From contig JAULSN010000011.1 in assembly GCA_033439765.1 (NCBI GenBank), positions 682,001 to 746,000 on the forward strand: a DNA stretch of 64,000 nucleotides. Reading direction: 5' to 3'. Under the pieces are notes generated by a model that was not told the DNA's origin, searched no databases, and saw nothing but the letters and a program-made list of their open reading frames with translations. This document shows, one piece after another, positions 1-64,000 of this stretch (position 1 is its first letter; each line of letters opens with the position of its first letter). Source of the stretch: Lasiosphaeria ovina (Eukaryota > Ascomycota > Sordariomycetes > Sordariales > Lasiosphaeriaceae). Made by a program: the position numbers and the translations under genes.

Positions 1-1019
1 GCTTGCAGCTAGGGCATGGTTGCGGCACCACGGACCTCAGTTCGGCCGTGCCGTGACAGCAGCGTACGATTAAGGTAGCGTACGATTGAGGCAAATAATG
101 ATCCGATGAAGAAGTATACCGAGAGTACGATTACGTTAAGCAAACCACGGAAATAGGTCATTTCGAGAGGGACTCATCTCCGAGTTATATGAGAGAGATG
201 AGAAGGCGTTATCTACGACAGGAAGGAAGACCGGAGATGTGCGGTCACAAAAGAAGAGTTGCCAGTGTTGGAATAGCGATATTGGTGACTATACGCTAGC
301 GGGAGTCGCGTGACCGCGTACGTGTGAAGGCACGTGCCGCGCGCAGACCTCCCGCCCGCACACACAAAACTCCGGTCGCCCTAGAACCTAGTTTAGTTCC
401 TTAGACAGAATAGAACCAATATTGCACCCCCCCAACGGTAGATCTACCACCCTTAGACCTGTAGGATCCCTACGTGGTTTGAGAACCACGAACAGGTAAC
501 CTAAAATCGGCACCTCCATTTGATTTGTACACAGCAGCTGTACTGCTTCTGTTTCCTGCACAGCCCAGTTACAACTCTTACCTTCCCCGGCACCTTCCGT
601 GCCTGTTAACCACCGCCTCGCTCCTTCCAGTGACGGCTCAGTCAGTCGATTGTGCTCGACACGAGTGGCACTTTTCCTTGTACCCAAAATTAGAGTGAAA
701 AAAAAACCGGAACCTTGTAGTGCGAACTGATCTCGGACCCATCGGGAAGCAAACGCTGCCGCACAACCGAGGCCAACTTGGAAACCCCCCAGAAATTGAG
801 CGAGCAGATCACAGCTAGTTACACAAGGTAAGTGGCGATACCCTCACCATCCAAAACAAGATTTCCACGCTTCACGTTTTCCGCCCACTCCCCAGATATC
901 TCTCTGAGCAATCAAATAACACGGCAATTCACTAAAACATAATCCGTAACTAGGTATTATCACAAAATAATCCTCTCAAATTCTCTCCAACATACGAAAC
1001 CACCACCCCCCAGATCAGT
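1..1019. other. Intergenic, left edge, no gene recognised
   Basis: About 1 kb with no reading frame that resembles a protein. The only open stretch of note is a 99-codon frame on the minus strand (388-687) with no recognisable composition or domain. Several short near-duplications are visible, for example GTACGATTAAGG followed by GTACGATTGAGG around 64-94. The segment next to 1020 is the 3' flank of the HET-like gene. Confidence 0.6.
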
Positions 1020-2840
1020 TCATCTTGAAATCTCCACCAGCCGCCGCCCGATACGTTCCGAAGACATGGACGGGGCAGACGAGAACCAGCCGTAGACACG
1101 CCTCAGCCGGTCGAGCGCAAACGGGGCCTTCTCGACGACGGCCCCATCCAGAAAGAACTGGTAGTCGGACGTGCTGAAGACGGTGGCCATGACCATCCAC
1201 TTCAGATTCTTAGTATTGACCTCGGCCTCGGCCCCGGGCGGCTGCGGCTGCGGCTGCGGCTGCGGCTGCGGGCGGAGGTCCTGCCAGGCGGCCATGTCGC
1301 GCCACAGCAGGCGGATGGCGGCGAACGCGTCGCGGTCCCTCTTGTCGGCCGCCGCCGCGGCGGACGCGTAGTGCTTGGTCAGGTGCCAGTGCAGGCGCGG
1401 GCGCGCGAGCAGGCGGATGCCCAGCCGGGCGGCGCGCTCGGGGTCGTCGCCGTGCGCGTCGCGCTCGTAGGCCTCGACTGACCCGCGCAGCGAGAGCGCG
1501 CGCTCGCGGAACTGGAACAGCAGGCGCCGCTGGGAGGCAAAGCCGAGCGCCAGCGCGTCGCACGCAGTGCGCCATGCTGAGTACCGTATGCGCAGCACGC
1601 GCTCCAGCGACGAGCCCGGCCACCGCTCCAGCAGCTGCGGGTCCAGCACCAGCGCGAACCGCGCCGCCGCGAACACATCCCACCGCTGCGCTGCCATCCC
1701 GGCTTCGTCTGCTGCTATCGCTGTCGGCTGCTGTTGTGGCAACCGCGCCTCGCACACAGTATCCAGCCACCAGAAGCCGCCCTTGCCGTTGGGCTCCGGC
1801 CCCAGCGCCTTGTCGACCCACGTCTGGATCCGCGCCAGCTGGCATGTTGGCAGCCGGGCGTCAGGTCCGCAGCGGAGCCCCATGGCCGAAACGTGGAGGA
1901 GCGCGACGTACTCGAGCGGGGCTCGGCCTTGGGGGTTCAGGGTGATGTACTCGGTCTCGATCGTCGGATTTGGCATGTCGGCCCGCAACCGACACACGGG
2001 AAATATCCCCTGGCGGAAGCGGACGGCGGAGGCGTACTTGCTCATGTCTAGCGAACGGCATTTGCAGCCCGTGTTGACGTGGCGCGCGGTGGTAGTTGCG
2101 GATGGCGTGTGGGTGTGGGGCGAGATGCTGACTTTGGTTCCGTCGTAGAGAGAGAGGTGGTACCTGAGCTGAAGGCTCCTGGGCATCGAGTCCACGACTT
2201 TTTGGTTCCAGCCTGACTTTTCTAGTAGGCTGTCGACGAGTCGGCTGTTGGTATTTTTGGGACCTAGTGCGTCCTTCCCGCCCGGATAGGAACGCAGTTT
2301 GAGCTCGCTGATGATGGTTTCGTGCAGGAGTTGGCAAGCCAAAAGGACATCTAGCACAAGGTTGACCGACCTCCGTTCCTCGGGAGTCGTGGCAGCGGAA
2401 AGCTGTCTGTTGAGTGGTCCTATGGCCTCATTGACGAACGAGATTGCGTTGGTGGCGCAAGTGATGAGCTGGTCTACTGGCCTGCCGGCCTGTGCCCTGC
2501 GGATCAGATCGATGCGAAGGTTATCTGTAGACAGAATGCGTCCCTGGTTTAGTGAAGTGCGGGTATAGCCACGGGGAATTTTATTATCTGGGAGTCCTGT
2601 TGGATCTGCCAAGGCCTCGGTGAGTAGGCCGACCCAAAGCCACGCTTGAATGAACGGCCCTGCATCTCGAAGCTTGAGTCCTTTCGCTCGGTCTCGACAG
2701 AGCTTGGCTGTATCGACCTGGCATCTGGTAGGGTAGTCACTAAATCCTAGCCCGTCGTAAACAAACGGAGCTCTGCAGACATATGGAATGTGTGCCAACT
2801 CGAAGGCCCAGGGACAGCTCGGTTTGATGATATGATCCAT
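1020..2840 (-). CDS. Diverged HET-domain (heterokaryon incompatibility-like) protein
   Basis: Single-exon gene of 606 codons, ATG at 2840 and TGA at 1020. The central part follows the layout of a common fungal HET subfamily: a CKC motif, then EYVAL-HV, a LPTCQL-RIQ segment, a FWWLDTVC segment (family form FWIDTLC), then ALVLD-LLERW and LLFQFRERA. HET domains trigger cell death in non-self recognition in filamentous fungi. Several positions that are strongly conserved in the family are changed: HVW reads HVS, and the usual LWTLQE block is replaced by unrelated sequence, although the frame is intact. This points to a relaxed or specialised copy, or an old pseudogene that still has an open frame. 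The 3' half is clearly more GC-rich than the 5' half. Assignment is by motif order only, so the family is fairly sure and the activity is not. Confidence 0.6.
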   Translation of the reverse strand: MDHIIKPSCPWAFELAHIPYVCRAPFVYDGLGFSDYPTRCQVDTAKLCRDRAKGLKLRDAGPFIQAWLWVGLLTEALADPTGLPDNKIPRGYTRTSLNQGRILSTDNLRIDLIRRAQAGRPVDQLITCATNAISFVNEAIGPLNRQLSAATTPEERRSVNLVLDVLLACQLLHETIISELKLRSYPGGKDALGPKNTNSRLVDSLLEKSGWNQKVVDSMPRSLQLRYHLSLYDGTKVSISPHTHTPSATTTARHVNTGCKCRSLDMSKYASAVRFRQGIFPVCRLRADMPNPTIETEYITLNPQGRAPLEYVALLHVSAMGLRCGPDARLPTCQLARIQTWVDKALGPEPNGKGGFWWLDTVCEARLPQQQPTAIAADEAGMAAQRWDVFAAARFALVLDPQLLERWPGSSLERVLRIRYSAWRTACDALALGFASQRRLLFQFRERALSLRGSVEAYERDAHGDDPERAARLGIRLLARPRLHWHLTKHYASAAAAADKRDRDAFAAIRLLWRDMAAWQDLRPQPQPQPQPQPPGAEAEVNTKNLKWMVMATVFSTSDYQFFLDGAVVEKAPFALDRLRRVYGWFSSAPSMSSERIGRRLVEISR

Positions 2841-4044
2841 GTCGGACTGGACCCTGGAAGGGAGGGCAGCTAAGTTTCAACGGAGATGTAGTCGAATTCC
2901 TGGCATTCTTTCTTTTGCTGCACAACAGAAAAGTCGTTCGGCAAGAAATAGGTAGACTACCATGGGCAAATGACTGGGCGGAAATCGTCATGGGTTTTGT
3001 GTGAACAAGAATACGGATGAGTGTCTGAACTGTGTACAGGTCAGCAATAGCATGGTGCCACGCAGGATTCACACCACAGACGACAGGTAGGCATTGTCAC
3101 ACCCCTATGGATTGCAAATAGTGATGCTAACTCTATACCAGTTGAGTGATTCGCGGAAGTCAACGTTGTGCAGATTCCCCCCCCCCCCCCAAGATAAATG
3201 ACAAGAGTGCCTGTGCCTATTGTAATTAAGCCTAATGCTCATTTCCTGGTAATCACCTTATATGTCCTTTTATTCTGCCCTGGCCTCCAGTGTCACGTCA
3301 AACGTGGAAATCCATTAGGAGTTCAGGATGTTCACAAAGCAACCTTGAATGCCCTACCAACGCCTTGTGCAACTTATTTGCATTTGGTATAGCTACCTTT
3401 CAGGTTCACGAGGCCAACAATTTGTTTGCTGCGGGTCTAGGTTCAACCTCGGATGTTTGCCACTCGTGTAATGCGAACTTGCATCAGATGGCCTCCCTTG
3501 GGCAAATCCAAATTGCTTTGTTCGCTCTGCATTAATTATATGTTCGTCTCTGCTTAATGATAGCTTTCATAACGAGCTTAGGTACAGAACTAGACACTCT
3601 TTTTCGGGCAAGTGTTAATACAAGGCTAACATTTATTCAATATCCTCATCACCCGACTACCACCATTTTCGAACTATATAGTAAGACCGCTGTACTGATT
3701 CTCAAACACATCTGTCGTCATAAATTCGAGACTTGTTGGTATCATCATCAGATGTGACGTAAAATCATGTGGTAATTTTATGGTAATTTTATGTGATCAC
3801 ACGTCTCTGTTGCGGGCTTCGCTGATGTTGGTCACGACAGCACACATGACAGGAGAAACCTCGACAGCGAAACCTTTTCGTCATTATGAATAATTTTGAC
3901 CCAGGTTACAATCCATGTGCGATCTTGATGATATGTTAGTTCAAGCGGTACAGGGCTTTTTGATGAGATGGCTACTCACTCCCATGGCGTGGTATTGATA
4001 TCGGCATATCCGCGGTCGGGTTTGTTTTGAGACCTTTTGTCTTA
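2841..4044. other. Intergenic between HET-like gene and DUF7580 gene
   Basis: AT-richer spacer of 1.2 kb. It holds a C homopolymer at about 3177-3190 and a short direct repeat of GGTAATTTTATG near 3771-3793 that abuts the palindrome GTGATCAC. No protein is recognisable in either strand. The first few hundred bases are the likely promoter of the HET-like gene on the minus strand. Confidence 0.5.
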
Positions 4045-5876
4045 TTAGTAGTCAAATATGCGCTCGGAAGTGCAGCACCATACATACCTATTTACCGCGT
4101 GAGTATGGGACCGGATAGGACTTGATATGCCAACCAACTGATGCGGCGGGCGAGATGAGTCGATGGCTGGCTGTGAGTCTGAAGGCGAGAATTTCAGAGG
4201 ACGTAGAGCTACCTCGTCTGGGTCCCCCCAGGAATTGCTAAACTGCACTTGTAATGGGAGAACGATTTGTTTGTGGAGGACTTCCCTCTGGGCACTGATG
4301 TCTTTCCCTTCAAACAAGCTGGGCCAGAGACAGTGATGCACGGCAGCTATGAGGTCTTTGAATGTTTCTTCCCTGTCCCACAGTTCCTGTTTTTGAAACC
4401 AAAAATATGCAGCAATTAGATCGCCGTTGACGGTCAATTTCCCGTCGGTAGCAAAGCAGGTTCGAGGTCGGTCCTTGGTTATGTCGACGCCGAGCTCGAT
4501 CTCGAGAAGAATGATTCCCAGTGCCAAAATCTTGGGAAACTTGTGAAGTCGGCGTGAAGCCTCGGCATCGTCGGGTTTCTGATGAAACCGAGCGGAAAGG
4601 AATGGCTCGTCGACGAAAATGCCGGCGCTGGACACACCTTGACGGTGCTCAAACATGAAGTGTATATCGTCTTTTGTCCATTCGCGGTCAATCCATTCTG
4701 ACTCGTAGAACTGCCAGACCGTTTTCGCCAACATATAACACAGAAGTAGTCTCATTTTGCGCGAGAGTTTCTGGCCTTGGAGAAGTTGAGAGAGCGATAC
4801 GCTGGGCATGTGCAGTAGGAACGAGCTTTGTTGGAGACAAAACTCCCGGAGAATCAGGTTCCCATCGGATAAACTCATTGAGATCTCCACACCCGCGTTT
4901 TGTGGGTTCGATATGAAATCGCAAAATCCGCCTGACTCGACAATACGAGACGGACTGTGGTTTGATTCACGCAAGGGATCGTCCAAGAACGAGACACTAG
5001 GTAGGCTGCGTCAGCGATGTTTTTGCTTTATGACCCCACAGCATGGGTTTCTGTTACCTTCTCATGACGCTAATACGGGTAGCTTGCCATTGGCAAATCT
5101 CTTCGGCAGTCGAGCTGTGTGGGTGGCCAAGAAAGAAGAGACTGAAAGTGACATCCGTGTCGGTCGAATCGCGACAAGCACTCAGACGCAGATGCGGCAA
5201 AATGAAAGTGCTACCAGAAGCATCGGCAGAGGGGCACACTCCATGTTTTGAAATTGCCCCGTACAAACTTCGCGCATGGTATGTGTAATCCATCGTATCT
5301 GTATCTTGTGTGGGCAGTGGTTTCACCGACATGACAGTAGTTTCCTCAACCGACCAAGACCTGCCCCGATTCGAACACCTTTTCAGTATGCGAAGGAATG
5401 CTTGTTGCTGGGCCTGGGGCTCGTGGGTGGCAAACTCTCGCAAACATTGTTTGGCTCGTGCTGGACTTTTGAGTAGTTGGGAAAGGCCGGGATACGGGCT
5501 CGAGGTTTTCAACTTTGCGGCGAGGCGTTTGAACTTATTTTGCTTCGAGTTCGACGGCCACTGGAGCGATGTGGAAGAGTAAGTCAGTGTCTGTCTGTGT
5601 TTACAACAGGCGCCATGGTTGGTTGTAATGTTTGGTCCGTACCTTGCTTAGTCTCTCGAGATTCGTGAGGACTTTGGAGAGACGGACTGTGGTCTGCGCA
5701 TCGAGCGGGCGAGGTTGAGATTCGAGCCATTCTTGAACGAGGAGGAGCTCCGCCCTGAAGGAGGAGTAGAAAGCGCGGTGTTGGTCATCATTGGAGAGTT
5801 CGAAGCACAAGACCTTGAGCTTCTCGATCACACTGACCGCGAAATCAACCCAGGATGGAGGAGGTGGAGGAGCCAT
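4045..5876 (-). CDS. DUF7580-domain protein, three exons
   Basis: Model complement(join(4045..4996,5058..5560,5643..5876)), 562 aa. Introns are 61 and 82 bp; donors are GTAACA and GTACGG, both acceptors end in AG, and CTGAC branch-like sites precede them. Reading frame is continuous across both joins. Start chosen at the ATG opening MAPPPPPSW; no earlier in-frame ATG fits. The N-terminal third is helical with no known catalytic motif. The C-terminal half has the features of fungal DUF7580 proteins: a HLRLSAC strand near residue 210, a LLLCYMLAKTVWQFY helix near 330 and an ILALGIILLEIELG helix. DUF7580 proteins are common in Pezizomycotina, often beside HeLo/prion-type or HET genes, and look like degenerate kinase-like folds; no biochemical role is established to my knowledge. 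The 3' end after residue about 530 could contain another small intron. Family call is good, function unknown. Confidence 0.75.
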
Positions 5877-6226
5877 GCTCTTCACTTCTCCCAGCAATGG
5901 GAGAGAGTGGAGTCGGGCGGAGCTTCAGCTTCTGCAAGGGTTGCCGATCTGAAAGATGGAGGGGTCGGTTTATCCCCGCCAAGGCACGTGATTTTGAGAC
6001 GATAACGATCCGACCTTCCAATGGAATGGCAGCTGAATGGCTTGGCTCGGACCCATCCCATGACGTTTCTGGGGCTAACCACCAGAGGTTAGGCAGGTCA
6101 TTTAGCGCGGAGAAGAGCCTCTCAAGCTCTCCAACTGTCCGTCATCCATGAACCATCTATGACCCATGTCCTGAACGTGCCCGCACCCCGTAGTCAAAAC
6201 CATCTCCACTCCGGACCTGACTCAAG
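5877..6226. promoter_or_regulatory. Divergent promoter region, DUF7580 gene / zinc-finger gene
   Basis: A 350 bp spacer between two head-to-head start codons (5876 on minus, 6227 on plus). It must hold both promoters and 5' leaders. I see no TATA box or recognised binding site. Inference from gene orientation only. Confidence 0.5.
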
Positions 6227-8851
6227 ATGGATGCCAATATCGATGACGAAGAGATCAAAACCTGGTTTTGGGAATGCAATGATCGCTTCCGCGCCTGTCT
6301 CAGCCTCGCGGTTTTCAGCGACGATGACTGGATGGACGACAGATCCGCAGACTTCAACGTATGGGGTTTCTCAATCAAAGCAGATGCCACGGGACGCTCT
6401 TCGCTGGATTACAGACTCCGGAACTGGCCAGAAGTCCGTTCAATTGTGGTTGGTCTTCTAAAAAGTCTGAGCCATTGTTTGAGTACGACTCCTCGGATTC
6501 CAACAGCCCTTGTCTATTTTCTTATTTTTTGCTCACGCAGTACGACAGAAGCCATCGAAAAAACCGCATCTAGCCAAAATACAAACTCCAGTGCCATTAG
6601 CCCCACTGCACAGACCGCTGGTGAGCTCGACGTCAATGCTTGGTCGGACTTCTCAGACGACAGTGATGGCGCTGAGCAACAGACCAAGTTTCAGCCCTCT
6701 GGCCCATTCTCAGAAGGAAAGATTCAAATCGTAGCTACAATCGACCAGCTTGTGAGAATCACAGTTGCGATAAAACAGTCCGGAAACAGGAGACGACTAG
6801 ACAAGGCAGACGAGTCTTTCGATGAGAGCAAATACCCGGATCTAATGGAGCACTTTGTTTCCTTGATCCGAATAGCCCACCTCGATATCCGTGAGATATT
6901 CGGGTCCTTGCAAGCCGGGCTGGACAACACGCTGCTCCTTAACACCGTCCAACGTCGTCTTGTCAGACTCAACCTATTACGGCACCACCGAATCAAGCAT
7001 GCTACACGTTTCAAGAAAAAGGCCGATCCTGTTATCATGGGCTCGGCTCCCAATATTCCAAAGATTCCTGCCCTTGTCCCGACGGCTGTTACATCTAGCA
7101 GGAAAGGAAAAAGACATACTCCTGCACCCCAACTGGCTCGGCCCCCATCGGTTCAGGCTAGTAAAAGCGCCCAAACAACTAGCACTAACCCGACGGCCGC
7201 CCAACTCTCGGCAACAGAACTAGGGTCTCGATTCCAACTTCCTAGTGACCCCGAACGAAAATACCCCAGCTCCATGACGAATGTCTCCCGAATCGGCTCG
7301 AAACAGGATTATCCCAAATGCCCAGGTACCAAGGGCCTATTCCATTGCCCGTATTGCTCCCAAGCTCTATATGCGGAGGACTTTGTAGGAAATATTCACA
7401 GATGGAAGTAAGTCTCACGGCCAGTGACGCCTCACAAGCTCTGATTTTTTCGCTTCACTCCCCCCGTCTCTTCCTCTTTCTTCTCTCATTCACTCTTCAT
7501 TCTATTTCCAGCAGGCTAACTAGCGAGCAGGAGCCACGTCGCACAAGACATCTCCCCTTATGCCTGCGTCTTTGAACATTGCGACAGTCCAGACGAATTA
7601 TATGTCACAAGCGAGGAATGGAACACACATATGCGAAACCATCACAGCCAAGTGCAGTGGCTCTGCAACATCTGCACGAACAAAACGACGTCATTCACGA
7701 CACAGAAAGATTGGGAATCACACGTAACCACGAGTCACGCAAATTCCTTTCCTCAGGATCAGGTGGCCGTCCTCGGAGAACTCTCCCGAAGGGTTGTATT
7801 TGTACCACCTTCCTGCCCGCTGTGTCCATATCGACCTGAAGGAGGGCAAAAGGGCACAGAAGACCACATTGCAGACCATCTTCACCAATTCGCGCTTCGG
7901 TGTCTGCCTGGGAATGTAGAGAATGGGAGTGCGAGTTCATCAGGCTCGGGACGCGCGCAAAGTCATATTTTCGATCTTGATGATGACGATGATGATGATG
8001 ACGATGCCGGCGAGGAATACCAAGATGAATCATCCGTCCCAAACGATAGCCTTGCGCGGGCGAGGAAACGCTTCCTGGAAGCAGGACGAATGGCATACCA
8101 AGTTTTGGATGCACACTTCAGCGGAGGGGACGAGTCTTCCCGACTAGACGTCCAAGCGGGTTTGAACCTTTTCTCCGACTCTGATCGAGGCCTTCTACAC
8201 CCCAGGATATACAGGAAACTCACCCAAGAACACATTGAATTTTGCATACGATCTTTTGTCAGAATTCGCCAATGTGTCGAGCAAGTTGAGGTGGGAAGTG
8301 GTGCGACCCAAGCCGAAGAAACGGTACACAGAGAACTGGGAACGACTGTCCAGGACGAGTACGACATATTAGACTCATTCTTGGAATATAGCAGGCGAGG
8401 CTGGGACTTTGACATTGCATCCCCGTTCGACAACGCCAATAGCTATGAACTCCCCGGGTCTCACGAATTTAGAGCCAGAAACCCCCAGCTCCTCCTTAGC
8501 CCGGCCTTAGAAATACCGGTCAATTCTGGGTCAACACCTTTACTTTCAATCCCCAAGTTCACGGCAGGTTCATGCCGATATCACATCAAAACTGCTCGCC
8601 AACTCATAAGATTGAAGCTTACTTATCGTGGATTTACTATTACTGACAACGCGGAACATTTCGCGAAACAAATGGAAGATGTTTTACAAGATGCCCACTC
8701 GTTACTCATGGGGCTACTTCAAAGGTTTTCTGATCTGGAGAACGAAGAAGAAGAACAGGATCTGGAGGACGAGGATTTGGATCTGGTTCGGTATATAATA
8801 GAAACTGTAAGGGGAGAACTAGGCGACGTAGAACGTTATATGAGCGGATAG
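6227..8851 (+). CDS. Multi-C2H2 zinc-finger protein (acuF-like C2H2 annotation class)
   Basis: Model join(6227..7407,7531..8851), 833 aa. Donor GTAAGT at 7408 and acceptor GAGCAG ending at 7530 keep the frame and join RWK to SHVAQ. The junction falls inside a zinc-finger cluster: FHCPYC near residue 372, YACVFEHC near 404 with HMRNHH, WLCNIC near 437, and CPLCPY near 489 followed by H-x3-H. A run of nine aspartates follows at about 542-556, then a helical C-terminal half rich in acidic residues (ENEEEEQDLEDEDLDL). This is the layout of large fungal proteins usually annotated as oxidoreductase acuF-like C2H2 zinc-finger or ankyrin/NACHT-associated C2H2 proteins; molecular role unknown. A hydrophobic patch at about 6510-6545 is followed by TTTTTTGCTCACGCAG, which looks like an intron end. 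An in-frame 66 bp intron 6483-6548 is possible and would shorten the protein by 22 residues. Confidence 0.7.
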
Positions 8852-10370
8852 CAGGGATCTTCTAGACAGGAGCGCAGGATTTCCGATATATTACTCAAAT
8901 GGATAGAAGAATAGTGTCGGTTGCCGGTCGGTTGCTGGAATGACTCCCATAGATCCAAGGCAAATATGTGGTCAAGTTCCAGTCCATCGCACTATTTGGA
9001 ATATGGTCATTCAACACTATCGAAGGCACCGACCCTTTCGTGAATGGAAGGCCAGCAGCCCAATCTTCCTTTATCTTGGTTTGGCCATGGTTCGTGGTAA
9101 AGCAGTATGAAATTACTGGGTATGGGCTGATGGATCCCATACATCAGACCAAGTGTGCAACTTCATTATCGTAGTCTGGGGAAAGTTTGCTACGGTGAGA
9201 CGAGGTCTCTGTTCTGGCCATTTAACTTCCCTTGTTCTGGTTTAATTAGACCTCCTTGTTCGTTCAAGATGCTGCTATTTGCTACATTGTTTGCATAATT
9301 TGCTTGTTTTGTTTGCCTGATTTGCTTGCTTCGGTACCGTCGGCCTACATAGTGCATGTCGGATTGCTCCATTTCGGGATGTCTCGACTCGATATGGGTT
9401 CCACTTTCCTGTAAGTGAGATACTGGTCGGTGCGGGAGCGCAGTTTTACTAGTCTACTGCCCGCAATTGAAAGAAGAGGTGAATATCGTGAGTCTGTTTT
9501 CTTGCTCGAAGCGGTTCATTATAAATCCCATGAAGTAATAAACTGAACTGAAGCAAGCGCAAAGCGGAACTAGTTTGCGGAATATCTTTGCCATCTCCTC
9601 AACACCACCACTTTGAGACTCTCCTTCATACCTTAATTGGTTTAGTCACAAATAAGGATTGCCACCTTATCTTCGTGTTGACTTTAGCGAAACGCCTTTG
9701 GTGGATTCACACATGTGCCGTCGCCAAATTTATCGCGTAGTTTAGAAACACGTTTCGCACGGCCTGGGAAAACGTTTGCTTCGGCACGGGTAGAATATCT
9801 AATTTAGTCTTCGCCACAGGGGCGAAGAGTGTGTCAGGAGCGTGTAGACATTTTTATAAGTACATACATAAGTCATAGCCCTGTCCAGAGTGCTCGCATG
9901 GTAAAAAGAACACACCATATACGAAGCTCACACAATTGAGCACTTGCAACAAAGGAATCCGTTCCGGGGTTGCGTTCATCAGCCAGCATTTAGGAACTCC
10001 AGGCGAGTTAACTGCAAATAAACATGGAAGGTAAGTATAGCGAACCAGGCCTTAATTGCTGAACTTTTGCTCCGCACGGTTCTGTGAGAGGAAGGCACTG
10101 CCACGACGACCGAGATCGGGACAGGAACGTCTTGCTCGTGGTAGACTCCCCAACAGTCGTGCCTTCCTGCTCTCTCAACTCAAATCATGACCCGACCGTG
10201 CAGTGCCCGGCTTCCAATTCGAATCTGCCGCACAACCTCGCAGCCTTTGCTGTCCCTTCTGCAGTTATTGTATTCATTAATTAGCACATCCTCCATTCAT
10301 CTTTCCGCCTTGTCCTACCACTTCCACTGCATGTTCACATACATGATCTGACGCTTGTTTGGTGGCCGCG
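8852..10370. other. Intergenic 1.5 kb upstream of glycosyltransferase gene
   Basis: No recognisable gene. It contains a TTGTTTGC/TTGCTTG-rich patch at about 9280-9330 and a TC/CA-mixed leader before 10371. The last several hundred bases are the probable promoter and 5' UTR of the glycosyltransferase. Confidence 0.5.
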
Positions 10371-11861
10371 ATGGCAGCAACAACGACGATGCGCATTTTC
10401 CTCGTCCAGACAGCACAGGGCCTGACCCCTTCCTCGGGCGGCTACAAGGCAAACATCAGTCTGTTGCGCGAACTGCGCAGCTTCGGCCACGTGGCCGCCC
10501 AGATATGCTATGGCTTTGAGCACGAAGTCGAGCAATACGCCGAGCGAGCTGCAGCCAAAGGCATCGATCCCGACGTCACCGAGTCGACTGTACCATTCGT
10601 GGACTTCAGGGGGGCGAAAAACAACCTGCTGGTCAAAACGTTCTTTGATGAGTACGAGATTCAGCATATCGTCATTTCTCGAAGTCTCTTCAAAAAGGAC
10701 TATCCGCGGAAGGAGCTGTGGCAGGAAACAAAGGATTACATTGAGGTAAATGACTTACGCTGGCGTTCCTGGTACCTGTTGTTGGATTGTTGGAAGAGAG
10801 CTGACAGCCCCCTCCGTGCACAGACAGGCGAGGCCAGCGACCTCGTCAAGGCTTTGGTCAACCTTTACACCGCCAGTATCACCGAGTTCCGCCCTACGCA
10901 CGTTGTCTTCAACGATGCCATGACCATGAAAATTGCGTCGCTACATCCCGACAGAGCTAAATTTAAGCGGGTTGTAGTTGTGCACACAGCAGAGCAGCTC
11001 CCTTTCGGACCCTACTGCTCCGGACTTCCTGGCCACTGCATGTCGGCCGAGAAGGAAGACGTGATGTTGAGGGACGTGGACGGGATCTGGGTGGTCTCCC
11101 GCGCCATTCACGACTACGCTCTCAAATATGGCAATCTGGAGACAAAGTTCTTGAACCACAGCACCATGACTTATCTTGACTCAAAAACCGGGGGAATACC
11201 AGAACGCCGAAGAAACGAGAACAAGGACGACGTGGGTTTGATCAATCCCTGCCCGTATAAAGGGCTCGCCATCCTCGTTGCTCTGGCCAAGAAGCTCCCC
11301 CACGTCAACTTTGTCACTTGGGCAAGCTGGGGCTCCAAGCCCGAGCACAAGGAACTGCTCCAGTCTCTGCCGAACGTGAAGTAGGTTTCTCTTCTTTAGA
11401 GTTTGGTCACGCCCATACTTATTTGGTCCAATTGCAGAATCGAGGACACGACAAGCGATACGGACAAGATCTGGGACAGGATCAAGATCCTACTCGCGCC
11501 GTCGGTGTGGTATGAAGCGTGGGGAATTGTCGTGACGGAAGCACAGCTACGCGGCATTCCTGTCATCGCTTCTGAGGCTGGAGGGCTCCGCGAGGCGAAG
11601 CTCGGCCTTGACTACTGCATCCCCGTGAACCTCGTCACGGGCGAGAAGGACGCCAATGGCGAATACATCATCCCTGACCAAGACATTACGCCGTGGGAAT
11701 CGGCCATTGTGGAGCTGATGACAGACAAGACCAAGTACAGAGACCTGTCCAGCAACACATGGCGTACGGCATCCAAGTGGTTTAGCGGTCTAGACACTCG
11801 AGCTCAGGAGAAGTGGTTTCTCGACATGATGGAGGCCAACGACCCCAAGAGTGAAGGATAA
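10371..11861 (+). CDS. GT4-type glycosyltransferase, three exons
   Basis: Model join(10371..10745,10824..11380,11438..11861), 451 aa. Introns are 78 bp (donor GTAAAT, acceptor CACAG, CTGAC branch) and 57 bp (donor GTAGGT, acceptor TTGCAG). The first intron happens to be open in frame but codes for a Trp/Leu-rich insert unlike its flanks, so I treat it as an intron. The N-terminus begins with a Rossmann strand (MRIFLV) followed by SSGGYKAN, the donor-loop region of GT-B enzymes. The C-terminal lobe near residue 330-360 carries LAPSVWYEAWGIVVTEAQ, with the EX7E motif of retaining GT4 enzymes, then IPVIASEAGGLRE. Expected reaction is transfer of a sugar from a nucleotide-sugar donor; donor and acceptor cannot be told. 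No signal peptide or membrane segment, so probably cytosolic. Family call is firm, substrate unknown. Confidence 0.8.
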
Positions 11862-12050
11862 ACCTAAAGTGGTCAACAAGGCCCGGCCCGCACTCACCAA
11901 ACTTGTCTTTTCTTGGTCTGTTTGTCAGGGATCTCTGGCATGCCGCTCTCAGTTGGATCCGTGAGCTGGACCATCGAGCTCAAGAGAAGCGGTTTCTCGA
12001 CATGGAGGAGGTCCAAAGTAATTAGCAACGAACCTAAGATGGACGACAAG
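11797..12050 (+). repeat. Decayed tandem duplicate of the glycosyltransferase 3' end
   Basis: The last coding bases of the glycosyltransferase (about 11797-11880, containing GAGCTCAGGAGAAGTGGTTT and CTCGACATG) recur at about 11969-12050 as GAGCTCAAGAGAAGCGGTTT and CTCGACATG, followed by similar downstream words (CGAACCTAAGATGGAC against AAACCTAAAGTGG). Offset about 170 bp. The second copy has small deletions and lies outside the coding frame. Confidence 0.6.
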
Positions 12051-15000
12051 ACTGCTATACCTCCCAGTTTTTGGCTGCTCAACTTTCTCTCCTGTACCCA
12101 TTTTTTCTATAGCCAAGCGCACACAGCCCCAGGACCCAGGCGCTCGCGACGTCGAGGTGGTCTTGTGATGCACCGGCAGCATTTAGTACACACTCAAAGC
12201 AAATCAATACAGGATACTTTTTAATGGTTTTCTTTGTTACCTTTCCTTCTACTCCCTTGACTTGTGATATGGCTGCCAGTTAACAAGTGGCAGCCATGAA
12301 CCCTGTTCTCGAGCTGCCGAGGACGTCTGCAATTGAGAGTCCTTGGAGTAGCTCGCTTCAAAAGCTCCACGCCGAGTCGTGAGCGCCCCAGGGATTATCA
12401 ACACGATCAAGCTTAGCCAGTTGCTCCAGCCATGCCGATCTAGCCTGCGATATCAGGGACTTTCTCATGGAACCACGAGAAATACTTTCCCTCGACTCTG
12501 ATCATCAAGACAAGGGTCTCCAACTGCAGTAGAATCTAGAGCAATTGTGCATGTCAGCGTCTTCTTGGCCACGTCTACGACGTCGTGAGTAAGCACTGGC
12601 AGTCCTGATTGCCTCATGCCTTCATGTTTGAGCCAGGGATGGAGTACGCGCAATAGAATGAACGAGCAGAGGAGACCACGTCGTTGAAGAATGCCACCCC
12701 TTGGGATTGAGGCCTCTTGTGATATCGCCGTTGTGTGGTTGCTCATTGATCGGGCATCGCACACCACCGTTCACGACACCGAACACCACTATGAAGATCT
12801 GCACCAGGGATCTGTCACCATTGAGGCAATGCCAAACATGAGCATGATTTCTTCTTCGCGTCCCGAGCTAAGCCCAAAAGTGCAATGAAAAAAAAGAGAA
12901 TGTCCGAAGACCAAGCTTCAAAGAAGCTATCAACACCTCAACAACACCATAAAGAAGGACCACAACCGTGGGCCGCCGGCACAGGACTCGAGGATGGTTT
13001 CTCAAGGGGCCCTAATCCCGATTACCAGTACCCCGCATGAGTTAGACGGTTGGATCGCGTGTGTGCAATGCGAATCCAACTACCCCGGCCCACTGAGCCC
13101 TCTACCGGGTGTCGGCGGTTAGGGGCAGGCGCGGTGGCTGCATTATAGCAAGAGCTTATCTTTCCAAGCGCTGCGATGTCCGAAGACGGTGCGAGCGAAC
13201 GAGGAAGTCCAGGGACAAACTTCGACACAAAGGCCCAGAATGTAATGAGTGACTCTGCTGAGCCTGAGGTACGGCAGCCCACGGTGTGGTTTGTCGTCGA
13301 GTCGGATTGTCGTCGTCGAGTCGCGCCCCAAACCTCATTATCCCTCACCATACCTCGGAATCCCAATCTCTTCCCTCGGCCAGAGCCATCCTCCTTCACC
13401 ATACCTCGAAATCCCAACCTCTTCCCTCGGCCATGGCTCTTTTTTTTTCCCCAAGTTGTCGAGTCGAGCCCCAAACCCCATTATCCCTCACCATACCTCG
13501 GAATTCCAATCTCTTCCCTCGGCCAGAGCCATCCTCCTTCACCATACCTCGAAATCCCAACCTCTTCCCTCGGCCATGGCTCTTTTTTTTTTCCCCAAGT
13601 TGTCGATGTGCGGTCGGATTGGCGTCAAGTTGTCGTCAGGTCGGTACCGTGGGCTTGTCAGTAGGATTAGTCTGCCAAAATGAAAGTTAGCTGAGATGGA
13701 GATAGCGAGGAATGATTGAGAAGACGCTCAACTTACCTGAAACAAAACGCAACACAAAAAAGCACGAAGGAGCGCGAAGCAGGAGCTTTCTCGAGGTCCC
13801 AGCATGCTTGCAATGGCGGTCAAAGAAAGAAAGCGAACTTCCAATCCGACGGCCAAGGCAACTGAAAGCGTGCCAGACCAAGAGAAAACCCCCGCAAGGG
13901 AAGAAGCGACAGCCACCCATAGCAGGAAAAGAAAAACCATTCTCACCGAAAGGTACCACCCAATTCAGGTGTGAAGGCTTCTCAGTTCCTGGGGTTGCTT
14001 TGCTTTGTAGTGTGAAAAAAAAACAAAAGGAAAAAAAACGCAGAAGGGGGGAAGGTAAACATGCCAGAACCACACAGGCCAGCTTCCACTCAAAAAGAAG
14101 CCGCCAGAAGGAACCACCCCTCCAGCGAACATCTTTTGGAAAGCTGTGCTGTGTGATCTGCGCGATGCTTTTGAGGGAGAAGACAATCCAAGGCAGGCCG
14201 GCGACCACAGTCCAGAAAGCCCGCCACTGGAAGGCAATCTGGGAGGAAGCCGGCCTGTGAACTTGAATGCTTCATTGTTTTTTTTTCCGCCACTGGCAAG
14301 AAGAAAAAAAGTGAAGGGGAAATGAGGAAGAAGGGAAGGTACCAAGCCATCATGCTCATGAAAACCTTTACTGGGGGGAGCCACCCCGCCCGAGCTTGGG
14401 TCTTCTGAGCGATAGCCGGCAGAGTGTGTGTGTGTGTGATTGATGAAGGAAGGAAGTGATGAAGAAGGAAGTAATGAAGAAGAAGTGTGTGTGTTGTAAA
14501 AGGAAGGAAATTTTCTCGGAGAGGAGGGGAGGGGAGGTACGGTTTTATGCACGAGGGGAGGGCCTTCGCAGGCTCGCAAATCACTCCCTCCAGGTAGGTG
14601 AGTGGAGCCCCCGGAAGGCGGCGACGTCAGGGACAATAGGGACGACGAACAATAGGAACGGTTATTTTTCTGCGGCCGGCCAATGAGAAACAGGAACGGG
14701 GTGTGCGATTTTCCGAAAAGGGAAAGGGGCCGCTGATTTTCTGCGCGTGATTGAGGGGACTTCCTTTTTTTTTGGCGGGTGGGGCTGCTGGTGATTAAGG
14801 GCAGGTTGTTCAGACGGTGTAGGTGGGAGTGATTAGGGGTGAGGGCAAAGTGAGGGCGTTGCCGGGCGAGCGAAGGCGAAGGAGGGAGCTCCCCGGCCCG
14901 GGGGATTGTGACGTAATGGGGGGAAGGGCGAGGGTCAGCCGTTGCTCCCAGCTGACCAATATGGCCATTGCTCGCGGCGGGGAGGTCAGGTCCATGACCC

Positions 15001-16114
15001 TGAAGTCTAGCCTGGGAGCTGGGCGTGCTGGCCACAGACGCGAGGGCGTTGTGGGGGGTAACCGGGGCGGTGCCAAGACATCAGAGCAATGTTCAGACGG
15101 TTGTTCATGGCGGGGCAGTGAATCTTCGACGCGAGGAGCATCATTGTCACCAAGGCTAACTGCCACCACTCCTCGTGTGTGGCTATGTTGTGCGTGGCCA
15201 TGGTGTGTGTGCAAGCATCACGATAGCTTGGCTTGCTGGAGGTGTTCCTCGTCGTGTCGAGGGATCTGGACGCGGACCTCAACCATATCGCTAGGACTGC
15301 ATCTCTGGAACCATAAGAGCTAGCCTAAACATCACAACACAGCAGCCAAAACGTAGAGACTTGACTGGAATAGAGGCAAAGATGAGCTCGAGGCATTCAC
15401 CCGTGACCCGACGCGCCGCACTTGCTGTATGCTCGATATTTTCTTTCCTCGGGGATATATGTGCGTAAACATGTTTCATACTACGGCTATGGAAACTTGT
15501 CTCTGGAGGGCTGTGTAGTCACGCTCAAATGGTGGGCAGTGGATGTTATTTTCCTCTCGTGGTATACGGCAATAGACGTGAGCCACGATATCCACACAGT
15601 TAACTATTGTTTGAGTATGCTCCTTAACGACGTAAATTAAAAAGTCCGTGGGACGATATCAAATTGCGTGGATACCAGAGAGAGATGGCATGCTACAGGG
15701 AAACTAGCAGGCAAAGGGCCATTATCATCAACTTTCAACACAGCAGCAGTCGTTATGGAATAAGACTTATTATCTTCTCCTTCGGCTGGAGCCTTGGGTC
15801 TAATGACCTGCGCCAGCGCGTGAATTGCATACACAACGCCCGCATGGCAAAGGCTCGGGGCCTTTTTTCATTTATTCGCCGTCGCTGTCTGGGAGCGACT
15901 TCTCAAGTGACAATTAAGCACGGCATTTTCAGGTCACAGGTAAATCGGAGACATGGTGTACACAAAGGAAAATATGGTTTTCTGGTTCAACAGCAATAAT
16001 TTCATAATCTAAGATAGAAAAAAGTTACTTGAATACAAAATGTACTCGAGTCGATCCCACATACGCGGGCATCATAGTCTAGACGTTCGCGAACTACGAA
16101 GAGTCCTCGGTTGC
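11862..16114. other. Gene-poor 4.2 kb interval with simple and tandem repeats
   Basis: No convincing gene. The region has the decayed duplicate at 11969-12050, a nested tandem repeat at 13315-13601, a (GT)n tract near 14427-14438 and AAGAAGGAAG-rich stretches near 14450-14520. A 356-codon open frame on the minus strand (13965-15035) has the Ser/Pro/His/Phe composition of translated CT-rich noncoding DNA and no domain. Three frames are open together across the 13.3-13.6 kb repeat, again without protein-like content. Confidence 0.5.
13315..13601. repeat. Nested tandem repeat, two copies of about 143 bp
   Basis: Copy 1 spans 13315-13457 and copy 2 spans 13458-13601, differing at only a few bases. 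Each copy starts GTCGAGTCG and ends in a T run followed by CCCCAAGTT. Inside each copy a 35-40 bp subunit containing CACCATACCTCG and TCTTCCCTCGGCCA occurs twice, so the array is a 2x2 hierarchy. CT-rich on the plus strand. Confidence 0.9.
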
Positions 16115-16639
16115 CTATGCATCAGCGGGGGAGAAGCTCTCCGGAGCAACAATCAATAGATTGTTGGGGTAGAAACGACCGCGGCACTTCTGGACAATCG
16201 TGGCGATGTCCGACCTGAACTTGTCAGCGCCCTTGGCCTCGACAGGCATGCCCTCGACGGCAAGCGTCTCGAGCGTTGCTCTGTACTTATCCAAAGTGTC
16301 CCTCGCAGCGATGATGTGGCGGAAAGACTGTCGAAGCAAATCCTGCGTTGTGTTGGCGAAAGGCACGCCAAACAAGTCCTGCTGCACCTTGGGGTCGGTG
16401 CTCTCGGGGTCGGGATTCATCTCGAGCAGCAGCAAAATAATGGCTATGAAGCCCTCGCAGGTCTCGATTCCGTGCTGTTGGTGGTGGATCAGCCGCTGGC
16501 GGAACTCGGCGGGGCTCATCTTGGACTCGTCTCCTTGCGACTCGTAGGCTAGCTTCTCCCTGTTGAATTGGGTTAGCATCTGGTTGTAGCCCGTCACCAG
16601 GTTCTTGTAGGCAGCCATGAAGGGCTGCTTGACCGACAT
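16115..16639 (-). CDS. Hypothetical helical protein, 174 aa
   Basis: Intron-free gene read from the ATG at 16639 (MSVKQPF) to the stop at 16115. The frame stays open 40 codons upstream but that part is Pro/His/Ser-rich and out of character, so I start at 16639. The sequence is soluble, mostly helical and balanced in charge: LVTGYNQMLTQFNREKLAY, then FRQRLIHHQQHGIETCEGFI, LLLLEMNP and FRHIIAARDTLDKYRATLE. No signal peptide, membrane segment, metal site or family motif is seen. It looks like a real protein from its composition but I do not recognise it. Neighbours give no functional clue: gene-poor DNA on one side and a transposable element on the other. Confidence 0.6.
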   Translation of the reverse strand: MSVKQPFMAAYKNLVTGYNQMLTQFNREKLAYESQGDESKMSPAEFRQRLIHHQQHGIETCEGFIAIILLLLEMNPDPESTDPKVQQDLFGVPFANTTQDLLRQSFRHIIAARDTLDKYRATLETLAVEGMPVEAKGADKFRSDIATIVQKCRGRFYPNNLLIVAPESFSPADA

Positions 16640-17068
16640 GTTGAGGGAGTTCAAGGGATGAACTGGGCTTGTAGGCGTGTGTATGTGCTGAAAAGCTGGG
16701 GGAGATTCGAAAGAAGTGATCGGTGGATGTGGTGAAGGGTGATACTGAAAACAAGGCACTTACATCGCTGCTCATTGCTGTCATTAAATACAAATCCAAC
16801 GCAATAACAAGTATCGGGGAACAAAGAGCGCTTATTATTCCGAGGATTGATCAACATGATTGTCGTCGTTGGGTGCTGCTATCTTGGGCTTTGTGTGATG
16901 CGTAAGCTGCTTCGAAAAAGGCAACAAGCATCCTTGTCGTCCCCTTTGCATTGGGGAGCGAGAAAGCTTGGACCACACCTTAATTCAATGCTTTTTCGTT
17001 CCAATTCTGCCTTGTCCAACTGGGCAAACTGAGCCTGCACTGCAATTTTTAGCTCAGCGGGGGCATTA
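16640..17068. other. Promoter side of the 174-aa gene, up to the transposon
   Basis: 430 bp spacer. The half next to 16640 is the probable promoter and leader of the minus-strand gene. At 17034-17066 lies the word CACTGCAATTTTTAGCTC plus GGGGGCAT, which recurs on the far side of the transposon near 18876 and 18980. Confidence 0.5.
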
Positions 17069-17104
17069 CGGCATACTATAGGGCCAAGTCGGCCAAAACC
17101 AAAA
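17069..17104 (+). repeat. Left terminal inverted repeat of the transposon
   Basis: 36 bases, identical to the reverse complement of 18778-18813. Identity stops at the next base on each side, so the boundary is sharp. Confidence 0.95.
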
Positions 17105-17247
17105 TTGAGACCGTACTTTACTACTTTGACCCTAGGGGGGTCAACGCTTTGTCACTTATCGTACTCGCTTATTCACCACATTACAACAATATCCTAATAG
17201 AGATTTATATGTGTTTTTTTCCGGGCCTTAATAGCGTATTAAGGTTA

Positions 17248-18290
17248 TTGCTTAATTGCAATACAATGTTAAGTGCCAAAACTGGCTGGCCCAAGCTCTC
17301 GCGGTGAGAGGGTTACATTGCAACTGGGCCTTTTCGGCTCTATAGATGTTCCGGTTATTCGATCCGCCGCCAGAAAAATCTTCACTTTCCTTACAAGCCA
17401 GTCAGTCAACCTACATAATACACGCAGCTAGGTTGCCAGGGTCTCGTAGTCAAGCCGGGCAGTCAACCTGTTAACTGCAAGCTAGCTTCCCGGGTCTTGT
17501 AGTCAAGCAGTACGTAAGTAAGTTGCCTAGGCTAGCCAGTTGACAGAAAGGTAGGTACGTTACAAGCCAGCTGCCTGGGCCAGTTAGCCAACCTATCGAC
17601 TACAATCCAGGTCCCAGGAGCCAGCCAGTCGACAGGAAGGTAGGTACGTTATAAGCCAGCCAGTCGCCCGGGCCAGTCAGCCCGTCAACTACAAGCAAGG
17701 ACCCAGAGCCAGTCAGTAGGACCGCTCGGGCGCTGGGTTTTTAGTTTGGTATATAACGCGCCTACGTATCGTGAATGTAATATTACTACCTGGCTACGTA
17801 ATTACATCTTTCATACCCGGGCCATATAGTACTGGACTGCCCGGTTTGACTGTAAGACCCTGACAACCTACCTACGTACAGGTTGACTAACTGGCCCGGG
17901 CAACTGGCTTACAACCTACCTACGGGCATAGGTTGACTGACCGGCCTGGGCAACTGACCTGCGTACAGGTTAACTGTTAACTGCAGGACCCGGGCGACTG
18001 GCTGGCTTGCATTTGACCGGCCCGGGCAACTGGCTTGCAGTCGACAGGCTGGCTGACTGACCCGGGCGACTGGCTGGCTCCTAGGACCTGGCTTGCAATT
18101 GCAATTGACAGGTTGACTGACTGGCCCGGGCAACTGGCCTGCGTATAGGTTGACTGCAGGACCTGGGTAACTGGCTCGCAAGAAAAGGGAAAATTTTCAA
18201 GCTACGGATCGAAGGCCCAGTTGTAGTATAACCCTCTTTGTTGAGAGCATTGGCCAGTTTTTGCACTAACTTGTTATTACACTTAAGCAA
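17248..18290. repeat. Internal inverted arms and CCCGGGCAACTGGC array
   Basis: The left arm (about 17248-17720) and the right arm (about 17860-18290) are imperfect reverse complements: for example AAAACTGGC..AGAGGGTTACATTGCAACTGGGCC on the left and the same order of words on the minus strand of the right arm. Both arms contain repeated blocks such as CCAGTCAGTCAACCT and its complement AGGTTGACTGACTGG. A third partial copy in direct orientation sits at about 18320-18440 next to a G15 run (18403-18417). Confidence 0.8.
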
Positions 18291-18777
18291 TAGTGATTTT
18301 GGTGTAATATATAAAGAAGAAGGTAGGTTAGTTTCAAGCCAGTTACCCGGGTCCTGCGGTCAACCTGTACGCAGGTCAGTTGCCCGCGCCAGTCAATTGA
18401 CAGGGGGGGGGGGGGGGTTAAGAGGTTACAGTGCAACTGGGGTACGATATAAATGGAGGTACAGTAATAGAGCAAGTGGCTGACGATGGCTTATAATAGA
18501 GTGCAGGTAGTTGACGATGGCTCACAACATAGTACACGTAAAGGTAGGTAGGTGGCTAACGAAGAGTGATAATTCAAGCATATGGTAATTAGGGAGAGCA
18601 TTGTACGAGGCAACGGCGAAATGTACGTAGGGTAATTCGGTGAGGGCATAAGAGGGTTATCGACCACAATGGTTATTACGATTGTACTACCCTGTTTGAT
18701 GCAAAGGCGTAATGTGCTGTCTTTATGTAGTAAAACCAAAATGCCATTGTACGGTCGGGGTAGACCTATATACCGAT

Positions 18778-18813
18778 TTTTGGTTTTGGCCGACTTGGCC
18801 CTATAGTATGCCG
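18778..18813 (-). repeat. Right terminal inverted repeat of the transposon
   Basis: Reverse complement of 17069-17104 over all 36 bases, followed directly by TA. Confidence 0.95.
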
Positions 18814-19466
18814 TAGGCATGGAGCGGCACTGTAATTCTTAGCTGCATGGAGCGGTTACTCAAGCACAGGCCAGTGCACTGCAATTTTTATCTCCACTGG
18901 GGGCATCTCGCTCTCGAAACCCCGATACGTGACCGCGGTTGTCATGTTGGGTGTGTGCAGGTCAACTCCCCTCGTATCTTGCACTGCAAGTTTTAGCTCC
19001 ACTGAGGGTATCACACTCTCCGATCTCGAATTCCCGGTGCGTGATCGCGTTTCCATTCTGGGTGGACCCCACACTTGGATGCAGTGGACCAGAGCGCCAA
19101 CGGTGATCCTCCCAAAGTTTTGGTATCCGATAATTTATCAAAAGCTTGGTTCAATTGAGCAAAGACTCGGTAGATCAGGGATGATGTCATTTTAAAGCAA
19201 ATTTGTACATATTAGATCCAGTATGTCGTCGCCGTCGTGACAATCTCTCGGCGCACGGCAAGGCTCTGTCGAGAACTGGTAGCCCGATATGGAATAGCTC
19301 GACTTGAGCCCTGTCGCTTGGGCTTTCAGCTCCGGGTCTGGGCTCTGTGTTCTGGGCTCTGTGTTCTGGGCTCTGTGTGAGGGCCTCTTCAAGTCGAGCC
19401 TCCCAACGCTCTCCGGATGAACCTTTCCGCCATCGCCATTGAATCGCATCTTGATGTTTGTGCATA
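18814..19466. other. Spacer between transposon and HET-ankyrin gene, with tandem repeats
   Basis: Two diverged copies of an approximately 105 bp unit lie at about 18874-18978 and 18979-19080, each opening with GCACTGCAA and a TTTTA-TCTCCACTG block. A third fragment of the same unit is on the left side of the transposon. At 19337-19378 a 14 bp unit, TCTGGGCTCTGTGT, is repeated exactly three times, about 90 bp before the start codon of the HET-ankyrin gene, within its promoter or leader. Confidence 0.7.
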
Positions 19467-21894
19467 ATGGCGCCTTACCAGTACAAGCCGCTGTCAGCGG
19501 GCGGGCAGAGCATCAGGCTGCTCCGCCTGCTGCCCAGCCCTCACGTCGCCACCAAGATCGAATGCGAGATTTTCGAGGCCCAGATTGGGGGGCCGGCGCA
19601 GGTTCCCTACGAAGCGCTGTCCTACACCTGGGGCGATGCGTCTGAGACGGTCGACATCGGACTCTCGGGCTGCGTTTTCCCTGCGACAGTCAATCTGGAA
19701 GCCGGCCTCCGGGCGTTGCGCAAAAGGGACGGCCCGCGCGTCCTCTGGGTCGACGCTGTGTGTATCAATCAGTCCGACGTGCAAGAGCAGGGTGCTCAGG
19801 TGTGCATGATGTGGGACATCTACAAGGCGGCCGACTGCGTTGTCGTGTGGCTGGGGCCCGAGGTCGGAGACAGCGCCATCGCACTCGAAAACATTGCCAA
19901 AAATGACTCGCAGACGAAGCTGGCCGCTCGCAAGGTCATGCGCGAGCGCCCGCCTGGCGATCGCAGCCCTTCGTGGTGTGGCTGTCATGCTGGTGATTTT
20001 GACACGCATCCCTCCAAGATTGGTGTCCAGAACCTGCTCAACGCCCGCTGGTTTACTCGCGTATGGGTGAGTTTAATTACCAACACGACAATATTCCCGA
20101 CTCAGAGTGATTAGAAACTGACTGATTGTTGCGCCTAACTAGGTTCTCCAAGAAGTTGCTGCCGCCAAGCGCGTCTTGGTAACCTGCGGCGACAAGACGG
20201 TCAGCGGCAACGACTTTTACAATGAGCTGGTCAGCCTGGGCTCATGGTACCAGAGCTTTCAAAAGATCCTCCGAAGGGTCCGGCCAGCTCTCGAGCTGAT
20301 GAACCAGTCCACGACCGATCTAGCCACCCGGTCGCTGCCCCTGCTGGAGCTCATCGAGAGCTTCCGGAGCTGGGACGCCACCAAATCGGTCGACAAGCTC
20401 TTTGCCCTCCTCGCCTTCTCGTCTGACGTATCTCTGGCTCCCGAGCTGCAGCCCGATTACACCATTCCGCAGCACGTGCTGGCCCACAGAATAGTCAAGT
20501 TCGCGTTTCCTAGCTGCGTCATTGACCCGGCCTCTGCGAACAGTACCGAAGTCAAGTTCAAGGTTGACGGGCTAATCCTGGGCGACATTCACTCTAAAAT
20601 GACGGGCGCCGATCGAGACTTTGAGTTTTATGCGGGTAAGTCCAAGCTGCCAATGGCGGCGGAAAACCCAAAAGTGTCGGAGCTGTTTGCAATGCAAGCG
20701 AAATGGCACATCCGACTCTCCAATGAGAGACGGCTTGGACTTGACGGTTCGGTCGTCCTGCTGCGCGGTGCTTCTCGGCCGACCGTCCTACATTTCAAAG
20801 ACGGAAAGTACATCGTCGACATGCTGGCAACGCCCGAGCCCACGAGAGGCAAGGACAGGTGGAACCGGGAGCGAGCGTGGTCCTCTGTTCTTGACACACT
20901 GACACTGTCCACCGAGACGGAAGGCCTAATGACGTTCGATCTCGCCTGGGACCCGTTCCGGCAGCCGCACCCCTCAGAGCTGAGCCGGTACACGCCGACG
21001 CCCAACGACTACGTGACGCAGTGGGAGGCCAAGATGCAGTCCATCAAGGACACCGTCGACAACGGCGGCGAGAACAGGCACAGCTGCCAGACCATCGCGC
21101 TGCTCATGGCCATGTACCGGCAGGACAGCGCCGCCATCAAGGCCGGGACCTCCAAGCACACCATCACGCTGCACCAGGCCGCCTACAGCGGACACTACGG
21201 CACCGTCAAGCTGCTGCTGGCCGCCAACGCGGACCCCAACGCCACCTTCGAGCACTACGGCACGGCGCTGCACATCGCCGCGCACCGCGGCCACGCCAAG
21301 ATCGCGCAGGCGCTGCTCGACGCCGGCGCCAAAGCCGACGCGCTCGACGGCGCCGACCGCACGCCGCTCGAGGTGGCCGCCCAGGCCGGCCTCAGCGCCA
21401 GCGACCTGGCCGCCATGGTGCAGCTGTTCCTCGAAGCCGGCGCCGTGCTCCGGCCGCTGCTGCCCACCGACGACGGCGACGACGAGGAGCGGCTGCTAGA
21501 CCTGATCATGGCGGGCGACGGCGCGGGCGTGCGCGCGCTGCTCGACGCCGGCCGCGTCAAGGCCGACTTGACACTAGAAATAGCCGGTATGGGCAGCGTC
21601 ACGCCGCTGCATCTCGCCGCCGAGCTCGGCCACAAGGACATTGTGGCGGCGCTGCTCGCCGCCGGCGCTGGCGCAGATCCCCTGACTTCGACCCGCACCA
21701 CGCCCCTGCACCAGGCGGCCATGAATGGCCATACGGAAGTGGTCAAGATGCTGCTACAGGCCGGTGCGGATGTCAATGCCCTCGACGACCAGGGCGTCTC
21801 GCCGCTGGATTTCGCGCTGCATCGGCGGAAGCTGCCGACGGCGCAGTTCATCTCGAGCGCGGGCGGGAGGGCGTTCAGGTTCCGCTCTGGGTGA
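19467..21894 (+). CDS. HET-domain protein with C-terminal ankyrin repeats
   Basis: Model join(19467..20066,20143..21894), 783 aa. The 76 bp intron (donor GTGAGT, acceptor CTAACTAG) joins FTRVW to VLQEV, rebuilding the canonical RVWVLQE block of HET domains. The start is the ATG opening MAPYQY. The HET domain is intact: YEALSYTWGD near residue 48, WVDAVCINQ near 94, and the QE block near 203. A middle segment of unknown fold follows (residues 210-530). About six ankyrin repeats cover residues 537-770, with typical TLHQAAYSGHYGTVKLLL, ALHIAAHRGH and PLHLAAELGHKDIVAALL units. HET proteins act in heterokaryon incompatibility and related cell-death responses; ankyrin repeats are common partner or sensor modules. 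The ankyrin part is much more GC-rich than the middle part. High confidence in architecture; the trigger it senses is unknown. Confidence 0.9.
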
Positions 21895-22365
21895 TGTTAG
21901 GAGAGATTGGTAATGCTATGGGAGTGAAGTTGGCTGTGACATGTATTGGCGGCTGTGATGATTAATTTACGTGGATACGTGAAAAATAAAATCAGTTCCA
22001 AGACGAAGAATATCTGAAGTTTAGTGAGAGGTTCAAGCGCGAGAGGAACGTGTGTCTTCGCTCGCACTTCAAGAAAAGGGCACAATTCAGGATAGCCGCC
22101 GATACACACTCTCATTGCAGATTCGATCGTGACGAAATGAATTCTATGGCTTGTCATCTGGCAGCCGGTATATGTAACGAGACAGCTCTGGAAACTGAGA
22201 CGAATCTGCCCCTCGCCAAGCCTCTCTCAAAGTGGTGCGTAATTAAACTGACCACCCCCTTGAACCAAAAACCCAGGGCAGCAGTGCCATGAAGTACTCA
22301 CACATCTAACACCCCAGACCCCTCCCGCCGTGCAATCCCATCGGACGCCTCATTGACTCTTTCAT
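21895..22365. other. Convergent spacer, HET-ankyrin 3' end to small gene
   Basis: 470 bp between two 3' ends. AT-rich just after 21895 (GTGAAAAATAAAATC near 21980), which may serve as a polyadenylation region. Nothing else seen. Confidence 0.4.
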
Positions 22366-22958
22366 TCACTTCCTCCCCGGCATGCCGTGCTTGTTCTCCT
22401 TCTTCCTCAGCATGGCCGCCTCCTCCTCCATCAGCTCCTTGTCGATAATGACGCCCTTAGCGGGCCGGTTGCCGTTCAGAGGTAACCTTTTTTCACCGCG
22501 TCGGGCGAGCATCAGCAAAAATGCACACACACTGGCCTGGGTGAGAGGGAAACTTGCCGCTAGCGTGGGGCCTCGGCTTGCTTTCTCGAGATCTATGAAC
22601 TATGCCCCGTCGCGCACGTGTCAGCAAAGAGCAGCTCGTTGTTGTGCTGAACACGGGGTTGTGTGGTGGTGGAAATGAGTTTCGTGACTTATAGTGATGC
22701 GGGAAGGGCGGGACAGACTTCCTCGTCGTACAAGCGATTTACTTCGCTGGCCTGGCTCTCTGCGGCAAGAGGGCTTGCCAGTATCATTGCTTCCCCCCAA
22801 ATACTGGCGCGGCCGCGTGACGCGCTGCCCATGTAGCCCTTCACGTTGTCGCCGCTGTGCCTGCTGAGCTTGTCGACCTCGGACCGCTTGAAGCTCTGCT
22901 GGTCGTCGCCTTCGTACATGCTGGGACAGTCCACGTTTGATTGGCTGGCGGCGGACAT
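22366..22958 (-). CDS. Small conserved-looking protein, two exons (model uncertain)
   Basis: Preferred model complement(join(22366..22486,22732..22958)), 115 aa, from the ATG opening MSAASQS. The first exon has an ordered, charged N-terminus (PSMYEGDDQQSFKRSEVDKL, then HSGDNVKGYMG). The second exon ends with a lysine/glutamate-rich helix, VIIDKELMEEEAAMLRKKE, and a GMPGRK tail. Both exons look coding. The weak point is the 245 bp intron: acceptor AAAAAAG at 22487-22493 fits the phase, but the donor GTACGA is poor. The alternative is no splicing, giving an 89 aa protein that ends at 22689, with the downstream helix belonging to some other gene or isoform. No domain recognised; function unknown. 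Confidence 0.45.
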
Positions 22959-25913
22959 GGCGGTAGCGTTTGGTTCAAGGGAGGCAAATGGTGGTGCTGT
23001 TTGACACAAGGACAGACAGATGCAAGATGAAAGAGAACGTTGGTCGCAGGCCAGGAGGTAGGGGGTGGAGCAAGACAGAGGTTCCGGAGCTGTCTCCTTG
23101 CTCGGCAACTGTTGTGTCATTATTAAGGGGGCAGTGCAGGCATGTCCTGGATAGACGAAGCGTGGATTGCGAAATGGATCACTTGCTGGGATGTCGGTGG
23201 AGAGACAGCGTTTGGATGCTCGCTTTGAGTTGGCAGGTGTGGAGCAAACAGGGATAATGCTGAAGTGCAGCTATCAAATCGACTACGCTTCTTCGTTATG
23301 GACGTGAAGGACAAACATAATGACGTTTTGTTTGATTGTTGTGCGAGTCGGGCAATTAGCATCAGAGTTTACGAAGGTGATGGTATTGTTGCTGTGACAA
23401 AGCAGGTGACTTCGTCATGGAAGCTAAACTGACGAACTTCAACTTTACGAGGCAGGTAGATCCTGCAGGCCATGAGCCTTGCTCGGGGGCTCTATCAGAC
23501 TCCCAATTGTTACCAATCGACCAAGGTATAGAGAGGCACCTACGGAATTAGCGAACCTGGACGATAATCAACCCTCCGTATCCGTACATGGCGGTCGGCA
23601 AACATCACAAAAAGCTCTCGCCTTCAACGACCAAGCATCCCGAATCTCACTCACGCCGCTGCTTGTGCAAGCCATTTTAGTGAGCGTCATTTTTGGCCGC
23701 ATTCGTGATGCTTTCTCTCCGCGGTCAAGTGACTCCGCTTGACGCCAGCGATCCAGCAAGAAAAGCGCCCGATGAATCAGCCCAACTGTTTGTTTTTGCT
23801 GGCTGCGTTTGGGCTTTGTTGGCTTTGTGCTGGCGAGCTTTGCCGTTGTTCCCTTTGTCCGATCCGTCGTTGTGAAGGCCCGCCTTTTTCGTTGTAATTA
23901 TAAATTCCAGCAGACGTCGTAGTCACAATCGCCGTCTTGTGCAAAACTTGCTCTCGTTGGCGTTTTGGTGTCCGTCGCATACGGCGTGGACAGCGTTAAC
24001 CATCTAGCGAACGGCCATTGCCTCCCGAGAGACAGACGCGTTTCATCCCATCAACCTGGGCTGTGGACATCGGGGCGGGGCACCTGGCGGGCAGCCGCCT
24101 ACGCCCCAGTACGATACGGTGCAGAGATTACACCGGTCTAGATGTATCAGGTCCAGCACCTATCTAAACAACGAACAGAGGGGGGGATCTGGGGATTTAG
24201 TCGAGTGGGATATTGGTGCGCGTTACAGTCCACCTTCCACAGAGGCTGCGGGTTCGAATCCCAGCAGCGACCGATTCTCTGAGGCATTTAGGCAACGTAC
24301 TATTCCCGCCGGGGGCTCGACAGAAATGCGGCCACTCACTTTGAATATACACGCCAAGGACCGTCGGTTGACCGTACCGGGGGAAGCTCTGTGGGTTTTT
24401 TTTTTTTTTTTTGACTTCTTCCAGAAGTCAGTCGTATGAGATAATAGATGTACGTATGTAGCATATAAAAAAAAATAGAATCCCCTGTTCCATAATACAA
24501 TCTAGAGCGAGGCCTAAATCGAGTCACGGGTCGTCATGCTGCGCTCGAAGTCGACGAAGGCGGTCTCTACCCTGTCAATCTAGACCAAAATGTTAGGAGA
24601 GAAGGACTTTTGGTTGGTGTCGGAGACTTATAATCACTATCGTTGCCGACAAAGGTGAAGAATATCATCGGGACCTCGACGGAAAACGAGGCATGGGGTT
24701 TTTGGAGACCGTTGTCCGACACTGGCGCCCCAAGGACCGAGGAAGGGAGATTACCCTGACCAAAATCCAGAAGGACAATGGCACACGAGAACTCGTTGAA
24801 GCTGAATTACTTCTGGCGTGCAAGAGCAAGCTTATAATCTCCAACATTGTGGCAAAACAGCAACATCTCAAGTACAAATGTGGGCACCCATCGGTAAGAA
24901 TTCTCTGGACCGACTATGGGCGAAGACTATGATCCTTAAGAGAGGGCAAGATGGCACGGCAGTCGCTGGCTAGCTAGAGGTCTCACCTGTCCCTCGGTCC
25001 AAACCCCAAAGAACACATGCAAGAGTCAGTAGTTTACTATCGTTACAGCAACGTTGGTGGTTACTGTCCAAAGGCGAAAGCATCGCCCCCCTACCGTATC
25101 TAGAGATAATAAGAGCATAAGTCATATTGGCAACAACAAATGCAGGGCTAGGAAAAGGGGAAAGTAGACGAAGGATGTCTGCGGAATGACGTAGTCAAAT
25201 TGATGCCACACCGTCCACTACCTTAGATACCTATCTACAGCCTACATAGCACCATGCTTTGTGAAGGCAGATGCTCAAGTTCCCAGAACACAGGGGTTCG
25301 GGGGCCCATCGTCCGCCGCCGCCGCCGCCGCCGCCGCCGCCCCCTCAGGATCTGGTACTCGGGCTGCCTCTGCTCGAGGTAGTCCCGCAAAGTCGGCCTC
25401 CAATTTGGATGTCGCGTTTTTCTTAGTCCCTGACATTTTCGTGCTGGCTCGTGACAGATACGAGGAAAGGCTGGGGGGAAGCAAATTGTCAGAATGAAGG
25501 TCGGACGCGGGAGGCGAGAATATCAAGCGGGGAGACGAAATAGAGCAGTGCTGGAAGACGAAGTGAGAAGGGGACTCTGGAAGGGTGGCTGTAGTCTAAA
25601 AGAGCACACCTCTTACTTGGCCTTGGGGACACCTCCAGGGTCTTGGACCGGACGAAAGACTCTGACGCTCGCCCTGGGTAGCAGTAAGGGCAGTTCACAG
25701 CACAGGAAGAGCTGCGAGATATGCGGATCTAACTGGGAGCTCTGTGCACTTGAGATGCTACCAACACTACTCAGCTGGAGCACAGGTAAATACGTAGGCA
25801 AGTAATGGTCAACTAAACAAAATAGGACAAAATAGATAGGGGAAAATAGTTCTTGGGTATCATAGTTCATTAGTATAAGACGTACTTGTGCGTACATCCA
25901 GCTCCAGCCCCGG
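22959..25913. other. Gene-poor 3 kb interval with tRNA-like element
   Basis: No recognised protein-coding gene. It holds a sequence with tRNA-like internal promoter boxes at 24198-24261, a T tract at about 24395-24411, a GCC trinucleotide repeat near 25314-25341, and a possible 53-codon minus-strand frame (25275-25436, MSGTKKNATSK followed by a polyalanine run made by the GCC repeat) that is too short and too simple to call a gene. Confidence 0.45.
24190..24411 (+). other. tRNA-like pol III element, possible tRNA relic or SINE
   Basis: TAGTCGAGTGG at 24198-24208 matches the tRNA A-box (TRGYNNANNNG). GGTTCGAATCC at 24251-24261 is a perfect B-box. Their spacing of about 50 bp is that of a tRNA gene. 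The expected acceptor stem and D-stem do not form, so this is not a functional tRNA by eye. About 130 bp downstream is a run of at least 17 T. A tRNA-derived head, unrelated body and homopolymer tail is the layout of a SINE, but a single copy cannot prove it. Confidence 0.35.
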
Positions 25914-26888
25914 CTACTTCTGCCGTATGTTCTTGGGCTTGCGCTTCTTGAACACCACTGCCGCAGCATCGCCTTCGTCCTTGGGAGCAAGAAGTTCCGG
26001 TGCCTTTTGCTCTATCGCGGCGGCTACTCCCATACCAACCTCGTCCTCGCTGGGCTCCTTTTTTATTGGCGGGATTCCCGCAGCCACCTCCTTCGTCTCC
26101 TCCCCGCCCATTTCCTTTTCCTCCGCCTTGCTATCGTCTGCCTTGTTATCCTCCGCCTTGCTATCGTCTGCCTTGTTATCCTCCGCATTGCTATCCTCAG
26201 CCTTGAGCTTGGGTGCCTCCGCAGTCTCTTCCTTTTTCGTCTTGACCAGCGGCCCGCTCAGCAACGCATCGAGCTCGGCGTCTTCGTCGGCGGGCAGCCT
26301 CTTGGAGTCGATGCCCCATCTGCGGGGTCTCTTGAACAGCCCCTTGATAGCTTCCTCCTGTTCCTTGTCTGCTTCTGTGCGCTCCCTCTCGCGCTTAACG
26401 CCCACGGCGCGTGCAGCATCAGAGATTTCTTCCTTGGCTTCTTCGGGCTCGCCATCGTCGGCCTTGATGATTCTTGTCGACGAGACGGTCCACTCGCCGG
26501 GCATGGCCAAGTCGCCTCTCAGCGGTGTTGGTATGTTGACGCCCATCTCGGCGAGCTGTTGTATCTGCCGTTTCCTGTCTTCTTCTGTGGCTTGCTGTAG
26601 CGGCGGCGCACCGCCCGACGTTGCTCTGCTGGGCAGGGCCCCGGGCCGCGCCGACGGGGCGCTGCTCTTGGAGACGATGCCATTCAGTCGCTCGACTTCT
26701 CGTTTGGCGCGGTCCTCGTCGCGCTCCTTCTGCTCGGCATTGCGCAGCAGGTCGCGGAGGGAGCGCTTGATTGCGCCCTGGTGCTTGCCCGTGGACTCGT
26801 GGTTGGCGCGCTCGAGGCCCGTGTCGCGCACGAAGATGGAGCAGTGCTTGCACCAGTATTTGGGCGTCGACTTCCAGTATTCCGACAT
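25914..26888 (-). CDS. U1-type zinc-finger protein, WBP4/FBP21-like
   Basis: Single-exon gene of 324 aa, ATG at 26888 (MSEYWKSTPKYWC). The frame is open further upstream but the extension is not protein-like and lacks a convincing start. The N-terminus has a matrin/U1-type C2H2 finger: C13-x2-C16-x13-H30-x5-H36, with the KYWC-HC and NHESTGKH signature of WW-domain-binding protein 4 (FBP21), a spliceosome-associated protein. A coiled-coil basic/acidic helix follows (residues 40-70). No WW domains are seen, as is usual for fungal homologues. Residues about 230-270 are an acidic low-complexity region built on a repeated NKADDSKAE unit. The C-terminus is basic (KRKPKNIRQK). Likely nuclear and tied to pre-mRNA splicing by homology. 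Finger and family call fairly firm, exact orthology inferred. Confidence 0.75.
   Translation of the reverse strand: MSEYWKSTPKYWCKHCSIFVRDTGLERANHESTGKHQGAIKRSLRDLLRNAEQKERDEDRAKREVERLNGIVSKSSAPSARPGALPSRATSGGAPPLQQATEEDRKRQIQQLAEMGVNIPTPLRGDLAMPGEWTVSSTRIIKADDGEPEEAKEEISDAARAVGVKRERERTEADKEQEEAIKGLFKRPRRWGIDSKRLPADEDAELDALLSGPLVKTKKEETAEAPKLKAEDSNAEDNKADDSKAEDNKADDSKAEEKEMGGEETKEVAAGIPPIKKEPSEDEVGMGVAAAIEQKAPELLAPKDEGDAAAVVFKKRKPKNIRQK
26121..26196 (-). repeat. In-frame 30-bp tandem repeat in the WBP4-like gene
   Basis: A 30 bp unit (CTCCGCCTTGCTATCGTCTG plus CCTTGTTATC on the plus strand) is present twice exactly at 26121-26150 and 26151-26180, with a partial third copy. It encodes the DNKADDSKAE repeat, so copy number changes would keep the frame. 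Confidence 0.9.
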
Positions 26889-27907
26889 GGCTGGTCGTAG
26901 GTTATCGAAAACGTGGGTGTTGGTGAGTCTTGAGAAGGTGCGCGTTGAGCCGGGTGGCAACGAAGATGAGCGCGGTGATGCTGCTTTTCTTTGGAGGTCG
27001 TTGGATGCGGGTTCTTACTGCAAGGTTAGCATAGCATGCGATGCGACCCGCGGGGTCAATTCCGGCTCGGCCTGCCTGCGCGTCCGAGCCCCACTTCTCT
27101 CTACAGGGGCCCTCACCCTCGACAGTCGGCACGACTTGTCTCGACACGACACTTGACCCATTCACGACATGCAGTCAAACAGAAGCGTTCACGCGCCAGC
27201 GTGCAGAGCCATCGGACAAGTCTGTCAAATTATTATTTTTTTGTTCGTTCTAGTGTCCTACATACAATACCGTTGTTATGTATTACCTTTTCCCGTCCGA
27301 ATCGCACAACACCCGTGCTCTCAAGGAGATGCTGAATTGCCTTCCAGTCCGTTCCTCCCATCGAGGAAAAAACGTTTTCCACCGTGGCGACGACAGCCCC
27401 CACCCCCCATAATAGAGCAAAAAGAAAACAAAAACAAGAAAAATAGAACAGAAAGCAACGCGGGGAAAAAAGAAGGAGCTCTTCCCATTTTTTCTCCTCC
27501 TCCCGATCAGATGTATCAAGATCCACGCTAGTCGCTTCCAGTGTGATTAATATTAACCCACGCGCTCTCTCTCGTGTCGTGTGGCCGGCATGGATGGGAT
27601 GCCTTTCCCTTCCTTCCCCAGATGAACCCGAAGAATTTTGTTATCCCCCTCCTTTGGCCTTCCCCAGAATGACCCAGAAAGAAAAAGACAGAAGAAAATC
27701 CTAAGCGTCGCTCCCGAGACGTGTGCGTTTTTGCGTCGGCAAAAAGCTATCGCCGACGACGTATACGCGCCTCGCCCGAAAACCTCCCATTATCCAGATC
27801 CAACCTCAGAAGAAAGTCGCTTCCGTTGAATGGCGTTAAAATGGCCTCGGTCGTGGGAAAAAAGAAGAGCTCCCATCCCCCAGCCAAACTCGCTTGAGCA
27901 TTGTCGA
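26889..27907. other. Intergenic, WBP4-like promoter to cell-wall gene 3' end
   Basis: 1 kb without recognisable coding. The part next to 26889 is the promoter and leader of the zinc-finger gene. A purine-rich stretch at 27417-27480 is mostly A and G. Nothing else is supported. Confidence 0.4.
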
Positions 27908-29204
27908 TCAGAGGAACCAAAAGGCGCCGACGACGCCGAGCACGAGAGCGACGGCTGAGCCGGCTTGGACGCGGCGGCCGGCTGCGCTGCCGACGGGCGG
28001 TGCGGTGGGGGGCGGGGACGGCTGGGCGATGACGCTGGTCTGCGGGACGCCGGTCGAGAAGGTGGTGCCGTTGGTGATTCCCGAGGCCGGGGGCGCAGGG
28101 ACCGACACGCTCACATTATGAGGCACCGAGACGCTGGGCACGGGCGGCGGGGGGAAGCTGGGCACGGGCGGCGGGGGGAGGCTGGGCACGGGCGCGGTCT
28201 CGCTGGCGGCGGGCGGCGGCGTCGCGATCGGCGTCACCTGGATCTGGCCGTCGGAGAACTGCGACACGGGCGGGGCGGGCGGGGCGAGCGTGGCGACCGG
28301 CGTGATGGACGCGCAGGGCGTGGTGTGGCCCTGGACTTGGCCTGGCAGAAGGTGAGAGAGTTAGTTTGAGGAACAGGCAAGCAAGCATGCGGACACAAGA
28401 AGGTGGCCAGAACGAAACAAAGGGCGTGAGCCGAGCAACGAACCACGACTCATGGCTTCGTGTTTGTCTGGGGGGTCAAGAACGGTGGGGGTGTGACTGA
28501 CCATCGCCAATCTGGCACATCGGAATCGCCTTAGTGGTGGTGACGACCTGCGGCTGGCCGTCGCCCAGAGGCACGACGACGGTGGTCTCGACGATCGAAG
28601 TACCGACAACGACGCCGGCATTACCCGCGGCGGAGTCCTCGCCTCCGCAAGGCATGACCAGGATCTCGACGGGCGAGCACTGGGCGGCCCAGTAGCGGTC
28701 GTACAGGTTGTAGAAGTTGCCCGAGGCGCACTGGTAGAAGACGGTCGAGCCGCCGAGGGCCAGCGTGCCGTTGCCGCACTTCGAGAAGCCGGCCGTGTAG
28801 ATGGCGCCCGCCTGTGGGGGGCCGTCGAACTGGAACTGGTAGTTGCTCGCGATGTATCCGATCCGACCCTGCGCGTCGCTGATGAGGCCGTCCGAGAGCC
28901 CCGCGACGAGGATGCCGTCGCCAGAGCAGCTGGCGCGCTTCTACGAGTGGGAAAAGACCCGAGTTAGTGACCGCGGTCGCGCTTGTTTCTGCGAGGGTGG
29001 TCGTGAGCTGCCGACACCACATACCTGGAAGAAGCTATCTCGCTTGGACTTGGATCCCGTCTCGACAATGGCGATCTCGAACTTGCCGTCGACGCTGGGT
29101 TGGCATCCGTCGGGCGCCGACTCCTTGGGCGAAATCTTGTCGGTGACGCCCTGGGCGACCGCAGAGGCCGCGGCGGCGAGGAGAGCTAGTGCTTGGTACT
29201 TCAT
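27908..29204 (-). CDS. PIR-type cell-wall protein with GPI-like C-terminus, three exons
   Basis: Model complement(join(27908..28341,28502..28940,29025..29204)), 350 aa. The introns are 83 bp (donor GTATGT, acceptor CGTAG) and 160 bp (donor GTCAGT, acceptor GCCAG). Splicing rebuilds CQIGDGQVQG, a PIR (protein with internal repeats) type motif; a second relative, SQFSDGQIQ, follows soon after. Residues 1-18 form a signal peptide (MKYQALALLAAAASAVAQ). A KR pair at the start of exon 2 (KRASCSGDG) is a plausible Kex2 cleavage site, as in PIR proteins. The cysteine-containing globular part (residues 60-200) precedes a Pro/Ser/Thr/Val-rich stalk with PPPPVPS repeats. The C-terminus ends in a hydrophobic GPI-type signal (SAVALVLGVVGAFWFL). 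It is expected to be secreted and bound covalently in the cell wall. Good confidence in family and topology. Confidence 0.85.
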
Positions 29205-32200
29205 ATTGACGCGATGTGGACGATGACCTCTTGCAGTAGGGAGCTACTTGGATTCTCGGTGGTGTTGGACTTTTTTAGGGACGAACACAAACGCGGCGCT
29301 GCCGGAGTGGGGGGTGTGTAGCGAGCGAGCGAAGGAAGGTGGCCGTGTTTCGCTGGTGCGAGGCGAAGGTGAGGTGTTAGTCAGGTCTGCGGGGGAGAGA
29401 GGTTTGGAATCGATCACGAGGGGCACAAGCAAACTAAGCTTGGGGAACGGGACGAAAGAGAGAAAAGGGAAAAGCCAGGTGCACTCGCGGCGGGCAGCAG
29501 AGACGAGGGGCTCCCATATATACGGCACTCGACCGATCCGTCCGTCTGCTTGAACACACATTACACCATGTGTCCATACGGTTACTCATGTTACCATTAC
29601 TCACAGTCTCCTCCGGTTTTAGCAACTTGCGTGTGTGTTCCTGTTTTTTCCCGCCCGCCCTGAACTCGGTGGACCACGACACAACACAACACCAGGTTTG
29701 AAGGTGGTCCATTGTCTGATGGCGGGCCTACCTGCCCAAGGTTGTACCCAGGTACATGCATGTACGGGAGTACATCCGGCTCTGCATTGGAGCCCCCTGC
29801 AGGCCCAGCGATCGCCCGCATGCACGCGAATCAGGATGCGGCGTACTTGGGTACTTGTTGCTATAGGTAGGGCTCTCCATCCAAGACGGGACCTAAAATA
29901 TTGTAGGTGGCAAACTTGGACGTGGGGCGGGGGTTGGGATGCATTTCCATCTGCACTTCATCACCGTGGGTACGATACCGTATTTGTGTACATACGTACA
30001 TGTACAGTACTGTATCCAGGTACACGTGTACCTTTCCAGAGTGATTCTCGGGCTGGATACCGACACATGCAGCACTACTGACTGCGTAAGGTTGGTAAGG
30101 TGGTGACTGGGAGCTGCCGGCCTCTGATGTCAGACGGCACTGAGGCATCGTACGTGACTGGGCACCCGGCGTGTCCTGACAGCCCGATACCTACCTAGCA
30201 ACCGGCAGCCAGAGGTGCACTAGAAGCCGCTTTCGGGTCCGAATCGCTTTGAACCTGGTGGAAGAGAACCTGCGGTGGTGCGTTTCTCAGAGCGCCCAAA
30301 CCATCCGTCCTTCAGGTAGCTAGCTGGAGGGATGTGCCCCGCAACACGGGCAGCGCAATTGGAGGAGGCCGCAGTCGCAGTGGAGATCCAGCTGCGTGGA
30401 TCAGCTACCTTAGGTCCATTCGGTTTTTTTAGCCACCACTGAGGCCGCTCGCTCGCAGTAGAGATGCGGGCGACTTCGAGTGTCGTGGCGTGGCCTCTCC
30501 GCTGCCTGAACAACACCCGACGACCGACCTCGCAGACGCATCACAATGGGAGCCGGAGACCACAAACACCTGCGTGCCGGAACACAGGTCCGAGTTGAAC
30601 TCAAGGTCCTGGGTGAAATACAGGGAGTTTCTAGGGACAACCTACCATGCTTGCATCCTCGAAAAGCCCGCGTTGCCATTATTTACCATCAATACACGCT
30701 ATTACGGATATTTTATGTGGTTGGTGTTTTGGAGGCCGACCCTGCCTGCTTGGGCCGGATATCCAAACGTGCCAGCTGGACCACCGACTTCAACACGCTA
30801 CTTGCAAGCCACACACCTTAGCTACAGCGCTGCCCGCTGCATTGCTTGTTGTCGCATAGCCAACCAGTGCCCACAGACGTGAGGACGGCAGCACGCTGCA
30901 GCAATGGCATCTGTAGCAACACAATGCACACTATGCACCTTGTATGCACTTTGGTGGCAGGATCGGGTTGCTGTTTGGTCGGCCAGCTTGGCCAGGAGGC
31001 GCACCACCTACGCCTCCCGCACCAATTGGCAGTTGCCGGGAGAGCGATGCGCTGGGAACATGAGCTTGCATCCCATCCCATCCCATCCAGGCGACGGATC
31101 CAGTTTACGAATCCAGTACTCCGTACGAAGCATCCGTACTCCGCAATTAATGAAGGTATGGATGTACTGGATAAACCACCGCTATTTTTCGTCTTCTCCT
31201 TTTGCTCGCTCCAAAGAAGAAGAAGGCTCGGGCTGCGGAGTATTCATCACATGTGTGTCTTGCTCCAGGGAGAAACAGTCTCGGCACATGGTCCCAGGCG
31301 GCCTTTTCCAGCGCTCTCGTTGGTACGAAGTACGGGTGGATACGGATACAAAAGCCCAGACCTCCCTTTCCATCCACGCGCGGTGGCTGGTGGTGTTGGG
31401 TGTCAAAATGTCTCCAATCGCCAGACTTCGCAGCTGTGCTTTTGGAGATGGCTGGAAGCGTGTGCGCTGCGCCTGTAAGCCCCGCAGCAACCACCAACAC
31501 GCAACACAACACACACACTAGGCCCCTCAACAAGCCCCTCACCACCAAGCTTAGGACGCCTCCTCTAACTGCTAAATCGCATGTATTTTCTAGCGCTCTC
31601 TTTAGACCCAAGAAGTTGGTGGAGAAGGCTGCACACATCATGCCGACATGGGCGTTTACTGTTATCTCCGCCAATGGCTTCCAGCTTTTCTTTCACGGTG
31701 CAGCTCTCCCGGTTCCAGTCTCTCCTGCATGACAAGAGAAAGGAGAACAAAAAGCAGGTATTCAAACTCTTTCCCCGCTCCCCCCTTTCCCTGCCTTGCC
31801 TTGCCCTGCCTTACTTCCCCGGCCGAAACGGCAGGACATGGACATTAACATTGACACTAGAAGACAGCCGGGAAACACGGAACAAAACCCCAAAGCTCCG
31901 AGCTTCGCTGCCAATGACATGCATTGCTTTTCACGGTGCTTTCTTCCATGAGTTTTCGCATGTTATTAGGTAGACCATGTCCGACCGACCCTGCCGTGAG
32001 CCCCGTGGCGATGACTTCATAGAGGTAAGTCCTTATTTCGACATCGATACCCGTCCACCCGGGAAGGACCTTCTCTACGCTTGCCGCGGCGGCCTGCCTC
32101 GGTGGAATTGGAAAAGAAAATGGAGGAATACGGAGCACGCACGCGTAGGTTCCACAAGCTCAAGCTAGTCCCGCCGGAGAGGCGCTCCCCTTTTTGGGGG

Positions 32201-35200
32201 TTCCAGGTTGTCTGTTTCGCAAATCCTGATCCCTTCCCTGCTTGGCTGTGGTGAAGTCTGAAGTGGAGCTGAGTGATCCCCTGGTGAGAAGAACGCTAAA
32301 GCGGCAAGCCACAGGACACAGAAAATGGCCGGTTGGCTGGTGGATGGCTTGATCTTCAGTGGCGCGGCACGCACTTGCCGGGCACCACTGTGCTGTGGGT
32401 GGGGCGCCCGTCGTTGTTTTCAGGGGAGCGATGATCTGCTCCGCGCTACAATCGCGGCCAAGAAAACAAGCTGCGCAATCGGCAGGAGAAGCCGAGCCGT
32501 CAATCAGTGCCGCGCAAGTCCTTTGATCTGTCCACTTCGGAGGCAAGTTTCAATCTCGAGCTTCTTGGGCTGACGGCGAAGATTATTCAATCTGGCAGCA
32601 AACGCGTGCGAGTCTGGGCCGGCGCCGCGTTGGCGGGGGACGGGTACCGAGGAGCGATGGACGGACGAACAAGAGCCTGAGGTGAAAGTACCTGCGACTT
32701 CTCATCTTCCATCTCTCTCGATTTCGGGTCACGTCAGCCAGCTTCCAGTCCGTCCTCGTTCAACCTCCCAATTTGCACGGTCGCACAAGGTGACGTGCCT
32801 TTCTGCGCCGTCCGTATCCAGAGGGAGGCAGATATGCAAACCTAGGCCGTTCGGATCGGCTGCTGGCCCGTTCTGACGTGCAGCCATCCATCCATGCCAA
32901 GGCCCTGTTTTTGGAGCGCCAAATAGATTGAGCCCGGGAATTGGCAGGACCTCGTGCGCATCTTGCCTCAACCCGACAGAAAGATTCTTGTCAATATCAG
33001 CAACAAAAGCCCCCGCGTAATTATGTATTGGTATCGACTCGGTGCTGGACCTGCAGCGGCACACCGATCGCCGGCAAATGGCGAAGATCGCATCGGCAGC
33101 GCGTATTACTCTGTCAACTGCCTCCAAAAATTGGGTGTACAGGTTAAGGCCCCTGTTGCGGCTTATTTACGGCTTGCTTGCACACCCCATTTTTAGAGGC
33201 AGTTGTCTGTTCGGACAGGCAGGTCGAGCCCACGGCTGCGGACCGAATGCTTGGCACCTGCAGGATCAATGACATCACCTCTCCGTGCCCTCTCCACAGT
33301 CATAAAACGGCTATTAATCCACCTCGACGCGAGATGTGTCCGCATTGAGAACTGTGAACGACAATCTGGGAGAGAATACTGGCTTTATCGGCTCTTTCTC
33401 CTTTTTGTTCAAGAGATGGACTTGTTTTGGGATACGAGATTCGCGGCCGAGCAGATTCTGGCATCCAAAACCTGACCTGACGTGACGTGTGACGGTGAGA
33501 AACAACTCTGGTCCAGACAGAGTACACGGTCACCAGCATCCATCCCCTCGGCATTGGTGCTACAGACATGGATGCCAAGCTCTATCTCTCTTTGGCCGGG
33601 CCCGTCGGTCTGTGTCCAGTTGCACACACCACACACAGACACGCACACAGACACGCACACGGCAAGCTTTCAAAACGAGGGAAAAAGAAGGGACAATCCA
33701 CGGATGCGATCCCAACCCATCTGCAAGCTTGATGCAGAACAGCGGCGAACACCATCCCAACCACTCAATCTGCAGCAAAACCCACGGCAAAACTACTGGG
33801 CGATCGATCTCTCGCTGGCCCGGCCCGCCCGGAGTCGACGTCCTGAAACAAAACAAAGAAAAGGTCAACAGCCCATGCCATGCATGCAGTGTGCCGTTGC
33901 ATGTTGCTCTGAGGCATCTCATTTTACCCTTTCTGGTGTGCGCGCTCGTCTGTCGTGCGCCGCGACTGCTTCAGCTCGCTGCTGCTACGTACCTACTCAT
34001 TAGCCTCTCTCGGCTCCGTCCCGCGGGACCTTTGTCGTGCTTGCATGCATGCCTGCATGTGAAGCTCAGATGCAGGGTCCCTGCGCGCGCGCGCGCGCGC
34101 CGCTGGATGCAAGACCATACATGTACTTGACTGGCGATTCTCCTACTGCGTAGTGTAGTGTTGCAGATCGGATCACGCTCGAGCGCAAGGCAGGGCGTTG
34201 CTGCGAGAGCCGCGCGCAGGGTTTTAGACCAGCCTTTGCCTGTTGCTCCTCTTGTAACCCTCCATGACAGACGTGTAGATCGCCCGTGATAACCGCCATG
34301 GCTACGCTTCGTCCCTGCACGTCTTGCGTGTTGTCGGCGGGACGTTATGTTGCAGTTGGTTGCCGTGGTTGTTGATGCTGCTTGGGAACGGAACATCAAA
34401 GCAAGAGATGGATGGCTGTGCGTTGCGTCACACACGGACGGGTATCGTCATAAATACTGCTGCTAATTATAGGTCTAGAGATCGAGTCGCACGCACGCAC
34501 GCACGCACCATGGCTGGCAGAGCAGAAAACACCAACTAACGGTCTGACCACCAGGTTGGATAATTATGGCCTTGCTCTCCCGCCAGAACTCTAGACTGTG
34601 CGTCTATCTAAGCCGTTTTTCTTTCGATAACGGCAGTCTGCCCGGGTAGGGGCGGTGTTTACAGTCTTGTCCAGTCAAAGCGGCAAAGACTAGTGACCCA
34701 TCTACTTGTGATTAACAGCCTGGCGGGGTAGGGGCTTGGCCATTTCATATCCAAGTCCGCCACACAATTATGACGGTATTTTCGATGATACATGAGTGAA
34801 GTCTGTTTGGTGTGCGTGCAGTGGCGAAGTTCCTGCCCCAGAATATGCTTGTCTCAAGTCGCAGTCATTCCGTTGTCTCGCCGTGAGGTAATTGATAGCA
34901 TCATTGAAGGATTGGAGTCTGGAATGGAATCGGTCATCAACCGCCACTGGTGCTTTCACAAGTGCGTGGTATTGAGTAGTGAATTTCTGGTCTGTGTGCG
35001 AGTGCGTGTGTTTGTGTGAGTTGCTGGCTCTTGTATGCTTTGCAACGCGACCTTGTATCCCTACCTGAACATCATTGATGATCTCAGTATGGTAATTAAT
35101 GATTACGGTCTCTGATGGTGCCAGTCGAGACGAGCGTGAATGAGCTAGGGAACTAGGGTCCGCATCCTTTCCTAATTGTAGGCATCGACCTGGTCGACCA

Positions 35201-36130
35201 TGGTCTGAATTTACACCCTTAGATTACCAGCCATGTCTTGGAAAAACTACACCAACTAGACCTCGACTACATGCGATGCATATTTCGTAGACAACGTTTC
35301 TTGGTTTCTGGCTCGCCCCAACAATCGTACTAGATGGTCGTTTGCACGCGCACGTTGCCAAGTCACGCGTTATTGAGTCTATGTAATTAATTATGAGAGC
35401 CGGAGTCGATGGCGAAGTCCAGGTCCGGAACCACGGGGCCTTGGATTGTCGAGGCCTAACACGCCAGTGTTGTTTGGTTGCTATCTCGGACTTTATTTGC
35501 CACATGTCCAAGGTGTTCATTCGAACATGAGTAAAAAGAATTATCAACATCTATCTAGGCTCAATTACCGGTTTCCTGATTTCGCTAACATGTCCAAATC
35601 CGTATTGTTTGACCTTGATCCCCTTTCCGGTAAAACCAACTGTCATCTAATCAATTGCAAGCGGGAATAGGTCACTGGCTGATCCGTTGTCTACACTCTT
35701 TGGGGTTCCGAGACTGAGAAAGTGTTGACAATTATTACCTTAGCTCTAATGACAAAACTCGAGGTGTTTGCAGCTTAGCTCACATCTCACAGCAAAGCCC
35801 AATCAGTCATGGCATGGCTAGCGGCGGAAATGCCGAGGCGTCAGCCGCAGCTAGCGGTCCGAGGCAGTTCCGATGCACGGCGTCCCGGTTCCGACTCGGT
35901 CCGACGCCCCGCTCCGACTTCTCCGACTGGCGCGCCGACTGCAGCTCCGGCCGGCGCCGACAGGGCGCACGCGGCAACAAACAAGCGGTTTGCGATATGC
36001 CCGGACTGGTATTTCAGGGGCGATAACGGCGCCGATCAGGAATATATCACTGATTGTCCCCTTGACATGTGCATCTCGACCCAGACGGCCATATCTCTAG
36101 TTATTCACAAGAAGAAAATAGACGGCAAAC
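29205..36130. other. Gene-poor 6.9 kb interval upstream of the P450
   Basis: No gene recognised on either strand. Several frames of 170-215 codons overlap one another between 30.8 and 31.7 kb and at 33.5-34.1 kb but have no domain or protein-like composition. Simple sequence is frequent: CCCATCCCATCCCATCC near 31074-31090, CACACAGACACG repeats at 33626-33660, (GC)n at about 34081-34100, (GCAC)n at 34488-34508 and GTAC palindromes at about 29990-30030. Bases 35.8-36.1 kb are GC-rich, hold several CCGAC words and are the likely P450 promoter. Confidence 0.5.
35891..35899. promoter_or_regulatory. Everted CCG-N3-CGG element upstream of the P450
   Basis: CCGACTCGG, about 230 bp before the P450 start codon, inside a run of five CCGAC words (35891-35939). 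CGG triplets arranged as an everted pair are typical contact sites of Zn2Cys6 regulators. Matching palindromes lie upstream of the hydrolase and in the PKS/ER promoter. Candidate only. Confidence 0.35.
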
Positions 36131-37908
36131 ATGGCGGGCATTGCCGAGTTCGTGCTGTCGCCGACGTTTCTGATCCTGGCGCCGCTGCTGCTGGTCATTG
36201 GCAATGTGGCGTCGTTTGTGCTGCGGACGCTGCGGCCCAAGGGGTTCCCGCCGGGGCCGGCGGTAGTGCCGGGGCTGGGCAACCTGTCGCAGATCGACAA
36301 GCGGTTCCCGTTCCGGTCGTACGGGACGTGGGCGGGCGAGTTCGGGCGGCACACGCCGCTGGGGATCAAGAAGGCGGCCAACAACGTCGTGGTGCTCAAC
36401 AGCGGGCGCCTGGTGCGCGAGCTGTTCGAGAAGCGCGGCGCCGTCTACAGCGACCGCCCCTGGCAGTACATCAACAACGAGTGGATCCTGGGCAAAGACC
36501 TGCGCCTGGCCCTGTTCACCAACAACACGGCCTGGCTGACGCGCTGGCGCCGCGAGTTCTCGCACATCTTCGACATGGCCGCCATCACGCGCTTCCGCCC
36601 CGTCTACGAGGCCGAGACGGCGCGCCTGCTGGTCAAGCTGGTCGAGGCGCCCCAGGCCCGCCGCCGCGACCTCGAGGACATCCTCGTGTGCTGGATCGTC
36701 AGCGTGCCGTGTCTGGGGCTGTGCGGCCGCCGCCCCGACGACCTGGGCGACCTCGACTTCAACGTCAAGCAGTTCCGCTTCGACCAGGAGCAGTACCTCA
36801 GCCTGCTGACCCCCGGCGCCGGCGACGTGTTCCCCCTGCTGCGCTACCTGCCCGAGGCCTTCGGGCTGGCGCCCTGGAAGGAGAAGGCGCGCTACGTGCG
36901 CCGCCAGCTGCTCAAGGCCGGCACGTCGTTCCTGGCCGCCGCCACCCAGCAGCGCGCCGCCCTCGACGCCGGCAAGTCCATCGCCTGGGAGAGCCTGCTG
37001 GCCAAGATCCTGCGCGAGCAGCGCGACGAGACGACCAAGAAGCACAGCAACAAGAAGGACGTCGTCTTCGACGTCAACGACATGGGCATGACGGGCATCC
37101 AGATCCTGTCGGCCGCCATGAACACGTCGCTCGCCGTCTTCTCCATCGGCCTGATGCTGCTGGCCAAGCACCCCGACATGCAGAAGCGCGCCCGCGACGA
37201 GGTGCTGCAGGTGTTTGCCGGCGCCCCGCCGCGCCCCGCCGACCTGGCCAAGCTCAAGTTTGTCGAGGCCTTTTACAACGAGGTGTGTCTCCCTCTCAAC
37301 TCCCCGTCGTCTCCCTTCATGTCAGCACACACATGCTAACCCACCCCGACTCCAAGATCTACCGGTGGCGGCCCGTGGCACCGCAGGCGGCCGCGCACGC
37401 GCCGTCGCAGGACGACGTGTTCGAGGGCCACGCGATCCCCAAGGGCACGTCGGTCATCGCCAACGTGTGGCACATCCACCACTCGGCGGACGACTACGAC
37501 GACCCGGACAAGTTCATCCCGGAGCGCTTCCTGGCGCACCCGTTCGGCATGCGCCCCGACGCGGCCCACGACCCCGCGCGCCTCGAGGGCTCCGGCCCGC
37601 GCCTGACCTACGCGTTCGGCGCCGGCCGCCGCATCTGCCCCGGCATGGACTCGGCGCGCCAGAGCCTTGTGCTGGGGCTCGCCAAGGTGCTGTGGGCGTT
37701 TGATGTGCTGCCGCCGGATAATGGTGACGAGATCGATCTGGACATTGAGACGGGGTTTATCTCGGACCTGGCGCTGCGGCCGAGGCGGTTTGATGTCAGC
37801 TTGAAGCTGCGCGAGGGCCGTACTAAGGAGGAGATCCTCGACCACTACCACCAGGCCTACGAGGGCCAGGCCGAGGTCATGGGCTGGGAGGGCGGCCTGT
37901 ACAGGTGA
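36131..37908 (+). CDS. Cytochrome P450 monooxygenase
   Basis: Model join(36131..37282,37357..37908), 567 aa. The 74 bp intron (donor GTGTGT, acceptor TCCAAG) splits the K-helix: exon 1 ends in glutamate 384 and exon 2 opens IYRWRPV, so the ExxR motif (E384-R387) exists only after splicing. An N-terminal membrane anchor (FLILAPLLLVIGNVASFVL) and a proline hinge (GFPPGPAVVPGLGN) indicate the ER membrane. The haem loop is FGAGRRICPG with Cys478. The I-helix oxygen-binding motif reads AAMNTS (residues 328-333) where most P450s have a Gly and an acidic residue before Thr. Layout fits the fungal O-methylsterigmatocystin-oxidoreductase-like P450s. It lies at the edge of the PKS cluster, convergent with the hydrolase, and is expected to oxidise the polyketide. 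Family certain, substrate inferred from context. Confidence 0.9.
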
Positions 37909-38555
37909 TTTACTCGGTCGGGGCTCAGACTAGGAGGGGGTTGCTGCACCTTGTCTTTGAAACGCTGCTTGACTGCAAAGGGAGTTGATGAATGGGGGTG
38001 CTGGTCAGGTGTTTCGAAGTTTGTTTTGCGCGTATAAAGATACAGATTACGGTCATGTCACACTGTTAGCTAGTCCAGGGCAAGCTGTCTGGCTTGAACT
38101 ATTTCTTGCTAGCAGTAGCGCAACACATCTTTGACACAGCAGAACTGCCTTTGACGTTGAGCTTAAAGCGGCTATTCTATCCTCACCTCTGGTGTATGCA
38201 GCCCATCCAAGAGCCCTGGCCGTCACATCTCCTGAGTGCTAGCCTGTCGTACTTGGAGCTCAGGCGCAGAGTTTGGCCCACTTGGTGTGTTGCTGCTTTC
38301 AAGCGAATCCTTTGCGGACTGTATATTGTGATTTGGACTGACTTGTTCACCACTTAACAGGTAGCTCTACACCGGCACCGGCCATTGAGGCCTTGTTTCC
38401 CCGCCCTTGTTTGTCTTTCTTGGACTAAATTCACAGAACGACACACGGCGAGACACGGCTTGAAAGCCAATGCAATAAATGTTTCATTCTAATATAATGA
38501 CTACCCGAAAAATGTCCATGAATAAAACAAATACGCCTCCCCCCCCAGCAACGGC
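37909..38555. other. Convergent spacer between P450 and hydrolase
   Basis: 650 bp between two 3' ends, holding both 3' UTRs. It contains an AATAAA-like word near 38473 on the plus strand and AT-rich blocks. No gene seen. Confidence 0.4.
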
Positions 38556-39588
38556 TCAAAAGTCCATGTGGCGCTTCAGAAAGTCGAGCTGCCGGTCCAG
38601 AATACTATCAACGTCGCCAAAGATCCAGTCGAGGTGGCCCTTGCCCTTGAGGATGTCGAGCTCCTTGGGCTCGTGCATGCGGTCGTAGGCGCGCAGCTGG
38701 TCCTTGGTGGGGCACGAGACGTCGAACTCGGGGGTGACCATGAGGGCCGGGGTCGGGGCGATGTACTCGACGAGGTTGAGCACGCTCCAGGACAGCGCGC
38801 GGTAGTAGGTCTGCACGGTCACGCGGTTCTCGACGGGTATGTTGAGCCGCTCCAGCGCCGGCATCATGTCGGCCGCCAGCTGCAGCCCGTTGGGCACGCT
38901 GCCGTCCTCGTTGACGTACGGCAGGTACATGGGATCCTCGCCCGCCAGCTGCTCCGCCCGGTCGTACATGGCCATTTCTAGGATTGGCTGCCGCCGATCC
39001 GGCAGCCCCGTCGAGTCGATCAGCGGCGCCACCGAGATCATGGCCGCGATCCGCTTGCTACACAGTCGAAAGTCAGAAGATGAGTTCATAATTAAAGGGG
39101 GGGGGGGGGGGGGGGGGGGATAGGCAGATGACGCACTCGAGCGCCGCCGCCGCCAGCGTCACGTTGCCGCCGAAACACAGCCCCCAGAGGGCAATCTTGG
39201 TCTCGTCGACGAGCGGGTTGTCGGACAGCCACGTCACGGCGTCGTGCAGGTGCTCAGCCTGCTGCCGGGGATCTATCTGTGCGCAAACACGTCGAGGTCA
39301 ACCACACTGCATTTCCCACAAAAAGGGGCAAACAACAACAAAACTCACATCGTTCCGCGGCTCGCCGTCGCTGGACCCGATGTTGCGCGGGTCGTAGGCC
39401 AGGCACGTAATGTCGCGCTCCTGGAACCACTTGGAGATGTCGGGGATGATGGCGTCCTTGGGCATGTTGAACCCCGGGGACAGGATGATGGCCGGCCCGC
39501 GCTTGGTGGCCGGGTACAGCCAGCCGCGCAGCGTCAGGCCATCGAGCGTGTTGAACTCGACGTCGTGGCGTGGCAGGTTTGAAGACAT
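38556..39588 (-). CDS. Alpha/beta hydrolase with cysteine nucleophile (GrgF-like candidate)
   Basis: Model complement(join(38556..39057,39137..39276,39349..39588)), 293 aa. Introns are 72 bp (donor GTGAGT, acceptor CACAG) and 79 bp (donor GTGCGT, acceptor TGTAG); the second contains a 23-base G run. The fold is a dienelactone-hydrolase-like alpha/beta hydrolase: GWLYPATKRGPAIILSPGF near residue 22, then the nucleophile elbow GLCFGG with Cys114 in place of serine, Asp239 in EFDVSC and His268 in GKGHLDW. These form a probable Cys-Asp-His triad. No signal peptide, so cytosolic. In HR-PKS clusters such hydrolases release the chain from the ACP. In the gregatin pathway the hydrolase GrgF both releases and fuses two chains, and as I recall it also uses a cysteine. 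Tandem with the trans-ER gene on the same strand. Family firm, exact reaction inferred. Confidence 0.85.
39097..39119. repeat. G23 homopolymer inside a hydrolase intron
   Basis: 23 consecutive G on the plus strand, lying in the second intron of the minus-strand hydrolase gene (as a C run in the transcript). It may be length-variable or a sequencing-prone site. Confidence 0.9.
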
Positions 39589-40650
39589 TTGCGCGCCTCT
39601 TTTTTGCTGTTGGGGGGTGGGGGGTGAAGGTGGATGGACAATGCGCGGTTGCAGAGGCAATTATTCGCTCAGGAGTCAGGGGTAATAACAACAGCAAAGA
39701 CTTTTAAAATGTGGGAACGGGACGACAAATTCTCTTTTACGTGCATGCAAGATTGCAGACAGACAGACAGACGGGAAGGGTTTCGATACTAACCGCGGCC
39801 AAGAGACAGCGCAATGCAGCTAGTAATTGCCTATTTAACTGTGCAGTGCGTGGCGGAGGGCCCGGAGTCTTGGCGGCGGGCTCGGCGTTCCGGTCGCGGT
39901 TCCGGCCCCGGCCCCGGCCTCGCGTCATCCGAGTCGGCGGTCGGCGCGCCCATGTCGCTCTTTTTGCGTTATATAATCCAAATGCAGGTTCTTGCGCCCG
40001 GCCGGTGTCCTCTCGGAGTTGCCGTCGCCGAGGCAGGGAGGGAGCGCAGCCAGTGTCGGCCCGGTGATTGCCTAATAGTGCTGATCGATTCGTCGTCAGA
40101 CCGACCAGTCTGCGGTCACGCTACGGATCTACTTGGCTAGCGATAATTGAAGCGGGCAAATTGGCAACTAATAACGGCTCAGCATGGTTTCTAGCACTCA
40201 AATGAGTAAAATCTAGCAATGAACGGTTCAGAGTCATTGAATGAAATGTGAGAGAACGAGGTGATCTGCAATTAATTAGGTGAAAGCTGCGCCCAGGGGA
40301 ATAACTAACCACCCAAGGAATTGTATGTAATTGAGTGTTTGCAGATTCAAAGCATCTTAGACATATCAATCAGAGTTACACTTGAACCGCTTGTTAAGAC
40401 TCTATGCTAGTGTAGAATTCGATTTTGAACCTAGTAGTTAATTAGAAGCAAAACGTATTCTACTTACTCCTCACTCCTCTATTGAGCTTGACGTGCCTAG
40501 TAGACCTACAATTCACTTGTGGCATGAATGTATAAGCGTATTTCATTCATTGTTCATTCATTACGCCTCCCCCAAACCCTACAGTGAATCAAATGGCCGT
40601 GACGACAGCAAAACAGACCACACAACCCCCAAAACTAGCTATCACCCTAA
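39589..40650. other. Hydrolase promoter and trans-ER 3' flank
   Basis: 1.06 kb. The first 400 bp upstream of the hydrolase is GC-rich, with GGCCCCGGCCCCGG words and a CCGAGTCGG palindrome at 39929-39937. The remainder is AT-rich and contains the 3' region of the enoyl reductase gene. No gene seen. Confidence 0.5.
39929..39937. promoter_or_regulatory. Everted CCG-N3-CGG element upstream of the hydrolase
   Basis: CCGAGTCGG, about 340 bp upstream of the hydrolase start, is the reverse complement of the element before the P450. Just beside it GTCGGCGCGCC (39940-39950) is the reverse complement of 35929-35939 in the P450 promoter, an 11-base match. Confidence 0.35.
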
Positions 40651-41772
40651 TCACCCAAGCAGCGGCAGCACCAGCTTCTTAGCATGCACCTTGCCAAGCC
40701 TCATGTCATCAACACCGTCAGTAATTCCCGCCAGCCCGCCCTCACGAATCTCAACAGGATGATGCCTGATAGCGCCATCACGCAGCCAGGCCTCCGCCTG
40801 TGCAAACAACTGCGTGCCAAACTGCTTATGCGCAGGCGTACTGGGGCGGCCGTAGGCGCCCTTCTTGTGGACGGGGACGCCGAGCAGCGAGGGGGCCATC
40901 AGCCAGTCGGCGCGCACGTCGCGGCGCGTGTACTTGACGGCGGCGGTGGGGGCCTCGAGCGCCACGTACGCGCCGCCCCCTGCCCCAATGGCCTCGTAGC
41001 TCGTCTTCATGCTGGCCGCGTCCGTCACGCAGTCCAGCACGTGGCGCAGCCCGTTGTCCGTGTGCACTCGGATGTCGGCGCCGCAGCTCGCCGAGTGGTA
41101 GTCAAAAGTCGCGGCCGCGCCGAAGGATGCGCACAGCGCGTCGTTGCTGGGCGAGCACGTCACGATGGGCGTGTAGCCGGCTCTGTTTGCGCGTCAGACA
41201 CTCGATGCCAGGGGCCACAGAGGGTAATTAACTCACATGCGCAGCAGCTGCGTGGCCATGGTGCCGGTCGCAGTGGCGCCGCCCGAGACGAGCACGACCT
41301 CGCCGGTGGCGGTGCCGGGCGCAGCATTAAACGGCAGGGCGAGGCCGGGGAGCTGGAAGAGGGCGAGGCCGGCGGTGGCGATGGCGAGGCCCATGGCGGT
41401 GGCGTCGGTGAAGGGCAGCGCGTCGGGGATGTGGCAGGCGAGGCCCTCGGTGGCGAGCGCGTACTCGGCGAACGCGCCCGCCGCCTTGTCGGCCGCGTCC
41501 ATGGGGAACGTGACGGCCAGCACGCGGTCGCCCGCGCGGAACCGCGTCACGCCGGCGCCAGCTGCGACGACGGTCCCCGCGAAATCGCACCCGCCCAGCG
41601 CCCCCGGCACCTGCGAGTAGTCGATGACCTTGGCGTCGAGCGGGTTGAGCGCCACGGCGTGCACCCGGCACAGGATCTCGCCCGGCCGAGGGGTGGGGAC
41701 GGGGAGGTCTGAAGCGAGGCGGTAGCCGCCTGCCTCGGCGCCCACGAGGGCCTTCATGGTGGTGGGGGACAT
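40651..41772 (-). CDS. Trans-acting enoyl reductase (LovC/GrgB type)
   Basis: Model complement(join(40651..41182,41237..41772)), 355 aa. The 54 bp intron has donor GTGAGT and acceptor AACAG and joins TQLLR to IAGYTPIVTCSP, a junction typical of this family. The start is the ATG opening MSPTTMKALV. The protein is a medium-chain dehydrogenase/reductase: GroES-like half with PRPGEILCRVHAVALNPLDAKV and GCDFAGTVVAAG, then a nucleotide-binding half with LVSGGATATGTMA. No zinc-binding cysteine pattern, as expected for a quinone-reductase-like NADPH enoyl reductase. Such stand-alone ERs dock on an HR-PKS that lacks its own ER and reduce enoyl thioesters at chosen cycles. The adjacent divergent PKS has no ER domain, which fits this partnership. 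Firm call. Confidence 0.9.
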
Positions 41773-42565
41773 GGTTTGCGGGTTTTCCTGTACGGCAAGA
41801 AAGAATTCTGGATAGACAAAGGACAAGCCAGCGTAAATGATGAGAGCAAACACAGGCGAGTCTGAACTCTGGACTTGTTCGTTGTTCGTTGTGTGTTGTT
41901 GTCGTCGTTTGTTCTGTTGCCTTCACAAAACGCACGAAGTACGTTGGACGTAATTAGAACTAAACAGCACTCGAAAGCCAACCTGCCGCCAGCCAAGTCG
42001 CAAGCCGCGTCGGTGTTATCGCAAACTCGGCTGTCCTGGCGCCGCCGACAGGGCGGACCGATCGGAGCCCGAAACGCAGTACGGTGTGGATGTCGGACAG
42101 CTCGGCCCGGTCAGCGCACTCCCCCCAAGTCGGCACCGCGAGATCCATGGTGATACTATGCAGCAGCACAGCGGCACCAGCCCGTCGATCGGCTTGCCGG
42201 GACCCAGCCGGTGTCGAGCGTGCGCGTTGTCCGGTCCGGCCCAAGGGAGGCAGGCAGGTTCGGAATGCCACAGGAAAACACAGCGTCCCGAGAGATCGCG
42301 AGATGACGAGCTCCGGGGGCACGCCCACATCGGCGACGTTCGGCCATGAATTCGTCCGGGACTCTCACAAAGCACCTCGCATTCTCGGCTTATATTACCC
42401 AGAACGGGCCTTAATCTCACCCCCGAATATTGTTTCCCCCAAGTCATCTGAAGCCTTTTGCTCCAGAGGTTTCTCCAGCCACTAGTTTCAACATAGCCCC
42501 CCCTTTCTTTCCGCCCTCTTTACCTACCTTGGGTATCTGGCATCGCACACTTGAGAGTCTTCAAC
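41773..42565. promoter_or_regulatory. Divergent promoter of trans-ER and HR-PKS
   Basis: 793 bp between head-to-head start codons, so the two partner enzymes are likely co-expressed. It contains a CCGATCGG palindrome at 42058-42065, an overlapping TCG-N5-CGA word (TCGGAGCCCGA, 42062-42072), which is the AflR binding consensus, and GCCGACAGGGCG at 42044-42055, identical to 35956-35967 before the P450. No functional proof. Confidence 0.55.
42062..42072. promoter_or_regulatory. AflR-type TCG-N5-CGA site candidate
   Basis: TCGGAGCCCGA matches the published AflR consensus TCG(N5)CGA. The cluster regulator at 52-53 kb is an AflR-type Zn2Cys6 protein. Six fixed bases in 0.8 kb can occur by chance, so weight is modest. 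Confidence 0.35.
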
Positions 42566-45500
42566 ATGGGCAGCCAAGTGTTGGACAGCGGCTTCTATGC
42601 CCGCGAGCCCATTGCGATAGTGGGCAGCAGCTGCCGCTTCCCCGGCGGCGCAACGTCACCCTCCAAGCTATGGGAGCTGCTCGAAAACCCGCGAGATGTG
42701 GTTCAAGAGATCCCAGCCAGCCGCTTTAGCACCCAGGCATTCCACCACCCAGACAGCCAGCACCATGGAGTGGGTAGACCCTTTCTTGGCTACGCTTGTG
42801 ACTTGTCACTAACCAAGGGCACAACCGCACAAACAGAGCGCCAACGTCAGGCACGCGTACCTACTCGACGATGACCCGCGCGTCTTCGATCGCGACTTCT
42901 TCGGCATCAACCCTAAGGAGGCCGAGGCCATGGACCCGCAGCAGCGCGTGTTGCTCGAGACGGTGTACGAGGGCGTCGAGGCGGCGGGCTACTCGATGGA
43001 GCAGCTGCGGGGGTCGCCGACGGCCGTCTTCGTCGGGTGCATGAGCTTCGACTACCAGTTCGTGGCCATCCGTGGCATCGACAGCCTGCCGCAGTACCAC
43101 GCGACGGGTGCCGCCATGTCCATCCTGGCCAACCGCGTGTCCTACTTCTACGACTGGCGGGGCCCTTCGGCCGCCATCGACACGGCCTGCTCGTCGAGCC
43201 TCGTCGCCCTGCACCAAGCCGTCGCCGCCCTACGCAACGGCGACGCCACCATGGCCGTGGCCGCCGGGTCCAACCTGATCCTAGGGCCCGAGCCCTTTGT
43301 TGCCGAGTCCAAGGTACTTATTACCTTTTTGTCTGCCATGCATTCACTGCCATGCCGCCCTTGGAGAGTGTCAAGACACGAGCTAACAGACGCCTAGCTC
43401 AACATGCTGTCACCCAACGGACGGTCCTACATGTGGGATGCCTCCGCCGACGGCTACACTCGTGGCGAGGGTTTCTCGGTGGTACTCCTCAAGACCCTCA
43501 GCCAGGCTCTCGCCGACGGCGACCACATTGAGTGCATTGTCCGCGAGACTGGCGTGAACTCGGACGGCAAGACACCGGGTATGCCTGCTCGCACCCCCCC
43601 CCATACCTGGCAAGAAGCCCCATATTCGAGATACTTACCTGTGGTTGTTTTTAGGCATCACCATGCCGAGCTCCGAGGCACAGGCACAGCTCATCCGCGA
43701 CACTTACGCGCGGTGCGGACTCGACCCGACTCGGGAGTCGGACCGGCCGCAGTACTTTGAGGCCCACGGCACGGGCACGCCGGCGGGAGATCGTAAGCGA
43801 CTTACCTTGCCTGCCTTTCCATACCTTGATCATCCCAAGCATCTCTTCCAGCAGCTGCACAGGCACTAACACAGCTCGCCAAACTAGCCATCGAAGCGCG
43901 GGCCATCCAAAGCGTCTTCTTTCCCGAAAGCAGTGCCGACGCCAGCGACGGCGAGCTGCTGGTCGGCAGCATCAAGACCATCATCGGGCACACCGAGGGC
44001 ACGGCGGGTCTGGCGGGCGTGCTCAAGGCGTCGCTGGCGGTGCAGCACGGCCTGGTGCCCGCGAATCTGCACTTCAAGCAGCTCAACCCCAAGCTGCGGC
44101 CCTACTACACCAACCTGCGTGTGCCGACCACCACGGTGCCCTGGCCCGCGGTGCGCGCAGGGTCGCCGCGCCGTGTCAGTGTCAACAGCTTCGGCTTTGG
44201 CGGCACCAACGCTCATGCCATCATCGAGAGCTGGGACCCCGCCGACAGCGCACTGCAGCTGCTGCCCAATTCCTATGGCGCAGGGCCCTTTGTGCTGTCA
44301 GCCAACTCGGCCGCGGCGCTGGCCGGCAGCGCGGGCGCTCTGGGGGCGTACCTGCGCTCGCAACCCGCTACGCACCTGGGGCGGCTGGCGCACACGCTAT
44401 TCCGGCGCAGTGACCTGCCGTTCCGGGCCGCCTTCTCGGCATCTTCAGCCGAACAGCTCGCTGACAAGCTCGAAGCCGCGAGCAAAGATCCCGCCATCAT
44501 CAACACGCGAGGCACTAGTCCTCTGCCGGTGTCGCTGCCGCCGCGGATCCTCGGCGTGTTCACGGGACAGGGAGCCCAGTGGGCGGGCATGGGGCGCGAG
44601 CTATACGCGTCGTCGGCAGTGTTCCGGCGGGCCATCGACGGGATGCAACACAGCCTAGACACGCTCCCCGAGGAGGAACAACACAACAGGCCCAGCTGGA
44701 CGCTCGCCGAGCAGCTCACGGCAACAGCCGAGACATCACGCGTCGGGGAGGCGCCCGTCTCGCAGCCGCTGTGCACGGCACTGCAGGTTGCGTTAGTCGA
44801 CGTGGCGCACGCCGCGGGCATCGAGTTCAGTGCCGTGGTCGGCCACTCGTCAGGCGAGATTGCCGCGGCGTATGCTGCGGGCTATCTCAGCGCCGACGAC
44901 GCGATCCGCGTGGCCCATTTCCGTGGCGTGCACTCGGGTCTCGCGCAGGGCCCCGGCGGTAAGCGCGGCAAAATGATGGCCGTGGGTCTGTCGCTGGAGC
45001 AGGCGCGGCGCTTCTGCGGAGAAGGAGAGTTTGGAGGCGGGTCGCTGGTGGTTGCGGCCAGCAACTCGTCAACGAGCTGCACGCTGGCAGGCGACGCCGA
45101 GGCCATCGACGCGGCGCGCGCGGGGCTCGAGGCCAAAGGCACCTTTGCTCGCGTGCTCGCTGTTGACACGGCGTACCATTCGCACCACATGCAGCCGTGC
45201 GCGGGGCCATACTTGGCGTCGCTACAGCGGTGCGGAGTCCGCGTGCTCGACAAACAGGAACGACGCCGGGTGGTGTGGTACTCGAGTGTGTGGGGGTCTG
45301 ACGGCCGCAGCAAGTCGTTTGACGACGACGGCGGCGACCTGCTCGCGGGCCAGTACTGGGTCGACAACCTGACTCGGCCGGTGCTCTTTAGCCAGGCCGT
45401 GGCGCGCGCTATCCATGACGACCAGGTCTTTGACGTGGTGCTCGAGGTCGGCCCGCACCCGGCGCTCAAGGGCCCAGCGTCCGAGACCATCAAGGCGCTG

Positions 45501-48500
45501 GCCGGCGTGTCTCTGCCGTACTCGGGTTTGTTGAAGCGCGGCCAGAGCGCCACTGAAGCCCTCGCCGACGCCCTGGGTCTGCTGTGGAAGACCTTTCCCT
45601 CACCACTTCCTCTGGTCACCTTTGCTGGTATCCGCCGCGCGTTTCCCAGCAGCGACGGCCACCTCAAACAGAAACAGCAGCAACAGCAGCAGTTGGCCAT
45701 CATCAAAGACCTCCCCACGTATTCGTGGGACCGCCACGCGGGGTTGGTGTGGAAGGAGTCACGAGCGTCTCGCATCTTCCGCACGCAGGGTCTCAAGCCG
45801 CGCCACGAGCTGCTGGGCCACGCCGTCACGCATGGCGAGCGTCACCGCCGCGAGGTACACTGGAAGCAGGTGATCCGGCTTGGAGAGCTACCATGGCTGC
45901 GCGGCCACAAGATCCAGAACGAGGTGCTGTTCCCCGCGTCCGGGTACGTAGCCATGACGTACGAGGCCGCGCTGCGCCTTGTCGACCTCGACGACGACCA
46001 ACAGCAGCAGCAACAACAACAACAGCAGCAGCAACAACAACAACAACAGCCGCCTTCGATACGGCTCATCGAGATGCACGACATCGACATCGTGCGCGTC
46101 ATGACGCTCGAGGAAGATTCGTCCGGCCTCGAGGTGCTGTTTACCGTCCACGTGACATCGCAGTCAGCGACGTCCATCACGGCGACGGTGGCGTGCTACA
46201 GCGGCGCCATCGACGCGGCCTCTCAGCAGCTCGATACGGCGCAGGCCGGGCTGACGGCGCACTTTACTGGCAGCGTGCGCGTCTGGCTGGGCGCGGCTGA
46301 CGAGAAGGCGCTGCCAGACCGCACCGCGCCGCTGCTGCCCCTCGATGCCCTCGACATGGACGCCGTGTATGCGAGCCTCGACAAAGAGGGCTTCAACTAC
46401 TCGGAACTGTTCCGCGCCAAGTCGATGCTGCGCCGGCTCAACCACTCCGTCGTTACCGTTTCCGACCCTCCGCCTCCGGCCGTGGCTGGGACGGCAGTGC
46501 GTGCGTCCACCCACCCGGCCCCTGTCGATACCGCAATCCAGGGGCTTCTGGCGGGCTTTTCGTTTCCAGGCGACGGTCGCATCGGCACCACATATCTGCC
46601 GACGCGCATCGAGAGTGTGAGGGTCAGCATGGCAGCTCCGTCAAAGTCCGAGTCAGGCCCTGTCCTCACGGCCGACAGCGTCGTAACGTCGGCAGACGGA
46701 AGCACGCTGACAGGCGACATTGACATATTCGACGCGGCAGACGGGCACACAGAGGTGCAGCTGCGCGGGGTGCGCATGACGGCGGTCGGGCAGCGGCGGA
46801 CGGACCGGTGGCTGTACGCAGGCACCTCTTGGGCGCGGGAGGCATCCTACGGCATCGAGCCCGGGCTGGGCGCGCGCTTCTCGGCCAGCGAAAGCGAGCT
46901 GTACGAGCAGCTGGTGCGCACGGCCTACTTCTATTTGCGGCATCTGCGCAGCAAGATCCGGCCCGTCGAGCTGAAGCTGATGGGCAAGTTCCGCAAGCAC
47001 ATGATGAAGTGGGTCACGGAGCACCTGCTCCCCGAGATCGACGCTGGGAAGAACCCTGACATCCGCCCCGAGTGGGCCTCCGACACGCTCGAAACCATCA
47101 ACAGTTGGCGTGCCGCGCAGCCCGCCGACAACAACGACATGAACCTGCTGCACGCCATGGGTCAGAGCTTGGTACCCATCGTGCGCGGCACCGTGCCCCC
47201 CCTGAAGGTGCTTGTGCAGGACGGCATGTTGGACCGGCTGTACTTTGAGGGTCTGGGCTTCAAGGACGGTAACGTTGACCTAGGCGCCGTCATCGAGCAG
47301 CTGGGCCACCAACACCCTCGCATGCGCATCGTCGAGGTCGGCGCTGGCACGGGCGGCACCACGCGCACCGTGCTGTCGGCGCTCGGCACGAGATACTCGA
47401 AGTACACGTACACGGACATCTCGACGGGCTTCTTCGAGAACGCGCGCAGCGTCTTCAGCGCCCATGCCAGCCGCCTTGCCTTCAAGACGCTCAATATCGA
47501 GAACGACCCGTCCACACAGGGGTTTACTGCCGGCTCCTTTGACATGCTCATCGCGTCCAACTGCCTGCATGCAACACGCAGCCTCGAGGAGACGCTGCGC
47601 CACTGCCGCCAGCTGCTGCGGCCGGGCGGTCGTCTCGTACTGCTCGAGATTACGCGCGACTTTTTGCCCATCCAGCTGATCATGGCCACGCTGCCTGGCT
47701 GGTTCCTAGGCATGGACGAGGGCCGCGTCTGGGCACCTACCGTGTCTCTCGAGCGCTGGGACGAGCTGCTCAAGGCAACGGGCTTCTCGGGCGTCGACGT
47801 CAGCTCGACCCCGTCCTACTGCTCCGTCATCGTGTCGCAGGCCGTCGACGAGACGGTCCAGCTCCTGCGCGAGCCCCTGACTGTGACTGCGACGGCTCCT
47901 CTAGGCACTTTGCCGCCGCTCGGCGAGATCGTCATCATCGGTGGCGGCTCGAAGCTTGCAACCCAGACGCAGGCCCTCCTGCGCGCCGCTGTCCCCACGG
48001 CAAAAGCCGTCACCATCATACCAAGCCTCGAAGAAATTGGGGAGCTACCCTCAGGCGCGGCGGTGCTCTCCTTGAGCGAGCTAGTGGCAGGCCCCGCATT
48101 CCGCAACATGACGGCCGCACGGTTCCGTGGGCTGCAGGCGGTAGTGCAGACGGCCAGCGCAGTACTATGGGTGACGGCAGGCGCCAAGTCTGGAAGGAAC
48201 CCCGAGGCCAACATCACGGTCGGTCTGAGCAGCACGCTGCTGGCCGAGCGGAGCGATCTGCGGCTCCAGTTCCTTGATGTTGACGACGACGTCGATAACC
48301 CGGCGGCAGCAGTCGACCCGTCCCTGTTGGCGACACTGTTCCTTCGCCTCGCGTTCACGGATGACCGCCAGACGCCGGAAGAAGAGGGCCCGCTCTGGCC
48401 ACTGGAGCCTGAGCTTGCCCTAAAGGGCGGCGCTGTCTACATCCCCCGTGTGGTCTCGCTCGACGCCGTCAACCGCCGCTCGGCTGCGCGGTACCGCCCC

Positions 48501-50726
48501 ATCACGCAGACGGTCAATCTCGCGGGGACAAACACGGCGGCAGCAGTCTTGGTGGCCGAGCGCCCGGGCGGCGCATTCGAGCTGCAGACCGTTGATCCCC
48601 AGCAGATTCTTCCCCCTTTACCAGGCAGCCCTGCAGGCCAAGACGTAGGCGAGAAGCAGCAGGCGTCGCCGCTACTGCAGCTGCAGGTCACGGCATCCTC
48701 ACTCTGGGCCGTAAGCGGCGGATTCCACGTGGTCGTGGGCCACGATCTAGCATCGGGAGACGAGGTCTTAGCTCTTTCCCAGTCAAACAGCTCACTAGCC
48801 ACCATTGCCAAGCAGGACCACGTGCTGCATCACTGGCATAGCGCTGACGTAGCCGAAGACGACACCAAGACGGAAAAGAATTCGGCCAAGCTGCTGCACA
48901 GCTTCCTCGCGCAAGCCCTAGCCGCACAACTACTGCGCGACGTGCAGCAGCGGCAACAGGCAAAAGCTGCGCCAGTCTGGATCCACGGCGCGCCACAGGA
49001 CCTCGGCGCCGCCATTTACGCCGTGGCCCGTGAGCGTGGTGTGGCCGTCGTCCAAACCACGTCGGACCCGACGCGGGCAGCAACACCGGATGCTAACGTT
49101 GGCTTCATCCACCCGTACGCTAGCGAGCGGGACCTGCAGCAGCTGCATGGTCTGGGCCTAGGCGCCGCTAAGAGTTTGCTTGTCAACCTGCAGCCGACGC
49201 AGCCAAACGAGGCGCTGGCGGCGCTGGTCGGGCGAGCTTCTTCCTTGTTAGCCTTTGCTGTTGTGAACAAGGAGGTTAAAGAGCTGGTGGTCGGGTTGAG
49301 TCTCGCGGAGCTTAGCAGTCTAGCGGCCACGCAGCAGGCCCGCCTTTCCAAGGAAGAAGACGAATACCCGTTCCAGGACCAGGTGGTGGGCATCGACAAG
49401 ATATCCGCTGAGACGAGAAGCAAAGAAGAGCTGGGCCCCACTGCCGTGGTTGACTGGCGTGCTACTGCTGCCGCCAGCGATGACAAGAACAGGAACACCG
49501 TCACGGCCGTGGTCCGCCCGCTCTCGCACAGCGGCCTGTTCTCTCCCGACAAGACATACCTACTCTTCGGCATGACGGGCGACTTGGGTATCTCGGTGAG
49601 CGGGTGGATGGTAGCGCAGGGGGCGCGACATATTGTGCTAGCAAGCCGAACGCCCCGCGTGCCGAGCAGCGTGGTGTCGTACTTTGCCACGCACCACGGC
49701 GCCGTGGTGCGCACGCTGGCTGTCGACATCACCGACAAGGCGTCGCTGGCGGCGGGGCTTGCATCCATTGCCGACCTCCCGCCCGTCGGTGGCGTCATGA
49801 ACGCTGCCATGGTGCTGCGCGACCGGCTCTTCGGCGACATGACGTGGGACGACGACTTCGAGGCGGTGCTGGGTCCCAAGGTTCAGGGAACACTGAACCT
49901 GGACGACGTGTTTGGGGAGAAGTCGGGGCTAGACTTCTTCATCTGCTTCTCGTCAGCAACGTCCATCGTCGGCACCATCGGGCAGTCGGCATACGCGGGA
50001 GCGAATCACTTCATGGCGGGGCTGGTGCGGTCGCGCCGGGGCCGCGGGCTGGCGGCGTCGATCGTGCACATCTCCGTGCTGACGGGGCTAGGCTACATCT
50101 TCCGGCGCGACGCGCATCACACGTCGGCCATCGACAAGGCGCTGCTGCCGCGGCTCGTGCGCCAGGCCGAGACGGACCTGCACGAGATGCTGGCCGAGGC
50201 CATCGTGGGCGGCCGTCCCAACTCTGGGTCGGTGGCCGAGCTCATCACGGGCGTGCGCACCGCGTTCGTGGGCACGTGGCGCGACGACGCGCGCCTGTCG
50301 GGGTACCTGGGGCAGGAGCAGCTTGAGGACAAGGCGTCGCAAGAGCGGGCGGCATCGGCGGGTACAGTGAGCGTGCAGGTACAGCTGGTCGCAGCTGGCG
50401 ACGACGCAGCGGGGGCGCTCGCGGTGCTGCAGGAGCGGTTCACGCAGGCGCTGGGCGCCATGCTCGAGATGGACGCGGCGCAGATCGACGGCAGTCGGCC
50501 CGTGGCCAGCCTGGGCATCGACTCGCTGGTCGCTATCCGCATCCGCGAGTGGTTTCTGCGCGAAGTTGGTGTCGAGGTCCCCGTGCTCAAGCTCATGTCC
50601 AACAATGGCTCCCTGACGCGTCTGTGTGACGATGTCTTGGTTGATTGGCGGAAGCGCGTGAAAAAGGCTGCCGAAGATGACAAGGACAAGGACAAGGACA
50701 AGGCGAAGGTCGAGAACAAGAAGTGA
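42566..50726 (+). CDS. Highly reducing polyketide synthase, KS-AT-DH-cMeT-psiKR-KR-ACP
   Basis: Model join(42566..42769,42837..43313,43398..43578,43655..43792,43888..50726), 2,612 aa; four introns of 67-95 bp near the 5' end, all in phase. KS: Cys186 in DTACSSS, His325 in EAHGTGT, His368 in IGHTEGT. AT: Ser654 in GHSSGE. DH: His1007 in LRGHKIQNE and Asp1214 in VDTAIQ, both intact, with a polyglutamine insert at about 1038-1055. cMe[10 protein letters not shown] near 1485. Residues about 1650-1950 fit a structural pseudo-KR. KR: GMTGDLG at 2228 and Tyr2369. ACP: Ser2546 in LGIDSL. No ER domain and no thioesterase, condensation or reductase domain after the ACP; the protein ends in an Asp/Lys-rich tail. 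It should make a C-methylated reduced chain with the trans-ER and need the hydrolase for release. First splice donor (GTGGGT) is the least certain. Domain order certain. Confidence 0.93.
45999..46050 (+). repeat. CAG/CAA repeat coding polyglutamine in the PKS DH domain
   Basis: A mixed CAG/CAA tract encodes an uninterrupted glutamine run of about 18 residues between the DH catalytic His1007 and Asp1214. Probably a surface loop insertion, and likely length-variable. Confidence 0.9.
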
Positions 50727-52049
50727 TCGCTAGTTATCCGAGTAGAGGGCTCGGAGGGGGGCACCAAGTTTGGCTTTATTTGGGATTTCTTTGACACATT
50801 TAGCTCTGGCTTCCAGGGTAGATTGCAGATTGAACCATGATGATTCTTCGGCGGATGGTGGGATGGGGTTTTGGGTTGGAATTTTAAGTTGGTCTCGATC
50901 CTTGGGCCGCGAGAAGACATTAGACTTAGATTTTGGTGTTGCGGAGTTGCGGAGTTGCTGTCTCGGAGTTTATCTAAATTTACGCGTTACCACTTCAAGA
51001 CCGTGCGCACCTGCCGTACCACGGACTATTACATAAGGTAAAGCTTCGCTCGGATAGATAGGTAAATTACGGTACCTAGCTCATTTAAACGTTGGGCATT
51101 TACATTGCCCAGTAAAGAAGAAGATGAGATTCAAGATCAAAACCAAAAGGCTAGCTCATCTTAAGAACTCTGTGCTCGCAGTCACGTCGCTCTGAACATT
51201 AGGATTCTATCAGATTTCATCCCAGCACTTAGGTCCGCCTAGCAAGCCTCCCTAGGTACCTTAAGTACTTCAACTTGGAATTGTGACGTGCTAGGATTCG
51301 ACCAGGTACTTAAGCCATGTAATTGGTGCAATTTAAACACCCTCTCTAGCTAGAGTCTTTTACTGGGCCGAATTATCTAAGAGTTGGAATTATCGAGCAT
51401 GACGATGGGGCCACAGGCTATCCGGAACGGCTACCTTTATCATAGCTGTTGATAATCTGAAGTAAGTGTACTTTCTCTGGGTCATTGGTTGACTCGCACA
51501 GCCCGGTGGATCAAGGAGCGCAAAACAGCTCTTGGCTGGTTAGTCTGTTTCGCTGCTTGGGACACCATAAATAACACTGGTAAAAAAAAGAAAAAAAAAG
51601 GGATATTGTTTCTTGTGATAAGTTCCCCAAAGTCCAATATTCAAGTCTAACTGCCTTATCCTATGTAGAGCGCCACCGATGGTCCGGTAAACAAGACATG
51701 CGTACATAAATGAGCAAATCCCCGACTCCCCGAGGCGCCAGTGCATGCTTTTCGAATCAAGCCTTGACACGAAAATATTCCCCTTCACGATTCTGGTTAC
51801 CTGAATAATGAGTTAGCACTTCATTGAGCAAATCAGAGCTGACGGGGCACAGGGGCAGGTAAGGCTTTGTACTTACTATTTCCCCGGCTTCCTAATCATT
51901 CCAAATTTAATTCCTGCGACTTTGAACCAGTCTAGTCTTTGCGGCCGACGAGAGAATAAACACCTAGACCCCTGCAAGACTATGCGTATATAAAGAACAA
52001 AATCCCAATCAAGATGACGCCCGGTCCCCTCCCATCCGCCCCCCAACCG
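50727..52049. other. Convergent spacer, PKS to regulator
   Basis: 1.3 kb between two 3' ends, AT-rich after 51 kb. Several TAGGTACCTAGG-like words occur, as in other gene-poor parts of the window. No gene seen; an 82-codon minus frame at 51540-51788 has no features. Confidence 0.45.
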
Positions 52050-53412
52050 CTATTGGAGCTCCGAGTGCTCCATCTTTGTCTGCAGCTCCTGGATCACCTG
52101 CCTGAGCTTCTCGTGTCCATCCGGTATTGCCCTCACAATTGCTTGCGCAAGTGTGGGAAGGCACTGCGGTGCCGAGCCTCCCCCTACCATCAGAAGGGGG
52201 TTTATGGCTGAGCTGTAGATGCTGCCCATGCTGGGCGTGTCGGGGGTCATCTGGCCGCCGCTAGACGACTCTGAACCGAAGCCCAGGGATTTGTTAACCT
52301 GGAAGAGGCCCCGGTCAACGCGATTGATTAGGTGCATCAGCAGCTGGAGGACCATAACGAACTGGGCGACAGATGAGGGCCCTACTTCGCCGTGGTGTAG
52401 GCTTTGCTGCTGCTGCTGTTGCTGCTGGTTCTCGTTCTCAGAGGCCATGGATTCCAGGCACCGGTTTATGGCCTCGCAGATCGCCCTGAACAGAGCCATG
52501 AGGTGCTGGTGGGAGGCCAGGGCCAGGAATACCAGGCCAAAGTCGGCGGTGGCCGGGTCGATTGTAAAGTCTTCGCGATCTGAAGAGGCGGCCGTGATGT
52601 TGTTCACGATGCGTATTAGATTGTTTGTGTCTTCAAAGGCCTCGTTCACCTCAGGCGACGATACTGTCGGAGGCGCGCAGCCCGGGCGGCCAAGACGGCG
52701 CATTGACCGCGTGGTCCTCTGGCTAATTGCCGTCAGCTGCAGAGAGAGGGCGTCGGCAGCGTCGTCGTCGTTGTCGCCGTCTTCGGGGGTGGATGGGCCA
52801 GCGGAAATGGCGCGAACGTCGTGGGCGCCCCCGAACGCGTCGGCGCCCGACTGTGCCGCCATGGTACTCGGCGGTGAAATTGGAGAAAACGGTTGGATTG
52901 TTTCCCAGCCATGGAAGCCGGTGAGGCCCCCCCTACCGCCACTGCTGCTGGCGTCGTCAACGCCGGGGAACGGAACCATCAGGTCTATCGACCCGCCGGC
53001 TGGACAAAACACGCCGGCCAGGCCTTGATTGAACCATGACGTGCTGCTAATCCCGGTATTGGCGTTACTAGGATCGAGATTTGCGTCTCTTCGCGTCGCG
53101 GGCTGGGCACCAGAAGAGGTGCGAGTCGGCCTTTGTTTGACTGCATGAGTGCCGCGGAGAAGGACGGTGGCGCGTTGGTTAGCTGGCGGAACTGGACTCC
53201 GCGGAAATGCGAGGAGGGAATTGAGGACAGAACATACGACTGTAGACACAATCGACATCGGCTTTGGCGCAGCGCTCGCAACGAGTGAGCGACGACCGGT
53301 TGCGGGAGGCGGCGGGATTGCTTCCTGGACCTGCCCCTTGCGATTGAGATTCGGCTTGAGGGCATCGCACCTTTTGTTGCCGACAGCGGTCACACGAGTG
53401 TCGGTGAGACAT
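52050..53412 (-). CDS. Zn2Cys6 transcription factor, AflR-type
   Basis: Model complement(join(52050..53140,53238..53412)), 421 aa. The 97 bp intron (donor GTATGT, acceptor CATGCAG, branch GCTAACC) follows directly after the zinc cluster, at CVYS, a common position in AflR-like genes. The binuclear cluster is C7-x2-C10-x6-C17, a long 27-residue linker, then C45-x2-C48-x6-C55. A Ser/Pro/Thr-rich linker follows, then a polyglutamine patch (about eight Gln) inside a helical C-terminal domain ([20 protein letters not shown] and [19 protein letters not shown]) that resembles the AflR regulatory domain. It probably activates the cluster genes from the nucleus. It is convergent with the PKS and lies at the cluster edge. 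Family firm, target genes inferred. Confidence 0.85.
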
Positions 53413-56400
53413 TTTCTTCTTCTCTTTCGACTATGCGCTCCGAATTCTTTGCCTCTTTCTCAAACCTGGACCTGGACGCTGTGTCTTTTGCCCGGGGGGT
53501 CGGGAGTTGGAACAAGGTGATGTGCGGCAGTGGCAAGGTGGGGCTGCTATATGTTTCACACACGGCGCGGTCTGCTGCCCTTGGGCTCTCGTTAAGAGTT
53601 CCCTCTCAGCCCCGCCCCCACCGTTTCTCTAATTCCAGGTTAGCGTGGGTTTGGTTCAGTTTAGGACAAAACGTTGATCCTGCACCCACCTCTCCACCCA
53701 ACCCCACTTGAAGCTGCCAATTCGCTCGAAACCACGCGCCACAGGTTGCCTGCATTTCGCAGCTTATGTCTACCTGCCAAGACTTACTGACTGGCTAGCC
53801 GTCGAAGCTAACCGTTGAAGGGCGGACGCAATTTGTATTTGATCGACATCCTGTAAACCCATAAGCGGGCCAGAGTGGGCCCCCTTACTCTTAGCCCTTT
53901 CCTCGGGAAGTTCGAAAAGGGAATTTAAATCCACCCGACTCTTCAAACAAGGCCCTTGATTCACTAACCCGTCAGTAATTGACTTCCATGGGCATTAAGA
54001 AAGCACACGGGTGCCATTTGGGCTGTACCAAAACCGGCAGGGAACACAAGTCCGCGGTCTTATAAGACCCAATCCTTCTCTGTGCGGCACTTGCTCTGTG
54101 CTTCCAACAAGCTTGATGTATTGATCATGTGCGTTCCGCGTTGTTGGCCGAATCAACCTAATTTGTCACTTTGAGTTCCCAACCATTCCTTACGGGGGGT
54201 ACGGATACTGGATAGTGTATCCACATATCCGCCCTGCAGGTATGGAGCGCCTTCCTAGGTAAGGTAGATAGATGACCCCAACCCCGACATGGCCCAGTCA
54301 CCCACTTCGCACGACAGTTGGCAATTGCGCTAGCGACTGCAGGGAGGAATATAGGATGGATGGACGAATGTTTTCCTTGTCCGTACGGCGTGACAGCGCC
54401 CCGTCTGCCGGCCTCTTTTATTAATAATATTATATGGTCTACGGAATAACTGCCCTGTCTAGTGGGGGGTCGAGAGAACAGAGAACCTACCTTAATGTTG
54501 AGTGGGGTTCCCCTCGCTCGGACTAACATGCCTAAAAACGCGCAGGATCCTACTTAGAAGCTTACCATCACTTCCAAGAGGGATCGACCGCCGGGGTAAC
54601 GGGTTTGGACAAAGCTCCCGTGAGACGGAGGACCCTAAGGCGGTAGGTATGCAGGTAGGTGCTAGGTAGGTCCATGCTAGCGCAATCTCTAAACGAAAGT
54701 GGTGGACGGAACTTTTGTTAAGCTCTCCGTATTTAAGACGAACTGGCTTCCCCACGGCTCCAGTTGCCGCTTGCCTGGGAAGTAATAGCTTGGCTTATCA
54801 CGGCAGAAGATGGCCGCGAATGCAAGTGGTAATAAGAAGGTGAGAGGAGCCACTGTAGGTGGGCTCGTCTCGGACCGAACTTGGAGAACACGTCCGTGTC
54901 GCTGAGAAGGTCGCGTGCATCATGTAGGTAGCGAACCTGTAGTGTTACCCAATGTGCTTTACTGGACACTAATCCAGCACCCTCACGTCGAGGTTTTGGC
55001 CGGAGTCGGGAACTCGGGGTCGACAAGTCAACCAGTCAAAGTTACACAGTGGCCTGTGCGCGCAGTAAAAAGAGAAAGGTGAGCATGCCGTGAAACGATG
55101 TGGTGTGTTGCTTAAAATTCCCAAATTCAATGGTCCCGCACTAGAATATGGCATGTCGTACGCTAGGGCTTAGCGGTTGCAACGTCGAACGGTTCAAATT
55201 CTAGGGGAGCCCCTCCTCAGGGCCTTTGTAACACAGTGGGACAGTGGGGTAGACGCGGAATTTGTTTTCACCCGGCAAATCCGACACTCGAATCCGGATT
55301 CTTGGGTCTGCACTGCTAGAACAATGTGGTTGCTTTTGCCCCCCATCTTATAAGATCTATCCTGTATTTATTCCGCTGCTCATTTGCTCTGGTTGGGGCT
55401 AAGGAAAAGCCGTTCTTGGATACTTCCCGACCTGAGATTTTAGCTCATAATTCTCCCTCACTAGCAGCCAACGCTAACTGGGAAGAGGGGCCGTTGCGGG
55501 TTCTACCGTTTTTGAACGTGGGGTTTAGGTGGCACTAGAGGTAGTTCACGGGCTTGGCCGTTAACCCAGCGGGGACGCGCTGATGCTATAGGATCAAGCT
55601 TTAGCCTACGGGCGGCTTCAACGCCTTGGTACCTATAATGGTGCAAAATGATGCCATTCTGGGCTTGGGTTGTAAGATTCTGGAAGGAGCTCTAAATTGC
55701 TGCCGAGGTGCTCACACTCGACGATGCATGGAGCTTATCGCCGAAAATCACGGGGGCGTTAACGTCGTCTCGTCATCCTCTGGTGGTTCCGCGAGATGAA
55801 GCTGAGAACCCCTATGGATCGCATGTGAAGCAATTCCGATACGAAGTGCCCAATCCGCCGTAGCTCCGTGCTCGTGCATCTAGAACGCTACCTTAGTCCT
55901 GGGGTGGTATTCTTCTTGCAACGATGAGCAAATGCACGGGTCAGTGTTCCCTTTCCAGGTCAACTCTAATAGTATCATCCAATACTTAGTAACGCCAAAA
56001 AGGCATCACGGTTACCCAACCCAGTAGAGAACCGGGTTTATGTTCAGAGGTTGCCTTGCTGCAGTAGAGGGTGGTACGGTATGGGGCACTATTTCTCGTC
56101 GCTCAGGGACACAGCAACCTTTTTACAGACATTCGTCTCGGGTCCATAGGCAACATTGGTATTATTATCCTTCTTTTGCTGCAAACCACAAACCAACTGC
56201 AAACTACTCGGTAGTTAAGCTATTGCCAAGTCCTCTTGGTCACTACTTTATCGTGCCATGCCTGATCGCGCTCGTTCCCGCCGTCCCCCACAGCCTCCCG
56301 TCTTGACTCTTGGCAATCGGCTCCACCCGTAGGCCCCTGGACAGCCCAAGGCGGCCGCCGATGCGCCACATGCTGGGGGAACCTAGCAGCGGCTAGCAAG

Positions 56401-59400
56401 CTCGTCTACAACCCGACCTTCCCTTCACTAGACAGCCTAGGCATCTAGCATTCCGTCCATATCTTAGGTATGGACACCACAATGCTTGGCCCGACGGGAG
56501 GAAGCAACGGAGGACAGAATATCGACCGCAGCGGGCACTTCTCACAGGGGCTAGTGGCGTGATCCCGGTGAAAAGGTACCTAGGTTGGAGTTGCCTACCT
56601 TAGGTACGCACCCATTGAGAGACAGTTTCCCAGCCGCCTATCCGTAGGTATTCCGTATTTCTAAACTTGATTGCGCAACCGGTCTTGGGTCGCATGCGGC
56701 AGCTTTCTTTTTCGGCGATTAGTTTCCTTGCCAGCGGCATTCCTCTCCCGACTTGGTCCTCATGTCGAATTGACGGTTGCTTCTGGCCGATGCACGCATC
56801 CATGCAAAGTAAGCTTATTACCCCTCACAGTGGAGAGTCGAGAGTCTAACAAGGAAGCAAGTCGACAAAGGGCGTCGCCAAGCTTATTAATACTACAAGC
56901 AGAACCGGGCTGCCCTCCCGGTTCTAACCGGTCAACCTCGCCTAGACACATAATTATGCATATATTTTATCCGGACTTGCAAGTCCAAGATATCATACCC
57001 AGCAGATGCCCACATCCGGGTACGTAACCAAATATGCCAAGCTTCGTCCAGACGGACAGTGTCCGGCCGACCCGGCCCCTGTCTCAGTTAAGAGCGAGGG
57101 TGATAGGTACGCCCATTCACCTACCGATATGAGTCCGAGAGGAGGGGCCTCACCTATACGGTTCTCCACTTCTTCAAGATTGATATTTCTTAGGACAATG
57201 CGGACGTCGACGGTAATCGATCCTATTGAGAAGAGTCCGAGGACAGGACAGGTGCCTTGATTCTCAAGTTTCAACTTCGCCACGCCCTGTCCATTGCCCA
57301 ATCCACGGACTTTTTCCCAAAACGTCAACCGAATTATCATCCCCAGGACATCAATAACCACGCGATCCATGTACGTGCATCTGTGCGCAGCTGTATTACA
57401 CGTGTAGATAAGAAACCATGCACCTTTATGCACGTTACACGCGCCCCATTCGGCCGGGCCATGCTCTGCCCGCCTCCGAGTGCATCGTGGATATTGAGCA
57501 ACAAAGTTGTGCCGAATGCTGGAGAGCCTCCGGGCCAGCAACCTAGCGCTCCGATCGCGCGGATGATCCCGCCGACCGAGGTGAGCTGATCTACTGCTTA
57601 CTGCTGCTACTTGCTGCTGCTGCTTGCTGTTGCAGTATCGACCTTTATGCACCAATACGCGGACTTTTTCCTACTGCAGTTCAACTCCTTTGCTTAGCGA
57701 CATTCCCGACCACCGTACGGCTACCGTATTCTCCGTCTACTATCCTATCACATCCGTAAGGGCTGCGTCTCTCTCTACTATGACGTTGCCAGGCCAGTCA
57801 TGCAGATTCCGGCATGCAGTTGGATGCGTTGGCAGCCACCAATTGCCGGAGCATCTTGTCAAACACTGATGAGGATCGTCTGAAATCCGGTGGCCTCTGC
57901 AATCGCCCACCACCCTCCACAACGAAGCGGCTCTTCCGCAAGATCCCGGCAAGTCTGAGGTGGCTGCAGCAGTTGGCCACCCCCACCCTTCAAGACCACA
58001 ACGGCAATGCCCGTTGGTACAGTCGCAGCGAAAGGGGTTTGGGAAACGGTAGGCTATCAATGTCTTGGCGGTAAGGGTGGCATGCAGCCGGTATCAGACT
58101 TGAAAGAACCGTACCGTGCAAACCAGGTTGAGGCAAACGGCATGAGCAATCGAAACCAGTTGGCTACGTAGCCACCATTGTGGCTCTTAAGCTGACGACA
58201 GGAATAATACTGGAAACTTCGATTACTGCGTGAAGAATTGTCAGCAGCAACGGCTCAAACAAGAAATTTGCCCCATATGGTCCGTTCGGACGCTGCGGAG
58301 GTCTTGTGCATATTAGACCACAGAGTATCAACGTGTCGGTTACACAGTTTAGTTCTGGAGAAGAAGAGAGAATAAATCGTCTCTGCACATGAACGTACCT
58401 GATGGGAAGGAGTCTCAGAAAAGCAGCTTACGAGAACTGGCGATCAACAGCCGCTCTAATTCCAGGTTGGCTCCTACCCGACCTACCCGTCAGGCTGGAT
58501 ATTTCCGGCGGAGACGACAAGCAATAACTAATCAGGCGACTTTTCAACTCGAAATTTTGCGTATCGATTTCAAACGATCTCGAACTAAATCGGCCTATTC
58601 GCCATGCAGTATGCTAGGATAAGAAAGCAAGACACCCATGAGCCGAAACAGCTTGGCGCCGGATTGGCAGCCAACAACCACAGTTTATCGCACTTTAGCT
58701 CTTCTTCAAGACAAACAAACAAACAAACCAATAGCTACCCTGACACGTACATTGACATGGCAACTGCAGCTGTAACACAAATGCAACCTTCCCCTCTGGT
58801 TTGAGTGGTCGGGGAAAAGGCAAAACTAGGGCGCGTCATTGAAATGCACCTTGATTGTGAACATGATAAGGATATCGGTCGACGGCGGGCAGATCCGGCC
58901 TCCATGTTACTAAGCCTATAGACATCTGGTCAAGGCGACTAAACCTTGTCTAGAGCCGTCTGCATTCAGCATTGCACTAGTTCTGAGTAACCTAGCACTA
59001 ACCGCTCTTGCGTCAACTTTGTACCTGAGAATAAACCTGAAAAATTTCCCCAATCAAAATCTAGAGTCTAGGTAGCTATTGATAACTGCAATTGAGCAAT
59101 AGCACCTTGCCCCCGTTGTCATTGTTACCTTCAAAATTGCAAGTCGTTAAGACTTTGAAGTAGAGAAACTAATGCAACCCCCTGTTACGATGCTTATATA
59201 CCAACCTAGGTACCTAATTCGACTCTTCACAAGAGTCCAACAAAAGCAAACAGAGGTATTCACTGAGACTCCGGCAACCCCAAAAACAGAATTTGGTGTT
59301 AACATTATACAGGTTGTCGTTGCACGGGGTGGTGTCCCTTCCCGAGAGAGCCCCAACACACCACTAGACTTCCCGAACGGGGACTGCTAGACACGGTGCA

Positions 59401-60257
59401 GATTGCACCGCGCGCAGCCACGCAATGCAATCAAGGACCCATGACCTCATTACGCCCAGAGATTTGCATTCCAAGGAAATGAACAACATCAGTCTATAGC
59501 TCGGTAAATTAAAAGATAAGAAGTCTTTTCTCAAAAACTTCAAAGTAGACTAGACCCGATTCCGGAGTCGACTTTCGAAATTATACCATGACGCCTCGGG
59601 CGCGGGGCTAGCTAAATCCGAAAAACTAAACGGAGTTAACTTGGCGGGGCCTTGGCGAAGCGGTTTAAAAGGTCAGTATCCGTACCTGCCTGATCAACCA
59701 CCCCTGCCCCTTGGCTGCTTCGCTTCCTGCTTGTCAGATTCGGGGAAACAGCTCCCTTGTTGGCCAAAGCGCAAGCCAAGCCCTGGGCGCTGCGGCCCGG
59801 CCCCCAGCGCGCCCCACAGTCGGAGACGGGGCGGATCGACATTGCCCCGTCTCCTCCGATCTCTTGACAGTTTGCCCCACCGACTCCGAGCGGGCTGCCA
59901 TATTGCACCGTCGCGCTCCGATTTCCTCAAATTTTCTTTTCGCGTTTTGATAAATATCTGCCGCTGCAGGGCAGGTGGCCTGCTTTCTCCCAAAAGCATG
60001 ACAGTACTGTTGTTATCGTTGCTGCTGACTGTCAAACCCGCGGTATTATTCCTGTTGGGTCGCGTTTTCGCCGTTACCTGAATCCGTCAGAGAGAGCAAA
60101 GAAAAAGACAAGGGTCGCTTACCGTTTTGCGATAAACAAGCCAAATCTGCAGCCACCTCTTTTTCTTTTTCTTTTCCTTTTTCTTTTTTTTCTTTTTTTT
60201 TTTCCAAATATTTATCTTAAATTCCCCACCCCGTGGCAACGAGAGCTCTCCACACCA
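53413..60257. other. Gene-poor 6.8 kb interval
   Basis: No recognisable gene on either strand. Frames longer than 100 codons (54158-54529, 56993-57655, 59641-60081) lack domains and show noncoding-like composition. The first few hundred bases are the regulator's promoter. A CTGCTG/TTGCTG-rich stretch is at 57593-57635, an 11 bp perfect hairpin at 59822-59854, and a T/C-rich tract at 60158-60205 just before the transporter start. TACCTA/TAGGTA words recur at 54.2-54.7 and 56.6 kb. Confidence 0.5.
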
Positions 60258-62079
60258 ATGGCCGCCGTCGCGAGTGGCGACCTTGAGAAGGGCGCTCTGG
60301 CGGGCCTGCAGCGCGGCGCTCGGAGTGACCGCGACTCTGAAGTTGCCAGTGCTAAGCCAGAGTCGGCTCCCGGTAGCGAGACTGAACGGGACCCCGAAGA
60401 CGCCAAGGAATCAGGTTCCGATGACAAGACTGGTGCTGCCGCCACGGCATTGCAGGACGCAGGCCCCCCTGATGGTGGTGCCGCTGCATGGCTAGTCGTT
60501 CTCGGCGCCTGGTGCTGCTCCTTCTGCAGCCCTGGTTGGATCAACAGTGCGTTCTTCTTTTTCCCGCTTTTTTTTCACATCCACTTCTTCTTCTCGATAT
60601 ACCCCGCCTGCCCGCCTGCCTGCCTGCCTACCTCCCCTGGTGATTGCCCAGGCGGTGATGACATAGGGGGCTAGGATGAGGTGTGGCATCCAACAGTAAG
60701 CAGTAGAGAGAATATGGACGCCGCTTGCTGACGGCATTGCTCCCCCTCCCCCACCAGGCATGGGTAGCTTCCAGGAGTACTACGAGCTCGGTCCTCTGAA
60801 AGAATACTCCAGCAGCACGATTGCGTGGATCCCGTCGCTCCAGCTGTTTTTCCTGTTCGGCCTGGGCCCAATCGTCGGCATCCTGTTCGACAGATATGGG
60901 CCGAGACCGCTCATCATCGCCGGGACCATCCTCCACGTCTTTGGCCTGATGATGGCGTCGCTGGCGACGACCTACTACCAGTTCGTCCTGTCCCAGGGCG
61001 TGTGCAGCGCCATCGGCGTCGCCTGTCTATACTCGCCTGGTAGGTCCAATATTCCCAAACCCCGTTCTCCCATCTTCACCGGCCTCTTGTGTCTATCCCC
61101 AAAGCTGACCGAATCGTGTGCCAAATCAAGCGCTGGCCTGCATATCGACATGGTTCAACAAGAAGCGCGGAGCGGCGATGGGCATCATGGCCACGGGCTC
61201 GTCGGTCGGCGGAGTCGTGTTCCCCATCATGATCAGCCGCATGATCAAGCTCAACGGGTACCCCTGGGCGCTGCGGACGGCCGCCTTCCTCATCCTCGGC
61301 CTCCAGATCGTCGCCTGCCTGACGGTGCGCTCGCGAACCAAGCCCGTGCCCAAGAAGCTGCCCGCCGGCCGCCTCGCCGCGCCCTTCACCGAGTCCGGCT
61401 TTGCCGTCCTGCTCTTCGGCATCTTCGTCCTCACCTTTGGCATGTACATCCCCATCGACTACCTGCCCTCGCAGGGCTACAATGAGGCGCACATGACCGA
61501 GGAGATGTCGCAGTACTTGGTCGCCATCCTGAACGCTGCAAGGTAAGCTAGAACCCCCCCCCCCCCCCCCCCCCCCCGAAACATTTCTCGTCTTTTTTCA
61601 AGAAAAAACAAAAATGCTGCGGGACGCTGACAGTTTTCCCCTTCACCAGTCTCTTTGGGCGTCTGGGCGCGGGCTACGGCGCGGACTGGATCGGGCGGTG
61701 GAACATGTTCATCATCGCGTGCCTGGTGTCGGGGATCTCGAGCCTGGCCATCTGGATCCCGGCGCAGACGGGCGGGATCACGATCGGGTACGCCATCGCG
61801 TTCGGGTTCGCGTCGGGCGCGTTCGTGTCGCTGGTCGGCGCGCTGCCCATCTCCGTGTCCCCTATCCCCGAGATCGGCTACCGCATGGGCATCGTGTTCC
61901 TCGTCATCTCCATCCCCGCTCTGACCATGGCCCCCATCGGCGGCGCCATCCTGCAGACCGCCGCCAACGGCTGGCTGTCCCTCAAGCTGTTCGCGGGTAT
62001 CATGTGCATCGCCGGCTCCTTGATTATTCTCTGGTCGCGCATGCTCTACACCGACAAGAAGCTCCTGAAGCTGTTCTGA
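60258..62079 (+). CDS. MFS monocarboxylate-type transporter, four exons
   Basis: Model join(60258..60546,60758..61039,61131..61542,61650..62079), 470 aa. Introns are 211, 91 and 107 bp with donors GTGCGT, GTAGGT and GTAAGC; all joins are in phase. A polar N-terminal tail of about 75 residues precedes PDGGAAAWLVVLGAW, the signature start of the fungal SLC16-like (MCT) family. Next come SMGSFQEYY, a FGLGPIVGILFDRYGPRP loop of MFS type, and about 12 membrane helices ending near LIILWSRML. It sits in the plasma or an organelle membrane and moves small acids or related molecules with protons. It could export the polyketide but is 6.8 kb beyond the regulator, so cluster membership is open. The third intron holds a run of 24 C (61554-61577). 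Confidence 0.85.
61554..61577. repeat. C24 homopolymer inside an MFS intron
   Basis: 24 consecutive C in the third intron of the transporter gene, shortly after the donor site. Comparable to the G23 run in the hydrolase intron. Confidence 0.9.
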
Positions 62080-63248
62080 GCGACGGACCTGCGGTCGTGG
62101 AGTCGCCGTGAGACTCAGAGGGGGCTGGATGGGCTCCTTCGCGTGGGCTGGGTCGATTCGGAGCTAATTTAGAGGTAATTGTTTTTAGATTTCTCACAAT
62201 CACCCTTTCCCGGAGTCGTCTGTGTGTTTTTTGCTCTTGAAACCTATAATTATGTTTACTGTCCTTTTTTTTTTTTTTTTTTTTTTGGCAGACCCTTGGG
62301 CTGTATAATATTCGGGACTGGCTTCATTTATATCTTGGTCTGCCGCATTCTTTGCGTGGGTGGGTGTCAATTTGGGAAAGATAAAACATGGTCTAATTAC
62401 GTAGGTAGATAGGAATACTGTAGAAAAGGCCACATTCGCTTCGAACTGGCCGGTTACGGCTTACAATGGATCATTCTTGAACCCAATGCAGTGGTGGTTG
62501 GCGTTGTGTAATTAATTGATTCCTCCTTGACGTTAATGCTCTATCTGAGGATAATTAACCTTGCTTGTCTTCAAATACATTCGAATTCAATGTTTTATCT
62601 ACTCACCGAGCCAAAGTCTCAGGGAATTAGGCACTTCGATGGTGTACCCAATCCCAAGGTAATCAACCTTGAGATCTTGACTTGATTCATTGACTATTGT
62701 CACTTTTGTGGCTTAGCGAGCTCGACGAACCGGAATTAGTTCTTTAGCTAATATTTTGACTTCCTGACCGACTCGGATTATAAGGGTTGTCTTGAAGAAA
62801 GTAAAACGGCAGTTTACGAAGAATTAATGCTAACTATGGCTGAAGTAAAGTATCTGTGGCTGAGGCTGTGTGGCTTGGGGCCTCCAAGTGTGGCTCGTCT
62901 CTCCAGCGCAGCCTCAGCTCCACCGCCACAGCACTGGGCTTGCCCCCCGGCGCAACCAGCAGCGCCCAAGTCTTCACAACACGCAGATGACAGGCAGTTC
63001 ACCACTATTTTTCCACTGCAAGTGCAATTGACAACTCAACTTTTAGTCAAACCTTCCAATCGCATCTGGGGGCGTGCTGGGCCCAATTCGCACGTCAAAC
63101 CCGTTTACCGCCATTCTCTCTCCCGTCCCCTCTCTTCCCCCACCTACGGGTACCACGAACGCTATCCTCACCGACTCTCCTCTCCAGACCGCAACGAAAG
63201 GAAAAGGAATACAAAATCCCAAGACTCACCACACACAGCAGAAGAACA
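62080..63248. other. Intergenic, transporter 3' flank and promoter of last gene
   Basis: 1.17 kb, AT-rich in the first 750 bp, with a T run of about 20 near 62266-62286. The last 200 bases are C-rich and pyrimidine-biased, as in many fungal promoters. No gene seen. Confidence 0.45.
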
Positions 63249-64000
63249 ATGGCCGACGTTCGCACGCTCCTGCGGCAGCAGCGCGCCGCGCGCCGTATAG
63301 AACATCCCCACGCGGCCTACTCAGATGCCGGCAAGCTGCTGTGCACCCTGTGCCACGAGCACGTCAAGGCGGAGTCGCTCTGGGACGGCCACGTCCGCGG
63401 CGTCGGCCACCAACAACGGCTCCAGACCCTGGCGCACGCGGCGGCAGCCACACGCAACAGTAAGACATCATTATTAGCAAATGGACATCAAGAGCAGCAG
63501 CAGAAGCAGCAGCAGCGGCCATACAGTGCTGACGAACCAGCAGCAGCAACAGCAGCAGCAGCAGACGCTCCAGCGGCGCCGTCCAACAAGCGGAAGCTCG
63601 ACGACGACGACGACGATGAAGAAATGGGCGACGACACAGCTGCAGCAGACGGGGCGGAGGCTGAAGACGGCGTGCGCAAGAAGCGCAGCAAGCCAGACAT
63701 GGTGCTGTCGCCGGAGGGGATGCTGACGCGGCGGGACAGTAGCGGCAGCGGGAAGCCGGTGACGCCGCCTCTCGGAGGGCGGCGGCAGTCGATGACGCCG
63801 ACGCTTGGGGTGGAAATGCAGATCCCGTCGCGGCCGGCGACGCCGGTGGCGCTGCGCGAGGGCGGCATTAGCAACAATCACAATGGCAGCTTCGGCCAGC
63901 ACAGCGCCAACAGCAGCATCAGCAGCGCGTCGGCGGGGCCGACAACGCCCAAAGCCGTGGGCCGGTCGCCGCTGATACCGCAGGACGAGACGGCCGGAAC
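63249..64000 (+). CDS. ZNF830/CCDC16-like zinc-finger protein, N-terminal part
   Basis: Open frame from the ATG at 63249 (MADVRTLLRQQ) to the right edge, 250 complete codons, no stop. The N-terminus matches the ZNF830/CCDC16 family: ARRIEHPHAAYSDAGKLLC followed by a U1-type finger C32-x2-C35-x12-H48-x5-H54. The family is nuclear and linked to pre-mRNA processing and genome stability in other eukaryotes. After the finger comes a Gln/Ala-rich linker coded by CAG repeats (63498-63563), a KRKLDDDDDDEE nuclear-localisation-like and acidic patch, and a GMLTRRDS segment near residue 157. The C-terminal coiled coil expected for the family would lie beyond the window. Good confidence in family; 3' end and any later introns are not visible. 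Confidence 0.75.
   Translation, partial: MADVRTLLRQQRAARRIEHPHAAYSDAGKLLCTLCHEHVKAESLWDGHVRGVGHQQRLQTLAHAAAATRNSKTSLLANGHQEQQQKQQQRPYSADEPAAATAAAADAPAAPSNKRKLDDDDDDEEMGDDTAAADGAEAEDGVRKKRSKPDMVLSPEGMLTRRDSSGSGKPVTPPLGGRRQSMTPTLGVEMQIPSRPATPVALREGGISNNHNGSFGQHSANSSISSASAGPTTPKAVGRSPLIPQDETAG

What the first reader, a model, noticed from the sequence alone, without database searches (positions are those of the whole stretch)
36131..53412. Compact polyketide cluster whose enzyme set matches the two-chain-fusion (gregatin-type) logic
Seen: an HR-PKS without ER or release domain, a divergent trans-ER, an alpha/beta hydrolase with a Cys nucleophile, a P450 and an AflR-type regulator. From memory of the literature: in the gregatin pathway one PKS (GrgA) with trans-ER GrgB makes two different chains and hydrolase GrgF joins them by a Claisen-type step. 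Inference: this locus may make a chain-fused furanone or a related product. A simpler LovB/LovC/LovG-like release pathway is the main alternative.
Basis: partly seen in the sequence, partly recalled or inferred. Interest (0 to 1): 0.85.

Follow-up and report, generated by a model that had tools for sequence, protein, structure and literature searches.

The report
Gregatin-type chain-fusing polyketide gene cluster
This fungal DNA carries a set of genes closely related to those that make gregatin, in which one enzyme builds two different carbon chains and a second enzyme joins them into a furanone; it looks like a new member of a known kind of pathway, in a fungus that also holds a second, related set.

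Summary
The hydrolase is 79.5% identical over 292 residues to GrgF, the gregatin chain-fusing enzyme (6lzh, E 6e-168), keeps the Cys-Asp-His triad, and shares a 100/100 clade with it. The P450 is 63% identical over its full length to GrgG, the gregatin P450. The PKS (KS-AT-DH-cMT-KR-ACP, no ER, no release domain) groups with PKSs of Cadophora gregata, Penicillium and Aspergillus. LovG-type release is disfavoured: no FSH1 match. Corrections: an MFS transporter at 60258-62079 belongs to the cluster; the regulator is Zn2Cys6 but shows no AflR domain; no O-methyltransferase (GrgD, recalled) was found nearby, so a free acid or otherwise modified gregatin-like furanone is expected. New here: a paralogous six-gene cluster on contig C28, and placement in a side lineage otherwise made up of some Hypocreales. 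The fujikurin enzymes themselves were not at hand, and the product is untested. New member of a known kind.

The parts
36131..37908 (+). Cytochrome P450, GrgG-like; exons 36131-37282 and 37357-37908; 567 aa
   Evidence: PF00067; 63% identity over 100% to GRGG_PENSQ (P0248); haem motif FGAGRRICPG at 471 and EIYR at 384
38556..39588 (-). GrgF-like alpha/beta hydrolase (proposed chain-fusing enzyme); three exons; 293 aa; triad C114-D239-H268
   Evidence: 6lzh GrgF E 6.3e-168; 232/292 identical; tree; triad; motif
40651..41772 (-). trans-acting enoyl reductase, LovC-like; exons 41772-41237, 41182-40651; 355 aa
   Evidence: LovC 3b6z E 8e-67; PF08240, PF00107
41773..42565 (.). shared divergent promoter region between trans-ER and PKS
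   Evidence: gene models
42566..50726 (+). Highly reducing PKS, KS-AT-DH-cMT-KR-ACP, no ER and no release domain; exons 42566-42769, 42837-43313, 43398-43578, 43655-43792, 43888-50726; 2612 aa
   Evidence: Pfam; active-site motifs aligned with 13 relatives; tree
52050..53412 (-). Zn2Cys6 transcription factor with a 27-residue loop inside the zinc cluster; one intron, ends unsure (about 53237-53141)
   Evidence: PF00172 20.3 bits, below the 21-bit cut-off; homologue in the paralogous C28 cluster
60258..62079 (+). MFS transporter, cluster member by paralogy; coding pieces 60757-61023, 61154-61534, 61663-62076 and an upstream piece from 60258; intron ends not resolved
   Evidence: PF07690; 59-75% identity piece by piece to the MFS gene of the C28 cluster; start codon and stop

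Best explanation
A six-gene GrgF-type chain-fusion cluster. Inferred from the gregatin pathway: the PKS builds a longer pentaketide chain (C11, so presumably C-methylated) when the trans-ER acts and a short diketide without it. The Cys-dependent hydrolase takes one chain as a thioester on Cys114 and joins it to the other by a Claisen-type condensation. The P450 then closes the oxidised furanone ring. The regulator switches the genes on and the MFS protein exports the product. As no O-methyltransferase was found nearby, the product is expected to be a gregatin-like furanone left as the free acid, decarboxylated, or methylated by an enzyme encoded elsewhere. Shown here: gene content, homology, clade membership, catalytic residues. 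Inferred: every reaction and the product.
For: GrgF 6lzh is the best solved match by 350 bits, 79.5% identity, clade 100/100. The Cys-Asp-His triad is kept in 25 of 25 further clade members. GrgG match 63% over full length. The PKS lies in one starred clade with Cadophora gregata, Penicillium daleae and P. verhagenii PKSs, and its KS, AT, cMT, KR and ACP motifs are intact. Three enzyme trees place this locus beside the same set of Hypocreales (hydrolase 96/91, PKS 99, P450 92 unstarred). 16 of 25 clade hydrolases share a contig length with a PKS or P450 hit. Related pathways outside GrgF's own branch are also thought to fuse two chains: fusamarin PKS8, outside this clade in my PKS tree (PMC10947347, passages), and fujikurin (PMC10290801, passages).
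Against: No O-methyltransferase was found, whereas the gregatin A cluster has one (GrgD, recalled). The hydrolase lies in a side branch (4 rows, 96/91) and not in GrgF's own sub-branch. GrgA and GrgB were not compared directly: no listed PKS row bore the name GrgA, and no GrgB sequence was sought. For fusamarin the authors propose that the KS domain fuses the chains and the hydrolase only releases the product, so homology alone does not prove that this hydrolase fuses. Nine of 25 clade hydrolases show no linked PKS or P450 in the partial contig list I compared. No metabolite or expression data.
Confidence: 0.87

Rival explanations
1. A LovB/LovC/LovG-like system: the hydrolase only releases a single finished chain as an acid.
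For: The PKS has no release domain and the trans-ER matches LovC, as in lovastatin. An alpha/beta hydrolase beside such a PKS is often a release enzyme (general knowledge).
Against: No FSH1 (LovG family, recalled) match among the Pfam hits of the hydrolase at E up to 0.001; Cys nucleophile; 79.5% identity to the chain-fusing GrgF; a GrgG-like P450 is linked. LovG and brefeldin thiohydrolase sequences were not in my tree.
Confidence: 0.06
2. Chain fusion happens, but the two chains or the ring closure differ from gregatin, so the product is another chain-fused scaffold (fujikurin-like, fusamarin-like or new). This is a sub-case of the best explanation as far as fusion goes, and a rival only for the product.
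For: The locus sits in a side lineage; no O-methyltransferase found; the DH motif has Asn where 12 of 13 relatives have Gly. Related clusters make other fused products (passages). Several PKSs inside the clade are labelled 'Polyketide synthase 19', the fujikurin PKS name, by their annotators, and one clade hydrolase is labelled after the fujikurin enzyme FFUJ_12241, so fujikurin may be closer than my trees could show.
Against: A GrgG-type P450 is kept, while the five fujikurin genes listed in PMC5468452 (passages) include none; the motif GLCFGG is that of GrgF and of 15 of 25 other clade members, while 14 of 14 checked rows outside the clade but nearest to it read GLCFDG.
Confidence: 0.25
3. 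The cluster is decayed or silent and makes nothing.
For: No expression data; the MFS gene lies 6.8 kb from the rest; the public annotation holds a P450 model shortened to 466 aa (P0242).
Against: The five core reading frames are open, the active-site residues checked are intact apart from the Gly-to-Asn change in the DH motif, and the same six genes are kept in a second cluster.
Confidence: 0.07

Closest known systems
Gregatin A (grg) cluster, Penicillium sp. sh18 (GrgA, GrgB, GrgF, GrgG, GrgD)
   Same: HR-PKS without ER, trans-ER, GrgF-clade Cys hydrolase (79.5% identity), GrgG-like P450 (63%)
   Different: No O-methyltransferase found nearby (GrgD recalled); the hydrolase, PKS and P450 belong to a side lineage; GrgA and GrgB not compared
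Fujikurin PKS19 cluster, Fusarium fujikuroi
   Same: PKS, trans-ER, hydrolase, transporter and regulator listed (PMC5468452, passages); said to be likely to join two chains from one PKS (PMC10290801, passages)
   Different: The five genes listed include no P450. The F. fujikuroi sequences were not at hand: rows labelled 'PKS19' fall both inside the clade (for example Conoideocrella) and outside it (F. oxysporum)
Fusamarin PKS8 cluster, Fusarium mangiferae
   Same: PKS, trans-ER, alpha/beta hydrolase and Zn2Cys6 regulator; chain fusion proposed by its authors
   Different: The F. mangiferae row labelled PKS 8 is 47% identical, lacks a methyltransferase Pfam domain and is outside the clade; the paper lists four genes and no P450, and assigns fusion to the KS domain
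LovB/LovC/LovG (lovastatin)
   Same: HR-PKS lacking ER plus trans-ER (LovC, 229 bits)
   Different: Hydrolase shows no match to the LovG (FSH1, recalled) family
PDB 7d78, 'DltD domain-containing protein'
   Same: Same hydrolase superfamily (210 bits)
   Different: Ser nucleophile; far branch of the tree

Membership tests
GrgF-type chain-fusion PKS clusters | HR-PKS with KS, AT, DH, KR, ACP, no ER and no release domain | tested here: met
   Pfam; motifs, (DH motif HxxxGxxxxP reads [10 protein letters not shown], Gly to Asn)
GrgF-type chain-fusion PKS clusters | dedicated trans-acting enoyl reductase beside the PKS | tested here: met
   LovC homologue E 8e-67, divergent neighbour of the PKS; GrgB itself not compared
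GrgF-type chain-fusion PKS clusters | alpha/beta hydrolase of the GrgF clade with Cys-Asp-His triad | tested here: met
GrgF-type chain-fusion PKS clusters | joins two polyketide chains made by one PKS | not testable with these tools
   needs enzyme assay or metabolite analysis
Gregatin A (grg) cluster proper | GrgG-type P450 for the oxidative ring closure (function recalled) | tested here: met
   63% over 100% to GRGG_PENSQ; same group in the tree (34 rows, SH-aLRT 90; 37 rows, 100)
Gregatin A (grg) cluster proper | GrgD O-methyltransferase (recalled, no sequence at hand) | tested here: inconclusive
   no methyltransferase domain in Pfam scans of 27301-36100, 39589-40650, 50727-52049 (five of six frames) and 53413-62300; it could be encoded elsewhere in the genome
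Gregatin A (grg) cluster proper | makes gregatin A (C11 + C4 chains, methyl ester) | not testable with these tools
   no metabolite data
Fujikurin PKS19 cluster | PKS and hydrolase orthologous to F. fujikuroi PKS19 and FFUJ_12241 | not tested
   F. fujikuroi sequences not at hand; only labels of other species' proteins were seen
LovB/LovC/LovG | release hydrolase of the FSH1 family (recalled for LovG) | tested here: not met
   no FSH1 family among Pfam hits at E up to 0.001

The most novel reading that the evidence does not exclude
The lineage to which this locus belongs (Lasiosphaeria with Fusarium, Conoideocrella, Tolypocladium, Dactylonectria and Mariannaea) is a distinct, unmethylated branch of chain-fusing clusters with its own product, and L. 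ovina runs two such fusion lines side by side (C3 and C28), making two different fused products, the C3 one perhaps acquired from a hypocrealean fungus.
Probability: 0.3. Interest if true: 0.55.

Novelty: new member of a known kind. Interest (0 to 1): 0.42.

Why it matters
[quoted passage not shown] This locus gives a further natural lineage of that enzyme with its PKS, ER and P450, plus a paralogous set in the same genome. Because the authors of the fusamarin work give fusion to the KS domain and not to the hydrolase, comparing these relatives would make the open question of which enzyme joins the chains, and what turns a releasing hydrolase into a joining one, directly testable; the motif difference GLCFGG/GLCWGG against GLCFDG is a place to start. 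It also predicts gregatin-like chemistry in a genus for which the listings showed no report.

Tried and rejected
LovG-type release as the main reading: disfavoured on family, nucleophile and tree. AflR-type regulator: not borne out by Pfam at E up to 1. A whole-genome family search for methyltransferases was set aside as proof of absence, because it scored 28 of 96 candidates and did not list the methyltransferase domain of this cluster's own PKS; I used Pfam scans of the flanks and gaps instead (in one search one minus-strand frame was scanned twice and one not at all). For the C28 cluster only two stretches were scanned, so a methyltransferase there is not ruled out. The stretches of L001-L003 beyond the window got a codon-usage scan only. 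A shared regulator site: CCGASTCGG occurs 4 times in the window against 0.73 expected (1 of 100 shuffles reaches 4), two of the four upstream of the P450 and the hydrolase; chosen after looking at the promoters, so kept as a lead only. Descent from within Hypocreales: the AU test gives p 0.038 against holding six hypocrealean PKSs together without the query; other Hypocreales (Purpureocillium, Trichoderma) fall in the other branch, so this is suggestive only. Structure prediction was not run, as a solved 79.5%-identical structure exists. The gregatin paper (10.1021/jacs.0c02337) is not held; its details on GrgG, GrgD and Cys115 are recalled. Searches with Conoideocrella and with the grg gene names gave nothing further in their listings.
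Full report
The locus and the organism. The window is C3:682001-746000 of a 51.7 Mb assembly in 32 contigs. C3 is 1,248,210 bases long, and the protein search found a Lasiosphaeria ovina P450 on a contig of exactly that length whose aligned stretches match this P450 at 100% (P0242). The window is therefore taken to be Lasiosphaeria ovina (Sordariales). The public P450 model has 466 aa and lacks about 100 residues that my 567-aa model holds.

What is there. Five genes lie at the stated place: P450, hydrolase, trans-ER, HR-PKS and a Zn2Cys6 regulator; coordinates and splice sites are. The PKS carries KS, AT, DH, methyltransferase, KR and PP-binding domains and no ER or release domain at E up to 0.001. 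Its KS (DTACSSS), AT (GHSSGE), methyltransferase ([10 protein letters not shown]), KR (SAYA) and ACP (GIDSL) motifs line up with those of 13 relatives, a few of which are gapped or differ at single motifs; the DH motif has Asn where 12 of 13 relatives have Gly and one has Thr.

The hydrolase. The best solved match is GrgF (6lzh), E 6.3e-168 and 561 bits; the second, 7d78, has 210 bits. Without gaps 232 of 292 residues are identical to GrgF, and Cys114 aligns with residue 115 of the 6lzh chain; that Cys115 is the GrgF nucleophile is recalled. In a tree of 55 rows the hydrolase, GrgF and 25 fungal proteins form one clade (100/100); within it this protein sits with Fusarium mexicanum, Fusarium sp. 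NRRL 52700 and Conoideocrella (96/91), beside and not inside the branch that holds GrgF. The 25 fungal clade members, GrgF and the query all read Cys-Asp-His; among all 120 listed homologues 59 read CDH, 43 SDH and 18 have gaps or other letters there, many rows being fragments. Around the Cys, the query, GrgF and 15 of the 25 read GLCFGG, 8 read GLCWGG and 2 GIC(F/Y)GG, while 14 of 14 checked rows nearest to but outside the clade read GLCFDG.

The P450 and the PKS. The P450 is 63% identical over its whole length to Cytochrome P450 monooxygenase grgG (GRGG_PENSQ, P0248) and sits in a 34-row group with it (SH-aLRT 90; the 37-row group around it has 100). The PKS is 61% identical to one of Cadophora gregata (P0148) and 64% to one of Penicillium daleae (P0133); all lie in one starred 33-row clade with the query. 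Gregatin A was first isolated from Cephalosporium gregatum (PMC10657286, passages), which I recall to be the older name of Cadophora gregata. In the three trees this locus joins a group whose other members are Hypocreales, beside the branch with the gregatin-type proteins (hydrolase 96/91, PKS 99, P450 92); other Hypocreales, Purpureocillium and Trichoderma, lie in the latter branch of the hydrolase and PKS trees.

Linkage elsewhere. For 16 of 25 clade hydrolases a PKS or P450 hit was recorded on a contig of the same length (14 with PKS, 7 with P450, from a partial list typed). Locus tags show neighbours: P450 and hydrolase in Talaromyces pinophilus (TCE0_018f06241/06242), Conoideocrella (QQS21_010584/010585) and Didymosphaeria (N0V89_006557/006558); PKS and hydrolase two numbers apart in Hymenoscyphus fraxineus (HYFRA_00001651/00001653) and Cercophora (OQA88_3278/3276). 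This fits the order seen here: P450, hydrolase, trans-ER, PKS.

A second cluster in the same genome. The only other place listed with a GrgF-like hydrolase is contig C28. Around it lie homologues of all six genes; the matched stretches are PKS 2071957-2080158 (minus), trans-ER from 2081043, hydrolase 2082856-2084095, regulator 2086059-2084288 (minus), MFS 2087450-2088794 and P450 2089929-2091729. The MFS pieces match those at 60757-62076 in the window at 59-75%, which is why I count that MFS gene in. In the trees the C28 hydrolase falls with proteins of Cercophora, Chaetomium, Colletotrichum, Podospora and Microdochium, and the C28 P450 with Chaetomium and Microdochium, so the two clusters are old relatives and not a recent copy.

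What is missing. Pfam scans at E up to 1 of 27301-36100, 39589-40650, 50727-52049 and 53413-62300 show the MFS transporter, a PIR-type cell-wall protein upstream, and otherwise only weak, unrelated hits; none is a methyltransferase (five of six frames). A codon-usage scan shows no further coding-like frame above its threshold from 29.2 to 36.1 kb or from 53.4 to 60.7 kb, though it also missed the first MFS piece. The gregatin A pathway ends with an O-methyltransferase, GrgD (recalled). So gregatin A itself is not predicted from this locus alone; a free acid, a decarboxylated product, or methylation by a distant enzyme are open.

How it most likely works. Reviews describe GrgA making a longer pentaketide with GrgB present and a shorter diketide without it, and GrgF fusing the two (PMC8902786, passages), the chains being C11 and C4 (PMC8948627, passages). 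By homology the same is inferred here. The fusamarin PKS8 row of Fusarium mangiferae lies outside this clade in the PKS tree, and the authors of that work also propose fusion of two chains, though by the KS domain with the hydrolase releasing the product (PMC10947347, passages). Fujikurin is likewise thought likely to come from two chains of one PKS (PMC10290801, passages). Chain fusion is thus claimed around this locus in the tree, but which enzyme does it is not agreed for the outer group.

Novelty. Gregatin-like and fujikurin-like clusters have been noted in other genomes, for example by antiSMASH and Blast in Phacidium infestans, where one region matched both gregatin A (55%) and fujikurins (66%) (PMC10657286, passages), and a Trichoderma harzianum PKS was grouped with gregatin's (PMC10532697, passages). 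Compounds of the class were reported from Aspergillus, Cephalosporium, Paraconiothyrium, Penicillium and Pulvinula (PMC6151570, passages). I found no report for Lasiosphaeria in the listings; the two papers were seen as listings only. It is a new member of a known kind, with a tailoring gene not found nearby and a paralogous partner as the points of interest.

Noticed in passing
C28:2071957-2091729 of the same genome (loci L012-L014): A second, paralogous six-gene chain-fusion-type cluster; its hydrolase (P0025) belongs to a separate sub-branch with the motif GLCWGG.
   Followed up: partly
42566-50726, 38556-39588, 36131-37908: PKS, hydrolase and P450 join a group otherwise made up of Hypocreales although the host is Sordariales; holding six hypocrealean PKSs apart from the query is weakly rejected (AU p 0.038). 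Possible horizontal transfer.
   Followed up: partly
35891-35899, 39929-39937: CCGASTCGG palindromes about 240 bp upstream of the P450 and 340 bp upstream of the hydrolase; 4 in the window against 0.73 expected, 1 of 100 shuffles reaching 4. Possible Zn2Cys6 regulator site.
   Followed up: partly
45903-45935 (PKS residues 1006-1016): The DH motif reads [10 protein letters not shown] with Asn in place of the usual Gly; Conoideocrella has Thr there. Effect on chain reduction unknown.
   Followed up: no
36131-37908 and 42566-50726: The public L. ovina P450 model (P0242, 466 aa) lacks about 100 residues of this gene, and no row named Lasiosphaeria appears among the best 120 PKS hits: public gene models here may be incomplete.
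   Followed up: no
19476-21864: HET-domain stretch followed by ankyrin repeats, a likely heterokaryon-incompatibility-type gene upstream of the cluster.
   Followed up: no
27911-28940: PIR1-like cell-wall protein gene (minus strand) upstream, the nearest recognised gene on that side of the cluster.
   Followed up: no
proteins P0147, P0151, P0168 (PKS hits): A next-door PKS lineage (e.g. Trypethelium, Chaenotheca, Penicillium angulare) lists extra NAD-binding Pfam domains such as PF07993 and PF01370 and still has a linked GrgF-like hydrolase with GLCFDG: possibly reductive release combined with such a hydrolase.
   Followed up: no
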